A stretch of DNA of 64,000 bases, taken from Rhodopirellula bahusiensis (lineage in GTDB: Bacteria > Planctomycetota > Planctomycetia > Pirellulales > Pirellulaceae). Of the stretch, positions 1 through 64,000 are shown in pieces. Within the stretch, counting starts at the first letter, position 1; the number at the start of each line of letters is the position of its first letter. The position numbers were made by a program, and so were the translations under genes. The notes below the pieces were generated by a model that saw nothing but the letters and a program-made list of their open reading frames with translations, was not told the origin of the DNA and searched no databases. The stretch spans positions 1 to 64,000 of the forward strand of contig NZ_NIZW01000010.1 in assembly GCF_002727185.1 (NCBI RefSeq), written 5' to 3'.

Positions 1-90
1 ACCCACTGACTGGCGAGCCGTATGCGGGAGAACCGCACGTACGGTTCTGAGGGAGGGGAGTCCGGCTCAACCGGACTTCCCTACCCCTAT
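1..90 (+). mobile_element. 3' end of a bacterial group II intron (domains V and VI)
   Basis: Bases 15-47 form a domain V hairpin. The outer stem pairs GAGCCGT (15-21) with ACGGTTC (41-47), carries the AGC catalytic triad at 16-18, and an inner GCGG/CCGC stem is capped by a purine-rich loop. Bases 50-90 form domain VI: a GTCCGG/CCGGAC stem and a C-rich strand with an unpaired A at 83, seven bases before the end, where the branch-point adenosine is expected. The 3' boundary after CTACCCCTAT (81-90) matches the usual end of bacterial group II introns. The rest of the intron, including any reverse transcriptase/maturase gene, lies left of the window. The element reads on the plus strand, antisense to mnmA. 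Confidence 0.85.
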
Positions 91-1261
91 CACGATCGAT
101 GGCTTGAGTGATCCAGCCTCCGCCGAGGACTCGTTCTCCGTCGTAGACGACGGCGGCTTGGCCCGGTGCGACCGCAGCTTGTGGTTCGCTGAACATCACC
201 TTCATTTGAGTTGGATCGGATTCGTCAATCTCAACACGGCCGGGGTGAGGTTTTCCGTTGTAACGAATCTGGATGCCGACTGATTTGGCCTCGGCAAGTT
301 CTTCCGGTGTCACGAACCAATTGCATTGATCCGCAATCAATCCCGGACGCAGCAATTCTTCTGATCGCCCGATCACAACGCGGCGGGTATCCGGTTCGAT
401 GCGGATGACAAAGTGTGGCTCTCCCATCGCGACACCGAGTCGTTTGCGTTGGCCGATGGTGAAGGCTTCGAAGCCGTTGTGTTCGCCGACCACTTTGCCA
501 TTGGTGGTCACGATTTCGCCGGCGGTTGCGCCGACCATTTCAGGGCGACGCGATTTGACGAAGTCGCTGTGATGACCTTGGGTGACAAAGCAAATTTCTT
601 GGCTGTCCTTTTTGTCCGATACACCCAGTCCAAGCGACGTCGCCATTTCGCGAATTTCGGGTTTGGTGAAATCGCCGACGGGCAACATCATGCGTGGCAA
701 GCGGGCTGGGTCGATTCCGAACAAAGCGTAGGACTGGTCCTTGTGCCCGTCCAATCCGCGATGCAGTTCGGACCGGCCGTTGGAATGAACCATCCGCGCA
801 TAGTGTCCAGTCGCGACGAACTCAGCGTCGACACCATCGGCATAATCGAACAGGCGGCCAAACTTGATCCAGTGATTGCACTTCACACATGGATTGGGTG
901 TACGTGCGGCGAGGTAATCGTCGACGAAGTAGTCCACGATCTTGCGGAAGTCTTCTTGCAGATCGAGCGAGTAGAACGGGATACCCATCGACATCGCGAC
1001 TCGGCGGGCGTCGGCGGCATCGGTCGCGCTGCAGCAGCCTTGTTTGTGGTCGGCTCGTTTTCCGCCTGCGGAATCGCCCAGCACCGGCAGGTTCAGCGGA
1101 TTCGCATTTTGGGGCTCGTCGGAATCGATTCGGCAAGCGGCGGCGGAGGCTTCGCCATGGCGCATGAAGACACCGATCACTTCGTGACCGTCACGCAAAA
1201 GCAGGTGGGCTGCGACGCTGGAATCAACGCCGCCACTCATCGCGAGAACCACGCGAGACAT
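91..1261 (-). CDS. mnmA: tRNA-specific 2-thiouridylase MnmA, 3' end abutting a group II intron
   Basis: MnmA transfers sulfur to C2 of the wobble uridine of Lys, Glu and Gln tRNAs, using ATP. The product starts MSRVVLAMSGGVDSS with the PP-loop SGGVDS at residues 9-14. The two catalytic cysteines are visible as NPCVKC (Cys125) and SQEICF (Cys224), with normal spacing. The C-terminal barrel ends in a recognisable LGGGWITQ, which corresponds to the last residues of the E. coli protein, so the enzyme looks complete to within a few residues. The ATG at 1261 is followed directly by the conserved N-terminus. The reading frame stays open across the junction at 90/91 and through intron DNA to base 1, so the present stop codon is outside the window. 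It is divergent from prfB (98-bp gap). Confidence 0.93.
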
Positions 1262-1359
1262 GTAGAATCCGATAACCAAAAAAGAACAATTGGCGGGCCT
1301 TGCACACGCCGTGCACGGCCTCGCCTATTTACCATCATATCCGAGAGGGACATTTCGTC

Positions 1360-2485
1360 ATGGACGCTGAATTAACACAACGCAGCCAAGCGATCCGCAG
1401 CCGCCTGGTCCAGCTTCAGGACTCTCTTTGACCACTCTGGCAAAAACGACGCGATCAAAAAAATCGAAGGTCAGATGGGAGCTCCCGATTTTTGGGACGA
1501 CAGCGAAGCAGCTCAAAAGGTTGTGATGCAGCTGAAGGGTCTGAAGGGAATCGTCTCTCCTTTGAATGAGCTTGAGTCATCAGCCGAGGACTTGGAAGCC
1601 CTCTTTGAGATGGCAGAGGAAGACGATTCGATCGAGGGCGAGGTTCGCTCGGAGATTGATCGGCTCGAGGTTGTCCTGGACGATCTCGAACTCAAGGCGT
1701 TGCTGAACGGACCGAACGATTCCGCCGGTGCGATCGTGACAATCAACGCTCGCGACGGTGGGACGGATGCCAACGACTGGGCCGATATGCTGCTGCGGAT
1801 GTACTCCGCTTGGGCGGTGGGCCAGGAATACAAAATCGAACTGCTCGACCGTCAGGAAAACGAGGAGGCGGGGATCAACCATGCCTCGATCGCGGTTCGG
1901 GGGCCGATGGCGTATGGCTATTTGAAGGGCGAAGAAGGCATGCACCGGTTGGTTCGGATCAGCCCGTTCAATAGCGAAAGCAAGCGTCAGACGAGCTTTG
2001 CTGCGGTGAGTGTTTCGCCTGAGATTGACGATTCGATCGAGGTGAACATCGAAAAGAAGGATGTTCGCGAAGACACGTATCGGGCCAGTGGAGCGGGTGG
2101 TCAGCACGTCAACAAAACGGACAGTGCCATTCGTTTGACCCACATTCCGACCAACACGGTCGTGCAGTGTCAGAACCAACGAAGTCAGCACCAGAACCGG
2201 GACACCGCCTGGAAAATGTTGCGGGCAAAGATGGCTCGGGTGGAAGAGGAACGCCGCGAAGCGGAGGAAGCCAAGAAGTACGAGACTCAGGCGAGAACCG
2301 GTTTCGGTAGCCAGATTCGGAACTACTTCCTGCATCCCGATCAACGAGTCAAAGACGCTCGGACGGGCCACTACGTCGGCAACTTCAACAGCGTGCTCGA
2401 TGGCAGCGAACTGCAGGGTTTCTTCGACGCATTCTTGCGATTGAAGGCCGGAAAGACAGAAGCCGTCGCTTCGGACGACGACTGA
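1360..2485 (+). CDS. prfB: peptide chain release factor 2, with programmed +1 frameshift
   Basis: RF2 releases the finished peptide at UGA and UAA codons. The first 23 codons (1360-1428) end at CTT followed by an in-frame TGA at 1429-1431. The sequence CTT TGA C at 1426-1432 is the classic RF2 frameshift site. Skipping one base continues into the frame starting at 1430, giving about 374 residues (E. coli RF2 has 365). A Shine-Dalgarno-like AGGA (1418-1421) lies four bases before CTT, as in E. coli where such a site stimulates shifting. The anticodon-like SPF (residues 201-203) and catalytic GGQ (246-248) sit at the expected places. A GAGAGGGA ribosome site precedes the ATG. Expression is autoregulated: scarce RF2 lets the ribosome pause and shift. 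Without the frameshift the gene would wrongly be started at 1475. Confidence 0.97.
1418..1432 (+). promoter_or_regulatory. RF2 programmed +1 frameshift site
   Basis: AGGA, a four-base spacer, then CTT TGA C. The TGA is in frame with the ATG at 1360, and the +1 frame from 1430 is the main RF2 frame. This is direct sequence evidence for the conserved autoregulatory recoding signal. Confidence 0.95.
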
Positions 2486-2536
2486 TTCTTCAGTTCAGCG
2501 AGTGCTGTCGCTGAACGCAACCAACGGGCATAAAAA

Positions 2537-2568
2537 TACCTGCGAGGACCACTGAGTCCTCGCAGGTA
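2537..2568. terminator. perfect 13-bp hairpin, probable bidirectional terminator
   Basis: TACCTGCGAGGAC (2537-2549) and its exact reverse complement (2556-2568) flank a 6-base loop. It lies between two convergent genes. On the minus strand the stem is followed by a short T run (the plus-strand A run at 2532-2536). On the plus strand it is followed by AAAGTTGGTTTCT, a poorer tract. Confidence 0.75.
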
Positions 2569-2635
2569 AAGTTGGTTTCTAATTCATGACCACTCTCTGT
2601 GGTCGCTTTGGCATGTCACTCGGCGACGGGCAAAC

Positions 2636-3556
2636 TCAGCCGCCGTAGCTGTTGTCCAAGGTCAGGCCACCCTTGGTCTTTTCGCTCGATTCCAGTTTGT
2701 CCTGGTGGTTCTGAGCGATGCGTTTGACTTCGCTCACCACGTTGGATGCTGCACGCAATTCGAACGAGGTGAAGTAAGGCTCGTTGCCGGTGTACTGGCT
2801 TTCCTTGCGGTTCTTAGCAGCAAGCTCGTTCCAGGACATGTCGTCGGTCAGGTGCCAAGTCGCGGCTTGAGCGGTGTTTTGAGCGATGACTCCATTTCCA
2901 AGAGCTTCGCACAAAGCGGCAACGGCTGGGTCCTTGGTGACTTTGTCGAGCGGAGCGATTGTGTATTTCATTTTGGCGTTTGGCTCTGGCTTGCCGTGTT
3001 CGAGGCAAACTGTGTTGAGGGCCATCTTGGATGTGCGTCCTGGTGCGACTCGCATGAAGCCACCCATGCCACCACCCATTCCTCCCATGCCGCCACCCAT
3101 GCCGCCGCCCATTCCTCCCATGCCGCCGCCCATGCCGCCACCGCCGCCCATGGCTTGACCGCCACCGCCACCGCCCATGCCACCCATGCCGCCGCCCATG
3201 CCTCCCATGCCACCGCCCATGCCTCCCATGCCGCCGCCCATCATGCCTTGAGCAAGAACAGGAACACCAGCGAAGGCTGCAGGAACGTGAATGTGAAGAG
3301 GTTTGTCAGTCAAGTTCTTGACCAACAGGTTGGCTTTTGCCGACGACTGAGGGATGAACTTGGCTTCGACGGTCCCAGCGTCCATGGCTTCGAACAAGCC
3401 GTTGACGACTGCTTCCTCGCCACCAGCGTTGGCAGTGGAAGGCGATGCAAAACTCGCGACGGCGAAACCGAGAGCGGCAACGCACATCAGAGAGCTCATT
3501 CCGAAGAACGAAGTTGGGGTGCAGCGAGAGAAGGTGTGGCGATTCACGGTCAACAT
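2636..3556 (-). CDS. secreted Met/Gly-rich repeat protein, unknown function
   Basis: No known enzyme family is recognised. From the ATG at 3556 the product has about 306 residues. It starts with a basic segment and a hydrophobic stretch ending in STANA, a good signal peptide, so it is probably exported. A globular section of about 60 residues (KANLLVKNLTDKPLHIHVP resembles a beta-sandwich with conserved Asn/Pro) follows. Next comes about 70 residues made almost only of GGM, GGMG and GGGM units, and then a C-terminal region of about 130 residues containing FMRVAPG and a charged helix. An upstream in-frame ATG at 3700 would put 48 unrelated residues before the signal peptide, so 3556 is preferred. 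The promoter candidate at 3745-3773 is upstream of both starts. It is convergent with prfB. Confidence 0.8.
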   Translation of the reverse strand: MLTVNRHTFSRCTPTSFFGMSSLMCVAALGFAVASFASPSTANAGGEEAVVNGLFEAMDAGTVEAKFIPQSSAKANLLVKNLTDKPLHIHVPAAFAGVPVLAQGMMGGGMGGMGGGMGGMGGGMGGMGGGGGGQAMGGGGGMGGGMGGMGGGMGGGMGGMGGGMGGFMRVAPGRTSKMALNTVCLEHGKPEPNAKMKYTIAPLDKVTKDPAVAALCEALGNGVIAQNTAQAATWHLTDDMSWNELAAKNRKESQYTGNEPYFTSFELRAASNVVSEVKRIAQNHQDKLESSEKTKGGLTLDNSYGG

Positions 3557-3857
3557 CCTGAGAATCAGTGTGCAGGGAGAAGTAATGGTCGGGCGCTGAA
3601 TCAAAGATGGTTGTTGGACGGCGAAATCCACCATCGATTCGGCACCCTGCGTGAGCGATCCCGTCGCCGAACAAACCACCACACCTGAAAAAGGCTGCAA
3701 ATCGGTGGTTGAGAGGCTAGACCGGGAGCGATCAAGGTCGGATCAGTATACTTGGTTTCGGCCCCCAAGCCAAATTTTCTTACTGCGTTCACCAAGCATT
3801 TCCAACGGAAATCGCTCGTGTTGGCGGCCGATCCGGCTGAGTCGCGGCGGTCGAAAG
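3557..3857. other. intergenic stretch between the Met/Gly-rich gene and the XylR-type regulator
   Basis: About 300 bases with no convincing gene. It holds the candidate promoter at 3745-3773. Open frames here are short and in non-gene-like composition. Confidence 0.5.
3745..3773 (-). promoter_or_regulatory. candidate sigma-70-type promoter of the Met/Gly-rich gene
   Basis: On the minus strand TTGGCT (3773-3768) and TATACT (3750-3745) are separated by exactly 17 bases. The predicted start near 3738 leaves a leader of about 180 nt before the ATG at 3556. The only evidence is the match to the consensus. Confidence 0.45.
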
Positions 3858-5027
3858 TCAGTTTTCTTGGCCGCGGACGCTTTGCCGGTACTGGCCGGGG
3901 GTCATTCCCAGGTCACGTTTGAACACATAATGCATGTATTCCGGATGATCGAACCCCGCCCGATAAGCAATCTGCTCGGCGGCCATTTCGGTGGTGACCA
4001 ACAGTTCTCGAACGCGTTTGAGCTGGACGTTGCGGATTTCTTGTTGTGGCGTTCGCCCCAGGTATCGGCGGAGTTGCCGTTCCAAGGTGCTGCGGCTAAC
4101 GGCAACGTTTTGCAAGACTTCGTCGACGGTCAGTCCTTCGCAAGCATGTTGGCGAATGTAGGCCAAAGCTGATGCGACCTCGGGGTGATCGATCGCGACG
4201 ACATCGGTCGACAAGCGAGTCGCGACACCGGTCGGGGCCACGACTTGCTGTGATTCGTGATGCGATTCGCCTTTCATCCAACGGGACAAACGTTCAGCAG
4301 CCAGGAACCCAACGGCTTCCGCATTCGGGATGACGCTGGAAAGCGGCGGCTGACAGAACTGGCACAGCAGTTCGTCGTTGTCGACGCCAATCACGGCAAC
4401 TTCTTCGGGGACGGTCAGTTCCAATGTCGAGCAAACGGCCAGGACATGTTGGCCTCGCAAGTCGTTGCAGGTGAAGATTCCGCAGGGTTTGGGGAGCGTT
4501 TGCAGCCACTGCGAGATCGCTTGCTGGTCTTCTTCCCAGGGGCGTGCGAGGTTCATCCATGGCGAATTGAAGGAGTCGCAGTGGCCACCTTCTTGTTGGA
4601 TCGTTTTGACAAAAGCTTCTTCGCGTCGTTGCGACCAAGCTTCGAAGTCGAAGCCGCAGAAGGCGAAGTGTTGGAACCCGCGTTCCATCAAATGTCGAGC
4701 CGCCATTTCGCCAATCTTGGCGTCATCGCTGCGGACGTGAGCTTTATCGACTTCGCTGCGATCATTCAGTTCGACCACGGGAATGTTCCGCTGAACTGCG
4801 GCCTCGATCATCTCGTCCGTAGATCCTCGCGAAATGATTCCGTCGCCCTGCCAGTCGTTCAACCACGAAGGTGGCGAGGTCATCAGGTCGCGTTGTTCGA
4901 GGAAGACCGACCAGTCTTCTTGCGTTCGCATAAAACGCATGATTCCGGAGAGAACTTCACGTCCGTAGACGGTCGCGGTCTCGACCGTCAGAGCCACATG
5001 AGGTTTGGAGCGAGCAGGCTTGTTCAA
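3858..5027 (-). CDS. xylR: XylR-type transcriptional regulator (sugar-binding plus AraC DNA-binding domain)
   Basis: The protein is colinear with E. coli XylR (389 versus 392 residues). An N-terminal LacI-like periplasmic-binding fold (roughly residues 10-275, with DGIISR, GFQHFAFCG, IGVDNDELLCQ and PLSSV motifs) is followed by an AraC/XylS double helix-turn-helix (roughly 285-385, with VSRSTLERQLRRYLGRTP and YRAGFDHPEYMHYVFKRDLG). Family members bind a pentose and activate sugar genes. No xylose genes are adjacent, so the ligand is not established. The start is taken as TTG at 5027, because an AAGGA sits about six bases upstream and the conserved region begins just after. Starting at the far upstream codon (5303) would overlap the neighbouring gene by 205 bases. 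Confidence 0.88.
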   Translation of the reverse strand: MNKPARSKPHVALTVETATVYGREVLSGIMRFMRTQEDWSVFLEQRDLMTSPPSWLNDWQGDGIISRGSTDEMIEAAVQRNIPVVELNDRSEVDKAHVRSDDAKIGEMAARHLMERGFQHFAFCGFDFEAWSQRREEAFVKTIQQEGGHCDSFNSPWMNLARPWEEDQQAISQWLQTLPKPCGIFTCNDLRGQHVLAVCSTLELTVPEEVAVIGVDNDELLCQFCQPPLSSVIPNAEAVGFLAAERLSRWMKGESHHESQQVVAPTGVATRLSTDVVAIDHPEVASALAYIRQHACEGLTVDEVLQNVAVSRSTLERQLRRYLGRTPQQEIRNVQLKRVRELLVTTEMAAEQIAYRAGFDHPEYMHYVFKRDLGMTPGQYRQSVRGQEN

Positions 5028-5098
5028 CGCGCGTCCTTCGACAGAAAAGTCAGCTGAATAGAAAAGGCGATGGGTATCGCAGGAAAAGTGTGATTGCT

Positions 5099-5851
5099 TC
5101 AGACGCCTTCCGCAAACGCGGGCGAAGCGTCTCCGTCTTGGGTGGAGCCCTCCGATGATTCCGATTCGCGTTTCTTGCGGCCGCTGATCGGCACTGCCAA
5201 GGGGCCCCCAAACGCGTCGTAAACCACCAAGAAGTTCAGCAGCCCGGCAATCATCGTGTACCAAGTCCCCATTTCGTATCCCGAACCGCGCCGGGCGTAC
5301 CAAGCGGCAACTTCGTCAGCCTCCGATTCATCGACGGGACGATGCGGAGGTGCCATGAAACCATTCCACAAAGGCTCGTAGTCCGAGCGGGTTCGACCAC
5401 GATTGTCCGTCGCCAAACGCATTCGGTTGCCTTGAACCAGAGCGGGCAATGCCGCAGAACCCACGCCGGCCTGAAGAAAATAATGCCAGCGTTTGTCACC
5501 GGGATACCAAGAGGCGTAAACGACGTGGAAGCCACCCAAGGCGAAGCCCAACATCCAGATCGAGAGAATACTGATCACGAACAAAGTGCCCTTGGTGTGG
5601 CGACCTTGGTAGTAGTGACCCGCACCGGGAACCAGCCACGCCAAAAATGCCGCCAGGTAACGATTTCGCAAGTCGACCTGGATACCGTCGACTTCAATTT
5701 GCGAGTCGCCGTTGAACACCTTTGGATTGACTTTGATTTGCTCCGGCTTCGGTTTGGAGCCTTTTGCGGAGTCCGGCTTTGAATCGGTTTCGGTCGATTT
5801 CTCGCCAGGATTGGACTCAGCGTCTCGGGATTTGCGTGAACGTTGGGCCAT
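5099..5851 (-). CDS. small integral membrane protein (DUF6677-like), unknown function
   Basis: From the ATG at 5851 the product is about 250 residues. A charged, Ser/Lys/Pro-rich N-terminal tail of about 60 residues precedes a conserved block NRYLAAFLAWLVPGAGHYYQG, which I recall from a planctomycete membrane family (DUF6677). Hydrophobic segments follow (FVISILSIWMLGFALGG; SAALPALV; and MIAGLLNFLVVYDAFGG near the C-terminus), with a charged C-terminal tail. The LVPGAGHYYQG pattern also resembles TM2-type small membrane proteins. No catalytic motif is seen. An in-frame ATG at 5923 is an alternative start. The gene is in line with xylR, 71 bases apart, so they may be co-transcribed, but a functional link is not shown. 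Confidence 0.75.
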   Translation of the reverse strand: MAQRSRKSRDAESNPGEKSTETDSKPDSAKGSKPKPEQIKVNPKVFNGDSQIEVDGIQVDLRNRYLAAFLAWLVPGAGHYYQGRHTKGTLFVISILSIWMLGFALGGFHVVYASWYPGDKRWHYFLQAGVGSAALPALVQGNRMRLATDNRGRTRSDYEPLWNGFMAPPHRPVDESEADEVAAWYARRGSGYEMGTWYTMIAGLLNFLVVYDAFGGPLAVPISGRKKRESESSEGSTQDGDASPAFAEGV

Positions 5852-6232
5852 GAGTGTGGAGCAGGCGAAAATTCGGATAGCGGGCGGATGCCCTGACGGT
5901 GGGGCGGGCGTGGAACGAGTCATTTTGCGAAATTCAGCCGGTGGGCGATAGCCAGTCCCTCCAATTCCGACGAGCGGAACGCCAATTCGCTGGCAAAGAC
6001 CTGACGTCACTCGCGGGAACAAAAAGGTAATATGTCTTAGTTGTGTGTGCCGGATTGCTGGTCCGTTCCGAGGCGATCGGCGGACATCGGTCGCCTGACG
6101 GGAAGATCAGAGCCATTTACGTGCATCGAAAGGCAGAAAAATCTTTGTGGCGGCTGTAAGCGACCATATGACGCTGTATGGTATGTCGTCTTGCCGCGAA
6201 CCCATTTGCATGATGCAACCCCGAGGATGTCC
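5852..6232. other. divergent promoter region with an inverted repeat
   Basis: About 380 bases between divergent genes. An inverted repeat ACCATA-N8-TATGGT at 6163-6182 lies 50 bases before the symporter start and could be an operator. No clear consensus promoter or RNA structure is recognised. Confidence 0.35.
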
Positions 6233-7888
6233 ATGAACACCACCACGCTGATTTCCTTTCTCTTCTTCACCGGCATGGTGGCGTTTTTGACGTGGTGGAA
6301 AACGCGTGGCAGCGATGTGGACACGGATGAGGGCTATTTCTTAGCCGGGCGGTCGCTGACGGGAGTCTTCATCGCCGGTTCGCTTTTGTTGACGAATTTG
6401 TCGACGGAGCAATTGGTCGGGCTCAACGCGGACTCGTTCAGCGATGGGCTGTCGGTGATGTGTTGGGAGGTTGTTGCCGGGATATCGCTGGTTGTTTTGG
6501 CATTGGTCTTCCTTCCCCGTTACCTGAAATCCGGTATCGCCACGATTCCGCAGTTTTTAGAAGAACGTTACGGTCGCGGGGTTCGCGCCCTGACCGCGGG
6601 AATCTTTATCGTGGCATACATGCTGATCCTGTTGCCGTTCGTGCTGTTCCTGGGTGCCAACGGACTGAACAGCATGCTGTCGCTGAACGAAAAGTTCGGT
6701 GTCACCGACTACCAAATGATTTGGATGCTGCTCGTCTTCATCGCGTCGCTCGGTGGTGCCTACGCGATTTTTGGTGGTCTGCGTGCGATCGCGGTGTCCG
6801 ACACGTTCAACGGCGCGGGTCTGCTGGTGGGCGGATTGATGATCACCTACTTCTCGCTGCAAGTCGTTGCCGGCGATGATGGAGGGATCAGCGGAGCTCT
6901 TCAGAAAATTCACGAAGCCGACCCTGATGCCTTTCACTCGCTCGGTGCAGAGGATGAATCGACTCACTGGCCGACGTTGTTCACCGGAGTGTTGTTGCTG
7001 AACTTTTTTTACTGGACCACGAACCAGCAAATCATTCAGCGGACGTTCGGTGCGAAGAATTTGGCCGAGGGTCAAAAGGGTGTTCTTTTAGCCGCTTTCT
7101 TCAAAATTCTGGCACCGCTGATCTTGGTCCTGCCAGGAATCGCCGCAGCCTACTTGGTCGTCACCGCTGGTGATCAGGAGATGATCGATTCGGTGGGCGT
7201 CAACGAAGATGGAGAATGGAAGTCGAGCCAAGCCTACGGTGCATTGGTTGCCCGAGTGTTGCCGGAATGGTTGCTGGGATTCTTCGCGGCGGTCGTGATC
7301 GGCTCGATACTTTCGACGTTCAACTCCGTCCTGAACTCGGCCGCGACGTTGTTCTCATTGGATGTCTACAAGCAATACATTCGACCGGACGCGACCACCA
7401 AACAGGTGCGTCTGTCGGGCCAGGTTTGCAGTTTCGTCGTGGCGATTTTCGCGGTCATCGCCGCGCCGCTCGTGTTCTACGGACGCGACGGTGTGTTCAG
7501 CTTTTTCCAAGGTTTGAATGGTGTTTACTTCATCCCGTTGGCATCGGTGATTCTGCTGGGACTGTTCCACAAGACCGCAGACGGGCGATCCGCGATGGTC
7601 GCGCTGCTCGTCGGGTTGGTGCTGATGGTGATTGGCACATTCTTCAGCGGAGGTGACGGAGGATGGTTGGCATCGGTCTTCGGCAATGGGTTCCACTACA
7701 TGGGCGCTGTGTTCGTTCTTTTGGTCGCGTTGCAATTGATCATGGTCGCGATGGGGATCCGCCGAGATTCGCCCTACGAACAACGCGATGCCAAACTGGT
7801 TGACCTGACACCTTGGAAACCAGCACCTTATGTCGGTGGCGTTTTAGTCCTGTTGTGTTTAGGTGTTTACGCCTTCTTCGCCATCTGA
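6233..7888 (+). CDS. sodium:solute symporter (SSS family), probably sugar uptake
   Basis: About 551 residues with roughly 14 hydrophobic segments, from ISFLFFTGMVAFLTWW at the N-terminus to GVLVLLCLGVYAFFAI at the end. Family signatures include GYFLAGRSLTG, SLLLTNLSTEQLVGLNA and FYWTTNQQIIQRTF, the last typical of the sodium/glucose (SglT-like) branch. It is expected to import a sugar or similar solute with sodium across the inner membrane. GAGG at 6223-6226 fits the ATG at 6233 better than the ATG at 6227, which it would touch. A secreted aldose 1-epimerase follows 66 bases later on the same strand, which supports a hexose substrate. The exact solute cannot be read from sequence. Confidence 0.9.
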   Translation: MNTTTLISFLFFTGMVAFLTWWKTRGSDVDTDEGYFLAGRSLTGVFIAGSLLLTNLSTEQLVGLNADSFSDGLSVMCWEVVAGISLVVLALVFLPRYLKSGIATIPQFLEERYGRGVRALTAGIFIVAYMLILLPFVLFLGANGLNSMLSLNEKFGVTDYQMIWMLLVFIASLGGAYAIFGGLRAIAVSDTFNGAGLLVGGLMITYFSLQVVAGDDGGISGALQKIHEADPDAFHSLGAEDESTHWPTLFTGVLLLNFFYWTTNQQIIQRTFGAKNLAEGQKGVLLAAFFKILAPLILVLPGIAAAYLVVTAGDQEMIDSVGVNEDGEWKSSQAYGALVARVLPEWLLGFFAAVVIGSILSTFNSVLNSAATLFSLDVYKQYIRPDATTKQVRLSGQVCSFVVAIFAVIAAPLVFYGRDGVFSFFQGLNGVYFIPLASVILLGLFHKTADGRSAMVALLVGLVLMVIGTFFSGGDGGWLASVFGNGFHYMGAVFVLLVALQLIMVAMGIRRDSPYEQRDAKLVDLTPWKPAPYVGGVLVLLCLGVYAFFAI

Positions 7889-7954
7889 GTCCGTCGCGAC
7901 CGCTCGCCAACGTCCCCTGTCAAATTCACGTTTATCGCTTCTTGGAGATTTCAA

Positions 7955-9082
7955 ATGAACCAATCAGTTGCCCAATGGTTCGCGGGTTTGTTGATGACCG
8001 GATGCCTCGCCATTCCGGTCTATGCTCAAGACGCGATGCAGGTCGAAGACTTTGATTCGATCGAGCTTTACACTCTGGAAAACAAGTCCGGTGCGAAGGT
8101 TCAGATCACAAACTTTGGCGCAATCGTGACATCGATTGTGGTTCCAGATCGTGATGGAGAAATGGGCGATGTTGCGTTGGGTTACGACTCAGTTGAAAGC
8201 TACATCAATGCGGTCGACAAGCCTTACTTTGGTGCCATCGTTGGACGTTATGGCAACCGAATCGCCAACGGTGAATTCTCGTTGGATGGCGAGAACTATT
8301 CGTTGGCGACCAACAATGGTCCCAACCATTTGCATGGTGGTGTGATCGGGTTCGACAAAGTCGTTTGGGATGCCGAGCCGACCGCGGTGGATGGCAAACC
8401 AGCACTCAAGATGTCGTACTTGGCCAAAGACGGTGAAGAAGGCTATCCGGGCAACTTGAACGTTGTGGTCACCTACCAATGGACGGATGAGAACAAGTTG
8501 ATCGTCCGATACGAAGCGACCACGGACAAAGCCACGCCGATCAACCTGACTCAGCACACCTACTTCAACTTGGCGGGTGAGGGCAACGGAACGATTCTTG
8601 ATCACGAACTGATGTTGAACGCGTCGAAGTTCACTCCGGTTGATTCGACGTTGATTCCCAACGGTGAGTTACGTGATGTGGAAGGAACGCCGTTTGATTT
8701 TCGCAAAGCAAAGTCGATCGGACGCGACGTCGGTGTCGAGAATGAACAACTCAAGTTCGGTTTGGGATACGACCACAATTTCGTGTTGAATGCGTCCGAT
8801 GAGTCGGGCGAGCTGACGTTGGCCGCTCGTGTGTCCGAGCCAACGACCGGCCGCATGATGGAGATTCACACTAGTGAGCCGGGAATCCAATTCTATTGCG
8901 GAAACTTCTTGGACGGTCGGCTGGAAGGGAAGTCTGGCAAGCCTTACGTGCATCGTGGGGGTTTCTGCTTGGAGACCCAGCACTATCCAGACAGTCCCAA
9001 CCAACCTTCATTTCCATCGTCGATTTTGAAGCCGGGTGAGAAGTACGACACGACCACCGTGTTCCACTTTTCCGCGAAATAG
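7955..9082 (+). CDS. galM: secreted aldose 1-epimerase (galactose mutarotase)
   Basis: The enzyme interconverts alpha and beta anomers of aldoses. The product is 375 residues. A signal peptide (about 1-24, ending VYAQ) sends it to the periplasm, unlike cytosolic GalM. Family motifs are in order: VGRYGNRIANG, NGPNHLHGG (substrate His), LTQHTYFNLAG (catalytic His), GYDHNFVL, and near the C-terminus GIQFYCGNFLDG and CLETQHYPDSPN with the catalytic Glu. A GGAG ribosome site precedes the ATG. The position behind the symporter suggests that sugars are equilibrated to the transported anomer before uptake. A strong stem-loop follows at 9106-9144. Confidence 0.95.
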   Translation: MNQSVAQWFAGLLMTGCLAIPVYAQDAMQVEDFDSIELYTLENKSGAKVQITNFGAIVTSIVVPDRDGEMGDVALGYDSVESYINAVDKPYFGAIVGRYGNRIANGEFSLDGENYSLATNNGPNHLHGGVIGFDKVVWDAEPTAVDGKPALKMSYLAKDGEEGYPGNLNVVVTYQWTDENKLIVRYEATTDKATPINLTQHTYFNLAGEGNGTILDHELMLNASKFTPVDSTLIPNGELRDVEGTPFDFRKAKSIGRDVGVENEQLKFGLGYDHNFVLNASDESGELTLAARVSEPTTGRMMEIHTSEPGIQFYCGNFLDGRLEGKSGKPYVHRGGFCLETQHYPDSPNQPSFPSSILKPGEKYDTTTVFHFSAK

Positions 9083-9105
9083 TCGCTGTGGTCTTTGGAT
9101 GCATT

Positions 9106-9144
9106 GCGAATCGCTTGGAGGTCTTTGCCTCGAAGCGATTTCGC
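9106..9144 (+). terminator. long stem-loop after galM, possible terminator
   Basis: GCGAATCGCTT (9106-9116) pairs with AAGCGATTTCGC (9133-9144) with one bulge, and an inner GAGG/CCTC pair extends the stem. There is no following T run, so it may be a non-canonical terminator or an mRNA-stabilising hairpin. Confidence 0.5.
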
Positions 9145-9240
9145 GTTCCTGGACAGATCGATCCCTTCACCAATTGTGTCCTTTTCCGAAAGCTGCCATC
9201 ATTCTTAGAGGGAAACCCGTCTCAAGTCCGCGTCTCAGGA

Positions 9241-9585
9241 ATGACATTGGCCGCAAATCAATTTCAGCGAAATGACTGGGTGATCTACCGCAAACACAAA
9301 AGCAGTGTTTCGCCGGGACCACGTGCGTCAGACGTTCATGCCGCAGGAAAAGGCAACACCTACCGGTACGTTGTCGAAAAGTACTGGGTCGTGGAGGAGG
9401 TTCTTGACGACAGCCAATTGAAGATTTGCACCCGTCGTGGCAAACGCCATTTGGTGAACGCGGGCGATCGATCTTTGAGAAAGGCTCGTTGGTGGGAACG
9501 CCTTTTGTATCGAGGTCGATTCGAAGCAATCGACTTGAATTCGCCAGTCAGCTTGGAAGACGAGATCGGCAGCGCAACAAACTGA
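9241..9585 (+). CDS. small conserved planctomycete protein, unknown function
   Basis: A product of 114 residues starting MTLAANQFQRNDWVIYRK. It is rich in basic and aromatic residues (YRYVVEKYWVVEEV, TRRGKRHLV, ARWWERLLYRGRF), without signal peptide or membrane segment. The repeated W/Y/R pattern suggests a small beta-barrel of SH3 or Tudor type that may bind nucleic acid or protein; that is inference. I recall similar proteins in other planctomycetes, but no function. AGGA immediately precedes the ATG at 9241. An earlier in-frame start at 9088 would run through the stem-loop at 9106-9144 and add residues without recognisable character. Confidence 0.65.
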   Translation: MTLAANQFQRNDWVIYRKHKSSVSPGPRASDVHAAGKGNTYRYVVEKYWVVEEVLDDSQLKICTRRGKRHLVNAGDRSLRKARWWERLLYRGRFEAIDLNSPVSLEDEIGSATN

Positions 9586-9601
9586 TCACACTCATGTGAT
9601 C
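9584..9601 (-). terminator. small hairpin between convergent genes
   Basis: GATCACA and TGTGATC around a 4-base loop. On the minus strand it is followed by AGTTTGTT, so it could terminate the Aas-like gene. The stem is only 7 bp. Confidence 0.35.
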
Positions 9602-9644
9602 GGTTCGCGAATTCGATGCTCTTGCAGACATGTCGCTGAGCAAA

Positions 9645-11945
9645 TTAGCAGCTCGCCATCGTCAGCTCGCCGGCTCGGTCTCTGGCACCTTTGAGGTCCA
9701 GTTTGCCCGTTCCGAGCAACGGGATCTCGCTGACTTCGTAGAAGCTATCGGCTGATGGGATGAACAGGTTGGCCAACCCGGCCGCTTTCAATCCTTCTCG
9801 AAGTGAGTCCGGAGTTTGGGATGTTGGCAGGTGCAAGACGATGATTCGTTCACCCTTGCGATCGCAAGGAACTGCGGTGACACAAACACGAACTTGATCG
9901 TCGTCATCGCCTTCCGAAAGAAGTTTTCCGAGCTCTTCTTCGATTCGAACGTGTGGCACCATCTCGCCAGCGATTTTCGAAAAACGGCTCAGGCGACCGG
10001 TGATGTGCAAGAAGCCATCGCTGTCGATGTGGGCGATATCGCCGGTTGTGTACCATCCATCGACGACGGCAGTTTTGGTCAAGTCGTCTCGATTCGCGTA
10101 GCCTCGCATCACGTTGGGGCCGGTGACCAGCAGCATTCCATCTTCGTTCGCGTCCAGTTCGGTTCCATCATCGGGCGAAACGATTTTCGCTGAGATGCCA
10201 GGCAATGGACGTCCAACGCTGCCTTCGACTCGGTCGGGTTGAAACTTTGCCGCCGAACGCGAGGGCGGAATGTTTACGCTCACCAACGGGCTCATTTCCG
10301 TCGTGCCGTATCCTTCGACAGGACGCACGCCGAAACGTTTTTCGAAGGCGTCGAACAGGTCGGCTGGCATCTTCTCGGCTCCAACGACAGCGACGTCGAG
10401 GTTTTTGAACTGCTCCGGAGTGATGCGTCGCAGGTAACCTCGCATGAAGGTCGGTGTGCCGAGCAACACGGTGGCTTTGTACTTCTCAGCGAGCTTGCCG
10501 ATTTGCTTGGAATCCAAAGGATTGAAGTGATAGACACCCGCGGGCCCCAGTGTTTGTGCTGCCCACAAAGTGACCGCGTAGCCAAATGAGTGAAAGAATG
10601 GCAGCACACCGATGACGACGTCCTCGGTGTTGAGACGGATCGCACGATTGACCGCATCGACGTTGTGACTGACGTTCGAGTTGGACAGCAGCACGCCCTT
10701 GGGCATTCCAGTGGATCCGCTTGTGAAAATGACCGTCAGCAAATCATCGCTTTGGACTTTGTTGAGGCCCAGGATCCGATCGAGCAACCAGCTTGGAACG
10801 ATGGTCGCTTGCAATGCAGCGATGACCTTGTCGGCCAAGCTCACCTTCTCTTTGAGTTTGTCCAACGAGACGATCTCTGCATCCAGTTCCACATCGATCT
10901 TTTCGAGGAAGCGGTCGCTGGTCAGCACATGCTTGATGCCAACGTCGCGGATGCAGTGATTCATCACTTCGCTGCTGACGGTGTAGTTCAGGTTCGCACT
11001 GACGCGACGATCGGCAGCGAGTGCCACGTTCACCGCGACTGCACCCACGCTGGGTGGAAGCAAAATTCCAACGAACTGTTCGTCTTTCGCGAAGACTTCT
11101 CGACGAAGGCAACGACGAAGTGCCAAAGTGTTGATCAAAAGTTTTCGGCCACCGACTTCGGTGCCCAAAGTGTCAGCGGCTTGTAGTCGTTTGCCTCGGC
11201 GTCGCCAGACCCGCAGGACTTGTCGTGCCAACACAGGAAATTCGCGGCGGTGATCGATTTGGGCTTGGGAACCCAACGCTTGCACTTTGTTGCGAACGGC
11301 CGAGATGGGAGCATCGGCGGGAAATGGTTCACCGACATAAACCGTGATCGTGCGACGCAGTTTGTCTGGCCATTTCCAAAAATAGTTGCCGCCGGAGAAG
11401 CTGAATATGCTGCCCCACATTCCTTCCAAGTGAACCGGAACGATCTTCGCATCGGTGTTCTTCAGGATCTTGGTCATCCCTGGACGGAACGCTTGCAGTT
11501 GCCCGGTTCGGGTGATCGTTCCTTCGGGAAAAATCCCCACCACGTCGCCGTTGTTCAGTCCTTCTCGCGCGTCGCGGATGGCTCGCCCGATCGATTTCGG
11601 GCCGCCCATCATGAAGATCGTATCGAAGGCTCGACCGAGATAGTCACCGATCTTGGACGTGAAGTTTCCACCATCGACCACAAATCGAACGTTTCGCGGA
11701 AGAGCCCACAGAATCAAGATTCCGTCGATCCACGACATGTGGTTGCTGACCAAGAGGCAGCCGCCTTCGGCCGGAAAGTTCTCCAAACCCACGACTCGTT
11801 TTCGATAGAAAACTTCCAGCACCGGACGAAACAAGCAGCGAACAAAAAAACGCGGTTTCCAGACGGCTATGGCGATCGCGATGGCCAGCAAAGCGACTAG
11901 AACAATCAGGATGATTAAATATGTGTCCACCGTCAGCGGCTCCAC
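9645..11945 (-). CDS. aas: bifunctional acyltransferase / acyl-activating enzyme (Aas-like)
   Basis: A 766-residue fusion. A hydrophobic N-terminal helix (about 8-28) anchors it in the membrane. A PlsC-type glycerolphosphate acyltransferase domain follows (about 45-225) with the HX4D motif (His69, Asp74) and FPEGT at 139-143. An AMP-forming acyl-CoA/acyl-ACP synthetase domain (about 245-760) has the P-loop FTSGSTGMPKG at 407-417, GYGTTEMSP and YTTGDIAHID. E. coli Aas has the same order and re-acylates lysophosphatidylethanolamine, using ACP as acyl carrier. The same job, lysophospholipid repair or use of exogenous fatty acids, is likely here. It stands alone, convergent with the small gene to its left and divergent from the YceH-family gene. 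Confidence 0.88.
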   Translation of the reverse strand: MEPLTVDTYLIILIVLVALLAIAIAIAVWKPRFFVRCLFRPVLEVFYRKRVVGLENFPAEGGCLLVSNHMSWIDGILILWALPRNVRFVVDGGNFTSKIGDYLGRAFDTIFMMGGPKSIGRAIRDAREGLNNGDVVGIFPEGTITRTGQLQAFRPGMTKILKNTDAKIVPVHLEGMWGSIFSFSGGNYFWKWPDKLRRTITVYVGEPFPADAPISAVRNKVQALGSQAQIDHRREFPVLARQVLRVWRRRGKRLQAADTLGTEVGGRKLLINTLALRRCLRREVFAKDEQFVGILLPPSVGAVAVNVALAADRRVSANLNYTVSSEVMNHCIRDVGIKHVLTSDRFLEKIDVELDAEIVSLDKLKEKVSLADKVIAALQATIVPSWLLDRILGLNKVQSDDLLTVIFTSGSTGMPKGVLLSNSNVSHNVDAVNRAIRLNTEDVVIGVLPFFHSFGYAVTLWAAQTLGPAGVYHFNPLDSKQIGKLAEKYKATVLLGTPTFMRGYLRRITPEQFKNLDVAVVGAEKMPADLFDAFEKRFGVRPVEGYGTTEMSPLVSVNIPPSRSAAKFQPDRVEGSVGRPLPGISAKIVSPDDGTELDANEDGMLLVTGPNVMRGYANRDDLTKTAVVDGWYTTGDIAHIDSDGFLHITGRLSRFSKIAGEMVPHVRIEEELGKLLSEGDDDDQVRVCVTAVPCDRKGERIIVLHLPTSQTPDSLREGLKAAGLANLFIPSADSFYEVSEIPLLGTGKLDLKGARDRAGELTMASC

Positions 11946-12109
11946 CTACACAAGTCGAAAAGTTTGTGGCCGCATCCTCGTGAGCAGCCCAACGCATGAT
12001 GATACGGTCTGGAGCCCCGCTTCGAGAGAGCGACTTGCGGAAATCCTCGGTTGCTGCCAAGAAGTCGCGAAAAAGTTACGATGAGCGTTTGCACCAAGAA
12101 GGAAATTGG

Positions 12110-12823
12110 ATGAACGAAGAAAACGCCGCTGAAAACGAAACCAGCCAGCCGAAGCCATTGTCCGCCACCGCGAGACGATGTCTGGGCGTGTTGGTTGAAA
12201 AGGCCAAGACGACTCCCGACGGCTACCCGCTTTCGTTGGCAGGTTTGATCACGGGCTGCAATCAAAAATCAAATCGATCGCCGCAGATGCAGGTGGATGA
12301 GTCCGATGCATTGCTGGCACTCGACGAACTTCGTGCGGCCGGTGCTGCCCGTGAAATTCAAGGCAGCGGGAGAGTGACGAAGTATCGACACGCCGCCTAC
12401 GAATGGTTGGGAGTCGACAGTCCCGGGGCGGCAATCGTGACGGAGCTGATGCTGCGTGGGCCTCAGACGGCCGGCGAACTTCGCACGCGAGCGTCTCGCA
12501 TGCACAAGTTTCCTGATCTGGATTCGCTCAAAACCGAACTGGATTCGCTGACCGAAAAGGGACTGGTCGAATCATTGACGCCGCCCGGTCGCGGGCAAAC
12601 GTTTTCGCATTGCTTGTACACGCCGCAAGAACGCTTGTACCTGGTCGACAAAATCAACAAGCAAGATGCTTCGAGTGCGACGGCGGCGAAATCGGAGCCC
12701 GCCGAAACGCTTGCGGCAAAAGCGGCCAATGACGACCGCATCGACAAGATTCAAAATCGGCTCGACAGCGTGACCGCGAAACTCGAGGCTCTCGAAAAAC
12801 GGTTGGAGTTCCTCGAGTCGTGA
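12110..12823 (+). CDS. yceH: YceH family (DUF480) protein
   Basis: A soluble protein of 237 residues with two winged-helix-like repeats. The family signatures are VLGVLVEK-like (CLGVLVEKAKTTPDGYPLSL, residues about 24-43), NQKSNRSP, and LMLRGPQTAGELRTRASRM. A C-terminal coiled coil (about 195-237: DDRIDKIQNRLDSVTAKLEALEKRL) ends the protein. The molecular function of the family is not established; the fold suggests DNA or protein binding. AAGGA sits just upstream of the ATG at 12110. The longer in-frame start at 11996 would overlap the divergent Aas promoter region and adds no conserved residues. Confidence 0.9.
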   Translation: MNEENAAENETSQPKPLSATARRCLGVLVEKAKTTPDGYPLSLAGLITGCNQKSNRSPQMQVDESDALLALDELRAAGAAREIQGSGRVTKYRHAAYEWLGVDSPGAAIVTELMLRGPQTAGELRTRASRMHKFPDLDSLKTELDSLTEKGLVESLTPPGRGQTFSHCLYTPQERLYLVDKINKQDASSATAAKSEPAETLAAKAANDDRIDKIQNRLDSVTAKLEALEKRLEFLES

Positions 12824-12833
12824 TGCATTCCGA

Positions 12834-13178
12834 TTAGGCTGCTCGACGTAGCGGCTCGGATTGAGTTGTGTCGGTCTGAGGTTGGGCGGCGGCGAACTGA
12901 GCTTCCATCTCGGCCGAAGTGAGTGTCGCCACGCAGGATCCATCGGCGTCGTGGATCTTCAATTCGTGCTCTTCCGTGAACCAGATCGCCGATGCCGAAT
13001 CGGTTCGAAAACGGCGGCCTCGATAGAATCCGTCGCAGATGAAAACCGATTCGCTCCATTCAGCCTTCGTTTCACTCGGGCGAATTTGAATGGTTTGCGG
13101 TGAATCGTCTTCAGGCTGAGCGTTCAGCCAAGCTTGGAAGCAGTGACGAGCCCGAGCCAATTTTTGCGATGGCGTCAT
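12834..13178 (-). CDS. small conserved protein, unknown function
   Basis: A product of 114 residues beginning MTPSQKLARARHCFQAWL. The central part (VFICDGFYRGRRFRTDSASAI, split by charged turns, then WFTEEHELKIHDADG) looks like a small beta-sheet protein. The ends are Ala/Gln/Thr-rich. No signal peptide, membrane segment or metal motif is seen. It is convergent with the yceH-like gene, only 10 bases away. Coding composition matches neighbours. I recall similar planctomycete hypotheticals but no function. Confidence 0.65.
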   Translation of the reverse strand: MTPSQKLARARHCFQAWLNAQPEDDSPQTIQIRPSETKAEWSESVFICDGFYRGRRFRTDSASAIWFTEEHELKIHDADGSCVATLTSAEMEAQFAAAQPQTDTTQSEPLRRAA

Positions 13179-13427
13179 GCGTCTGTTCGATCCACGATTG
13201 ATAGGGCAAAATGGGTTGCCGATGGAAACGACCCAGCACTTACCTTCGGATCAAATCCCGGCCTGGCATCGATCGACCACGTTCCCGCATCAGGGGTGAC
13301 TCGATCGGGAAATTTGATGCCGTTTCGCCGGTTTGCGCAATCGGAACCATTTAACACTCGTCGCGCGACATTCAATCGCGTTGCCCGCTCTGATCTTCTT
13401 CGAACCTCGATTTCACTTTGACCCGCC

Positions 13428-13961
13428 ATGCGAACGCTGATTGACGAATCCCAGCTCGATGACGGCGTTTCCAAGTTGGCCAAGGAAATCGATTCCAACT
13501 ATGGCGGCCGTCCCATCACGGTAGTTGCTGTGATGACCGGATCATTGGTGTTGTTCGCGGATTTGATTCGCCGGTTGTCGATGCCACAGCGGGTCGGCGT
13601 GATTCACGCGTCGAGTTATCGCGGTGGAACTCAAGCGGGCAAATTGGAGATCGATTCCAAAATGCTGATCGATGTGCAGAATCGCGATGTGTTGTTGGTG
13701 GACGATATCTATGACACGGGAGCCACCCTGACCAAACTCAGCGCAGCAATCGCCGAGATGGGAGCCTCGAGTGTTTCGACGGCGGTGCTGCTGAAGAAGT
13801 TGCGGCCAAAGCAGATCGGTCCGAAGCCTGATTTCGTCGCGTTCGAAATCCCGGATGAGTTCGTGGTTGGCTACGGTCTGGACTACCTCGACATGTATCG
13901 CAATTTGCCATTCATCGGTGTGTTGGAACCCGACGAGATTGAAGCGACGGCACGCCAGTGA
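13428..13961 (+). CDS. hpt: hypoxanthine phosphoribosyltransferase
   Basis: The enzyme salvages hypoxanthine (and often guanine) to the nucleotide, using PRPP. The 177-residue protein has the type I phosphoribosyltransferase fold: the early VVAVMTGSLVLFADLIRRL, the flexible-loop region ASSYRGG, the PRPP loop VDDIYDTGAT at 91-100, and a late DFVAFEIPDEFVVGYGLDY with the purine-contacting residues of bacterial Hpt proteins. The size is typical. Its TGA overlaps the GTG start of the next gene by four bases, so the glycosyltransferase downstream is translationally coupled to it. No common pathway between the two is obvious. Confidence 0.95.
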   Translation: MRTLIDESQLDDGVSKLAKEIDSNYGGRPITVVAVMTGSLVLFADLIRRLSMPQRVGVIHASSYRGGTQAGKLEIDSKMLIDVQNRDVLLVDDIYDTGATLTKLSAAIAEMGASSVSTAVLLKKLRPKQIGPKPDFVAFEIPDEFVVGYGLDYLDMYRNLPFIGVLEPDEIEATARQ

Positions 13962-15211
13962 GTGTGGCTCGGGTGATGTTCGTCGCTCGGCATTTTTGGC
14001 CACACTGCGCGGGGCGACACGAAGCGGCCGCGGCAACATTTGATTTGACCCAGCGATTGGCGAACTGGGGCATGCAGGTGGAAGTCGTGACGCCACGTCA
14101 TGGCAACACATGGCCGACCGAAATCATGTTGGGCGATGTGAAGGTTCACCGTGTGGCCTCGGCCCCGCGAGGTGATTGGTCGACGCAGCGCTACGTTCGG
14201 CATCTGAGCCACTGGTTGGTCGAACGGATGCCGCGATTGGACGCGATCGTTTGCGATCAACTGCGAGAGGAGTCGCGAGCGATTTCCATCGCGATGGAGT
14301 CAGCGGCTGCGGAAGCACCGCGAGATGATTCGCCGGTGGGTGTTGCTATGTGTGGTGGTTGGGGCGATGACTCCGACACGGAGTGGTGCCAGACCGCGCG
14401 AAGTGGACGACGTGCACTTCAATCCTGCAGTCGTTTAGATGCTGTGATCACGGAACACGCCAAGACAGATCGGTTCTTGGTTTCTCATGGAGTCCCTGCG
14501 GAAAAGCTTCGGCGACGACCCATTGGATTTCATCGACCAATCGCGGTGACGCAAGAAGAACGCGATGCAGCACGCCGAAGTTTGCGCGGCATCAACCTTG
14601 ATCTGACCACCGATCTCGATTCGCGAGTCCTTTTGTGGTGCGGTCCAATGTCCGGGCCGGCGTCGTCCAAAAGTGGCGTGGGAGCATTGGTCCAAAGTGC
14701 TAGGTTCCTGGCCGCACGCGATCAGGATTTGAGGATCTGGATCCTCGGTGATGGGAAAATCCGCGATTGGGTTCATTCCGAATTGAAGGCGGAAGGCGTT
14801 CGCAGCGTCGTCGCGATTCCTGGGTCGTTCTCCGACATGACCGAGATTTGGCGTTCCGTTGACGCGGTCGTCCAGAACGAAGACGCTCAATTGCGGTCCA
14901 CATTCCCGGCCGCACTGGCCGCTGGAATTCCGATCATTGTCGCGGATCGGCCAGCAGCGCGAGACTATTTGCAAACGCATTTGGATCCATCCATTCTGGA
15001 TTCCTTGGCTTGGTACGATCCGGCCAAGCCGAGTACGCTTCGCAAGGCATTTCGTTCCGTTTGGGGTGATTTGGAAATGGCCAAAGACCACGCCTTCGAG
15101 CTTGCAAAGGATCTTTCGCGGCGTCATCCCTTGGAACAGGAACTGACTTTCTGGCAATCGATTCTGCGTCCCAATCCCAACCAAAACATGCCCAGCCCGA
15201 AAGCCTCATGA
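13958..15211 (+). CDS. glycosyltransferase, GT4-like
   Basis: A 417-residue GT-B fold protein starting with GTG within the hpt stop. The N-terminal half begins VARVMFVARHFWPHCAGRHEAA, a typical GT4 acceptor-domain opening for enzymes that read a sugar onto lipid or polymer acceptors. The C-terminal half has RVLLWCGPMS, LRIWILGDGKIRDWV and a degenerate EX7E-like region (NEDAQLRSTFPAALAAGIPII). The second Glu of the canonical EX7E is not clear, so donor chemistry may differ from standard members. It overlaps the next gene by four bases. The pair probably acts in cell-surface glycan synthesis; donor and acceptor are unknown. Confidence 0.82.
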   Translation: MSVARVMFVARHFWPHCAGRHEAAAATFDLTQRLANWGMQVEVVTPRHGNTWPTEIMLGDVKVHRVASAPRGDWSTQRYVRHLSHWLVERMPRLDAIVCDQLREESRAISIAMESAAAEAPRDDSPVGVAMCGGWGDDSDTEWCQTARSGRRALQSCSRLDAVITEHAKTDRFLVSHGVPAEKLRRRPIGFHRPIAVTQEERDAARRSLRGINLDLTTDLDSRVLLWCGPMSGPASSKSGVGALVQSARFLAARDQDLRIWILGDGKIRDWVHSELKAEGVRSVVAIPGSFSDMTEIWRSVDAVVQNEDAQLRSTFPAALAAGIPIIVADRPAARDYLQTHLDPSILDSLAWYDPAKPSTLRKAFRSVWGDLEMAKDHAFELAKDLSRRHPLEQELTFWQSILRPNPNQNMPSPKAS

Positions 15212-16329
15212 AGACTGCTTTGGTCATTCCCACCATGGACCGCGGTGGCGCCGAGAAACAGGTGGTCCTGCTCGCGAAAGGGCTGCACGCGGCTGGGCAC
15301 GATGTTCGTGTTTTCTTGTTGACGCGAGACGGGCCGCGAAGCGAGGAGTTGCGGGAGTCGAGCATTCCGGTCGTTTTGATCGGCAAGCGTTTCAAGGTCG
15401 ATCCGACAGCGCTCTTCCGGTTGAAGAAGCGGCTTGTCGAGTTCGCTCCAGACGTTGTTCACACGTGGCTCTTTGCGGCAAACAGTTTTGGCCGCGTGGC
15501 TGCCAAGTGGGCCGGTGTTCCGGTCATCATTGCCAGCGAGCGATGCGTCGACCCTTGGAAGACAAGCTGGCATTTCCGAATCGATCGCCGACTGCAGAAT
15601 GTCTCGCATGCGATTACGACGAACAGTTCCGGCGTCCAAGATTTCTATGTTGCCAATGGATTGGATCCGGCGCAGTTCGTGGTCATTCCCAACGGCGTCG
15701 AGTCAGTCGAAACGAACCGAAATGTCGCGATCGATCGTGAGGAGGCCTTGCGTCGTCTCGATGTGCTGCCGGATCGTCGCTTGATGGTGGCCGTTGGAAG
15801 GTTGTGGCCCCAAAAAAGAATTCGCGATTTGATCTGGGCGGGTGAACTTCTCGCAACGGCTCATGGCGCCACGACGTTGGTGCTCATCGGTGATGGACCA
15901 CAGCGAGAAGAGTTGGTTCGACACCGTGACGCTGTTTCAGCTCCGTTGCATGTGCGGTTTGCCGGGCAACGGGACGACATCGCGGAATTGCTGCCTCACG
16001 CGGACCAATTCTGGATCGCGAGTGAGTACGAAGGCCAAAGCAATGCGGTGATCGAAGCGATGTTGGCTGGCGTGCCCGTGATCGCTTCTGACATTCCTGG
16101 CAACCGAGACTTGGTCATTGAAGACGAAACCGGATGGTTGTTCCCGGTTGGTGACGAAGCGGCATTGGTTCGTCGGAGTCTGGCCGCACTGAAAAACCCA
16201 GCCGAATGCGATCGAGTTGCAAACCTCGCTCGGCAACGAATCATCACCGAATTCTCGCTCGATGCCATGATCAAGCGTCACATCGAACTCTATGAACGAC
16301 TTCTCGCCGAGCAGCGATCGAGTCGCTGA
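15208..16329 (+). CDS. glycosyltransferase, GT4 family
   Basis: A 373-residue GT-B enzyme of family GT4. The N-terminus MKTALVIPTMDRGGAEKQVV is the standard glycine-rich opening of this family. The donor domain shows VVIPNGVES, LMVAVGRLWPQKRIRDLI, LVLIGDGPQREEL and the motif EYEGQSNAVIEAMLAGVPVIASD, which contains the nucleotide-sugar-binding EX7E pair (Glu in SEYEGQ and in VIEAM). It starts by ATGA overlap with the preceding glycosyltransferase, so hpt and the two transferases form one operon. The sugar transferred cannot be read from the sequence. The gene ends 41 bases before a convergent gene. Confidence 0.93.
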   Translation: MKTALVIPTMDRGGAEKQVVLLAKGLHAAGHDVRVFLLTRDGPRSEELRESSIPVVLIGKRFKVDPTALFRLKKRLVEFAPDVVHTWLFAANSFGRVAAKWAGVPVIIASERCVDPWKTSWHFRIDRRLQNVSHAITTNSSGVQDFYVANGLDPAQFVVIPNGVESVETNRNVAIDREEALRRLDVLPDRRLMVAVGRLWPQKRIRDLIWAGELLATAHGATTLVLIGDGPQREELVRHRDAVSAPLHVRFAGQRDDIAELLPHADQFWIASEYEGQSNAVIEAMLAGVPVIASDIPGNRDLVIEDETGWLFPVGDEAALVRRSLAALKNPAECDRVANLARQRIITEFSLDAMIKRHIELYERLLAEQRSSR

Positions 16330-16369
16330 GCACACTCGCTCGCCGCACGGCAGCCAGATCAAACGGCAA

Positions 16370-17488
16370 TCACTGTTTTTGATCGTGAGTGCAGTCGGGA
16401 TCACGATCGACCGGCGTTCCGACTTGGTCGACGGGATGAGTGAAGAGGTATCGCCAGACCGCTTCGTGTTTGTACTCGCCGGTTTTGGGATCCTTGGCGG
16501 CCGAGCGTCCCGGTTGCACGCTGCTGTGGGCTCGTCTGGCGTCTCCGTTGACATCGAAGTCCGTGATCAAACGACGAGTGTGTCCGTAAGGAGGAGCTTG
16601 TTCGTCGACGTTGACAATCGGACCGAAAGCGTTGAGTCCGAGCATTTCCCAGCTGCGGCAATAGTGGTCATCGACCCAACCACCGTCCAACACGTGCGAG
16701 AACGCGAAGTAGCGGTTCGGCGGCGTTGCGGACGGAAGGGCTTGCCAGTTTTGATGCTGATCTCGCGGTCCACATAGGGCGACGACGCGAGCGACCCGTT
16801 GGTGCTTGGCGAATCGCGAAGCGGTGGTCGACCCGTGAGAGCTGCCGGCCACGATGACTTTGTCCCAGTTCAGGTCGGTTCGGTCTTCGTTGAAGAATTG
16901 GCCCCAGTTCCCGGGGGAGTTTTTCTCGGCCAGCCAACGGACAAACTGAAACGCTCGTTCCGACATCCCGTCCGGTTTAGCCAGGTCAACTTCGTCGGTG
17001 TAGTCCTCGCCCGTGGCGGCTTCCAATCGCATGTTCCCGCGACAGGTCGGCGGAACGGGAGTTTCCTGGCAACAAATACTGAACCACTTGTTGGCGTAGT
17101 GGACTCGGATCGCGTGCAGGCCATAGTCGCCCAATTTCTCGAACAACTGTGAATTGTGACCCATCAACCAGATCACCAATTGGCCTCGCGAATTGACGTT
17201 CGGATTGAACATCGCTTGTTGTTGATCTGCGGGTTTTCCCTTCGCATCCTCGATCAAAAAGTTGATTTCGGGGTACGCCTTCACCCGCGGATCGATCTCA
17301 GAAGCACGTGCTGTGATATGAAAACGTTCTTGTTTGGCGGCGTTTTCAACTGGCCCACGGGTTTGGGCTGTGACGATGGAAGGGAAGAGAAGGGCCCATC
17401 CGGCGAGTACGGCGGACGTGGCTGACAGACCAGAGGCTTTCAAGCGAGATTTTCGCGGCGAAGGAAATTTGAGTGTGAAACTCGGCAT
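16370..17488 (-). CDS. secreted alpha/beta-hydrolase-like protein (BPSS1187-like)
   Basis: A 372-residue protein. Its basic N-terminus and hydrophobic segment (about 17-41, ending VTAQT) form a signal peptide. The body contains VIVAGSSHGSTTASRFA, where G-S-S-H-G looks like the nucleophile elbow of a serine hydrolase, preceded by LVIWLMGHNSQ, which could hold the oxyanion-hole strand. Later segments HVLDGGWVDDHY and YGHTRRLI could supply the acid and base. I recall this as a BPSS1187-type family with unknown substrate. Four cysteines (ICCQ, PTCRG and others) suggest disulfides, consistent with export. It is divergent from the ABC permease. Confidence 0.75.
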   Translation of the reverse strand: MPSFTLKFPSPRKSRLKASGLSATSAVLAGWALLFPSIVTAQTRGPVENAAKQERFHITARASEIDPRVKAYPEINFLIEDAKGKPADQQQAMFNPNVNSRGQLVIWLMGHNSQLFEKLGDYGLHAIRVHYANKWFSICCQETPVPPTCRGNMRLEAATGEDYTDEVDLAKPDGMSERAFQFVRWLAEKNSPGNWGQFFNEDRTDLNWDKVIVAGSSHGSTTASRFAKHQRVARVVALCGPRDQHQNWQALPSATPPNRYFAFSHVLDGGWVDDHYCRSWEMLGLNAFGPIVNVDEQAPPYGHTRRLITDFDVNGDARRAHSSVQPGRSAAKDPKTGEYKHEAVWRYLFTHPVDQVGTPVDRDPDCTHDQKQ

Positions 17489-17793
17489 GGGGTCACTTGC
17501 GGGGGGACAGGGGATTTGGGGAGGGGACGCTGCAGCGTCGTCACTACGATAGCCAAATTTCAGAGGGTTTTCGTGATCGGACGATCAGTGGTACCTTTAA
17601 ACCACCGAATTTAGGCCTTTTTGTCGTCCGTTTGACCCGCGGTCGAAGGTGAATGATCGCCCGATCTTGGCCGTGTTTGCTCCACATCAGTTTGCCGTGT
17701 GGCACGTTGCCCATCCGTGTTGGCGCGGTCGTTATCTGCATCTGTCATCGAATCGTTCGTCCATTGTTTCATTTTTGACTTCCAGGTAATCCG
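17489..17793. other. divergent intergenic region upstream of the PKS-NRPS operon
   Basis: About 305 bases that must hold promoters for the hydrolase-like gene and for the permease/PKS-NRPS/RarD operon. No consensus promoter or RNA structure is clear to the eye. A 65-codon minus-strand frame here (17544-17741) has no gene-like features. Confidence 0.5.
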
Positions 17794-18933
17794 TTGACCT
17801 ACTTTGGTTTCGTGCTCAAAGGCCTGTGGCGGCGACCGCTGCGAACGGGACTGACGCTGATGGCCTTGGCCACGGCGATCGGTTCGGTGATGGCTTTGTT
17901 GGGCGTGGCCGAAGGGTTCACCGAATCATTTCGAGGCGTCTATGAATCGCACCGCGTCGACGTCGTTGTTTCACGGCAAGGATCGGCGGATCGGCTGAGC
18001 AGTTCGTTGGAAGAGGCTTATGTCGCGGACGTCACTTCGGTCGAAGGGGTCGCCGATGCGGCGGGAGTCTTGCTGGAAACTTTGTCAGCGGAAGACCAAC
18101 AGGTGTACGGAATACCGGCGATGGGGATGAGAACCGATTCGTGGTTGTTCACCGATTACGAAATGCGTGTTGCAGATCAAGAGACAATCGACAATGCCGA
18201 CGCAATTGGACAGGTCTTTCTGGGTGAGAATTTGGCCGGACGATTGGACTGTGAACCTGGTTCGACCCTGAACTTGTTCGATGAGCCATTCGAGGTCGCG
18301 GGAGTTTTCCAAAGCGGAAGCGTTTGGGAAAACGGATCCATGATCGTGCCGCTGCAGCAACTCCAGGAGTTGACCGGACGAGACGGCCAAATCACTTACA
18401 TCAACGTGGTATTGGATGAGTCCATCGAAGCGATCCAGGTCGGCTCGGTCGTGGAACGGATTACGGCGGTGGATGCGAAGTTGTTGCCGTTGGCCACGGA
18501 TGAATTCGTTCGATCGGACACGCGGATGCAACTGGCCGGCGCGATGGCTTGGATGACATCGACGATCGCACTCTTGGTCGGTGCAATCGGAACGCTCAAC
18601 ACGATGATGACCAGCGTATTGGAACGGACCGGCGAAATTGGAATCTTGCGAGCGATTGGGTGGCCGGCAAAACGAATCGCGGGCGTGATCCTTTGCGAGT
18701 CAGTGATGCTGGCGCTGTTGGCTTCGGTTTTAGGCGGAATCGGAGCGAGTGTGTTGTTGCAGCTGTTGGCGGGCAGCGAAGCGACAGGCGGAATGTTGCA
18801 ACCGACCATTGCCATGAATGTCTGGGTTCGCGGAGTGGCGGTTGGTTTGGGGATAGGAATTTTGGGGGCATCGTTGCCCATATGGCGTGCGTCGCAGATG
18901 CGACCGACGGATGCCCTCCGCCACCAAGGATGA
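17794..18933 (+). CDS. ABC transporter permease, MacB/FtsX-type
   Basis: A 379-residue membrane protein of the MacB/LolC/FtsX type. A first transmembrane helix (about 15-38, TLMALATAIGSVMALLG) is followed by an extracytoplasmic domain of about 210 residues, then three C-terminal helices (AMAWMTSTIALLVGAIGTLN; ILCESVMLALLASVLGG; GVAVGLGIGILGASLPIW). The sequence RTGEIGILRAIGWPAKRI is the coupling-helix region of this superfamily. The start is TTG at 17794 with AGG just upstream. No ATPase gene is next to it, so the partner must be elsewhere. It lies only 18 bases before the PKS-NRPS, which suggests that it exports that product or a related lipid. Confidence 0.87.
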   Translation: MTYFGFVLKGLWRRPLRTGLTLMALATAIGSVMALLGVAEGFTESFRGVYESHRVDVVVSRQGSADRLSSSLEEAYVADVTSVEGVADAAGVLLETLSAEDQQVYGIPAMGMRTDSWLFTDYEMRVADQETIDNADAIGQVFLGENLAGRLDCEPGSTLNLFDEPFEVAGVFQSGSVWENGSMIVPLQQLQELTGRDGQITYINVVLDESIEAIQVGSVVERITAVDAKLLPLATDEFVRSDTRMQLAGAMAWMTSTIALLVGAIGTLNTMMTSVLERTGEIGILRAIGWPAKRIAGVILCESVMLALLASVLGGIGASVLLQLLAGSEATGGMLQPTIAMNVWVRGVAVGLGIGILGASLPIWRASQMRPTDALRHQG

Positions 18934-18951
18934 CCGGTGAGCGATTGACAA

Positions 18952-21900
18952 ATGACAGCTACGAAACTTTTGAAGACAGGGACTGGCGTGAGGAACGAAC
19001 CACTTGCCGTTGTGGGCATCGGTTGCCGCTTCCCAGGGGATGCGAATGATCCGTCCTCCTTTTGGGATCTGTTGGCATCGGGAAAGGATGCCATCTCCAA
19101 AACGCCCGAGGACCGTTGGAACTTGCAGAAGTTCTATCGCCCTGGTGAGCCATTGCCGGGCAAAACCCAAAGCCAATGGGGCGGCTACGTTCGCGGCATT
19201 GACCAGTTCGATCCAACGTTGTTCGGGATCTCGCCTCGCGAAGCGGCAGCGATGGATCCGCAGCAACGCATGTTGTTGGAGGTCGCTTATCGGGCGATGG
19301 AAGACGGAGGTGCGCCGCTTGGATCGTTGGCTGGTCGCCCCGTCGCTGTGTTCACTGGCATCAGCAGCATTGATTATGCGGTCGCCAGTTTGAGCTTTGA
19401 AGATCGCGGTGAACTGGGGCCCTACACCAACACGGGATCCTCCAGCAGCATCGCAGCCAACCGTATTTCATATTGCTTTGATTTGCGAGGCCCGAGTGTT
19501 GCCGTTGATACCGCGTGTTCATCGTCCTTGGTTGCGCTTCACATGGCTTGCCAAGCGATTTGGAACGGCGAAGCCGAAACGGCGCTGGCCGGGGGCGTCA
19601 ACGCGCTGATCATGCCCGACTTCTATGTCGCATTCAGCCAACTTGGCGTGCTTTCGCCCGATGGTCGTTGCAAGACATTTGATTCGCGCGCCAACGGTTA
19701 TGCGCGGAGTGAAGGCGCTGGAATGGTGATGTTGAAACCACTCCGCGAGGCGCAGAAGGATGGCGACCGGATCTACTGTGCGATCCGAGCGACGGCTCTG
19801 AACCAGGACGGACGAACGCCTGGGTTGACCGTTCCGAGTGGCGAACAGCAAGAGCGTTTGGTCAAACGCACTTGCGAGTTGGCCGAGGTGGATCCCTCCG
19901 ACGTGCAATACTTCGAAGCTCACGGAACCGGAACCTCCGTCGGGGATCCAATCGAAGCAGGGGCTTTGGGGCGTGTCATCGCTTCGAGCAATCAAAACCG
20001 CGAATCGCCGTGTCGGATTGGTTCGGTCAAAACCAACATTGGCCACTTGGAGGCCGGTGCCGGAATCGCGAGCTTGATCAAAGTCGCGTTGTCGATGCAT
20101 CATCAAGCTATCCCGCCTCACTTGCATTTGCAGACGCCCAATCCAGAGATCGATCTTCGTGGTTGGAACCTGCGAATTCCGACTGAACTGGAGACTTGGA
20201 ATGCTGAGGGTGCGGCACGAATCGCGGGCATCAATGGGTTCGGTTATGGCGGAGCCAACGGCCATGTGATCGTCGAGGAAGCTCCAAGGCGTAAGAAATC
20301 GAGCGTTTCGGTTGTTGGTGGATCAGGTGAAGGTCATGCCGGATCGGAGCGGGGAAACAAACAAGAGCGGAGCACCAAGGCGATCGTTTTGCCTGTCTCA
20401 GCGACCGATCGCAAGTCGCTGGCGAAGGTTGCTGAGCATTGGAATGGATGGCTGACCAAACAAGCAGAATCTAACGACAAAAAACTCGACATGGCGGCGG
20501 TCGCCGCCGTCGCGGCTCATCAACGAACGCATCATGACGTCCGCACTTTGGTCCTCGGCGATGATCTGGAATCGCTGCAAGACGAACTGAGCCATTTGTC
20601 CAAATCGTTGTTGACCGACGGAAGCACGAACGAAGCTCCCGCCGTACCGTCACGATTGCCCAGCGAAGATCGATCCAAGGGGATTGTGTTTTTGTGCTGT
20701 GGTCAGGGACCGCAGTGGTGGGCGATGGGACGTGGGCTTTATCGAGACAACATGGTGTTTCGGCAGACCATCGAGCGGATCGACGGTGAGTTTCAAAAGC
20801 ATGTGTCGGATTGGTCGCTGATCGAAGAGCTTCATCGCGACTCGGAAACGACTCGCATGAATCGCACTTCGATTGCGCAGCCAGCTTTGTTTGCAATTCA
20901 AGTCGCTCAAGCCGCCATGTGGGCTTCGGTGGGTGTGCGGCCGAGTTTGATCATCGGGCACAGCGTCGGCGAGATCGCGGCGGCTCACTTGTCTGGTGGG
21001 TTGGATTTCGCGGACGCTTGCCGAGTGGCGATTCATCGCGGCCGGACGATGGATTTGGCAACCAGTCGTGGTGCGATGATCGCAGTGGGGCTGACTGAAA
21101 AGGAAGCCGAACGAAGGATCGCGAATCTTGCGAGTGTTGATCCACGAATGCCAGAGTCTGTTGCCATCGCGGCGGTCAACGGTCCCGCTTCGATCACTTT
21201 GTCCGGTGACAGCGACGCGATCGAACGCTTGGCGACTTCGATTGAAGACGATGGGATCTTCTGCAGGCGTTTGGCGGTGGAGTATGCATTCCACAGTCCG
21301 CAAATGGATCCGGTTCGCGACGAATTGTTGCGATCGCTCGACGGGATACAGACTCGGCCTCTGCACACCCCGATGATTTCGACAGTGACGGGACGAGCGA
21401 TCGTCGAATCGGATTCCTTGGCGGGTGATTATTGGTGGACCAATGTTCGGAATGGCGTTCGGTTTGCCGACGCGGTGATGACGGCTGCCGAAGCGGGTCA
21501 CGGAGTCGGCATTGAGCTTGGGCCGCACCCGGTGTTGGCTTTCGCGACGACGGAATGCTATGGCCACACGACCCAGAACATCCAGTTGATTGCGACGGCC
21601 CGTCGACCGAAGTCGGATGGAAGTTCGAGTGATTCGGAGTTGTTTGACGAGGACGAAAACCAGTGGCTCGATGGAGTCAGCGACCTGTTCTCATACGGGT
21701 TTGATCTCGACTGGTCTGGATTGGTTCCACGGCCAAGTGAACGAGCGGAGTTGCCGCTCTATCCAATGCAGCGACAATCGTTGTGGCAAGAATCCGAGCA
21801 ATCGCATCGTTGTCGTTTGACGGCGTCTGCGCACCCATTGCTCGGTGACGCCGACCCATCAGCCGACCCCGTTTTTCGCGGCCGAGTTGATGGCGACAAT

Positions 21901-24900
21901 CAAGCCTATTTGCTCGATCACCGCGTTCGTAGCGCAGCGATGTTCCCGGCGGCGGCCGGAATCGAGATGGCTTTGTCGGGAACGCGGTCGGTGTTGTCGC
22001 GGGCCAGCGAAGTGGTGGGCGATCCCGAACCAACGCGGATCCGGCTTCAGCGATTGCAGTTGCTCAATGCGTTGATCTTGGACGAATCACAGCCGCACCG
22101 ACTGGAAACCTCGTTGGCCGGTGATCGTCGCTCGATTGGAATTCGATATGGCGAGATTCCCGGCGATGCGTGGACATCATTGCTAGCGGCAACCCACGGG
22201 ACTCCTTCGCCGATCGATGGTGATGCCAAGCGAGCGGACTTAGACGCGGGCCGAGCACGGTGTCAGCAAACATTCAGCACCGATGATTGCTATAAGTACT
22301 GCCGGTCCATTGGGTTGAACTACGGTTCCGCGTTCCAGGGCATTCGTGAAGGCGTTCGTCGCGATGGTGAGTCGATTGCTACGGTGCAGTTGGATGAGTC
22401 CGTTCGCACGCCCGCTTTTGATGCGGAGGGATCGCTGTATTTGGTGCATCCCGCTGTGCTGGACAGTTGCTTTCATGCGATGGTCGTTTGCGATCCGCTG
22501 TTCGGTCGTTCGCCGGGCGGGTTGTACTTGCCACATGAAATTGAAGACATCCAAGTCGATGTCGAGGCTATTGCATCAGCGGGACTGGATTGCCCGCTCA
22601 CCGTGCATGCGAAGATCCGCCTGAAAACGGAACATCGCCTCTTGGCGGATCTGGATCTCTATCTCGAAGACGGAACACACGTTGGATCGATTGTCGGATT
22701 TGAGAGCCGCCGGGTGGGCGCAGAGAGCGAACAGTCGACCAAGGATCTGATGTATCGGTATCGTTGGCAGGCCGACGAGTCGGAAGACGTTTCCATTGCA
22801 GCGGACGAGAGAATCGTCGTTTTCTCGCCGGCGGATTTGGCGGATGAGCTCGTTCGAGGTTGGGGGAAATCTCGCGAAGATTTCATTTGGGTGCATCCCA
22901 TCGATGATGCAACTCAACGAGCGGAACAGTTCAACGGTGGTGTTTCGGCTGACCCGAACTGTTATTGGGTCGACGCCGACGATCTGCAATCGTTTTCGCG
23001 GTTGTGGGATGAGCTTGGGATCAACAAGCCAGGCAACAACTGGCATTTGGTTTATTTGTGGGCCATCGATGCATTGGACCCGCTTTCTTTGGAAGCGATG
23101 TCGCCGAGAGACGCCAGCGATGCGCTGCGTGACAGCACGTTGATGACCACACGGGCTCCGCTGCACTTGGTTCAGAGCTGGGAAGCGATGTCCGATCGGC
23201 CTGCGAGCCGGTTCACCATCGTGACATTGGGGGCTCAGTCGGGCGACGAATTGGATCAGCCCGTTGCTGCGATTCAAATGCCTTTGGTCGGAATTGGCCG
23301 AGTGATCGTCAGCGAAATTGGATCGCTGCAAACGCGTCTAGTTGATTGCGACCCGGCTGCCAATTTTCCGTTGGAAGGTCTGGCGGCCGAGTGGGCTCGC
23401 GATGACTCAGAAGACGAAGTGATGCTTCGCGATGGCGTGCGTTATGTGCACCGTTTCGTGCCCGACACACATCGGGAATGTCAATTGACGCAGGTATCAC
23501 CGGGCGAGCGACCTGCGTGCCGTTTGACGAAAGGGGCTGCATCGGGCGTCGATGAATTGAAGCATCAAGCCTATGGCCGGACCGCTCCAAATGTGGGCGA
23601 AGTTGAAATAGAGGTCGCTGGAGCGGGGTTGAACTTCAGTGACGTGATGAAGGTGCTGGACTTGTATCCTGGGTTGCCACCCGGGCCAGTTGCGTTGGGC
23701 GCGGAAGTCAGCGGCACCGTCACGGCAGTTGGAGAACGGGTCGACGAATTCGCGATTGGCGATGAAGTCATTGCGGTCGCACCCGGTGGATTCGCGACGC
23801 ATGTGCTGGTCAACGCCGCGTTGGTGGCCAAAGCTCCCGAGGCAATTGACCTTGTCGATGCGTCGGCGATCCCGGTGGCATGGTTGACGGCGGACCATGC
23901 AATGAGCACTTGTGCTCGGTTGAGGAACGACGAGTCGATCTTGATTCATGCCGCCAGTGGCGGTGTGGGGTTGGCTGCGATCGAGGTGGCTCAAGAGTTG
24001 GGCGTCGAAATTTTCGCGACAGCGGGGAGCGATCTCAAACGCGATCACGTGCGATCGATGGGCGTCGAGCACGTGCACGATTCTCGTTCGCTGAATTTTG
24101 TTTCCGAGATCGCGAATTTGACCGAGGCTCGTGGCGAACCGGGGATCGATGCGATATTGAATTCGCTTCCGGGTGAGGCGATTCCGGCTGGGATGAGTTT
24201 GCTTCGTGTCGGCGGCCGTTTCTTAGAAATCGGCAAACGCGATATCTATTCGGATCAGTCTTTGGGGATGTACCCGCTCCGCAACAACCTTGCTTTCTTT
24301 GCGATTGATCTGGATCAATTGTTTCAACAGCACGCCTTGCGAATGGGCAAGCGTTTGCGAGACGTGGTGCAAAAGTTCAATTCGCAAGTTTATCGCGGAC
24401 ATGTCCCCAAGCGATTCGAAGCTTCGGAGGCCACGGCCGCGTTCCGCTTCATGCAGCAGGCCAAGCACATTGGCAAAGTGATTGTCGACTACACCGCTCC
24501 ACCCGCCAAAGTGCGAGCACGCGATGAGAACGCAATTGAGTTTCGTGCTGATGGCACGTATTGGTTGGCTGGTGGACTGGGTGGTTTTGGTTTGCGAGTC
24601 GCGGATTGGATGTCCGAGTCTGGTGCCGGCACGTTGGTGTTGAGCGGCAGAAGCAAGACGATTCGCGAACAAGCCGTGCCGGTGATTGAGCAGATGCGAT
24701 CGCGAGGGACTCAGGTGGTTGTTCTGCCTTGCGATATCACCGATCCGGACGACATACAGCGGACGCTGGATCACATTGATGAAGAGTTGCCACCATTGCG
24801 TGGTGTGTTGCACACGGCGATGGTGCTGGAAGACAAGATGATCGTCGACTTGGACCGGGAGACCTTGGACCGTGTCTTGTGGCCAAAGGTTCTTGGTGGA

Positions 24901-27900
24901 TGGAATTTGCACCAAGCCACTCGCGATCGTGTGTTGGATCAGTTCATTTTGTTCTCGTCGTTGTCCAGTGTGTTTGGTCACGCCGGACAAGCCAATTACT
25001 CCGCGGCGAATGCGTTGCTGGACGGGTTGGCTCATCATCGCCGAGTGTCTGGATTGCCCGCGACGGTGGTCAATTGGGGACACCTCGGCGAAGTCGGCTA
25101 CTTGGCCGAGCGAGAAGAGTTGAGCGAGCGATTGAGACGCCAAGGTGTGCTTGATTTTTCGTCATCCGAAGCGACCGAATGCCTGGCTCGTGCGCTGCAT
25201 CGTGGAGCCACTCAGTGCAGTGTGTTGCGGATGGATTGGAGTCGCTGGCGAGGGTTGGGGTTGACCAAAGATGTCTCGCCTCGATTTGCACATTTGATTC
25301 GCGGAGGCAGCGACGCCGAGCAGACCATCAACGGTGAGTCACTGCGTCAGATCCCCGCTTCGGATCGTGAGCGGTGTTTGACCGAAGTCGTGTCGGTGAA
25401 GCTGGCTTCATTGCTGGGCGGCAACGTTGCGGAGTTGGATGCCGATCGGCCATTGCTGGAGATGGGGTTGGACTCGTTGATGGCGGTTGAGCTTCGCAAC
25501 TGGATCGAAGGCCAACTGCAACTGAAGCTGCAAATCGGCGCCTTGATGCGAGGATCGAGCTTGCGGTCGTTGATCGAGACGCTGAGCGAATCGTTGGCGA
25601 TGGAAACGGGCGACTCGGCTGGCGTGCCGATGCAGGTTGGTGCGGTCGCTCAAGAGGAAATCGCGGATGACCCGGCGATGCAAAATCGTCAGTGCTATCC
25701 GATGTCCGATCAGCAAACGGGGCTTTGGTACGCGTTTCGACGCAATCGAAACGGGACGGCATTCAACGTCTTCCTGCCGACTCGTTTGAGGTCACCGCTG
25801 GATGTCGAAGCGTTGCAGAAGTCGATGGAAAGTGTCGTGCAACGCCACGCGGCGTTGCGAACGACTTTCACTGATTCTTCTGGTGAGCTTCAGCAAATTG
25901 TGCATGACGAATTAAAGCCGGAGTTTGTTGTTGAGGATTGGTCAACGACGAACGGGCGCGTCAGAGATGAAGATGAGTTGCTTCAATCGGTGATCGAGGA
26001 AACCCAGCGACCGTTTGATTTGCAGAACGGACCGATGATGCGAACGCGTCTGTTCCGATTGGCGGAAGACGATTGGGTTGTTGTCGCGACGACGCATCAC
26101 ATCGTGGTCGATTTTTGGTCGTTGATTTTGATTTTGGGTGAGATCAAACAGTTCTACCCGCAGTTTCTGTCCGGCGACGTTCCCGCCATTGTTCCGCCGG
26201 AAAAAGACTACTTTGAGTTGGTCCTGCGTCAGCGTCACTTGTTGAATTCGCAACGAGGCCAATCTTTGAAAGAGTATTGGGCGTCGACGCTGGCGGATGT
26301 ACCCAAAGTACTGGAAGTGCCTACCGATCGCGTTCGTCCGACCACGTTCACTCAGGCTGCCAAAGTCGTTGGGATCGAATGCGGTGATGAAGTCGGTGCG
26401 GCGATCAATCAAGTTGCCAAACAGGCTCAAGTGACATCCTCATCGGTGGTCATGGCGGCTCTTCAGGTGATGTTGAAACAGGCCAGCGGACAAGAAAAGT
26501 TTGTTATCGGAAGTCCATTCGCGGGAAGAACGTATTCGGACTTGGAAGACACAGTTGGGTTCTTCGTGAATATGTTGCCGTTGGTCGCGGACGTTTCCGG
26601 CAACCCATCGTTCGTCGATTTGGTGCGGCGTGCAGGCGATCGCTTGGTCGATTCGATGCAGAACGAAGAGTATCCGTTTGCCCAAATTGTCCGTGATGTG
26701 GATCCGCCACGAGACACAGGACGAAGCCCACTGATTCAAGTTTCTTGCACGTTTGAGAAAGCTCATGTGCGAGAGGAGGAAGGTCGTGCGGGTTACTTGT
26801 TCCCGTCGGCGACTGAAGTCAAAGAAGTGGCGGGATTGAGGCAGGAGAGTTTCCCCGTCCCGCATCAAACCTGTCATTACGATTTGGAGTTCATCTTCGA
26901 AATGACAGGCGATCACCTCGTCGGGATGATCGTCTATTGCGAGGATTTGTACGAAGCCGACACCATGCGGGCGATGTCAGATCAGTTCGTTGCGTTACTC
27001 GCAAAGTTGGTTGCCGACCCGAATGCGTTGATCGAAACGGTCCAGGCTGTTGAGACTGCCAAGTCTGGCAAAGTGCAATCGAATGGATTGCGAAACGGTG
27101 CTGCGAGGAACGAACCTCAGACGTTAAACGCCTTGATCGTCGATGGTGCGAATAGGCCAACCAAGGTGGCGACCTCAGATTCCCGAGAGAGCGTTTCAGT
27201 TGGACACAACGGCGGTCGATCATTCAATCGGTTGTTCCGTTCGCCAAAATTGAAGCCAGCCAGTCCTTCGCTGCCGGGGACATCCGATCCAGTTGTTCCG
27301 GGTTCGATGGCGACTCGAGAGGTGATTGCTCGGAGTTTGCGATCGCATCACGTGGAAGCCGGCAATCACGTGCCTGTGCTCGCAAGGCCTGGGAAGCGGG
27401 CGATGGATTTGATTCTGTCCTTGCAGCAAATTGGGGCGATTCCAATTCCTTTGGACGCCACTCGGCCATCTGTGATGCTGGATTTGGTGCTTGAGCAAAC
27501 AGGTGCCAATACATTGGTCGTGGATGAGCCCATCGGCAATCGGACTTCTGGATTGCAGACGTTGACTTGGGACCAATTGACGAGTTCGCAGAACGGTGCA
27601 TCAAATGGGAACGGCAAGTCATCGGCCAATGGGAAATCCAAAACTCACGCTATCGTGCCGGATGACGCTGCCTATGTGATTTACACATCGGGGACGACTG
27701 GCGTGCCAAAGGGTGTCGTCGTTTCGCACGGTGCAATCGCGAATACGTTGCGTTGGCGCGGTCGGATCACGCCGTTGACTACCTCTGACAAAATGTTGAT
27801 GCCCTTGTCGCATCAGTTCGATGCGGGGTTGGGGATGACGCTGTTCGCTTATTCGCAGGGTGCCGAAGTGATTTGGCCGGACGCGGATCGAGTGGCCGAC

Positions 27901-29952
27901 ATCGACTCGGTCGTGGAGCAAATCATTCGCGACGAGGTGACGGTTCTGGTCGGGGTGCCGTCTTGGATCGATTTGATCGCGTCTCATCGTAAGTTCGCTC
28001 ACTGTCACTCACTCCGCCATGTTTGGATTGGTGGCGAGGCGATGCCGGAAAGTTTGCCACGGCTGATTCGTCGTAGCAGCGAAGCTCAGATTTGGAATTG
28101 CTACGGGCCAACCGAAGCCGCGGTGGAAGCGACCGCGTACCGCATCAACGATGTGAATTCTCGTCGTCGGATTCCAGTTGGTTTGCCTGCTGATCACACC
28201 GACGCAGTTGTGGTGGATGAGAACCGTCGTGAAGTCGCGCCGACGTTTGCGGGCGAAATTGCGTTGGTTGGAGCAGGTTTGGCGGACGGATATCTCGGCG
28301 ATGAAGGCTTGACCAAGCAACGATTCGTTACGTTGACGGACGGAAGGCGAGCCTACCTGACTGGTGATCAAGGCCGCCGCCGTGTTGATGGATTGGTCGA
28401 AGTGTTGGGACGCATGGATCGGCAGCTTAAAGTCGGTGGTTATCGCATCGAACCTACCGAAATCGAAACCATTCTGCGGGATCATCCCTCGGTCGCGCAG
28501 GTGGCCGTGGTGCCTCGCGAAATCGGTGACTCTGAGTCGACCAAGTTGATTGCATTCGTTCAGTTGGATGCGATTGACTCAGCGATGAAAGAGAACGCGA
28601 ACGGTCGGCCGGTACAACAGGCAGCTTGGAGTGACGTTGTGCTGTCATTGCAGCATCACGTTGCCGAGCATTTGCCGCCGTACAAGCGACCGGCGCATAT
28701 GCAACACGTCGAATCGTTCGTCATGACCGCGAGCGGAAAAGTGGATCTGAACGCTCTGCCCGAACTCGCGTTGGACGCATCTGATCTCACCGCTCATCAG
28801 CCTCCGAGAACCGATCTGGAGCGGCATCTTGCCGATCGGTGGACCGACGTGCTGGGAGTGCATTCGATTGGGATCAATCAGAGCTTCTTCGAGTTCGGCG
28901 GCAGTTCGCTTCAGGCGGCAATGTTGACGAACCGGTTGAGCGAAGATTTGGGCGTCGACGTTCCGTCTTCGCTGTTGTTCGATCTTGCCGATATTTCCGC
29001 AATGGCCGAACGGTTGGCTTCGCTCTATCCAAGCGAATTGTCACGTCGGTTCGGAGAGTCTTCGGTGTTGTTCTATGCCGACGAATCGAACCAGCGAAAT
29101 AACGGGCTGAATGAATTGCTGGCACCGCTCAAGGTCACTGGCGATCGGGCTCCGCTGTTCATGGTCCACCCACCCGGTGGGATCGTGGTGTGCTACCGAG
29201 AACTAGCGGCGCACCTTCCAGACGACCAACCGATGTACGCGATTCGAGCTCGGGGATTGCACGGAAAAGAGGAGTTGCCACCCACGATGCAGGCGATGGC
29301 AGCCGAATATGTCGAAGCGATTCGCTCGGTTCGACCCGAGGGACCTTATGTGATTGGCGGATGGTCGGTGGGCGGGGTCATTGCCATGGAAGTTGCGCAG
29401 CAATTGATCGCTGACGGGCACGAAGTCGACGGATTGATTCTGTTGGATTCGTCGATTCCAAGTGGCGCCAGCGATTTGGTTCCCGCCGAAGATCAAACCA
29501 ATGTGGGATTGGAATACGGCATTGATTTGTCGTTGGATGAGTTGTTGCAACTACCGAGTGAAGAGCAGTTGCCGTTCTTGTGGCAACACGCGGAAAAGCT
29601 GGGTGTGCTCGATCAAAACACGCCGGCCGACGTGGCCGCTCGGGCGATCGACGACTTGAAAACTTTGTTCCATCACCATTTGAAATTGACCACCCAGTAC
29701 AAGATGCAACCTATCCCGACGCGAATCGTTTTGTTCCGTCCGACGGACGTGCCGTTTGAAACCGAGGGCAGTGCTGATCGTGGATGGTCGCACCTGGCCC
29801 ATCGTGCGGACGTGATTTCGACTCCTGGCCATCACCACAGCATGGTGCAGGATCCTCACGTCAAGCAATTGGCCCAGTCAATTTGTGAAACGTTGGATTC
29901 GAGCGTTGTTTTAAGCGACGCGAATTCCAGCGTGAGTCACGCGGGTGGCTGA
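18952..29952 (+). CDS. hybrid polyketide synthase-nonribosomal peptide synthetase, one module each
   Basis: A 3666-residue megasynthase. Domains in order: KS (about 15-440; Cys189, His324, His365); AT (about 580-890; GHSVGE Ser671; YAFH 778-781, which favours malonyl); DH (about 945-1210; His990, Asp1171; the usual G in HxxxG is Ser); a non-catalytic linker (about 1250-1520); ER (about 1524-1835; NADPH motif HAASGGVG at 1666-1673); KR (about 1864-2045; GGLGG-type loop, Tyr2016); ACP (Ser2175); C (about 2245-2680; HHIVVDF at 2382-2388); A (about 2750-3270; TSGTTG near 2912, Asp2957); PCP (Ser3319); TE (GWSVGG Ser3472, His near 3627). Because the reducing set is complete, the chain can be fully saturated, and the C-A-PCP module would attach one amino acid before TE release. 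Lack of a loading module suggests iteration or an acyl starter delivered in trans. No phosphopantetheinyl transferase is in the window. Confidence 0.96.
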   Translation: MTATKLLKTGTGVRNEPLAVVGIGCRFPGDANDPSSFWDLLASGKDAISKTPEDRWNLQKFYRPGEPLPGKTQSQWGGYVRGIDQFDPTLFGISPREAAAMDPQQRMLLEVAYRAMEDGGAPLGSLAGRPVAVFTGISSIDYAVASLSFEDRGELGPYTNTGSSSSIAANRISYCFDLRGPSVAVDTACSSSLVALHMACQAIWNGEAETALAGGVNALIMPDFYVAFSQLGVLSPDGRCKTFDSRANGYARSEGAGMVMLKPLREAQKDGDRIYCAIRATALNQDGRTPGLTVPSGEQQERLVKRTCELAEVDPSDVQYFEAHGTGTSVGDPIEAGALGRVIASSNQNRESPCRIGSVKTNIGHLEAGAGIASLIKVALSMHHQAIPPHLHLQTPNPEIDLRGWNLRIPTELETWNAEGAARIAGINGFGYGGANGHVIVEEAPRRKKSSVSVVGGSGEGHAGSERGNKQERSTKAIVLPVSATDRKSLAKVAEHWNGWLTKQAESNDKKLDMAAVAAVAAHQRTHHDVRTLVLGDDLESLQDELSHLSKSLLTDGSTNEAPAVPSRLPSEDRSKGIVFLCCGQGPQWWAMGRGLYRDNMVFRQTIERIDGEFQKHVSDWSLIEELHRDSETTRMNRTSIAQPALFAIQVAQAAMWASVGVRPSLIIGHSVGEIAAAHLSGGLDFADACRVAIHRGRTMDLATSRGAMIAVGLTEKEAERRIANLASVDPRMPESVAIAAVNGPASITLSGDSDAIERLATSIEDDGIFCRRLAVEYAFHSPQMDPVRDELLRSLDGIQTRPLHTPMISTVTGRAIVESDSLAGDYWWTNVRNGVRFADAVMTAAEAGHGVGIELGPHPVLAFATTECYGHTTQNIQLIATARRPKSDGSSSDSELFDEDENQWLDGVSDLFSYGFDLDWSGLVPRPSERAELPLYPMQRQSLWQESEQSHRCRLTASAHPLLGDADPSADPVFRGRVDGDNQAYLLDHRVRSAAMFPAAAGIEMALSGTRSVLSRASEVVGDPEPTRIRLQRLQLLNALILDESQPHRLETSLAGDRRSIGIRYGEIPGDAWTSLLAATHGTPSPIDGDAKRADLDAGRARCQQTFSTDDCYKYCRSIGLNYGSAFQGIREGVRRDGESIATVQLDESVRTPAFDAEGSLYLVHPAVLDSCFHAMVVCDPLFGRSPGGLYLPHEIEDIQVDVEAIASAGLDCPLTVHAKIRLKTEHRLLADLDLYLEDGTHVGSIVGFESRRVGAESEQSTKDLMYRYRWQADESEDVSIAADERIVVFSPADLADELVRGWGKSREDFIWVHPIDDATQRAEQFNGGVSADPNCYWVDADDLQSFSRLWDELGINKPGNNWHLVYLWAIDALDPLSLEAMSPRDASDALRDSTLMTTRAPLHLVQSWEAMSDRPASRFTIVTLGAQSGDELDQPVAAIQMPLVGIGRVIVSEIGSLQTRLVDCDPAANFPLEGLAAEWARDDSEDEVMLRDGVRYVHRFVPDTHRECQLTQVSPGERPACRLTKGAASGVDELKHQAYGRTAPNVGEVEIEVAGAGLNFSDVMKVLDLYPGLPPGPVALGAEVSGTVTAVGERVDEFAIGDEVIAVAPGGFATHVLVNAALVAKAPEAIDLVDASAIPVAWLTADHAMSTCARLRNDESILIHAASGGVGLAAIEVAQELGVEIFATAGSDLKRDHVRSMGVEHVHDSRSLNFVSEIANLTEARGEPGIDAILNSLPGEAIPAGMSLLRVGGRFLEIGKRDIYSDQSLGMYPLRNNLAFFAIDLDQLFQQHALRMGKRLRDVVQKFNSQVYRGHVPKRFEASEATAAFRFMQQAKHIGKVIVDYTAPPAKVRARDENAIEFRADGTYWLAGGLGGFGLRVADWMSESGAGTLVLSGRSKTIREQAVPVIEQMRSRGTQVVVLPCDITDPDDIQRTLDHIDEELPPLRGVLHTAMVLEDKMIVDLDRETLDRVLWPKVLGGWNLHQATRDRVLDQFILFSSLSSVFGHAGQANYSAANALLDGLAHHRRVSGLPATVVNWGHLGEVGYLAEREELSERLRRQGVLDFSSSEATECLARALHRGATQCSVLRMDWSRWRGLGLTKDVSPRFAHLIRGGSDAEQTINGESLRQIPASDRERCLTEVVSVKLASLLGGNVAELDADRPLLEMGLDSLMAVELRNWIEGQLQLKLQIGALMRGSSLRSLIETLSESLAMETGDSAGVPMQVGAVAQEEIADDPAMQNRQCYPMSDQQTGLWYAFRRNRNGTAFNVFLPTRLRSPLDVEALQKSMESVVQRHAALRTTFTDSSGELQQIVHDELKPEFVVEDWSTTNGRVRDEDELLQSVIEETQRPFDLQNGPMMRTRLFRLAEDDWVVVATTHHIVVDFWSLILILGEIKQFYPQFLSGDVPAIVPPEKDYFELVLRQRHLLNSQRGQSLKEYWASTLADVPKVLEVPTDRVRPTTFTQAAKVVGIECGDEVGAAINQVAKQAQVTSSSVVMAALQVMLKQASGQEKFVIGSPFAGRTYSDLEDTVGFFVNMLPLVADVSGNPSFVDLVRRAGDRLVDSMQNEEYPFAQIVRDVDPPRDTGRSPLIQVSCTFEKAHVREEEGRAGYLFPSATEVKEVAGLRQESFPVPHQTCHYDLEFIFEMTGDHLVGMIVYCEDLYEADTMRAMSDQFVALLAKLVADPNALIETVQAVETAKSGKVQSNGLRNGAARNEPQTLNALIVDGANRPTKVATSDSRESVSVGHNGGRSFNRLFRSPKLKPASPSLPGTSDPVVPGSMATREVIARSLRSHHVEAGNHVPVLARPGKRAMDLILSLQQIGAIPIPLDATRPSVMLDLVLEQTGANTLVVDEPIGNRTSGLQTLTWDQLTSSQNGASNGNGKSSANGKSKTHAIVPDDAAYVIYTSGTTGVPKGVVVSHGAIANTLRWRGRITPLTTSDKMLMPLSHQFDAGLGMTLFAYSQGAEVIWPDADRVADIDSVVEQIIRDEVTVLVGVPSWIDLIASHRKFAHCHSLRHVWIGGEAMPESLPRLIRRSSEAQIWNCYGPTEAAVEATAYRINDVNSRRRIPVGLPADHTDAVVVDENRREVAPTFAGEIALVGAGLADGYLGDEGLTKQRFVTLTDGRRAYLTGDQGRRRVDGLVEVLGRMDRQLKVGGYRIEPTEIETILRDHPSVAQVAVVPREIGDSESTKLIAFVQLDAIDSAMKENANGRPVQQAAWSDVVLSLQHHVAEHLPPYKRPAHMQHVESFVMTASGKVDLNALPELALDASDLTAHQPPRTDLERHLADRWTDVLGVHSIGINQSFFEFGGSSLQAAMLTNRLSEDLGVDVPSSLLFDLADISAMAERLASLYPSELSRRFGESSVLFYADESNQRNNGLNELLAPLKVTGDRAPLFMVHPPGGIVVCYRELAAHLPDDQPMYAIRARGLHGKEELPPTMQAMAAEYVEAIRSVRPEGPYVIGGWSVGGVIAMEVAQQLIADGHEVDGLILLDSSIPSGASDLVPAEDQTNVGLEYGIDLSLDELLQLPSEEQLPFLWQHAEKLGVLDQNTPADVAARAIDDLKTLFHHHLKLTTQYKMQPIPTRIVLFRPTDVPFETEGSADRGWSHLAHRADVISTPGHHHSMVQDPHVKQLAQSICETLDSSVVLSDANSSVSHAGG

Positions 29953-30889
29953 ACTGACGAATGACACGCACAGCCGTGATCTCAAGATCGGATTGGTGTG
30001 CGCGCTGCTGGCTCACACAATGTGGGGCTTGTTTCCGATTTACTGGCGACAAATCGGCGGCGCAGATTCCTTGGAGTTGGTTTGCCACCGAGTTGTTTGG
30101 TCGTTTGTAACGCTCGGTTTGGTGTTGCCCGTGATGTTATGGCGGGGCCGTTGGGGCGGGTTCTCGGCTGTCTTCCGCGAACTTCGAAGTCGTCGCGTGT
30201 GGACGATTTATGTCATCGCCGCTGTCATGATTGCGATCAATTGGTTGGCGTTCATTTGGGCGGTCAACAACAATCGCGTGTTAGAAGCATCGCTGGGGTA
30301 TTACATCAACCCGCTGCTGAACGTGGTGCTTGGGGTCGTCGTCTTGGGCGAGCGACTTCGGTGGCCGCAGTGGATGGCGGTTGGGTTCGCAGCCATTGGT
30401 GTGTCGGTGATGGCGATCGGCAATGGAGGTTTGCCATGGGTTTCGATGGCCATGGCGACATCGTTTGCGATCTACGGCCTCGTGAAGAAGAAGGCCTCGC
30501 TTCCCGTGCTGCTTGGTTTGATGTTGGAGGTCACCGTGCTGGTGATTCCAGCAGCGATCTATCTGGGCATGAGATTGGCGGACGGCGTGTCCACGATGCA
30601 GACGGGCACATCGGTCGAGTTTGGGATGCTGCTCGGTGCTGGATTGATCACGATTGCGCCGCTGGCGTTTTTCGCAGCGGCTGTTCAACGAGTTGACTTG
30701 TCGTTGATGGGAATCTTGCAATACATCGGCCCGACGTTGCAGTTCCTGGTCGGCTATGTCCTGTTTGGTGAGACGCTCGACACGTCGCGCAAGATTGGCT
30801 TCGTTTTCGTGTGGACAGGGTTGCTGATCTTTTTGGTCGCATCCCAATTCAAACGACGAAGATCGACATTGGTCGCGGAAGCAACTTAA
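29945..30889 (+). CDS. rarD: RarD-type DMT/EamA transporter
   Basis: A 314-residue protein with ten hydrophobic segments in two EamA repeats. The opening GLVCALLAHTMWGLFPIYWRQ and the blocks AINWLAFIWAVNNNRVLEASLGYYINPLLNV and LGAGLITIAPLAFFAAAVQRVDLSLMGILQYIGP are typical of RarD (split here only for naming; each is a separate block). The start is GTG at 29945, inside the last codons of the PKS-NRPS, an 8-base overlap that implies translational coupling. Substrates of RarD are not well established. The coupling makes export of the PKS-NRPS product or an intermediate a reasonable inference, together with the upstream ABC permease. Confidence 0.9.
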   Translation: MAELTNDTHSRDLKIGLVCALLAHTMWGLFPIYWRQIGGADSLELVCHRVVWSFVTLGLVLPVMLWRGRWGGFSAVFRELRSRRVWTIYVIAAVMIAINWLAFIWAVNNNRVLEASLGYYINPLLNVVLGVVVLGERLRWPQWMAVGFAAIGVSVMAIGNGGLPWVSMAMATSFAIYGLVKKKASLPVLLGLMLEVTVLVIPAAIYLGMRLADGVSTMQTGTSVEFGMLLGAGLITIAPLAFFAAAVQRVDLSLMGILQYIGPTLQFLVGYVLFGETLDTSRKIGFVFVWTGLLIFLVASQFKRRRSTLVAEAT

Positions 30890-30950
30890 TTCTCGCTCGA
30901 CCGTTGGGTCTGCCGCGGACTTTGTTTCGCCCGACTGCCAGCTGAGACGG

Positions 30951-31646
30951 CTAGTAAATCTGAATCTCGATCGGCTCTTCGCTGTTTTCTGGGCGATCGA
31001 TCACCGCCTCTTCGAATGCCGGCGGTCCAAATTTTCCACGAGCATCGTTGCTGAAACCATATCGCTCCGCGGGAATCCCAAACTGGTTTCGCGTCAGGGC
31101 GCCGTCATTGTTCGTGTCATGGAACGCGGCGATGGCGAAGCGTTTGGGAAGCTGGTCGATAGGAATCGTGCACGCGGCAACGCCGTTGGGCTGGACCGGG
31201 ACCTGCGCCGCGACCAAAGCGTTCTCTGGATCGTTGAAGGAGGCCTCTGCGTTGTAGATCGCCAGCCACACCAGAGAGTCGCTGGGGATTGCACCGATCA
31301 CGCGAATCATGATTCGATCGGTCGATTCCTCGCCACCCTGGAAAGATGCTTCACCGCTGGCCAAATCCAAGGTTGCCGTTTGATCATCATTCGGCGGAAC
31401 GATGCTGGATGCATCGGGAAAGGCCGGCGGGCGAAACTGGTTGCGTCGGTAGGTGAGGATCCCAATTCCGGTCAAAAACACAAGCGTTGCGAAAACCATC
31501 AGCAAAGACCCGTGGTTTTGCTGCCATCGTTCAGGGAGGGATTGCCAAGCGTTCCAGCTTGGTTCCATCTCAACCTCTTCAACGGGGGCCGGTTTGGTTT
31601 CTGCTTGGGATTCGAACCCGTTTTCCATCTGTTTCATTCCCGACAA
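30951..31646 (-). CDS. membrane-anchored DUF2141-like protein
   Basis: A 231-residue protein. A polar N-terminus (about 1-45) precedes one transmembrane helix (LLMVFATLVFLTGIGILTY, about 48-66) and an extracytoplasmic domain. That domain contains LVWLAIYNAEASF, FAIAAFHDTNNDGALTRN and FGIPAERYGFSNDARGKFGPP, a pattern I recognise as DUF2141 (an Ig-like domain in envelope proteins; HDTNNDGALT resembles a calcium-binding loop). Function is unknown. It is convergent with rarD (62 bases) and divergent from the SRP RNA. The ATG at 31646 is followed by another at 31637; either could be used. Confidence 0.8.
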   Translation of the reverse strand: MSGMKQMENGFESQAETKPAPVEEVEMEPSWNAWQSLPERWQQNHGSLLMVFATLVFLTGIGILTYRRNQFRPPAFPDASSIVPPNDDQTATLDLASGEASFQGGEESTDRIMIRVIGAIPSDSLVWLAIYNAEASFNDPENALVAAQVPVQPNGVAACTIPIDQLPKRFAIAAFHDTNNDGALTRNQFGIPAERYGFSNDARGKFGPPAFEEAVIDRPENSEEPIEIQIY

Positions 31647-31861
31647 GAATCACCCGAGTGGGCTATTGTTCCGCCTAGCGACGGCATTTTGCGAGATTCG
31701 AAGGCGAATCGATCGTAGGCAAACCGTTTCCAGGCATCGCCGATTGCGAACAACATTTCTGACAGAGTAACCGAATTGCCGGCTCAATGCGATGAAGCGT
31801 TTCACGCAGCAAGTTCGTCATTCTGCGTTCTGGATGGGTTTCGCAAAAACGATGATTGACC

Positions 31862-31867
31862 TACACT
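31862..31867 (+). promoter_or_regulatory. candidate -10 element of the SRP RNA promoter
   Basis: TACACT lies six bases before the predicted RNA start at 31874. Seventeen bases upstream is TTTCGC (31839-31844), a weak -35. Position is the best support. Confidence 0.4.
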
Positions 31868-31873
31868 AGCGGA

Positions 31874-31993
31874 GCGATCTGCTCGATGGTGGCGACCCTT
31901 GCGACTGTGAGTCGTGAACCTGGTCAGGCCTTAACTGGAGCAGCCATAAGCGGTGTAACTTTGTGTGAGGGTTGCCGCCACCGAGCAGACGCG
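31874..31993 (+). ncRNA. ffs: signal recognition particle RNA (small bacterial type)
   Basis: The conserved domain IV core is readable at about 31910-31945: GAACCTGGTCAGGCC, then TTAAC, then TGGAGCAGCCA. The CAGG/AGCA internal loop that binds Ffh is present. The 5' strand GCGATCTGCTCG pairs with CGAGCAGACGCG near the 3' end, and GGTGGCGACCCT pairs with AGGGTTGCCGCC, giving an RNA of about 120 nt. The tetraloop is UAAC instead of the usual GGAA. The place directly before dnaX-ybaB-recR matches Bacillus-type gene order, which supports the call. Ends are estimated from pairing. Confidence 0.9.
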
Positions 31994-32039
31994 ATTGCCA
32001 GCTGGTTTCCTGCCCGTTTCTACGACTTCACGTGAATCT

Positions 32040-33986
32040 GTGAGCGACGATCAATCTGCGGACAACGGTTCTTACGTCGTTGTCGCAAGACGCTATCGGC
32101 CGCGGGACTTCACACAACTGGTTGGCCAGGATCACGTCGCCCGGGCTTTGCAGGGCGCGATCGAAACTTCTCGCGTGGGGCACGCTTACCTGTTCACAGG
32201 TGCTCGCGGGGTCGGCAAGACCAGCACGGCTCGGATCTTTGCAAAAGCACTCAACCATCCCGACGGTCCGACGGCGAACCCGGACAACGAAAGCGACGTC
32301 GCTCAAGCGATTGATTCGGGAGAAGACGTCGATGTGATCGAGATCGACGGTGCCAGCAACCGCGGCATCGACGAGATCCGTTCGTTGCGAGCCAATGTGG
32401 GCGTGCGTCCCAGTCGCTCGCGGTACAAGATCTACATCATCGACGAAGTTCACATGTTGACGGGAGCCGCGTTCAACGCACTTCTGAAAACATTGGAAGA
32501 GCCGCCCGAGCACGTCAAATTTATCTTCTGCACGACGGATCCGGAGAAGATTCCGATCACCGTGCTCAGCCGTTGCCAGCGATTCGATTTCGCTCCGGTT
32601 GAGAGCGACAAGATCGTGCAGCGTCTGCGAGAAATCGTCGAAGCGGAAGACAACACAGTCGAAGACGAAGCGTTGGAATTGCTGGCGCGTCGTGCCGCTG
32701 GTTCAATGCGAGACAGTCAATCGTTGCTCGAGCAAGTTTTGAGCTTCAGCGATGGCCACCTGACAGCGGACCATGTCCACACGATGCTGGGGACGGCGGA
32801 TGATCAGCGATTGCATCGATTGGCCGAAGCCATGGCCAATCGAGATGCGTCGGCTGCCCTTCTTCAAATTGATGAAGCGGTTGCAGCCGGTGTCGACGCG
32901 GGACGCTTGGCGGAACAGATGCTCGGCTACTTCCGCGACTTGATGGCTGTCGCGGTTGGTTGCGAAGCATCGTTGATGCGTTACGCGGCTGCATCGATGC
33001 ACGGTGCGCTTGGCGAACTGGCGAGTCGTTGGGGTTTGCAGACCGTGCTCGCGATCGTTGGTTTGGTCGACGAAACACTGGTCCGAATCCGGCACAGCGT
33101 TCACGCTCGAGTGTTGCTCGAGGCCACTGTGATTCAGGTTTGTCATTTACCCGATCTGCAAGCGATCTCGGACCTGGCCTCGGCGGCGTCCGGAGCGGGT
33201 GGCAAATCAGCGGGCGAAAAAAAAAAGCGAGCCGCGGTAGCTAGTCCGGCCGCAAAATCGGTTGCGGCCCAACCGGCTTCGGAGCCATCGGGTTCGGCAC
33301 CGGCTTCGGTGGATGAGCCTGCAAAAATGCGAGTGGATTCTGCGGCGACTCCTTCCGGGGGCCATCTTGCAGTCGCGAATTCGGCTGCTCCGGCCGCGGT
33401 CGCAGGGGTTCCTTCCGGTCGTGTTCCCCCGGTAGCTTCATCCTCTCAGGCAGGTGTTCAACCTCAAGCCGTTTCGGCGACTGACACCGGTTCGGCAGGC
33501 TCGGGGGCTCCTTCGCAGTCGACCGCGGTCGCTGAAAAGCCAGCCGCGTCAGCCGACTCCACGACATCGACTGATGGCTATCCGCAGATCTCCGGTGACG
33601 AGGCCAAGACGAGCTGGACCCAGGTTTTGCAAGAGATGGACCCGATGACGGCGACGCTGGCGAAAGCCGCCGAACGGGTCGATTCACCAGAGCCCGGCGT
33701 GCTTCGGTTGATCTTCCCCGGCAACTCGGGGCTGGCATTGAGTCGTTGCCAAATGCCCGAGCACAAAGAGGAAATCCTCCGCACGCTTTCACGAGTGACT
33801 GGACGGCGTGCTACCTTGCAGTTCGAAGCAACAGCGGTCAAAAAAGTTGAGCCAGTTGCTGCTGCGAAACCGAAGAATCGAAATCGAATGCAGCGAATGC
33901 GCGAGATTCAGGCCAACCCTTTGGTCCAGTCTTGCGTCGAATTGCTCGGAGCCGAAATCGTTCGCGTCGATACGCCTCGCGGATGA
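32040..33986 (+). CDS. dnaX: DNA polymerase III subunits tau/gamma
   Basis: The clamp-loader ATPase that joins polymerase III and loads the sliding clamp. From GTG at 32040 it has 648 residues. It opens with VVARRYRPRDFTQLVGQ, then Walker A ARGVGKTS (about 58-65), Walker B IIDEVHML, EEPPEHVKFIF, and the sensor LSRCQRF. An Ala/Pro/Ser-rich linker (about 390-525) joins a C-terminal domain that would bind the polymerase. A run of ten A at 33217-33226 (codon 393) begins the linker; both other frames stop within 20 bases, so slippage gives a short gamma form of about 400 residues. The four Zn-binding cysteines usual after Walker A are absent. The alternative start at 31965 lies inside the SRP RNA. 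Confidence 0.95.
   Translation: MSDDQSADNGSYVVVARRYRPRDFTQLVGQDHVARALQGAIETSRVGHAYLFTGARGVGKTSTARIFAKALNHPDGPTANPDNESDVAQAIDSGEDVDVIEIDGASNRGIDEIRSLRANVGVRPSRSRYKIYIIDEVHMLTGAAFNALLKTLEEPPEHVKFIFCTTDPEKIPITVLSRCQRFDFAPVESDKIVQRLREIVEAEDNTVEDEALELLARRAAGSMRDSQSLLEQVLSFSDGHLTADHVHTMLGTADDQRLHRLAEAMANRDASAALLQIDEAVAAGVDAGRLAEQMLGYFRDLMAVAVGCEASLMRYAAASMHGALGELASRWGLQTVLAIVGLVDETLVRIRHSVHARVLLEATVIQVCHLPDLQAISDLASAASGAGGKSAGEKKKRAAVASPAAKSVAAQPASEPSGSAPASVDEPAKMRVDSAATPSGGHLAVANSAAPAAVAGVPSGRVPPVASSSQAGVQPQAVSATDTGSAGSGAPSQSTAVAEKPAASADSTTSTDGYPQISGDEAKTSWTQVLQEMDPMTATLAKAAERVDSPEPGVLRLIFPGNSGLALSRCQMPEHKEEILRTLSRVTGRRATLQFEATAVKKVEPVAAAKPKNRNRMQRMREIQANPLVQSCVELLGAEIVRVDTPRG
33217..33226 (+). 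promoter_or_regulatory. A10 slippage tract in dnaX
   Basis: In frame it reads GAA AAA AAA AAG. A -1 shift meets TAG at 33242-33244 and a +1 shift meets TAG at 33238-33240. Position and design match the transcriptional slippage or ribosomal frameshift sites known in Thermus and E. coli dnaX. Confidence 0.75.
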
Positions 33987-33987
33987 G

Positions 33988-34010
33988 GCCGGTCGACTCG
34001 ATCGGCTTTT
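33988..34010 (+). terminator. hairpin plus T run after dnaX, possible attenuator
   Basis: GCCGGTC (33988-33994) pairs with GATCGGC (34000-34006), with one G-T pair and a 5-base loop, followed by TTTT. It begins two bases after the dnaX stop. It may partly reduce transcription into ybaB-recR. Confidence 0.5.
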
Positions 34011-34064
34011 GCTCACCCATCGTTAACTTGTCATCACTGACTCTCGTTCCACTGGATTGGACCC

Positions 34065-34451
34065 ATGTTCAAAGGCCTCGGCAATCTCGGCAACATCGCA
34101 TCGATGGTTGGCAAACTGCAAGAAATTCCGCAGAAGATGCAGGAACTCAACGAGCAGATGCGGAGCGAACGTGTTTCCGCCAGTTCGTCATGCAATCACG
34201 TTGAAGTCGTGATGAACGGTATCGGTGAAGTTCAATCGGTCGAGATTGCACCCGAAATTTTGGGTGTCGGCGGTGGTGAAGTCGTCGCTCCCGAAGACCT
34301 GGAACATGCAATTCGTGATGCCACCAACGCGGCGGGCGCAGCGGCCAAACAGTTGTACGCCAGTGCGATCAGCCAGCTTGCATCGGACATGGATCTGAAC
34401 ATGCCCGGAGTCGATGGTTTGCTAACGAGCTTGACGGGCGGCAATGGATGA
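34065..34451 (+). CDS. ybaB: YbaB/EbfC nucleoid-associated protein
   Basis: A small DNA-binding protein, 128 residues. It starts MFKGLGNLGNIASMV and has the family's helical N-terminal arm (KLQEIPQKMQELNEQM) and a central beta strand region NHVEVVMNGIGEVQSVEI, then a C-terminal helix (HAIRDATNAAGAAAKQL). Members bind DNA as tweezer-like dimers; the usual gene neighbours are dnaX and recR, as here. It overlaps the recR start by four bases, so the two are translationally coupled. Confidence 0.94.
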   Translation: MFKGLGNLGNIASMVGKLQEIPQKMQELNEQMRSERVSASSSCNHVEVVMNGIGEVQSVEIAPEILGVGGGEVVAPEDLEHAIRDATNAAGAAAKQLYASAISQLASDMDLNMPGVDGLLTSLTGGNG

Positions 34452-35047
34452 GCGGACACGCCGGTGCGGTATCCGATCTGGTAGACCAGCTCAGCAAGCT
34501 CCCCGGAATCGGGCGCAAAAGCGCTGAACGGTTAGCGTTTCATTTGTTGCGAGTCCATGAGGACGAAGCTTTGGCTTTGTCGACGGCCATTCGCCGCGTG
34601 CGAACCGACGTTCGCTATTGCTCGGTTTGTTTCAACCTGTCAGAGAACGAGCTTTGCCGAATTTGCTCTGATCCAAAACGCGATGCGACACGTTTGTGTG
34701 TCGTCGAGCAGCCACGCGACCTACTCAGCCTGGATGCTTCCGGAGTTTATTCCGGGATGTATCACGTGTTGCTCGGGCGGATTGCACCCCTCGATGGGAT
34801 CACTCCAGACCAGTTGACCATCGATTCGCTGATCGAGCGGGTTCGAACTGGAAATTTTTCCGAGATCATCATGGCGACCAATCCGACGGTCGAAGGTGAC
34901 GGCACATCCCTGTATTTGTCAAACTTAATGCAGGAATTTCCGGTGGAAATCACGCGGTTGGCCCGCGGAATCACTTCGGGCAGCGTCCTGGAATATGCGA
35001 ATCGTGAGATAATTGCCGATGCGTTGACGGGTAGACAGCGGTTATAA
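34448..35047 (+). CDS. recR: recombination mediator RecR
   Basis: RecR acts with RecO (and RecF) to load RecA at single-stranded gaps. The 199-residue product has a helix-hairpin-helix (LSKLPGIGRKSAERLAFHLL, residues about 15-34), a four-cysteine zinc finger (CSVCFNLSENELCRIC), and a Toprim domain (CVVEQPRDLLSLDASG ... GVYSGMYHVLLGRIAPLDG ... ATNPTVEGDGTSLYL). The length is normal for the family. It starts with ATGA overlap with ybaB and is the last gene before a 103-base gap to rpoN. Its TAA stop is inside a TATAAT-like sequence that may be an rpoN promoter element. Confidence 0.97.
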   Translation: MSGHAGAVSDLVDQLSKLPGIGRKSAERLAFHLLRVHEDEALALSTAIRRVRTDVRYCSVCFNLSENELCRICSDPKRDATRLCVVEQPRDLLSLDASGVYSGMYHVLLGRIAPLDGITPDQLTIDSLIERVRTGNFSEIIMATNPTVEGDGTSLYLSNLMQEFPVEITRLARGITSGSVLEYANREIIADALTGRQRL

Positions 35048-35048
35048 T
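35043..35048 (+). promoter_or_regulatory. TATAAT candidate -10 ahead of rpoN
   Basis: A perfect TATAAT overlaps the recR stop, 103 bases before the rpoN ATG. The nearest TTGACG (35024-35029) is only 13 bases away, too close for a normal -35, so this is weak. Confidence 0.3.
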
Positions 35049-35150
35049 CACCGTGCCAGTGATGAATTGGCATCGAATTCGCTCACTCGGTTCTCACTGA
35101 TGTGGCGACCTTCCCTTTGATTCGCGTCACGCATTTCAGAAAAGATTCTC

Positions 35151-36647
35151 ATGCGGATGTCAGTGGGGCTTCAGGCCCGGCAAAGCCAAGTACAAAAACT
35201 CGCTCCACGGATGATCCAGTCGATGGAAATCCTGCAGATGCCCACGTTGGCATTGCAGGAACGCATCGAGCAGGAGATGAACGAAAATCCGTTGCTGGAG
35301 CAGCAAACCGGGGACCCATTGAACCCGGATGACGGCGATGACGAGGTCCCTGACAAAGACACTCGAAGCGAGAACGAAAAAGAGTTGGTTGTCGACAATG
35401 ATCACGACAACAAAGACGACTTCGAGCGTTTACTGAACATGGACTCGGATTTGCCGAGCACGTTTGACGATTCTTTTCGTCAGAGTGCCAACCGCATGTC
35501 CGAGGATGCTGATCGTCGCCATGACATGATGGCGAATGCCCAGTCGCGGCCCGAATCGCTGAATGACTACCTGCTGCACCAACTTGCAGAGATGGACATT
35601 GACGACGAGGTCGAGCAAATCGCCGAGCGAATCATCAGCACGTTGAATGCGTCCGATGGTGGTTACTTGCGAATGCCGTTGGCGGACTTGTTACCAGCTG
35701 GTCATTCCAAGGAAGACTTTGACAAAGCTGAAGAAGCGCTGGCCGTGGTTCAGTCTTTGGAACCCAGTGGCATCGCTGCTCGTGATCTAAGTGAATGCTT
35801 GATTTCACAGTTGGATTCTGCGGTGCCCCACTTCGATGAGCTGTCGACTTTGATTCGGTCGCATCTCAACGATCTCGCCGAAAACCGACTGCCGCAGATC
35901 TCGAAGAAAACCGGTTTCTCAATTGAGCTGATTCAAGAGCTCCGCGAAGATTTGCATCTTTTGAATCCGAAGCCCGGTGCAGCGTTCCTGGAAACGTACG
36001 TACCGAACGTGACGCCGGACATCATTTTGGAGCAGGACGAGTCCGGCGAATATCGAGTTCGTTTGGATGATGATCGTGTGCCGACATTGTTCATCAGCGA
36101 GTACTACCGCCGCCGTTTGCAGGCTTCTGATTGCAGCGATGCGGAGCGGGAGTTCATCAAGCAAAAAATCAATGGTGCTCAGTGGCTGATCGATTCGATT
36201 GAGCAACGACGAAGCACGTTGACTCGAGTTTCTGAAGCGATCGTCGAGCATCAAAAGCGATTTCTGGATGAAGGTCCTGAGGCGATCGAGCCTTTGAAGA
36301 TGCAGCAAATCGCCGACAAAGTTGGCGTTCACGTGACGACGGTCAGTCGTGCGGTGGACGACAAATGGATTCAGACCCCGCGAGGTATCCTCCCGTTGCG
36401 TCGATTCTTTGTCGGTGGCACCCAAACCGAAGATGGAGATGATGTGGCTTGGGATACGATCCGCCTGAAACTGCAAGAGCTGATCGACAAAGAGGACAAG
36501 AGCAGACCTTACAGCGATGAGAACTTGGTCGACGAACTGAAAAAGGCGGGCATGACAGTCGCCCGCCGGACGGTCACCAAGTACCGCAAGAAAATGGGCA
36601 TCCCGAGCAGTCGTCAACGGCGTGACTGGAGCCTCACCAATTCCTGA
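35151..36647 (+). CDS. rpoN: RNA polymerase sigma-54 factor
   Basis: Sigma-54 directs polymerase to -24/-12 promoters and needs an enhancer-binding ATPase. The 498-residue product has region I (MRMSVGLQARQSQVQKLAPRM, about 1-20, then MIQSMEILQM), an acidic region II (about 50-130), the core-binding domain (about 140-330), the DNA-binding helix-turn-helix near QQIADKVGVHVTTVSRAVDDK, and the RpoN box ARRTVTKYRKKMGIPSSRQR at 471-490. Everything expected is present. It ends in TGATG overlap with the downstream protease. The second Met (35157) is an alternative start. Confidence 0.97.
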   Translation: MRMSVGLQARQSQVQKLAPRMIQSMEILQMPTLALQERIEQEMNENPLLEQQTGDPLNPDDGDDEVPDKDTRSENEKELVVDNDHDNKDDFERLLNMDSDLPSTFDDSFRQSANRMSEDADRRHDMMANAQSRPESLNDYLLHQLAEMDIDDEVEQIAERIISTLNASDGGYLRMPLADLLPAGHSKEDFDKAEEALAVVQSLEPSGIAARDLSECLISQLDSAVPHFDELSTLIRSHLNDLAENRLPQISKKTGFSIELIQELREDLHLLNPKPGAAFLETYVPNVTPDIILEQDESGEYRVRLDDDRVPTLFISEYYRRRLQASDCSDAEREFIKQKINGAQWLIDSIEQRRSTLTRVSEAIVEHQKRFLDEGPEAIEPLKMQQIADKVGVHVTTVSRAVDDKWIQTPRGILPLRRFFVGGTQTEDGDDVAWDTIRLKLQELIDKEDKSRPYSDENLVDELKKAGMTVARRTVTKYRKKMGIPSSRQRRDWSLTNS

Positions 36648-37825
36648 TGTCTGCCGTGAAGCGATCCATCATCGTTGTCCTGGCGGTCATGAATCTGAGC
36701 TTGTTGCTCATGGTGGCTGCATCTCTGTTTTTGCGTCCTGTCCTCACCAAGCGATCTGACTCCTCGACCGCATCCGATCAACCAAACGCGGTATCCGGCG
36801 TGCGTGATGGTGCGTCGCAAGATGTTCCTGTGCACGCTCCGACCGCTGGCAATTTGGCGGACACCGAGACGCGAACGATCGAACTGTTTCGGGTCACTTC
36901 TCCGTCCGTCGTTCACATCACGACATCCAAAGTGGCTCGCGATTACTTCAGCATGAATGTGCAGGAGATTCCGCAAGGCAGCGGGACTGGGTTCGTTTGG
37001 GACAAGGCCGGACACATCGTGACCAACAACCACGTCATTCAAAACGCGGATGTCGCGATGGTCGCCTTCGATGATCAAACGAGCTACCCAGCGAAGCTGG
37101 TGGGTGTCGCACCGGACAAAGACTTGGCCGTCTTGTTGATCGATGCTCCCGCGGAACGATTGCGTCCCATCCCTCGAGGCGTGTCGGCGGATTTGGAAGT
37201 GGGCCGGACTGCACTCGCGATCGGCAATCCATTTGGATTGGATCAAACGCTCACAACCGGTGTCATCAGTGCCCTGGGACGCGAGATCAAGTCGGACTCA
37301 GGCGTACCGATCAAGGATGTGATTCAAACCGACGCTGCGATCAATCCGGGAAACAGTGGCGGCCCGTTGTTGGACCGATCCGGTCAATTGATTGGCGTCA
37401 ACACAGCGATCTACAGTCCGTCCGGTGCCTACGCTGGAATCGGATTCGCGATTCCGGTCGACACGGTTCGCTGGGTGGTTCCAGAACTCATTGAACATGG
37501 ACGCATCATCCGGCCCGGAATCGCGATCACCGTTGCAAGCGATTCAATGAGTAAGCGATTCAAGCTCCCGCCCGGGGTTTTGATTCTTGATGTGCCGGAA
37601 AGAGGCAATGCGGTGGACGCCGGTTTGCAGCCCACTCGTCGGACTCGGTTTGGCGACATTGTGCTCGGCGATATCATCGTTGCTGTCGATGATATGAAAG
37701 TCACATCGACGGCGGATCTGACGCTCATCTTTGAGAACTACGAAAGTGGCGATGTTGTTGATGTAACGGTCATTCGCCAAGGAACCGAGCTGGATTTATC
37801 GGTTGAACTCGAAACATTGGATTGA
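36647..37825 (+). CDS. DegP/HtrA-type serine protease with PDZ domain
   Basis: A 392-residue envelope protease for quality control. An N-terminal hydrophobic segment (about 7-30) anchors or secretes it, followed by a flexible Ser/Ala-rich stretch (about 36-70). The trypsin-like domain (about 75-285) holds the triad His129 (TNNHV), Asp159 (DKDLAV) and Ser237 (GNSGGP). One PDZ domain (about 300-385, with GDIVLGDIIVAVDDMKVTS) follows. It starts at the last base of the rpoN stop (TGATG), so translation is coupled to rpoN. The 3' end overlaps the next gene by about 23 bases. Confidence 0.95.
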   Translation: MSAVKRSIIVVLAVMNLSLLLMVAASLFLRPVLTKRSDSSTASDQPNAVSGVRDGASQDVPVHAPTAGNLADTETRTIELFRVTSPSVVHITTSKVARDYFSMNVQEIPQGSGTGFVWDKAGHIVTNNHVIQNADVAMVAFDDQTSYPAKLVGVAPDKDLAVLLIDAPAERLRPIPRGVSADLEVGRTALAIGNPFGLDQTLTTGVISALGREIKSDSGVPIKDVIQTDAAINPGNSGGPLLDRSGQLIGVNTAIYSPSGAYAGIGFAIPVDTVRWVVPELIEHGRIIRPGIAITVASDSMSKRFKLPPGVLILDVPERGNAVDAGLQPTRRTRFGDIVLGDIIVAVDDMKVTSTADLTLIFENYESGDVVDVTVIRQGTELDLSVELETLD

Positions 37826-38978
37826 TCGAATTCGCACTTCTTCTCAGACCGATCCCGCTCCATGGTACGAAGTGGAGAATGTCGACCAGGTCTTTTCTCC
37901 GGCGTTGTTGATCCACCCGGACCGAGTCCAAGCCAACCTAGATCGAATGATTGAGATCGCGGGTGGAGCGGACCGACTGCGGCCTCACGTGAAAACGCAC
38001 AAGATGCCCGCGGTGGTCGAGATGAACATCGCCGCGGGAATCTCGCGTTTCAAAGCAGCGACGATTGCGGAAGCGGAGATGACAGCCGCTGCTGGTGCAA
38101 AGGATGTTCTGTTGGCAGTTCAGCCAGTTGGACCAAACATCCAGCGTTTCGTAAGGCTCGTCGAAAGTTATCCTTCCTGCGAGTTCTCCTGTCTCGTTGA
38201 CGACTCGTCAATTCTGACGCAATTGGAAACAGAGTTCCGAGCTGCCGATGTGCAGGGACGCGTTTGGTTGGATCTGGATGTTGGAATGAACCGGACGGGC
38301 ATTGCACCATCCTGTGCGGCGACGGAATTGGTTCGGTTGATCGACGCGAGCAAGCATGTTCGCTTGGCGGGACTTCATGTTTACGACGGTCACCTGCATG
38401 ACACGGACACGGAGCACCTGAAGCAACAGTTCGATGAATCAACGAAACCGTTTTGGGATTGGTTTGGCGAATTGCAGCGGACTCTTGGACACACCGTGAA
38501 GTTGGTCGCCGGGGGAACGCCCACATCAGCTTTTTGGCAGGCGGAATCGCGATCGCGGAACGTCGAGATCGAAACAGGGGCGGGAACGACCGTTCTTTGG
38601 GACGCGGGCCAGCCGACGTTCTCACCGGTGATGCCGTTTGAGCCCGCCGCGTTGGTGATGACTCGCGTGATCAGTCGGCCAACCGAGTTCGATGTTTGCC
38701 TGGATCTCGGTCACAAAGCGGTCGCATCGGAAATGCCGTTGCCGCGAGTGAAGTGGCTGAACTTCGATGCCGACCACGAGGTTGTTGGGCACAACGAAGA
38801 GCACATGGTTCTTCGGATGACGCGGCCTAGCCCACTACGGTGTGGCGACGTGCTGTACGGAATTCCCGTGCATATCTGTCCGACCGTTGCATTGCATCAG
38901 CACGCAGAGTGCGTCAAAGATCACCGAGTGATCGAGAAATGGCCTGTGGTGGCACGCAACCGAATGTTGACGATCTAA
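37803..38978 (+). CDS. PLP-dependent D-threonine aldolase/D-serine dehydratase-like enzyme
   Basis: A 391-residue alanine-racemase-fold enzyme. The pyridoxal-phosphate lysine is in RPHVKTHKMP (about 60-69), and RVWLDLDVGMNRTGI and RLAGLHVYDGHLHD are further barrel motifs. The metal-binding His/Cys pair of the eukaryote-like D-serine dehydratase/D-threonine aldolase group is plausible in HICPTVALHQHAECV near the C-terminus. Such enzymes split D-3-hydroxyamino acids. The start is TTG at 37803, within the protease gene, by an in-frame overlap of 23 bases; a later start would cut off residues before LLIHPDRVQAN. It is convergent with aroDE. Confidence 0.85.
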   Translation: MNSKHWIDRIRTSSQTDPAPWYEVENVDQVFSPALLIHPDRVQANLDRMIEIAGGADRLRPHVKTHKMPAVVEMNIAAGISRFKAATIAEAEMTAAAGAKDVLLAVQPVGPNIQRFVRLVESYPSCEFSCLVDDSSILTQLETEFRAADVQGRVWLDLDVGMNRTGIAPSCAATELVRLIDASKHVRLAGLHVYDGHLHDTDTEHLKQQFDESTKPFWDWFGELQRTLGHTVKLVAGGTPTSAFWQAESRSRNVEIETGAGTTVLWDAGQPTFSPVMPFEPAALVMTRVISRPTEFDVCLDLGHKAVASEMPLPRVKWLNFDADHEVVGHNEEHMVLRMTRPSPLRCGDVLYGIPVHICPTVALHQHAECVKDHRVIEKWPVVARNRMLTI

Positions 38979-39025
38979 AGACTCGCTTTTCGACTTTGAT
39001 GACTTCGCGTCAGTGGATCGCCAAC

Positions 39026-40516
39026 CTAGTTCACTTGAACTGGGTTGGTTGCCTCTTTAATTTTTTTCCGCATCAAGTCGATCGAAGCTTCTTGGCCAGT
39101 GAAGAGCTTGTACTGATAAGCAGCTTGGCGGACAAACATGTCCACACCCGTGATCACGCGAGATTGTTTCTGGACCGCCTGCTTAATCAGCAAAGTGTTC
39201 TCTGGGTTGTAAACCGTGTCGAAAACGACCATGAACTGATTCAGTGAGGACTGGTTGAACGGGGTGTTGTCGACATCGGGGTGCATGCCGATTGGCGTTC
39301 CGTTGATCAGTAGCTGGACCTTTGCCTCGTGGCGTTCTTCCCAATCAATGACCCGGCAACCGATGTCGGCGGCCAGCATCTCAGCACGTTCACGGGTTCG
39401 CGAACTGATCGTGACGTCGCATTTGCGTTGACGCAGCCCCCATGCAATGGCTCGCGAGACGCCGCCGGCACCCAAAATCAACGCAGTCTTTCCCTGCAGT
39501 GAATTCTCGGTGCCGCGTTCGATTTTGAACGCTTCTTCGATGCAGTCCATCGCAGCGCGGTAGTCAGTGTTGTAGCCGAGGCAATCGTCGCCGTTGAAGA
39601 TCATCGTGTTGATCGCGCCGATACCCGTGCAGCTGGATTCGGCTTGCGTGCAGTACTGCAACGCCGATTCCTTGTGAGGAATTGTGATGCTGATTCCTTG
39701 AATGCCCAGTTCTTTGCAGGTCCTCATGAAGGACGGCAGGTCATCCTTCGGCACGCGAAGTGGCAGGTAGCGTGCGTTCAGTCCCGCATCGACGAACGCG
39801 GCGTTGTGGATCAATGGGCTGTGGCTGTGGGCGACCGGATCCGCGATCACGCCGAACAACGCAGTGTCTTCCTTGATCGTTTCGTAGTGATAAACGCTGT
39901 TCATTTCCTTCCAGTTGAGCTGGCCGGGGGCAAGCTTTTTGTCGGAACTGAACGTCGCGTAGGTGAACGGAGATCCGACACGGTTGGCAAGGATTCGCGT
40001 CAGCATGCCGATTTCGCCCATGCAGATTCCGATCGTCGGAATTTTCGCGTTCTTGCACAGGTTGATCATTCGGATGTTGTCCGAGAATGAATTCGCCATG
40101 CAAGCGATTTTGACGATGTCCGCGTCTTCGGCGGCCATGGCCTCGTGCAATTCGTCCAAGTTCTCCGGCGTGCCACTGAAGTCGTGGTAGCTGATGATCC
40201 GTTTGGTGTTGCCGTAGCGAGGAATCTGAGCCGCGACGTCGGCTTCGATATCGACGTACTCGGCACCTGCCGCGATGACACTCCGCAGAAGCATCAAGCG
40301 ATCTTGTTCGGATCGTTCCCATCGACCGCCATCTTCTTTCCTGCGAACCGTGGCGACCACAGGGCCCGGACGGTCATTGAGTAATCGTTTCAGGTCGACG
40401 GCGCGGGAAATGTAATCGAGACGCAGTTCAACGAGCTGAGCACCTTGTTCGACCAAGAACTGGTGTTCGGCAATCATGCGTTTGTGGCGGGCGCGGCCGA
40501 GACTGACACAAATCAT
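39026..40516 (-). CDS. aroDE: fused 3-dehydroquinate dehydratase / shikimate dehydrogenase
   Basis: A bifunctional enzyme for steps three and four of the shikimate pathway. Residues about 1-210 are type I dehydroquinase, with the catalytic His111 (ISYHDFSGTP) and Schiff-base Lys136 (DIVKIACM). Residues about 217-490 are shikimate dehydrogenase, with DPVAHSHSP at 226-234, catalytic Lys282 (TIPHKES) and Asp318 (NTDYRAA), and a nucleotide loop LILGAGGVSRAIA. The fusion is best known from plants; here it is bacterial. The 496-residue length fits the sum of both domains. It is convergent with the D-threonine-aldolase-like gene, and its start is divergent from the PQQ-repeat gene. Confidence 0.96.
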   Translation of the reverse strand: MICVSLGRARHKRMIAEHQFLVEQGAQLVELRLDYISRAVDLKRLLNDRPGPVVATVRRKEDGGRWERSEQDRLMLLRSVIAAGAEYVDIEADVAAQIPRYGNTKRIISYHDFSGTPENLDELHEAMAAEDADIVKIACMANSFSDNIRMINLCKNAKIPTIGICMGEIGMLTRILANRVGSPFTYATFSSDKKLAPGQLNWKEMNSVYHYETIKEDTALFGVIADPVAHSHSPLIHNAAFVDAGLNARYLPLRVPKDDLPSFMRTCKELGIQGISITIPHKESALQYCTQAESSCTGIGAINTMIFNGDDCLGYNTDYRAAMDCIEEAFKIERGTENSLQGKTALILGAGGVSRAIAWGLRQRKCDVTISSRTRERAEMLAADIGCRVIDWEERHEAKVQLLINGTPIGMHPDVDNTPFNQSSLNQFMVVFDTVYNPENTLLIKQAVQKQSRVITGVDMFVRQAAYQYKLFTGQEASIDLMRKKIKEATNPVQVN

Positions 40517-40570
40517 AAATGTTCGGTGGTCGGGATGGAGGATGGATGGGGCGAGACTTCGCCACGAGGT

Positions 40571-40576
40571 TATAAT
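40571..40576 (+). promoter_or_regulatory. TATAAT candidate promoter element for the PQQ-repeat gene
   Basis: A perfect TATAAT lies between the divergent aroDE and PQQ-repeat genes, about 138 bases before the ATG at 40714. No good -35 is visible at the proper distance. Confidence 0.3.
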
Positions 40577-40713
40577 AGTCGGCAGCGTTCCGAAGGGCAG
40601 TACGGGAGGCCGATCTCAACGTCACAAATTGTGCTGAATTGACCATGTTTTACTGCCGCCAAGACACGTTTCAACGCTTCCAAGACAACTCGTCGGCCAG
40701 AAAGGTTCCCACC

Positions 40714-42006
40714 ATGCTTCGCTTCGGTTGCTGCTTTGCCTTGCTGCTGGGTGGATTCGTTTTGCCATCGGTGACGGCAGAGGATCTCAGCTCACAGATT
40801 TGGCCCACGTCCAGAGGCGATTTTGCCGCAACAGGTGCTCGCTCGAAGGGAGTTGCCGACGAGTTGGTTCTGCAATGGGAAACGAAAACCGCCGAGGCAA
40901 TCGAGGCGGCTCCAGTCAGCGACGGCAAGCATGTTTTCGTCGTCGATGTAATGGGCGGAATGGAAGCTCTCGAGCTGTCGACGGGAGAATCGCTCTGGCG
41001 TCACGAACTGGATACTGGCTTCGTCGCTTCGCCTTCGTTGTTCGTTCCGCAAAACATCAGCCAGGCAATTGGTGCGGTGAATGTTTTGGATGCCGGTGAT
41101 CTGCCCGAAGGGACCACTCCGATGACGACGGAACAGATCGATGCATGGTCGGCGACTCAAGCCACCGTGTTGGTGTCGGGAGACGTCGAAGGGAATGTCG
41201 TCGCCTGGGATCCAGCCTCGGGGGAGCAGCTTTGGAAAGGTTTGACGGATGGTGAGATCAGTGCTTCGCCATCGTTTTATGTGCTGCGTCGTCTTGGAGC
41301 ATCCGGTGAAATCGAGCTGCAACCAAGAGCTTTGGTGACTAGTCAGGACGGCAGCCTGTATTGCTTCGCGATGAAGTCTGGAGAGCTGGTTTGGAAATAC
41401 GAAACCGGCGATCAGATTCGGTGTGGAGCTTCTGTCGGCGATGGGAAGACTTATTTAGGAGGGTGCGACGGTGGCCTTCACGTGGTGGATTTGACCACTG
41501 GGAAGGCTTCGCGGGATGCAATTCCACTTGGCGGACCAACTGGAAGCACGCCAGCGATCCGCGACGGCAAATTGTTTGTGCCGATCATGGATGGAGTTTT
41601 GTACGCGTTCGCTCCGCAGGGCGATTCCGAAGAGGACGGCATGCCGACGTGGGAGTACAGCGATCCGGATCGAGCCCAAGAATATCGCGGCAGTGTTGCG
41701 GTGAATGATGATGTGGTGATCGTCACGAGCCGAAACAAGACGGTGGATGCGATCGAGCGATCAACGGGCAGACTGCGCTGGAGGGTGACACTGAAACGAC
41801 GTGCTGATGCCTCGCCCGTTATCGCCGGTGACGATGTCTGGGTCGCTTCCACTGACGGACGACTCTTGCGTTTGTCGATTGAGAATGGGGATGAAAAATG
41901 GAATTTCGAGATTCGGGGGGCCTTCATCGGCGAACCTGCCATCGTAGGGGAACGCTTGGTCATCGCGGATGACGAAGGCGTGGTTCGAAGTTTTGGGCCG
42001 AAGTAA
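40714..42006 (+). CDS. secreted PQQ-repeat beta-propeller protein
   Basis: About 430 residues. A signal peptide (MLRFGCCFALLLGGF to VTAEDL) directs export. The body repeats strands such as VFVVDVMGGMEALELSTGESLWR, VVAWDPASGEQLWKG, SLYCFAMKSGELVWKYETG, LHVVDLTTGKA and VDAIERSTGRLRWRV (each a separate PQQ-type blade). About seven blades can be counted, so a BamB-like propeller is expected. Planctomycetes carry many such proteins, so assignment to outer-membrane assembly is not secure. The start is ATG 40714, where the signal peptide begins and AGG lies upstream. The in-frame ATG at 40639 adds 25 non-signal residues. Confidence 0.85.
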   Translation: MLRFGCCFALLLGGFVLPSVTAEDLSSQIWPTSRGDFAATGARSKGVADELVLQWETKTAEAIEAAPVSDGKHVFVVDVMGGMEALELSTGESLWRHELDTGFVASPSLFVPQNISQAIGAVNVLDAGDLPEGTTPMTTEQIDAWSATQATVLVSGDVEGNVVAWDPASGEQLWKGLTDGEISASPSFYVLRRLGASGEIELQPRALVTSQDGSLYCFAMKSGELVWKYETGDQIRCGASVGDGKTYLGGCDGGLHVVDLTTGKASRDAIPLGGPTGSTPAIRDGKLFVPIMDGVLYAFAPQGDSEEDGMPTWEYSDPDRAQEYRGSVAVNDDVVIVTSRNKTVDAIERSTGRLRWRVTLKRRADASPVIAGDDVWVASTDGRLLRLSIENGDEKWNFEIRGAFIGEPAIVGERLVIADDEGVVRSFGPK

Positions 42007-42114
42007 ACATTCTTAAGAAATGCGTTTCTGAACTCGATTCGGAGCTCACCGGTTCGGTGTTTGCAGCCAATCGACTATTCTGAAGTAGACCATTCGCACG
42101 CAAACGGGAAACCT

Positions 42115-43461
42115 ATGACGACTGCATCGACCCAGGACGAGTCTCGCGAAAAACAGCCCGAAGGCAGCAAGACTGAAGTCGGTAGTTACTTCATCAGTAA
42201 TTATCCGCCCTACAGTCAGTGGAAGGCGGATTCGCTCGATGAAGTGAAGCAGCGGATGGCTTCTGCGCCGACCAGCGAAAATCCGCTGGGGTTGTACCTG
42301 CACATCCCGTTCTGTCGGAAACGCTGCAAGTTTTGTTACTTCAAAGTCTTCACTGACGTCAAAGCACAAGAAGTCCAGCGCTATGTCGACGCGTTGTGCA
42401 ATGAAATTTCGATGGTCAGTCAGTTGCCAGTGATGGGCGATCGACCGTTCCGCTTCGTTTATTTCGGCGGAGGGACACCCAGTTTTCTGTCCCCGAAACA
42501 ATTGACGAAACTGGCCGATCGATTGCGTGAGCACATCACTTGGGATGGTGCCGAAGAAGTCACGTTTGAGTGTGAACCGGGCACGCTGAGTGAGACCAAG
42601 GTCAAAACGTTGCGAGAGCAGTTGGGCGTGACCCGATTGAGTTTGGGAATCGAAAACTTCTCTGATAAGTTGCTTGAAGAGAACGGTCGAGCACACCTTT
42701 CCAAACAAGTTTTCTCGGCCTGGGAATGGATCGAAGCAGCTCAGTTCCCCAACGTGAACATCGACCTGATCTCGGGAATGGTCGGAGAAACCTGGGAAAA
42801 CTGGAAAGACAACATCCGGCGAACAATCGACATGTCACCGGAGAGTGTGACGATCTACCAAATGGAATTGCCCTTCAACACGGTTTATAGCGCCGACATC
42901 TTGGGCAACAAAATTCAAAGTCCTGTTGCGGATTGGCAGACCAAGCGTGACTGGGTCAGCTATGCCTTCGACGAAATGACATCGGCGGGCTACAAAGTCA
43001 GCAGTGCCTACACGTTGGTCAAAGATACGGGGAAGGTGAACTTCTCTTACCGCGATAACCTCTGGCGAGGAGCGGATTTATTGGCAACAGGAATCGCGAG
43101 TTTCGGCCACGCCGCAGGAGCTCACTACCAGAACTTGCCGCACATGGAGCAGTACCTCGGTGCGATTGAAGGTGGAGAGCTGCCTTTGGGACGTGGGTTT
43201 GTACCGACCGAGCATCAAGCGTTGATCCGCGAGATGATCTTGTTGCTCAAACGTGGGTTCCTCGAACGCGAATATTTCCAGTCAAAGTTCGGCGTTGATA
43301 TCGTCGAAAATTGGAAATCGGTTTGGGAAGGCTACGTTGAAGAAGGGTTGGCGGAGATCCATCCAGATGAGGTGAAGTTGACTCGCGAAGGGTTGTTGCG
43401 AGTGGATTCGATGCTCCCTGCGTTCTTCGAACCTGAACACCAGAACGTTCGCTACACATGA
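42115..43461 (+). CDS. radical SAM protein, HemN/coproporphyrinogen III oxidase-like
   Basis: A 448-residue radical SAM enzyme. The 4Fe-4S cluster motif is CRKRCKFC (Cys67, Cys71, Cys74), in the context YLHIPFCRKRC typical of HemN and HemW. Other family features are VYFGGGTPSFLSP, RLSLGIENFSDKLL, NIDLISGMVGETWENW and IYQMELPFNT. The C-terminal HemN-type domain is present (about 335-440). It may act in heme synthesis or be a HemW-like or uncharacterised relative; the substrate is not secure. The ATG at 42115 has GGGA upstream; the TTG at 42061 would add 18 weak residues. It overlaps folP by four bases. Confidence 0.85.
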   Translation: MTTASTQDESREKQPEGSKTEVGSYFISNYPPYSQWKADSLDEVKQRMASAPTSENPLGLYLHIPFCRKRCKFCYFKVFTDVKAQEVQRYVDALCNEISMVSQLPVMGDRPFRFVYFGGGTPSFLSPKQLTKLADRLREHITWDGAEEVTFECEPGTLSETKVKTLREQLGVTRLSLGIENFSDKLLEENGRAHLSKQVFSAWEWIEAAQFPNVNIDLISGMVGETWENWKDNIRRTIDMSPESVTIYQMELPFNTVYSADILGNKIQSPVADWQTKRDWVSYAFDEMTSAGYKVSSAYTLVKDTGKVNFSYRDNLWRGADLLATGIASFGHAAGAHYQNLPHMEQYLGAIEGGELPLGRGFVPTEHQALIREMILLLKRGFLEREYFQSKFGVDIVENWKSVWEGYVEEGLAEIHPDEVKLTREGLLRVDSMLPAFFEPEHQNVRYT

Positions 43462-44378
43462 TGCAGCGTGCTGTTTGGCGGACTTCTCGGCGCGATTTAG
43501 AAATCGGCCGGCGTCCGCTGGTGATGGGGATTCTGAATGTCACCCCAGATAGCTTCTCGGATGGCGGTCGATTTGTTTCTCCCGGTCAGCAGCTGACCAC
43601 CTCGGAAACATTGGACCTAGCGGTCGAGACCGCGTCGAAGATGCAGGCTGATGGAGCCGACTTGATCGACATCGGCGGCGAAAGCACGCGGCCGTATAGC
43701 GATCCGGTGGATGCGGAAATTGAGACGGAACGAGTGGTTCCGGTGATCGAGCGGTTGGCGAATCACTTGGCCATTCCAATCAGCATCGACACCAGCAAAG
43801 CGTCCGTCGCCAATGCGGCCATTCAGGCGGGCGCGGAAATCGTCAACGATGTGAGTGGTCTGGAAGGCGATCCGGAAATGCCAGCGGTCGTCGTCAAGAC
43901 ACGTGTTGGCGTCTGTGTGATGCACATGAAGGGCACTCCGCAGACGATGCAGGACGATCCCAGCTACCGCGACGTTGTTGATGAAATCGAGCGGTACTTG
44001 CTGGCTCGACGGCAGGCTTGTTTGGACCAGGGAATCGAGCCCGAGCGAATCTGCCTCGATCCCGGCATCGGTTTCGGGAAAACACACGACCACAATTTGA
44101 CCTTGCTGCGAGCGACCCATCGTTTTGCTTCCATCGGCTCACCCATTTTGATCGGTCATTCCCGAAAAGGTTTTATTCGCAAAGTCTTGGATCGAAATGA
44201 ACGTGGTTTAAATGACGAGTACAACCCGATGGCTGGCACGTTGGCTGTTTCAATGGCGGTAGCAGCGGCGGGGGCTCACGTCATTCGCGTGCACGATGTC
44301 GCAGAAACCGTGCAGGGGTTGGATTTGTTTGAAGCATCAGGTGGCCTAGCTGTCTCAACCGATAATCGTGCTTTCTAG
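43458..44378 (+). CDS. folP: dihydropteroate synthase
   Basis: The enzyme joins p-aminobenzoate and the pterin diphosphate in folate synthesis. The 306-residue TIM barrel has the diphosphate-loop signature MGILNVTPDSFSDGGRF (about 23-39), GGESTRPYSDPV, ISIDTSKASVANAAI, IVNDVSGLEGDPEM, ICLDPGIGFGKTHDHN and LIGHSRKGFI. Everything expected is present. It begins with ATGATG overlapping the radical SAM stop by four bases. Its 3' end overlaps the end of the convergent recQ gene by 24 bases. Confidence 0.97.
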   Translation: MMQRAVWRTSRRDLEIGRRPLVMGILNVTPDSFSDGGRFVSPGQQLTTSETLDLAVETASKMQADGADLIDIGGESTRPYSDPVDAEIETERVVPVIERLANHLAIPISIDTSKASVANAAIQAGAEIVNDVSGLEGDPEMPAVVVKTRVGVCVMHMKGTPQTMQDDPSYRDVVDEIERYLLARRQACLDQGIEPERICLDPGIGFGKTHDHNLTLLRATHRFASIGSPILIGHSRKGFIRKVLDRNERGLNDEYNPMAGTLAVSMAVAAAGAHVIRVHDVAETVQGLDLFEASGGLAVSTDNRAF

Positions 44379-45848
44379 AAAGTACCGATTGAGGAACGCT
44401 TGGCGTTCCTCTGCTGGTGTCGCTGCAAACTGCACCATCGCATACAGACGTTTTTGATCTCGCTGTCGTTTCTCCGCCAGCCAATCGTTGTCACGGAACT
44501 TCTCTGGCAAAACGCCAATCAGCTGAAAGCATTCCGGTTCTCTTGGGCCTGCGACAACACCATGTCGATCGAGCATCGCAATGGCTGTGTCGACCCGGTG
44601 GTCATGTGGACTGACCCGTTGCAATTCCTTGCGAAGCCAGTCCAAGCCGTAGGCGGTGCATCGATCCGCATGATGTTCCAGAGCGAACATGAGACGGTCG
44701 TAGAAATCCGCATCGGGGTTGGCCCACTCGATGAATTGCATCTGCGTCATCAAGTCGTCTTGATCGTAGAGCCAAAGGCAGCGGCTTGGTTTGTCGTCAC
44801 GGCCCGCTCGACCAATCTCCTGATAATAGGATTCGATCGATCCAGGGGTTTCAGCGTGGATGACCAGCCGAATATCTTCTTTATCGACTCCCATTCCAAA
44901 TGCGGGAGTGGCCAAAACGAGGTCTCGTTCGCCGGACATGAATTCGTTTTGTATCCGACGGCGGTCCCTTCGTGATTGATCACCGTGGTAGCAGACGTGA
45001 TCGATAGACCGTGCCAACAACAGGTCGCTGAAACGGGCCAGTGTTTTGATCAGCGAGAAGTAGATGATTGCGCCGCCAACGGGCGTATCGTCGGTTGGAG
45101 AAAATGGTGGGGCCGAAAGTGCTTCGAGAATCGTTTCGAATTTTTCGTTCTCGCCCATCACGGACTCGACGTCGATCCGCAAATTGGGACGATCAATCCC
45201 TTCATGGAACAGTCTCATCTCGCCTTCGGCCAGGCCAATTTGATCCACGATGTCCGCCCGGCATTCCGCGGTTGCCGTCGCGGTCAGGGCAATCGTGGTG
45301 GGAGAGCCCAGTTGTTTCCGGATGTCGGCGATTCTGCTGTAATCTGGTCGGAAGTCGTGGCCCCACTGGCTGACGCAGTGTGCCTCATCGATTGCGAGCA
45401 GCTGAATGTTTCGGCCCGAAATTGCGTCTAGGAATTCAGGTTTGCGAAATCGTTCAGGCGTCACGTATAGCAAACGATATTGGTTGTCGCGTAAGTTCTT
45501 CTGCCTCTTTTCGCGTTCACTTCGATCCAAAGAGGAATTGATGAGCGTCGCGTCGACGCCTTTTGCTACCAGCCCATCGACCTGGTCCTGCATCAAAGCA
45601 ATCAGCGGAGAAAGTACCAACGTCAGATCGGTGCCGGTCCCCAGCAACGCGGGAATTTGGAAGCACATCGACTTGCCACGCCCTGTTGGCATGATCACCA
45701 TGGCGTGCTCACCGGCGAGAACGTGCTGAATGACGGCAGATTGGCTGGGGCGAAATGAGCGATGCCCAAATACGTCCTGCAGGATCTTCTGGGCTTGGTC
45801 CAGCGAACGCTTACCCAACTTCAAATTCGCGTTGGCTGACTCACCCAT
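44355..45848 (-). CDS. recQ: RecQ-family DNA helicase, short form
   Basis: An ATP-dependent 3'-5' helicase of 497 residues. The helicase core is complete: FRPSQSAVI, Walker A PTGRGKS (54-60), LVLSPLIALMQDQV, DEAH (154-157), VSQWGHDFRPDY (the RecQ aromatic loop), LTATAT, VCYHGDQSRRDRR, LATPAFGMGVDK and QEIGRAGRD. After about residue 370 the four zinc-binding cysteines, the winged-helix RQC and the HRDC domains of E. coli RecQ are not visible; a shorter, different tail follows. It is divergent from the RluA-like gene (36 bases) and overlaps folP at its end. Confidence 0.93.
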   Translation of the reverse strand: MGESANANLKLGKRSLDQAQKILQDVFGHRSFRPSQSAVIQHVLAGEHAMVIMPTGRGKSMCFQIPALLGTGTDLTLVLSPLIALMQDQVDGLVAKGVDATLINSSLDRSEREKRQKNLRDNQYRLLYVTPERFRKPEFLDAISGRNIQLLAIDEAHCVSQWGHDFRPDYSRIADIRKQLGSPTTIALTATATAECRADIVDQIGLAEGEMRLFHEGIDRPNLRIDVESVMGENEKFETILEALSAPPFSPTDDTPVGGAIIYFSLIKTLARFSDLLLARSIDHVCYHGDQSRRDRRRIQNEFMSGERDLVLATPAFGMGVDKEDIRLVIHAETPGSIESYYQEIGRAGRDDKPSRCLWLYDQDDLMTQMQFIEWANPDADFYDRLMFALEHHADRCTAYGLDWLRKELQRVSPHDHRVDTAIAMLDRHGVVAGPREPECFQLIGVLPEKFRDNDWLAEKRQRDQKRLYAMVQFAATPAEERQAFLNRYFLESTIIG

Positions 45849-45884
45849 CGGTGACGAAACTTTCTATTTTGGGATTCGAGAAAC

Positions 45885-46574
45885 ATGAGCGAAGTCGACG
45901 TCATCTACGAAGACAACCATTTGCTCGTGGTAAACAAACCGACCAAGTTAGCGACGATGGGAGCTGCTGGGCAGCCGACTTTGCATTCGCTCGGTTGTGA
46001 TTACATCCGGCGGACGTGCAACAAACCGGGGAAGGTTTACTTGGGCATCGTCAGTCGATTGGATTCGATGACATCAGGAGTCATCGTGTTGGCTCGGACG
46101 AGCAAGGCAGCGAGCAGGCTGACGCCTCAGTTCGCCAATCATTCGGGTGATGGAGCCCGGAAAACATATCTTGCCGCAGTATCAGGTCGAGTCGAGCAGC
46201 AGCAAGGTGAGTTGGTTGACGACGTCTACAAAGATGAGACTGCCCACCGGATGCGAGTGGCTCATCATGCAAGAGCAGATGCAAAAGAAGCTCGTTTGGA
46301 GTTTCATTTGATGGGATATCACAACGACTCAACGCTACTGAGGGTGACGCCGCTCACGGGTCGGAAGCACCAGATTCGCCTGCAATGGTCGGAGGCTGGC
46401 TTTCCTATTCTGGGAGACCAAAAGTACGGGAGTGAGCGAGTTTGGCCGAACGGCATCGCGCTCCATAGTTGGCGGCTCTCAATCATTCATCCAACGACGA
46501 AAGATCGCATGGCATTTGAGGCTCCCATTCCGGAGGCTTGGAAGAACCGGCTCGGATCGAGCTTATTCACGTAG
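45885..46574 (+). CDS. RluA-family RNA pseudouridine synthase
   Basis: The enzyme isomerises uridine to pseudouridine in rRNA or tRNA. The 229-residue protein starts MSEVDVIYEDNHLLVVNKPT, the standard family opening, and carries the catalytic Asp60 in SRLDSMTSGVIVLART. KTYLAAVSG, LTGRKHQIRLQW and PILGDQKYG are further motifs. There is no S4 RNA-binding domain, so it resembles the short RluA/TruC-type members. The target base is not evident. It is divergent from recQ with a 36-base gap that must hold both promoters. Confidence 0.93.
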   Translation: MSEVDVIYEDNHLLVVNKPTKLATMGAAGQPTLHSLGCDYIRRTCNKPGKVYLGIVSRLDSMTSGVIVLARTSKAASRLTPQFANHSGDGARKTYLAAVSGRVEQQQGELVDDVYKDETAHRMRVAHHARADAKEARLEFHLMGYHNDSTLLRVTPLTGRKHQIRLQWSEAGFPILGDQKYGSERVWPNGIALHSWRLSIIHPTTKDRMAFEAPIPEAWKNRLGSSLFT

Positions 46575-46604
46575 GCGTTTGATGCTTTTTCTTGGCTGGA
46601 TACG

Positions 46605-46633
46605 AAAAAACGCCGCACCCAAAGGATGCGACG
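46605..46633 (-). terminator. intrinsic terminator of the Wza-like gene
   Basis: On the minus strand CGTCGCATCC, a TTT loop and GGGTGCGGCG form a 10-bp stem (two G-T pairs), followed by six T. It ends the minus-strand operon and lies between convergent genes. Confidence 0.8.
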
Positions 46634-46662
46634 TTCGAATGCAGCGACTTAGAGCTAGCGAT

Positions 46663-48021
46663 CTAGTTGCCTCGCAGCAGTTCCTGGATGCCGTAGGTGA
46701 AGAAGGTACCGAGGCTAAAGTTCAGCAATTCTTCTTCGCACTTGTATTGCAAGATCAGAGTGTCTCCGGGCTGTACCAGAGGTCGGCTCCGTGGATCGTT
46801 GATGGATCGAGCAAGGTCGACTTCGATGGCAACCTGTCCGTTGCAAGGTGTTTGACGAAGCACGTAAAGCATTCCCGGTGGGACGCCACCAACGGAACTC
46901 GCTCCGCCTAGGCCTCCCATCCCACCCCTGCCTGATTGACCGATGCCACCCCCGGCGATCGCCATCGCTCCGAGAACATCGAGGTCGTAGTCACGAGGCA
47001 GTGGGAACTCTCCGCCAGGCAGCAAGCCGCCGGTGTAGAACACTTCCGTTTCGCGATTCTCGATGTAGACGATGTCGCCGTCTTGCAGTTCCACATCTTC
47101 AGGTGTGATGTTCGGAATGACTCCAGGTGGCAACCGCAATGGGATGCGAAGGATTGATGGGTCTGGCGGAAGTTCAGGCGGACAAACACATGGGTCGAGC
47201 ATGGCGTTGCGTTGCGAGGCGTAGAAGTCTCGAACAAACTGAGCTCGTTTGCGTTTGTCAGCTTCGCTGGCTCGCAGAACGCGAACTTCGTTCTTCGCGT
47301 TCAGGCCAGGCAATCCGCCGGTCTCAACCAAAGCGTGCAAAATGTCGTTCTTGTACGCAGGAAGTTTGACCAAGCCGCCACTGGCAGATCTGTCGCGGCC
47401 TCGAATGAACTCGCTGGACTGAGCTTGAAGTGATCGTTGATTGCCTTCGCCCAAGCCGTCTTCCCGAACCACGATCACGTCGTAGGTTCGTTCTTTGATG
47501 AGCGTGACAATCGGACGAGCTTTCTCTTCTCGCAGAATGTCATTGTCGATGTAGGCTTCACGAATCTTTTCGCGGACCTGATCGAGCGTCAGCCCTTCGA
47601 CCTCAAGGGGCTCGATCAGTGGCAACGACAGAGTTCCATCATCCTGAACCGCAATCGGGTAACCGATCGACGGCGGCAGGGTGCTGTCCTGTTCCGGGAA
47701 ATTGACCGGAGGTGGCTCAGGTGGAGTGTTGGGCGGATTGAATGGCAGAACGCCTTCAATGTAGACACCGAGGATGTCATCGGGGCCGAGCTGGTAGTCA
47801 CGTGGTGGCTCGAGAGACAGCAACGCGATATCAACCGGAACCAAGTTGTTCTTGGGGGCCGGAAAGAATTCAGGCGGCAATCGGTGAGCAGGAACACCAT
47901 CGATTGGCTGGGTCAGTGACGAGCAGCCGGTCAATGAAGCGACCAGCGAGGCGGCCACGCCAAGTCCAACCGTGGTGCGAATGTGTTTCCACACTCGAGT
48001 TTGAAAGAGGTTGATGTTCAT
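46663..48021 (-). CDS. outer-membrane polysaccharide export lipoprotein (Wza-like)
   Basis: A lipoprotein of about 452 residues: signal sequence with lipobox SLTGC and lipid-carrying Cys33. A polysaccharide-export domain begins at YQLGPDDILGVYIEGV (about 75-90), followed by SLPLIEPLEVEGLTLDQVREKI, typical of Wza/KpsD N-terminal domains, then SLBB-type repeats (VLRASEADK, and VEVFYTGGLLPGGEFPLP near 330). A Gly-rich loop (residues about 350-375) interrupts the last domain. The protein should form the outer-membrane exit channel for an exopolysaccharide. Start ATG 48021 follows AAGG. It lies 73 bases behind the lipoprotein gene on the same strand; a WecA-like transferase is nearby on the other strand. 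Confidence 0.88.
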   Translation of the reverse strand: MNINLFQTRVWKHIRTTVGLGVAASLVASLTGCSSLTQPIDGVPAHRLPPEFFPAPKNNLVPVDIALLSLEPPRDYQLGPDDILGVYIEGVLPFNPPNTPPEPPPVNFPEQDSTLPPSIGYPIAVQDDGTLSLPLIEPLEVEGLTLDQVREKIREAYIDNDILREEKARPIVTLIKERTYDVIVVREDGLGEGNQRSLQAQSSEFIRGRDRSASGGLVKLPAYKNDILHALVETGGLPGLNAKNEVRVLRASEADKRKRAQFVRDFYASQRNAMLDPCVCPPELPPDPSILRIPLRLPPGVIPNITPEDVELQDGDIVYIENRETEVFYTGGLLPGGEFPLPRDYDLDVLGAMAIAGGGIGQSGRGGMGGLGGASSVGGVPPGMLYVLRQTPCNGQVAIEVDLARSINDPRSRPLVQPGDTLILQYKCEEELLNFSLGTFFTYGIQELLRGN

Positions 48022-48094
48022 CCTTGAACTCTCTGAAAGTGCAATCGGGTGCAAAGCCGCCCGGACTGGTCTGTGGTTGAGGAACGGTCAGAAA

Positions 48095-49204
48095 TCAATC
48101 GAACAAAAATTGCATCGATTGATTGTTTGCAGGCGATTCGACTGCTTCATTTGATTGGGCCTGACGATCTGGCCGTCCGAAAATCTCTTCGATTACCGAA
48201 TCAATTTCGTCTTGGGTTGGTTCAGCCACGTTGGTGCTGACCGGAGTTTGCTGTGTCCGCGGGACAAGGTCTGATGCGCTGGTGTCTTGAGGAGACGAGA
48301 CGCTGTCAACATCAGGGAACAGTTGTTTGATGTTGGCTGAGCCACCAAACTGATCACCACTTGTTGGTGGAATGTCACTCAACATGGCTCCCGCACCGTC
48401 CGCAACGAACCCTTCGTTACTTTGCGAAGGTGCAACCTGTGAGAATGGATCGTCGGTGACATTCGATTTCGGTGCTACCGATTTGATTGCTGGCGGTGCA
48501 GGTGGTGCTTGCTGTTTCACGCGATTCATGTCCACGTTTGTACCGGTCAGTTCATTTGCTTCTTCGAACGTGACTCGGCCTGGCACCAGAGTTTCACCTT
48601 CACCCAACTGAATGCCTGGCGGCAAGACGTTGGCCGTCGGGGTGGGCGGTACGGGAGCGACTGGTGTCGGCGCCATTGATCCAGTCATGGCCGGCTGAGT
48701 TGGTTGCATCGGTGTTTGGATGCGGATTTGGTTGTAGTATCCGATTCCGTCCTGTTCGGCAGCTTTCACGCCGAGGGGGAATCCTTCAAACCAAGCGTTG
48801 ACAGCACTTTGCCCGTCGCCGGATTGATGCTTCCAACCCCAGTAGTCAGGAGAGACGACTGCTGGAGTGCATCCCGATCCGCCGGTCGCCACTTCCATGT
48901 ATCCATCGATGAAGCCCTTTCGCAGGTCCTTCATGTGACGGTGTTTTTTGTGGCAGTGAGAGTTTCGCAACCAAGCCTTCTCTGCCATCACTTTGTTGCG
49001 ATGCGAGACCATGAAGTCGTCGATGCACTCACTTCGAGTCAGCTTGGATTGCAGGCCACCCATGATGGTGCAGCCGGTCATCCCCGTTGTCAAAATGCCC
49101 GCCGCAAGACTCGCCAAGAAGGCTCGTTGAGCTCGAAGACGAATGATGTTTCGCCTCGATAGCTTCGGGCGGACGGACGCGTCATGTCGATTAAGCTGGG
49201 TCAT
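48095..49204 (-). CDS. conserved planctomycete lipoprotein, unknown function
   Basis: A 369-residue lipoprotein with lipobox TGMTGC (Cys45) after a basic N-terminus. The conserved part (about 50-155) contains several Cys and His (RSECIDDFM, RNSHCHKKH) and the blocks DLRKGFIDGYMEVATGG and YWGWKHQSGDGQSAVNAWFEGFPLG. The remainder (about 165-369) is Pro/Thr/Gln/Ser-rich and low-complexity, ending in a helical stretch EPTQDEIDSVIEEIFGRPDR. I recall this domain from other planctomycetes with no function. A strong AGGGGAG ribosome site precedes the ATG. Being upstream of the Wza-like gene suggests a role in polysaccharide export or the cell envelope. Confidence 0.8.
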   Translation of the reverse strand: MTQLNRHDASVRPKLSRRNIIRLRAQRAFLASLAAGILTTGMTGCTIMGGLQSKLTRSECIDDFMVSHRNKVMAEKAWLRNSHCHKKHRHMKDLRKGFIDGYMEVATGGSGCTPAVVSPDYWGWKHQSGDGQSAVNAWFEGFPLGVKAAEQDGIGYYNQIRIQTPMQPTQPAMTGSMAPTPVAPVPPTPTANVLPPGIQLGEGETLVPGRVTFEEANELTGTNVDMNRVKQQAPPAPPAIKSVAPKSNVTDDPFSQVAPSQSNEGFVADGAGAMLSDIPPTSGDQFGGSANIKQLFPDVDSVSSPQDTSASDLVPRTQQTPVSTNVAEPTQDEIDSVIEEIFGRPDRQAQSNEAVESPANNQSMQFLFD

Positions 49205-49792
49205 AATGCCGGCTCCCCTAGCGGCGGATCTATCTGGATCACACGACTCGTGCGTGCAACATTTCCAGTCGCCATCTTGCCTATGAAACTGGCTGCAACG
49301 GCGTTCGGAATCGGGGTCGCACCGTTTGCAGCGATTCTGCTAGCGGGCGATGTCCCCGCACTCTTTATCGCCCCTTCTGCGATTCCGGTTTAGCCAAATG
49401 TGCATGAAATGGGGGTGCTAGCAGTCCGCCTGGTTAGTGAGACTGTTCCGGGGGGCAGCGGAACCACAGGTGTCCCGACCTCGGAATCGTGGGAATTCCA
49501 GTATTTGGTGGGGGCGTTGACCCTTCTCAAGACGCCCAATTTGGCGAGATTTGCGGCTTGGAACGATTGCTCGATACAAATCCTGCCAAGTTCAGTTAAC
49601 TTCCTGCAAGCCGAAGGGATGGCTTTTCGGCTGGCGCGTAAGATGATGCAACACGGGATCGTTGTACTAGAATAGTGAGCTATTCTTTTCGCACTGGGTT
49701 TACCGGTCCTCCACCGGCTGATGCTGTCACCGCGGTGACGCCTGCTGCCTCTACCGTGTCAAACTGCCCTTCTCTGATCGAATCAATTCGCA
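49205..49792. other. long divergent intergenic region in the polysaccharide locus
   Basis: 588 bases between the lipoprotein gene (minus) and the WecA-like gene (plus). A 91-codon plus-strand frame (49400-49675) shows no family resemblance, signal or ribosome site, so I do not call it. No consensus promoter or structured RNA is recognised by eye. The length suggests a regulatory region. Confidence 0.5.
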
Positions 49793-51376
49793 ATGACACC
49801 ATTCATCCTCGTCACTCTCACCGCTGCTTTCATTGCGATGCTGGTATTGGTGCCGGTGGTGCGTGCATTCGCAATTCGAGTTGGGTTGGTGGACAATCCG
49901 GACGCTGAACGCAAGCTGCACGACAGGCCCATCGCTCTGGCAGGCGGGCTGGCCGTTTTCATCGCAACTGGAATCGCGTTCCTCGTTGGCGTCGCCTACG
50001 AAAGTGGGTGGGCGGAATTCAGCAAGATGACAGAGTTGTCGTCACGCTGGTATATCTTGCTGGGTGCTTCGTCGGCGATATTGATCGTCGGCCTGATTGA
50101 CGATAAGTGGGCACTCCGAGGAAGACAGAAGCTACTTGCTCAATGTGTCATTGCGATGGTTGTTGTTGGAAGTGGTACCGTTATGCGGTCGGTTTCGCTG
50201 CTCGGATTCGAAATTCCTCTCGGGATTTTCGCGATTCCCGTGAGTGTTCTTTGGTTGCTTCTCGCAATCAACGCTCTGAACTTGCTGGATGGAGCCGATG
50301 GGATGGCGACCACCGTCGGGGCATTCGTTTGCGGTGGGTTGGCATTGCTCAGTGCATCCAGTGGACATTCGGCTTCTACGGTTATCGCTGCCACTGCTCT
50401 GTGTGGTGCATTGCTTGGCTTCTTGGTTTTCAACCGTCCACCCGCCACCATCTTTTTGGGGGACGCGGGAAGCATGATGATTGGTTTGATGGTCGGCGTT
50501 TTAGCGATGTGGTGTTCTTTGAAAGAATCCGCAGTTGTTGTGGCCGCTCCTGTGGCGATTTTGGTTCTACCTCTGTTTGACTCGTCCGCTGCAATCATTC
50601 GTCGATGGATGACTGGCCGCAGTATGTATGCGACGGACCGAGGTCACTTGCACCATTTGCTGAACGAAAAGTTCGGACCAAATGGGATGCTGTTGGTCGT
50701 CGCGGGGCTTTGCACATTCAGCTCAACCGTTGCGGTTCTATCGGTTCGCTTCAACCAAGACTGGTTGATCCTTGTGGGAGCTGTCGCCGTTTTGGGGTTC
50801 CTGGTTCTGACGCGAACTTTTGGGCATTCCGAATGCCGCCTTCTTCTTGGGAGGTTGTATCACTTCGCTCACTCATTCGCGGTTCGCCCAAAGGACTGCG
50901 AGTCATCGAAGCATTTGAGAAGCGTTCAAATTCAAGGCGAAGGTTGCTGGGAGCCTGTTTGGGAACCCTTGGTCGAATTCGCGAAGCGACATGATCTTGC
51001 AAAAGTCCAAATCGACGCGAATATGGCTTGGCTGCACGAAGGCTATCACGCGACTTGGCAAAGTGTCCGTCTGCCTGAGAAGTCGGTCCAAAGTGTCGTC
51101 CGAATTCCGTTGTTCGCAACACGGCCTGGCGAAGTCGAGGCAGTACCGATAGGCAAAGTCGAAGTCATTGCTAATTCGTCTCACGAGTCATTGGCTCAGC
51201 TGAGCTATTTCCTGGAGCACGCTGAAGAGCTGCAGGAACAAGTGAGTTACTTGGTTGGTAACCTTGGAAAGAAGAACGCAGCTGCACGCCAGAAAGCGGC
51301 GAACGCTACAAAGTCACTGGAAAGCGGCGATCAGGTTGTCGGAAGCGAAGAAGTCGAAGCGGCTGCGAGCCGATAG
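49793..51376 (+). CDS. undecaprenyl-phosphate sugar-1-phosphate transferase (WecA/TagO type) with C-terminal extension
   Basis: The enzyme puts a sugar phosphate (often GlcNAc-1-P) on undecaprenyl phosphate, the first step in exopolysaccharide synthesis. The N-terminal 340 or so residues carry about ten membrane helices and the MraY-superfamily motifs LVDNPDAERKLHDRPIALAGG, LIDDKWALRGRQKLLAQ, NALNLLDGADGMA, ATIFLGDAGSMMIG and DRGHLHHLL. After about residue 345 there is a soluble domain of about 180 residues (including WEPVWEPLVEFAKRHDL and FLEHAEELQEQVSYLVGNLG, a coiled-coil tail) not found in short WecA; its role is unknown. It pairs with the Wza-like and lipoprotein genes across the intergenic region. 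Confidence 0.9.
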   Translation: MTPFILVTLTAAFIAMLVLVPVVRAFAIRVGLVDNPDAERKLHDRPIALAGGLAVFIATGIAFLVGVAYESGWAEFSKMTELSSRWYILLGASSAILIVGLIDDKWALRGRQKLLAQCVIAMVVVGSGTVMRSVSLLGFEIPLGIFAIPVSVLWLLLAINALNLLDGADGMATTVGAFVCGGLALLSASSGHSASTVIAATALCGALLGFLVFNRPPATIFLGDAGSMMIGLMVGVLAMWCSLKESAVVVAAPVAILVLPLFDSSAAIIRRWMTGRSMYATDRGHLHHLLNEKFGPNGMLLVVAGLCTFSSTVAVLSVRFNQDWLILVGAVAVLGFLVLTRTFGHSECRLLLGRLYHFAHSFAVRPKDCESSKHLRSVQIQGEGCWEPVWEPLVEFAKRHDLAKVQIDANMAWLHEGYHATWQSVRLPEKSVQSVVRIPLFATRPGEVEAVPIGKVEVIANSSHESLAQLSYFLEHAEELQEQVSYLVGNLGKKNAAARQKAANATKSLESGDQVVGSEEVEAAASR

Positions 51377-51380
51377 TCGA

Positions 51381-53480
51381 TCAGGCCGGCTCTTCGATGG
51401 CGTTGCCTCGTGTCGACCAGGCGATGATAGAAATGCCAACGATGACTAAGATCGCGGCAGCGGCGAGCCAGGTTGGCGGCAGGTGTTTGGAGCCCTCTGC
51501 ATCGCTGAGCCCGAGGAAGTCCAGCTGTTCATGGTAGCGAGCGGCCAGTTCCAGCATTCCGTTGTGGAAGAAATGCAGTACGACGCCCGGCCACACGCTT
51601 CCTGTTCTGAAGGCGACCCACCCCAGCAGCAACCCGAGTAGCGTGGTGGGAAGGAAACGCTCGACCAGCAACGTGCTTCCGACGAACACATGGAAAAGCC
51701 CAAATAAGACCGCAGTGATGCAGACTGTTTGCCAAGGGCGGAGGACATTCGAAAAAGCGGAAAACAAGTAACCGCGAAAACAGAGTTCTTCGATGATCGC
51801 CGGTGTAGCTGCCATTGTCAGTAAGAGGATCCATGGCGGGACCGTCTTCCACTTGTCCAGCAAGGACCTTGTGCGTTCGATTTGATCGTCCGATAGCAAA
51901 GCGATTCCAAATTGGTCGGCCAGTGCCAAAGCTTCATGAGCGAATGCCCAGGCTCCGCCCGCAAGCACCACCGCACCCAAGAGAGACGCAAGCGGTGGTG
52001 TGGAAAAGCGATACGTGGTCAGGAATCGATGCTTACCGATGATGGTTGCGAAGAGTGGGGTCAAACCGAAAACTAAGATCAAGCTCAATGCGTTGAGCAG
52101 CAACTGGGAACTGACCGAGATCGTACCGGATACCATTCGCAACCACTGCATCAGACCATTCGAAATCAGGAATGACGCAGGCAAAAGCAAGGCGATGACC
52201 AGGCCAGCTTGGCTCATGCTGGGATGATTTGTGATTGCATTGGGACGCTGGAAAAGTGATCCAAATGACTTCTGGCTCGTTCTCTCTACCGCGTCACTAC
52301 CGAATAGTTTCGCCGCAATTCCCAAGGTAGCTGCTGCGTAGAACAGTGTGCTAGTAACTGCGACGACTGCACCTGCCGCTGTCGCCGTACCCGACAGGAT
52401 ATCCCGAGCTAGCAAGACAATATTCAACAACGGCGCGACAGCCAGTGGCCCTTCCAAGTTCACACCGGGCATCAGCGAAAGCATCGCTGGGCCGAGAGAC
52501 AGCAGCATCACTGGGATCAAATATGCCTGAGCCTCTTTGAAGGACTTTGCAAAGCTGGTTAGTGAAAGCAGCAACGCCGAGAAGAAGCAGCTGAACAGCA
52601 GCAGCAGGCCAAGGATCTGCGTGATCTGTAGCAGTCCGATCGAGGAGTCTCCAGCCAGCATGCTGGCCAATCCCGTGACCTTTATCGTTACGAACATGGC
52701 TAGCAAGTTCGCCATCGCAGTGAGGAACGCAACAAAGACGACGGCCAAGTACTTCGCGAGCAGTACCCACCAACGTGGCACGGGCGATGCCATCAACGCC
52801 TCCATCGTGCCGCGTTCTCGTTCGCCAGCGGTCAGGTCGATCGCTGGATAAACTGCTCCAGTGATGGTCATCAGAACCAAAACGAGCGGGATCACGGTTC
52901 CGAGAATGGATCCCGAAGCTTTCTCACCAATCGATCGAATTCGCAGATCGATTGGTTTGTAGTTGGGATCAATTTGCTGAGCGATTCGCATGGTCTCTGA
53001 AAGCTGCAACCACTGCAGGCGTTCGGTCAAAATGCGTTGAGCCGTGCTGCTTCCTTGGTCATTGTTGTACGAGACGATCTCAACCGATTGAATTGAACTC
53101 GGACCTTGCTGGAACTGAACCGCGATATCGAGCAAGTTGCGTGACAATGCCTCTTCGGGCGAAATTTCTTCGGGGACGACCACTTCGAAACGAGCTAGTT
53201 GACCACCGTTGACTTTGAGGATTGGCTCCGGAGGAGCACTGCGAGGGTCGTCGATCAACGTCTGCAAGAAATCACGTTCCGCGGGCGATGAGACACCGAC
53301 CATGAACGCTTGTTCGGCTGGCATTCCCGATGAAAGCAGGAAGCGGTTCAACGCCATGCTAAGCAACGGATACACCAACAATGGCATCATGACCAAAGTC
53401 AGCATTGTCCGTCTGTCTCGCAGCGTTTCCCGAAGTTCTTTTTGAGTGAGTCGGCCTAGCCGGGACCATGAAAGTTTCAC
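51381..53480 (-). CDS. ABC-2 type permease fused to a CPBP intramembrane protease
   Basis: A 699-residue membrane protein. The N-terminal part (about 1-430) is an ABC-2 permease of NatB type: a helix at about 25-45, a large outer loop (about 60-190), then helices including [18 protein letters not shown], with [18 protein letters not shown] as the conserved coupling segment. The C-terminal part (about 510-690) is a CPBP (CAAX protease/bacteriocin-processing) domain with motifs [19 protein letters not shown] and LHFFHNG, holding the two Glu and three His expected for the active site. Possible functions are export of a peptide with membrane processing. It overlaps the ATPase gene by four bases. 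Confidence 0.9.
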
Positions 53481-54235
53481 GCGTGGTCCTCGGTCAACGT
53501 CGGGTCAGTGGATTGCATCAAGTCAACGAACATCTCAACGAGGTGCTCTCGTCCGGTTTCTCCGCGAAGATCGTTCAGCGTCCCGCGATATCGGATGCGA
53601 CCGCGATGGAGCAGACCGAATTGGTCGCACAGTCGTTCGGCTTCGTCCAAGCGATGAGTGCAAACCACCACGGCTTTTCCCGCAGATCGCAAATGTTCGA
53701 TGTACTCGAAGATCGTCTGAACGCCGACGACATCCAGTCCGCGAGTAGGTTCGTCGAGCAACATCACGGGAGGATCGTGGATCAACCCACGAACCAAGGT
53801 CACGCGTTGACGTTGGCCCGTGCTGAGAGAACCGGCGCGACGATCGAGTAGGGACTCGATCTGCATCACGCTGGCGAGTTCCTGCAATCGCTCCGCTGCC
53901 TTTCCCGGATCAACTCCGTATAGATCTGCGAAGTACAAAAGCATCTCGCGAACGGAGAGCCACGGGTAGACACCGTCACTGGCCGAGACAAATCCCAGTT
54001 TCGCTTTGGCGGCGAAAGGATCCTCTGACGTCCGGATACCGGCCACTTCCGAATAGCCTTCGTCCGGTTCCAGGAGCCCAAGCACCATTCTTAGGGTGGT
54101 CGTTTTCCCGGCTCCGTTGGGGCCGAGCAGTCCAAAGACTTCACCGGGTGACACTCGCATCGACAGCCCGTCGACGGCGTGAACCGTTCCGCTTTCGATC
54201 GAGAATCGTTTGGTGAGCGAATCGATCAGAAGCAT
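53477..54235 (-). CDS. ABC transporter ATP-binding protein (NatA type)
   Basis: A 252-residue ATPase for the downstream permease-protease fusion. Walker A is GPNGAGKT (38-45), the signature LSTGQRQR and Walker [12 protein letters not shown] follow, with switch His in CTHRLDEAE. The start is ATG at 54235, where [10 protein letters not shown] begins; an upstream in-frame codon (54331) adds 32 unconserved residues. Its stop overlaps the permease start by ATGA. The pair is transcribed together, and the histidine phosphatase gene on the same strand lies upstream. Confidence 0.94.
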
Positions 54236-54349
54236 GTTGACGACAGAGTGATTCGAAGAGAGAAGCAACGACGTACCGCTGCCAGTGCACTGGACTGCTA
54301 CGTTGCTGGGACCTCTTCGGGTCTGCTTCAAACTCGGAAAAGCAAAGGT

Positions 54350-55108
54350 TTAAGAAAGCATCGCTTGATGACCCGTGACGAGTCTCGGAGGCAGATGCGT
54401 GACACTGTTGAGGGACGTCAACTTCCAGCCCATCGTTGACCATTGTAGGGACGTGACTGACGTATTTGGGATCGGGCCGATCGAGTCCATCGCCACTCGC
54501 CCGAACAACATATGAAAAAGCATTTCTCGCAGGAAATCAGCGTGAGCGACCAGGACGACAACAGGACCATCGCGGGTGCCGAGCATCTCATCACCGGGCT
54601 GTTGGGTGAACGTTCTTTCAAACCGTTCGACCACACCTCGAGAACGCTCGCTCATTTCTTCGGGTGACTCGCGATCTCTGCCGCTCCACCACCCGGACTC
54701 CTCGATTTCAGAATCCAGTTTCACCGGAGGCGGTTCGTGATCGGGGAACTGAGCGGCGATGTCTCGAAAGAAAGTGTGGATCGCGGTTTTGCCCAGCCCA
54801 TCAGCACCAGTGAAGTTCTTTTCATGGTGGCCGTGGTAACAGCCACCATTCTCAAAAACGTCATGCCACACCGAGATCGGGTAACGTCGAGGTGCGGTGT
54901 GTGCGTGTTGAAGAATCGATCGAGTGGTTTCGAGCGTGCGAAGGAACGGGCTGGTGATCAATTGATCAATCGCCAGACCAGAAATCCACTTGCCCAGGCA
55001 GTCAGCTTGCAGTCGACCCCGCGCCGTGATGCTCGGATCGCAGACCCGGTTGTGAACCGGTTTTGCGTTGTTCTCGCTTTCCGCGTGGCGAATCAGAAGC
55101 AACTGCAT
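54350..55108 (-). CDS. histidine phosphatase family protein
   Basis: A soluble phosphatase of 252 residues. The RHG motif with phosphate-accepting His is LLIRHAESENN (about 4-14), and later active-site segments are TSPFLRTLETT (about 53-63) and VVLVAHADFLREML. A large insert (about 75-160) with NGGCYHGHHEKNF distinguishes it from small cofactor-dependent mutases. The substrate is unknown. Its 5' end is 9 bases from the typA stop, so it may be in the typA operon, and it lies 114 bases ahead of the ABC ATPase. Confidence 0.88.
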   Translation of the reverse strand: MQLLLIRHAESENNAKPVHNRVCDPSITARGRLQADCLGKWISGLAIDQLITSPFLRTLETTRSILQHAHTAPRRYPISVWHDVFENGGCYHGHHEKNFTGADGLGKTAIHTFFRDIAAQFPDHEPPPVKLDSEIEESGWWSGRDRESPEEMSERSRGVVERFERTFTQQPGDEMLGTRDGPVVVLVAHADFLREMLFHMLFGRVAMDSIGPIPNTSVTSLQWSTMGWKLTSLNSVTHLPPRLVTGHQAMLS

Positions 55109-55117
55109 CGATCGGGA

Positions 55118-57040
55118 TCAACCGTTGCGTCCTTGGCGACGACGATCGGATTCCTTCAGAAGAATCTTACGCAGGCGAATTGATTCGGGAGTCACCTCGA
55201 CCAATTCGTCGTCCTCGATGTATTCGAGGGCGGCTTCGAGAGACATATCGCGTGGTGGCTTCAGGATGACGTTTTCGTCACTGCCGCTGGCACGCATGTT
55301 CGTAAGCTTCTTCTCACGGCAGGGGTTCACAGTCATGTCATTTTCGCGAGCATTTTCGCCGACGATCATGCCTTCGTAAACTTCTGTGCTCGGTGGAACG
55401 AACAGCTCGGCTCGATCTTGCAAGGCGAACAAAGCGAATGGCATCGTCTTGCCGCCGACCATCGAGATCAACACGCCATTGGCACGTCGAGGCACATCAC
55501 CTTCTACGACGCGATAGCTTTCAAATCGGTGGTGAATGATGGCGGTTCCGCGAGTGGCGTTGAGCAAGCGGGTTCGCAATCCGATCAGGCCACGCGAGGG
55601 AACGATGAAACGAAGCAGGCTGTAGTCGCCACGCTGTTTCATTTCTTCCAGTTGTCCGCGTCGCAGACCGACTAGTTCCATGACCGGCCCCATCACTTCG
55701 GTTGGGACTTCCACGCGTAGAGTTTCGAAAGGCTCGTGTTTTTTGCCATCAATTTCTTTGAAGACCACGCGAGGTTTTCCGACACTCAGTTCGTAACCTT
55801 CGCGACGCATCGTTTCAATCAAAACAGCGAGGTGAAGCACACCACGTCCGGCGACCGCATACGCTTCGGTGCCTTCGATCATCGAAACACGAAGTGCGAC
55901 GTTTCGTTCGAGTTCCTTTTCCAAGCGAGCTTTGATCTGACGCGTCGTCACGTACTTGCCTTCACGGCCTGCAAGAGGCGATGAGTTGACGCTGAAGACC
56001 ATTTCCAATGTCGGTTCATCGACTTTCAGTCTTGGTAGAGCTTTGCCGGTTTCCGGCGCGGTGATCGTGTCACCAATTTCGACGTCATCAAGACCTTCGA
56101 GTGCAATGAGGTCGCCTGCTCCAGCGGATTCGGCGGGGACTCGGCCTAGCTTATCGAAGACGTAAAGACCCGATGCTTTGATCTTTCGAACGATTGGATT
56201 TCCTGAGGAATCAATCGTGTGGACGTCCACCGCTTGGCCAGTCTGGATCGTTCCCGCGTTGACGCGGCCGACGGCGATCCGGCCAACGTACTCGCTCCAA
56301 TCCAAGGTCGTGACCATCATCTGAAAGTCGGATTTGGTGTCGACGGTCGGCCCGGGCAAATGGTCAACCAACAAGTCCAACAGAGGACGCATGTCTTCGG
56401 TGGGTTTGGCTGGATCGTCAGTCGCGTAGCCTTCTTTGGCACTGGCAAAAACGTATGCGGCACTGTCGAGTTGTTCTTCTCCGCCCAGATCGGCAAGTAG
56501 CTCGAGTGCCTCGTCGAGAGCTTCGGGTGGACGACCATCAGGACGGTCGACCTTGTTCACCACAACGATCGGCTTTACACCGGCTTGCAGTGCTTTCTCC
56601 AGCACAAATCGAGTCTGCGGCATCGGGCCTTCCGCGGCATCGACCAGCACCAATGCACCATCGGCCATCCGGACAACACGTTCGACTTCGCCACCGAAAT
56701 CGGCGTGACCCGGGGTGTCGATCAAATTGATTTTCACGCCGCGGTAGTGGACCGCGATGTTCTTCGACAGAATGGTGATTCCGCGTTCTTTTTCGATGTC
56801 GTTCGAATCCAAGATCCGTTCGCCTTTGAGCTCGGCGTCGCGGTACTGGCCACTTTGCCGAAGCAAACAATCAACCAGCGTGGTTTTCCCGTGGTCGACG
56901 TGAGCAATAATGACGACGTTTCGGATCTCATCACGAACAGCGGTGTTGTTCGAGGTATCGATGCCGGTGTCTTGAGAAGGGGATGCGGTGGAAGACAAAG
57001 GACAGCTTTCAATGGATAAACGTATCAGGCGGAAGCCCAC
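55118..57040 (-). CDS. typA: ribosome-associated GTPase TypA/BipA
   Basis: A translational GTPase for growth under stress and ribosome assembly. G1 is AHVDHGKT (46-53), followed by GITI (switch I), DTPGHADF (G3) and NKVD (G4). EF-G-like domains II, III and V follow, and the BipA-specific C-terminal domain contains GRREG-like and RLLNATRGTAIIHHRFESY blocks. The length is about 640 residues, near normal (E. coli 607). The N-terminus is uncertain: GTG at 57040 gives about 35 residues before the conserved start, and TTG at 56998 is a shorter choice. It is in an operon-like array with the histidine phosphatase and divergent from the epimerase gene. Confidence 0.95.
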   Translation of the reverse strand: MGFRLIRLSIESCPLSSTASPSQDTGIDTSNNTAVRDEIRNVVIIAHVDHGKTTLVDCLLRQSGQYRDAELKGERILDSNDIEKERGITILSKNIAVHYRGVKINLIDTPGHADFGGEVERVVRMADGALVLVDAAEGPMPQTRFVLEKALQAGVKPIVVVNKVDRPDGRPPEALDEALELLADLGGEEQLDSAAYVFASAKEGYATDDPAKPTEDMRPLLDLLVDHLPGPTVDTKSDFQMMVTTLDWSEYVGRIAVGRVNAGTIQTGQAVDVHTIDSSGNPIVRKIKASGLYVFDKLGRVPAESAGAGDLIALEGLDDVEIGDTITAPETGKALPRLKVDEPTLEMVFSVNSSPLAGREGKYVTTRQIKARLEKELERNVALRVSMIEGTEAYAVAGRGVLHLAVLIETMRREGYELSVGKPRVVFKEIDGKKHEPFETLRVEVPTEVMGPVMELVGLRRGQLEEMKQRGDYSLLRFIVPSRGLIGLRTRLLNATRGTAIIHHRFESYRVVEGDVPRRANGVLISMVGGKTMPFALFALQDRAELFVPPSTEVYEGMIVGENARENDMTVNPCREKKLTNMRASGSDENVILKPPRDMSLEAALEYIEDDELVEVTPESIRLRKILLKESDRRRQGRNG

Positions 57041-57148
57041 GTTCTAACGATCCTTTCGAAAGTCAACTAGTCAAAAAGCGTTTTGCGTGCCCTGTGTTCA
57101 CGCTAACGGCTTCTAAGTGGGTTCATTTTTGCATTTCGAGGTTTTTGC

Positions 57149-58033
57149 ATGCTCGTCGCAGTCACCGGCGCGACCGGTTTTGTCGGTCAACACGTTGTTT
57201 CCAATCTGTTGCAGAACGGCCATTTCATTCGAGGATGGACTCGGCGCAACGATCCCCCTGAACTGGAGGGCGTGGTTTGGGTCCGTGGCGACCTGGATGA
57301 TCAGGACTCAATTGAGCGGTTGGTAACGGGCTGTGATGCCGTGGTTCACACTGCGTTAGCTCGCGAAGGCGACAGCTTCATGGATGTCCCCGAGCATCCT
57401 CTCGAATACATCCGGACCAATTTGATGGGTTCGATCGCGCTGCTGGAAATGGCGTGCACCCACTCCGTGGATCGTTTTGTTTTTGTCTCGTCGGGAGCGG
57501 TTCATCAGAACGTCGTCGACCGTATTCCGTTGGATGAACAGCATCCGCTACGTCCTGGCTCGCTGTACGGGGCCTGCAAAGCGTCGATGGAAACCATGAT
57601 CCACGCCTACGGCAGTTCCGGTCGAATCAACGCGGCGACGTTACGACCCGTCTCGATCTACGGAGTCGAGACCCCAGTTCAGAGCTCCAAATGGTACGAG
57701 CTGATTCAGTCGGTGGCTCATGGCGAATCCGTCCGAGCCGACGGCGGCGGAAAAGTTGTGCATGTTGCGGATGTTGCCGCCGCGATTTCGACTTTGCTCA
57801 TGACGAGAGACGCGATCGCGGGAGAGACCTACAACTGCTGCGATCGTTTTTTCTCGGAGCACGATGTCGCGAAGCGAGTCATGGCGATCACCAATGTCGA
57901 AGCGAAGCTAACCGGCGATGCCAAGTCACCTGGTCGTGACATGTCATCAGCCAAACTGGAATCGCTTGGTTTCCAGTTCGGCGGAGTTTCCAGACTGGAC
58001 GAGACTATTCGCCAACTCGTGCAGGAACAGTAG
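57149..58033 (+). CDS. NAD(P)-dependent epimerase/dehydratase (extended SDR)
   Basis: A 294-residue Rossmann-fold enzyme of the extended short-chain dehydrogenase class. The nucleotide motif is GATGFVG (7-13); the catalytic pair is Tyr140 and Lys144 in YGACK, preceded by the Ser-rich FVSSG (about 112-116). The next block, RPVSIYG, is typical of nucleotide-sugar epimerases. The substrate cannot be read. ATG at 57149 begins directly with the conserved MLVAVTGATG. The 3' end overlaps the convergent DUF6580-like gene by 29 bases. Confidence 0.9.
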   Translation: MLVAVTGATGFVGQHVVSNLLQNGHFIRGWTRRNDPPELEGVVWVRGDLDDQDSIERLVTGCDAVVHTALAREGDSFMDVPEHPLEYIRTNLMGSIALLEMACTHSVDRFVFVSSGAVHQNVVDRIPLDEQHPLRPGSLYGACKASMETMIHAYGSSGRINAATLRPVSIYGVETPVQSSKWYELIQSVAHGESVRADGGGKVVHVADVAAAISTLLMTRDAIAGETYNCCDRFFSEHDVAKRVMAITNVEAKLTGDAKSPGRDMSSAKLESLGFQFGGVSRLDETIRQLVQEQ

Positions 58034-58574
58034 CTAGTTGAAGTTTTCCTCGCACTGCTCCAACGCTGTTTGCTGCCAAAGCGTAGACGCCGAAGAACAA
58101 TCCGGTGTAAAGCAAATCGCCGGCCAGGGTGTACTGGAAGAATGGGATGGCAGCGGTGAAGCATGCCGTCAGTCCGGTCAAAGTTGACGGGTAGGCGACG
58201 AACCAAACGCCCAAGTTGGTGACCAGGAAAAACAGAACGCTACCAATCAGCGAACCAGCGACGATCTTGAACGCGTTGGCATTGGCACCCAACAACTTGC
58301 GACCGATGAAAACGTTCGCCAAGAGGCAACCGTAGACAACGGGCATCAGCGAGTGGAATCCGAGCACCGCATCGCTGACCAGCATCGCGATGATCACAGC
58401 CGCGGCCATGATTCGTGGCGAGACTGTCACTGCACCGGCGAACAAGCACATTGCTGCCAAAGGGGTGAAGTTGGGTGGGTGCGGAAGCAGGCGAGATGCG
58501 ACGGCGACGCCGATCATGGCCAAGACGATTGCAAGACGTTGCAGGTTGCTATTTGGATTCACAGGAACACTCAA
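58005..58574 (-). CDS. DUF6580-like integral membrane protein
   Basis: A 189-residue membrane protein with about five helices (for example LAIVLAMIGVAVASRLLPH, LAAMCLFAGAVTV and IVAGSLIGSVLFFLVTNLGVW). The block NFTPLAAMCLFAG and FFLVTNLGVW are what I associate with DUF6580, a group resembling S components of ECF vitamin transporters. Function is unproven. Its end overlaps the epimerase end by 29 bases. A cysteine-rich DUF1289 gene follows upstream on the same strand. Confidence 0.82.
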   Translation of the reverse strand: MSVPVNPNSNLQRLAIVLAMIGVAVASRLLPHPPNFTPLAAMCLFAGAVTVSPRIMAAAVIIAMLVSDAVLGFHSLMPVVYGCLLANVFIGRKLLGANANAFKIVAGSLIGSVLFFLVTNLGVWFVAYPSTLTGLTACFTAAIPFFQYTLAGDLLYTGLFFGVYALAANSVGAVRGKLQLATVPARVGE

Positions 58575-58639
58575 TCAGGAAATTCAAAGGTACGGAAATG
58601 GGTGGGGCGAACAGGCCGAGCCCGTCGGGTGACGCGGCT

Positions 58640-58858
58640 TCACGATTCGGGTTCGCTAGGCACTGTTTGAACTGGGGGAGCTTGGGCGGCCCGCCGCTGG
58701 CGTACCAACCCAAGAATGGAACGTTTTTCTGCGGGAGATGCAATCGACCATCGGCCGATCTCGCCCAAAGTTCGGAAACATCCGACGCACAATTGTTGTT
58801 GATTCACTTGGCAAACCCCGATGCAGGGTGATTGCGGCGTATCAATCGGCCGGGTCAT
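58640..58858 (-). CDS. DUF1289 domain protein
   Basis: A 72-residue protein. It shows the four-cysteine pattern SPCIGVCQVN followed by CVGCFRTLGEI and then W, which is the DUF1289 signature; a metal or iron-sulfur site is likely but not shown. Role unknown. It starts inside the giant surface-protein gene by an ATGA overlap (58855-58858), so translation may be coupled. Confidence 0.88.
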   Translation of the reverse strand: MTRPIDTPQSPCIGVCQVNQQQLCVGCFRTLGEIGRWSIASPAEKRSILGLVRQRRAAQAPPVQTVPSEPES

Positions 58859-61800
58859 GCTCGATCACCTAACAACGTGAGATTGTCGAGCAAGTCATCG
58901 ACCTCGAATGATGACGATTCACCATCCAACTCGCGACCGGTTTCACTCCACAATTGATCGATCCGATTCGCGGAAAGTTCGGCTTGCGAGGATCCGGCGA
59001 TCGAGTGGTGTGGGGCAAGTTCAGTCGGCTCGGTGAGATCGCCGATGGATGCGAAAGCTTCCTGTCGTCGGCTAGAGTCGCTCGTCTCGGTCGAACCAGC
59101 GTTTACTGGGGCTGTGAACTGTGTGTCGGTTGGTGATAGCGAAGTGATCCGTGGATCGCTGATTTGTTCTCCTGACGCTGTGTCGCCATTGAGGTAGTTG
59201 ATCACCTTCAATGCATCCAACGCTGACACGCGTCCATCACCGGAGACATCATAGAATCGGCCGATCAACTCATTGGGATCACTCGGAGTCGATAGCTCAT
59301 CGGGCTCGCCAGAATTAAGTCGGTTGATGACCGTCAACGCATCGAGAGCGGTTACCTCGCCATTCGCGTTGACATCCTCGCTGCGGATCGCGTTTTGCCA
59401 AGGAGTGCTGGTGACCACGTGAACTTCAATCGAGTCCGCCACCAAGCGTTGCCGAACCAATCCGTCCGCGACAATGGGAACGCCGAGTTGCCAACTGCCG
59501 GTGAGTTGCAGGTTCTGACTTCCGATGCTGCTGATTGTCGGAGCGTTGGATCCAAGCAATGCGTTCAGTCGAGCGGAATCCAACTGATAGGTCAGCGGCT
59601 GGTCGGCGGAGGACGCACCCAAAACAAACTCCTCAAAACCAACCACGCGATTTTGCAACCAAGTGGCCAAGTCGATGCGTTGCGATCCGCTTTCTTCCGC
59701 GATACTGTCCGATGGCTGAAGGATCAATCTGTCAAATCCTTCCCCGCCATCGATTGATGTGAACCAGGTCGTGTCGAGCACGACTTGATCGTCGCCGCCA
59801 CCCATGTCGATGGTCACCAAATTCGTTGCATCTACGATTGAACCTATCGCGAGCGTTTGCTGTTGGCCATCGAAGGTGACCTCAAACGCTTCGTCTAGTT
59901 CACGCGACTTCCAAACGGTGTTGTCACGGTTGTCTCGCAAGACGAGTTCGTTCTCTTCCACCGCGAGGGTTAGGTCAGACGGCTGATAGTCGATGAGTGT
60001 GAACGACTCTTGTTCGGCAGCGGCCGTTTGGTAACCGGGATCACTGAGTTCGCCTGCGACTTCGAGTGAAAGGCGAACTGTTTGGTTGGACTCAGACGCG
60101 AAATCCATGTTGGCTGACACAGAGATCGTTTGCGGTTCGCTCCAGTTGTCTGGCGTGAATGTCAAGGTTGTCGCGTTGAGAGAGAGCTGTTCGGAAGCGT
60201 TGACGGAATCAATCATCGCCTCGATCGAAATCGTCACGTCCGACTCGGGACGCTCGGTCAAGCGGACTTCATAGAGATCAGCCGTTTCGCCCTCGGTGAC
60301 TTCCGGAGAGTCTTGCAGTCGAACGACTTCGATTCCAGGAGTTTCGTCATCTTGGATGGATACTGCTACGTCGCTGGGGCTGTAGCCGTCCGCGGAGAAA
60401 GTCCAGATTGCATTGCCATCCGAGTTGACCGTTCGATCATTCAAGATCGACACTGGAACACGGATGGAATCTGCTCCTGCGGGAATTTCGATGGGAGTGT
60501 TCATCGAGAATCGGGGATCGTCCGACTCGAATGAGATCGGAAGAGGCGAAGTCAGATCGGCTTCATTGCGGTGGATCACGACCGATGTCGGCTCGACGGT
60601 CACCTGATCCAAAATGATGTTGTCCGCCGCAAAGTAGGCGGGCGTGTTCATTCCAAAGTCACCGACGTCCGATGATGACAGGTCGAATCGCAGCTGAGAT
60701 GCTCCGTCCAGCGAAGTCAGGTCGATCGTGGTCCATTCATCGACGATGTAGTCCAGCGAATTGTCTTCGAAGCGATAGTCCGCGAGGTAGAAGTCGATGG
60801 TGCCAAGGGTCTCGCCGGATGAGTCCAAACCGACAATGGTCAACAAGAAGTAATCCGGGTCGTCGCCGGATTCTCCACCGAATTGCTTTGCGAATGCATC
60901 GCCTTGCTGCATCGACAAGGCGGCGTAGGTGTTGTTCGTCACGGCAATGGATTCGAACCGTGCGTCGGCCATTGTTTCAGGCAGCGAAACGGTTGGGGCC
61001 GAAGCACCGCTGCCGGTACCAATCAAGAATGTGTCCGATGATTCACCACCACCGGGTCGAGCCGCACCCAGGTTGGAATACGCGGCGTACTGGTTCGAAT
61101 AGCCGGCCGTCATCACGTCGGTCACATTGGACGCTGCCCAGCCACTCCAGAAATCAAACTGTTCGTTGTAGGTGTTTGGGAACTCAAGTGGACCCGCCTC
61201 AATTTTGCCGGAGAGGTTCGACCCATTGTCGAATGATTCCGCATCAAGGTTCACGCCGGCGTCCTCGACGTCGACGATGATGCTTCGTGACTCATTCAAT
61301 AAGCCGTTCGAAGCATGAGCGACCGTCAAGGTTGGCGAGTCATCGTCCTTGATCGTCAATGAAATGGTTTGCGGATCAAATCCATTCGCTGACGCAGTGA
61401 TTTGAACGGCGTGTTCTCCTTCGGCCGTCAAATCGTTGATCAACTGGATCGGAACAGTCACGCTGTCCTGACCAGCGGGAATCATGATGGAAGCGGGCAC
61501 CAGGACGTCCGTTCGATCGGATGAGAGGCTCACCTCCAACGATTCGCTGTCATCGAGTGTTTGGCGATGGATGGTCAGTTCGGGCAGGCCTTCGCTAGGA
61601 GCAGCCAGCTGCACATCATCGATCGCGAAGTAGCCTGGCGTGTTCATCCCGAACTGGCCGACGTCGGTCGAGGCAAGTTCAAAATGCAGTTCCGTTGCCT
61701 CGCCGATGGAGGTCAGGTCGATCGTTGTCCACTCGTCAACGATGTAGTCGAGCGAATTGTCGTCGGCTCGGAAATCGGCGAGGTGAAAGTCCACTTCTCC

Positions 61801-64000
61801 GATGGACTCGCCATTGGCGTTTCGTCCAACGATTGTCAAGACAAACGTGTCCGGATCATCACCGGACGCACCGCCAAACTGCTTGGCGAAAGCGTCTCCG
61901 TTCAGCATCGAAAGTGCAGCGTAAGTCGTGTTGGTGACTGCGATGGATTCAAACGGGCGGGAGTCCGCGGGCCGCCGGATGACCGCGTCGGCTCCGTTGA
62001 ACCCGATGGCGTAGGTGTTTGACTCGCGAGCGCCTTCGCCAGGGATCGCGGAGTATTGGTTGAAGAAGCCCGGCGTCGATGTGTCTGAACCGCGACTGAT
62101 TGAGAATCCGGACCAGCTGTCAAAACCAAACGCGTTGCTGAATGAGTTGCCAAACGTAAGTTCACCATCGACGAACACGCCGGACGGTCCAGCGTTGTTG
62201 TCAAACTCGTCCAGTGTCAATGCGCGTCCGAGCGATTCGAAGTCGCCAACGGATTTGGCGTCGGATTCCAGAAGTGGCTCTGTGGGGCCAGTCAGCGTGA
62301 GGTTTGCCGAATCTGAATCCAACACGACCCTTTCCAGTCGTGCGGTTTCGAAGCCTGGAGTGCTGGCTTCGATAACCCAGTCCAGGCTGCCCGTGAGATT
62401 CTGATCCGATACCACGGTCCAAGTCACCTCAGCGGACGAAGCGCCAGCTGGGATGATGACTTCCGTCGGTCCATCCACACGATCACCGAGCGACTGTCCG
62501 AGTGTCACAGTGATTGAATCCTCCGAGTTCGCTGCTGGTCGACTGACAGACAATCGCACGGACTGCCCTTCGGTCACCGCGTCGAGCGAGTTGCCATCTG
62601 AATCGAGCAACGCCAATTCAATGGCTGGTTCTTCGTCGTCGACCACCGCGACATCGAAATCGGTATTCACTGCGTTCACGCTGGATGCCACGATCGTGAA
62701 TGTGCTGCCAACATTGATCAGTTCGTTGTCGATGACTCCAATTGTCACTTCGGAAGAATCAAATCCGGTCGCAATCGTGACTGACGATGGCATCGTCAAC
62801 AATTCGGGATTTGGATTGGTTAGAGAGACGGTGAGTGGTTCGTCCAAAGATGCATCATTGCGACGAATGATTGCGGTCACCGTCTGAGCTGGAGTGGCCT
62901 CGTTCAAAGCAGCTGATGGACCGGTCGCGGACAATGCTCGCAAGTCATCGTCGACAAGTTCCACAACGACAGTCGTTCCAGCGTGACCATCTGCCGTCGC
63001 CGTCAACTCAGTGGACTGAGTCGGAGAAAACTTCTCGTCGTTGGTGATTGATAACGCGACGGAGACCTCTCGTTGGCCCGCCGGAAAAGTCACCGATGTT
63101 GGGAAGTTCAGCCGCGAATCGGGAGTTGCGGAAATTGTGACCACAAGCGAGGCGGATACGTCGACATCGTTGCGGCGAAGCGTCAGCGTGGTGGCGGACT
63201 CGCCTTCCGTTTGCTGGATCGAATCACTGGAGAACGTGAGTCCCGTCGCATCGTCGTCGAGTATGTTCAACGGACGAATTCGAGGTGCTTGCAGGTCAGC
63301 AGTCGCGGTCAGGCTGACTTGTTCGTCCGGTCCGGCCAATTCATCGTTGAAGGTCGAGACCGTGAATTCGGCGTAGTCTGCGCCCGCCGCAATTGTGACT
63401 TGAGTCGGAAGGCTCACCAGCGAGCTGTCCGAATTCGCGATCGAAACGGTCATCGGCGAACTGTTGTTCAACGCCGGTCGAGAGACGCGGCCCGTCATTG
63501 ATTCGGGCTCGAGTAAATTCGCGTCTTCCAGATCAAAGGCGACCTGTGGACGACGCACGACCACATCATCGACCGCAAAGTAGGTCGGCGTGTTGATCCC
63601 AAAGTCGCCAATATCGGATGAGCGAACTTGGAACTGCAGGGCCTCAGCATCCTGCAGCGATGACAAGTCAACTCGGACCCATTCGTCCACGATGAAATCG
63701 TCAGCGGAGTTTTCGAATCGAAAGTCTGCCAGAGCAACAGTCACGATTCCAATCGAATCGCCTGCTGCGTCGAGCCCATGGATGTCGACTTCGAAGAAAT
63801 CAGGGTCGGTGCCGTTGTCACCGCCAAATTGTTTGGCGAATTGGTCACCGTCGGTCATCGAAAGAGCAGCGTAGGTCGTGTTGGTGATCCATAGCGAATC
63901 GAACTGGGAACCGACCTCGGGATCAAGTTTGATCGTCGGGCGGTCTTCGGGTTCGGCGTATTCGGAGTAGAAACCGACCGCGAAAGTGTCCGACCCTTCT
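58855..64000 (-). CDS. giant surface protein with Calx-beta-like and DUF4465 repeats (5' end outside window)
   Basis: The frame is open to the right edge, so at least 1715 residues are seen and the N-terminus is missing; the ATG at 63858 is internal to a repeat. Three DUF4465 copies (about 63550-64000, 61615-62200 and 60610-61235) contain TNTTYAALSM, DAFAKQFGG, YIVDEWTTIDLTS and FGMNTPAYFA. Between them lie Calx-beta-type beta-sandwich domains (LIPAGQDSVTVPIQL-like strands). A segment near 60050-60200 carries LTFTPDNWSEPQTISV, common in adhesins. Two dockerin-like EF-hand repeats at about 59180-59390 (GEVTALDALTVINRLNSG and GRVSALDALKVINYLNGD) end the protein. It is probably a secreted adhesin or matrix protein; no catalytic domain is seen. 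Confidence 0.92.
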   Translation of the reverse strand, partial: EGSDTFAVGFYSEYAEPEDRPTIKLDPEVGSQFDSLWITNTTYAALSMTDGDQFAKQFGGDNGTDPDFFEVDIHGLDAAGDSIGIVTVALADFRFENSADDFIVDEWVRVDLSSLQDAEALQFQVRSSDIGDFGINTPTYFAVDDVVVRRPQVAFDLEDANLLEPESMTGRVSRPALNNSSPMTVSIANSDSSLVSLPTQVTIAAGADYAEFTVSTFNDELAGPDEQVSLTATADLQAPRIRPLNILDDDATGLTFSSDSIQQTEGESATTLTLRRNDVDVSASLVVTISATPDSRLNFPTSVTFPAGQREVSVALSITNDEKFSPTQSTELTATADGHAGTTVVVELVDDDLRALSATGPSAALNEATPAQTVTAIIRRNDASLDEPLTVSLTNPNPELLTMPSSVTIATGFDSSEVTIGVIDNELINVGSTFTIVASSVNAVNTDFDVAVVDDEEPAIELALLDSDGNSLDAVTEGQSVRLSVSRPAANSEDSITVTLGQSLGDRVDGPTEVIIPAGASSAEVTWTVVSDQNLTGSLDWVIEASTPGFETARLERVVLDSDSANLTLTGPTEPLLESDAKSVGDFESLGRALTLDEFDNNAGPSGVFVDGELTFGNSFSNAFGFDSWSGFSISRGSDTSTPGFFNQYSAIPGEGARESNTYAIGFNGADAVIRRPADSRPFESIAVTNTTYAALSMLNGDAFAKQFGGASGDDPDTFVLTIVGRNANGESIGEVDFHLADFRADDNSLDYIVDEWTTIDLTSIGEATELHFELASTDVGQFGMNTPGYFAIDDVQLAAPSEGLPELTIHRQTLDDSESLEVSLSSDRTDVLVPASIMIPAGQDSVTVPIQLINDLTAEGEHAVQITASANGFDPQTISLTIKDDDSPTLTVAHASNGLLNESRSIIVDVEDAGVNLDAESFDNGSNLSGKIEAGPLEFPNTYNEQFDFWSGWAASNVTDVMTAGYSNQYAAYSNLGAARPGGGESSDTFLIGTGSGASAPTVSLPETMADARFESIAVTNNTYAALSMQQGDAFAKQFGGESGDDPDYFLLTIVGLDSSGETLGTIDFYLADYRFEDNSLDYIVDEWTTIDLTSLDGASQLRFDLSSSDVGDFGMNTPAYFAADNIILDQVTVEPTSVVIHRNEADLTSPLPISFESDDPRFSMNTPIEIPAGADSIRVPVSILNDRTVNSDGNAIWTFSADGYSPSDVAVSIQDDETPGIEVVRLQDSPEVTEGETADLYEVRLTERPESDVTISIEAMIDSVNASEQLSLNATTLTFTPDNWSEPQTISVSANMDFASESNQTVRLSLEVAGELSDPGYQTAAAEQESFTLIDYQPSDLTLAVEENELVLRDNRDNTVWKSRELDEAFEVTFDGQQQTLAIGSIVDATNLVTIDMGGGDDQVVLDTTWFTSIDGGEGFDRLILQPSDSIAEESGSQRIDLATWLQNRVVGFEEFVLGASSADQPLTYQLDSARLNALLGSNAPTISSIGSQNLQLTGSWQLGVPIVADGLVRQRLVADSIEVHVVTSTPWQNAIRSEDVNANGEVTALDALTVINRLNSGEPDELSTPSDPNELIGRFYDVSGDGRVSALDALKVINYLNGDTASGEQISDPRITSLSPTDTQFTAPVNAGSTETSDSSRRQEAFASIGDLTEPTELAPHHSIAGSSQAELSANRIDQLWSETGRELDGESSSFEVDDLLDNLTLLGDRA
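59180..59390 (-). other. dockerin-like double calcium-binding repeat
   Basis: Two copies of a D-x-N/S-G-x-V-[ST]-A-L-D-A-L-x-V-I-N unit within the surface protein, 42 residues apart. The pattern matches type I dockerin EF-hands as used by planctomycete secreted proteins. Confidence 0.75.
60610..62200 (-). repeat. two near-identical DUF4465 protein repeats
   Basis: Segments 60610-61235 and 61615-62200 encode copies sharing most of SIAVTNTTYAALSM, FAKQFGG, FGMNTP and YIVDEWTTIDLTS in the same order. A third copy runs off the right edge from about 63550. Conservation extends to whole blocks, which suggests recent duplication. Confidence 0.8.

Follow-up and report, generated by a model that had tools for sequence, protein, structure and literature searches.

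A single-chain PKS-NRPS of Rhodopirellula bahusiensis is an intact orphan synthase under purifying selection

The window that we analysed, 64,000 nucleotides of the marine bacterium Rhodopirellula bahusiensis (contig NZ_NIZW01000010.1, positions 1 to 64,000), encodes a real and intact orphan PKS-NRPS that is under selection and is built of ordinary parts. The locus lies on contig C10 of a genome of 7.78 Mb in 63 contigs, here called G000, and its ORF starts with ATG and runs for 3666 residues without an internal stop (Table 1). Ten Pfam domain models, each over its curated cut-off, follow one another along this one chain in the order KS-AT-DH-ER-KR-ACP-C-A-PCP-TE. The original prediction had described the same single chain, with every reductive domain, one amino-acid module, its own TE and no loading module, and the ORF reading and the Pfam scan agree with it throughout. 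The key catalytic residues are present in the domains checked, and the one change that had been pointed out, in the Gly of the DH motif, is indeed there, position 994 being Ser. With KS, AT and ACP followed by C, A and PCP on one chain, catalytic residues included, the protein is a type I PKS-NRPS hybrid; neither a loading module nor a methyltransferase was found in the chain by the Pfam scan.

Table 1. Features of the synthase and its surroundings (positions in the window; catalytic roles of the listed residues are presumed from the domain families)
Feature	Position (strand)	Details
PKS-NRPS ORF	18952..29952 (+)	3666 aa
KS	18997..20292 (+)	aa 16-393, C-terminal extension to 532; C189/H324/H365
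AT	20686..21606 (+)	aa 579-885; S671/H781; motifs GHSVG, YAFHS
DH	21832..22734 (+)	aa 961-1261; H990/D1171; Gly of HxxxGxxxxP = Ser994
ER	23542..24486 (+)	aa 1549-1845
KR	24553..25086 (+)	aa 1868-2045; S2003/Y2016/N2020
ACP	25390..25602 (+)	aa 2147-2217; S2175
C (condensation)	25687..27063 (+)	aa 2246-2704; H2383/D2387; HHIVVDFW
A (adenylation)	27325..28740 (+)	aa 2792-3263; D2957/K3263; by-eye code DAGVWGCVEK
PCP	28828..29016 (+)	aa 3293-3355; S3319
TE	29152..29883 (+)	aa 3401-3644, PF00975; S3472/D3499/H3628
MacB/LolC-type ABC permease	17794..18933 (+)	18 bases upstream of synthase; Pfam, NCBIfam
RarD/EamA transporter	29945..30889 (+)	8-base overlap with synthase
BPSS1187-family gene	16370-17488 (-)	upstream of permease; an S49 peptidase takes this place in other genera
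Aas-like acyl-ACP ligase/phospholipid acyltransferase	9645-11945 (-)	~5.8 kb from permease

The NCBIfam Pks2 model aligned end to end over residues 17-2216 of the synthase with 1174.8 bits, which misses its cut-off of 2400. The AMP-binding profile meets the A domain of the window only from its position 34, leaving its first 33 positions unmatched (in G023 the match starts at 1). Just before the matched A domain, in a C-A linker that otherwise changes fast, all six fused proteins of Rhodopirellula share the same 17 residues (FNRLFRSPKLKPASPSL, 27223-27273, plus strand). The genome holds two PF01648 carrier-protein-activating enzymes. AlphaFold models built from two sequences reached a mean pLDDT of 40.8 for the DH and 29.8 for the A domain, and a scan for promoters and terminators stayed near the shuffled expectation (3 promoters vs 5.1; 21 terminators vs 18.2).

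Occurrence was followed with the NRPS half of the synthase as query. This half was found in 11 of 98 relatives (E up to 1e-100) and in 41 of 241 Pirellulaceae genomes from 11 of 68 genera (E up to 1e-110), a count that includes fragments as well as the distant G067 and G268; among 392 genomes drawn from the phylum, the only carrier was the window's own. The pathway is thus an orphan, here found within one family. Six of the 13 Rhodopirellula genomes carry the NRPS half, all six as a one-chain protein of 3665-3722 residues; one of them is Rhodopirellula europaea 6C (G006), the sole locus obtained from the one-protein contig scan. The five orthologues (3665-3722 residues) are 76-87 % identical to the window protein, and all six loci have the same gene order, that is, a gene matching the BPSS1187 model, the permease, the synthase and RarD, so that the synthase is more than a chance arrangement. 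The RarD gene overlaps the synthase by 8 bases also in loci L027, L028 and L031, and by 14 bases, judged by the longest ORF, in L029 and L030. The seven Rhodopirellula genomes without the NRPS half gave no synthase match among the ORFs in 12.7-19 kb around the permease. Elsewhere in the family, contig C58 of G250 holds two equal-score NRPS copies on opposite strands (8845-11349 and 55473-57977), which may stem from an inverted duplication or from the assembly.

Every domain of the synthase is under purifying selection. In five pairs among the six orthologues (Nei-Gojobori, own script), dN/dS was 0.05-0.16 for the DH, 0.03-0.07 for the ER and 0.02-0.04 for the KS, with linkers at 0.12-0.43; in pairs with G000, dS approaches saturation or exceeds it, and the close pairs G004-G006 and G002-G009 agree with these values. 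The highest value of any catalytic domain is that of the DH in G002-G009 (0.158). The DH His and Asp are kept in all 30 family PKS rows aligned, and 22 of these rows, the window's included, are without the Gly of the motif, which is retained in the two distant rows (G067 and G268) counted apart from the 30. Since only 8/30 family rows keep it, a change of this Gly is widespread among Pirellulaceae. A dead DH is disfavoured by the purifying selection and the invariant His and Asp, though the frequent lack of the Gly counts against a fully reducing module.

Comparison of gene layout across 18 + 20 + 11 regions showed that outside Rhodopirellula, G067 and G268 apart, the synthase is made in a two-gene form, with a PKS of 2177-2306 residues and an NRPS that, where complete, has 1356-1516. 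The two ORFs are usually adjacent and often overlap; in G035 they lie on different contigs, G115 and G110 have an NRPS with no PKS in the stretch compared, and in G234 the NRPS is in two ORFs. The pair of G023, the one scanned with Pfam, reads KS-AT-DH-ER-KR-ACP and C-A-PCP-TE. G067 and G268 have one-chain proteins of 3584 and 3817 residues with ~28-35 % identity, each adjoined by a gene for an AMP-binding domain and a carrier protein, which has the look of a fatty-acyl ligase. In FastTree trees (a quick method), built from 32 rows for the PKS and 37 for the NRPS, the six fused rows form one clade with full support in both; both trees are rooted by G067/G268, which are flagged as long branches in the NRPS tree, and they leave the family root unsettled around the fused clade. 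The ACP motif lies 207-210 residues from the C motif in the fused proteins of the six Rhodopirellula and 204 residues from it in G067. For 22 split pairs the distance is 257-342, a range that hinges on the choice of the longest ORF as start and whose high values are partly due to ORFs that overlap. The one-chain form of the Rhodopirellula clade is probably a fusion, a reading favoured because the split row G147 branches first in the NRPS tree and the fused rows stand among split ones. A one-chain ancestor that later split could also account for the pattern, because the outgroup G067/G268 is one-chain and the ACP-to-C distance of G067 is also short. Together, the two forms offer a natural pair of one- and two-protein assembly lines whose junction differs by ~50 residues or more, which is useful for engineering the PKS-NRPS joint.

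The domain content points, with somewhat better than even probability, to a fully reducing type I PKS module resembling mycocerosic acid synthase (MAS) that would feed one NRPS module, the acyl-amino acid or a derivative of it being released by the TE. The PKS half, which has no loading domain, is probably iterative. Its AT, which by the YAFH motif we take to be of malonyl and not methylmalonyl type, would load malonyl units for condensation by the KS, and KR, DH and ER would reduce each unit, so that the ACP would come to carry an acyl chain that is largely saturated. The A domain would pick one alpha-amino acid to be held on the PCP, the C domain would join the acyl chain to it, and the TE would release a linear or cyclised N-acyl amino acid. 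We judge the original prediction to have been right in naming an N-acyl amino acid, or its lactam or ester, as the simplest product.

The choice of amino acid was approached through the A-domain pocket, whose positions were assigned by eye in 35 NRPS rows, guided by the motifs of gramicidin S synthetase, the distant pair being kept apart. The pocket ends, Asp and Lys, are conserved in 35/35 rows by this placement. A conserved pocket Asp marks an alpha-amino acid substrate, and its presence here suggests one. The six Rhodopirellula proteins share DAGVWGCVEK, a code that fits no substrate code known to us, and elsewhere the letters are mostly DAG-P-WG-F/L-V/I-EK, with E changed to Q in six rows (G252-G255, G257 and G258); going by these letters, not all clades may use the same amino acid.

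A possible, though less probable, alternative to an iterating PKS is that the synthase receives a finished fatty acyl starter, either from an acyl ligase or from fatty acid synthesis, and extends it once or a few times before adding the amino acid. A single condensation on such a starter fits a chain without a loading module nearly as well as iteration does, and MAS, the nearest solved relative of the reductive half, extends fatty acyl starters. The gene beside the G067 and G268 synthases, with its fatty-acyl-ligase look, is of the kind expected; however, when the G067 ligase was searched against 41 loci, only G067 and G268 themselves gave strong matches, and no other locus scored above 69 bits. 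In the window itself the Aas-like gene could supply acyl-ACP, but it lies on the other strand, its model describes a phospholipid enzyme (875.7 bits, short of the 1221 set as cut-off), and it has no strong match in the other loci compared, the best being 27 % over 369 residues in L063.

For the MAS-like, probably iterative reading that we prefer, the neighbouring permease may move the product, a weak link. The original prediction had proposed looking for a three-gene unit in related genomes, and the permease and synthase do travel together in 27 of 29 loci (21 split loci and the six of Rhodopirellula), but RarD adjoins the synthase in none but the six fused loci of Rhodopirellula. Upstream of the PKS the permease is present in 21 of the 23 split loci whose upstream side is visible, the exceptions being G106, with only a weak 112-residue match, and G218, where less than 900 bases were available. 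A divergent S49 peptidase adjoins the permease in 20 of these 21 split loci (the side is not covered in the 21st, G107) and in 0/6 Rhodopirellula loci. An ABC ATPase follows the NRPS in five genomes (G023, G137, G072, G214 and G215); it is LolD-like by eye and, in G023, matches Pfam ABC_tran. In G000, this ATPase has its best match (61 % identity) and the S49 peptidase its own (55 %) on contigs other than that of the synthase. Four loci also have an unnamed protein of 280-352 residues beside the ATPase (L035, 1724-2776, minus strand; L063; L064; L071), and the one scanned, that of L035, had no Pfam match. A second permease, 36-37 % identical and with one stop per matched stretch, was seen in G003:C34, G008:C123, G012:C274, G001:C2 and G010:C6; it is within ~6 kb of large PKS ORFs in G003, G008 and G012, and far from one on the same contig in G001.

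Permease and S49 peptidase occur in 13/13 Rhodopirellula genomes, the NRPS half in only six, so neither need belong to the pathway, and the case for a dedicated exporter is weakened. In the seven genomes without the NRPS half, the permease adjoins a gene that looks by eye like a transporter. It is a doubtful proposition that the PKS and NRPS make a Pirellulaceae-specific acyl-amino acid for the cell envelope, to be placed there by the MacB/Lol-type permease, together with the S49 peptidase and ABC ATPase that are encoded alongside in other genera, in the way that the heterocyst glycolipid PKS of cyanobacteria works with its own exporter.

It is improbable that the protein is a bacterial tetramate synthase, in which the TE would cyclise a beta-ketoacyl amino acid to a tetramic acid. 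Bacterial single-chain PKS-NRPS-TE proteins exist, and the synthases of HSAF-type polycyclic tetramate macrolactams, which are iterative, share this one-chain build, but the window synthase differs from them by an ER, which is under purifying selection, and there is no oxidoreductase among the eight neighbours scanned. To our knowledge, tetramate synthases lack an ER.

The original prediction had also seen a fungal likeness, which the comparison with solved chains, the only ones in the set, does not support as kinship; in each part compared, bacterial chains (CurL, MAS and PvdL among them) come out above the fungal PsoA and LovB. For KS-AT, scores over one stretch were 640 for CurL, 482 for psoA and 479 for LovB, and the NRPS half gave 390 for PvdL and 195 for psoA; summed over two stretches, the top scores were 701 for 7zma (KS-AT) and 508 for linear gramicidin synthase (NRPS half). 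The half from DH to ACP matched MAS with 410 bits, psoA with 127 and LovB with 111, and the top solved match of the TE alone was 7crn (102). The difference narrows when the KS is compared by itself (CurL 456, LovB 372, psoA 341), and some bacterial chains fall below LovB. Within this set MAS is the top solved relative of the reductive half, and the PKS of the window has the order KS-AT-DH-ER-KR-ACP of the mycobacterial MAS and Pks2, but it is joined to an NRPS module and a TE, its AT motif is malonyl-like, and the Pks2 cut-off is missed. Because relatives in the family make the unit as two proteins, we regard the single chain as a variant that belongs to bacteria, not as a fungal loan. Acquisition of a highly reducing PKS-NRPS from fungi, to which the domain order (like that of PsoA and LovB up to the PCP), the ER, the single NRPS module and the match of the ACP to a Pfam model that takes its name from sdgA, a highly reducing PKS, might point, is very improbable and is rejected on the scores, on the split homologues in other Pirellulaceae genera, and on the PF00975 thioesterase that stands where many fungal PKS-NRPS end in a reductase or Dieckmann domain.

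Among known systems, the bimodular NRPS-PKS of R. baltica SH1 is probably the same gene as the orthologue in G004, a genome that we take to be of this strain. That NRPS-PKS of R. baltica had already been counted, its product unknown (Donadio 2007, as cited in the accessible part of PMC4982196), so that the original description of the system as undescribed holds for the product only. The excerpt available of PMC2754498 has no evidence of expression of the R. baltica synthase, and antibacterial R. baltica extracts are not tied to a gene in the portion seen of PMC4990742. The stieleriacine pathway likewise gives N-acyl amino acids in Pirellulaceae; these N-acyl dehydrotyrosines are made by N-acyl amino acid synthases and not by a PKS-NRPS, as knock-outs in S. 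neptunia indicate (PMC12479983, in part), and their synthesis by the window synthase is rejected because NasY is responsible. The genome of S. maiorica has 9.9 Mb (PMC7293339, in part). No product assigned to the PKS-NRPS unit was found in the literature searched, which lay mostly outside subscription papers. The synthase provides a small, intact and conserved target for natural-product work on planctomycetes, with two-protein homologues in other genera for comparison.
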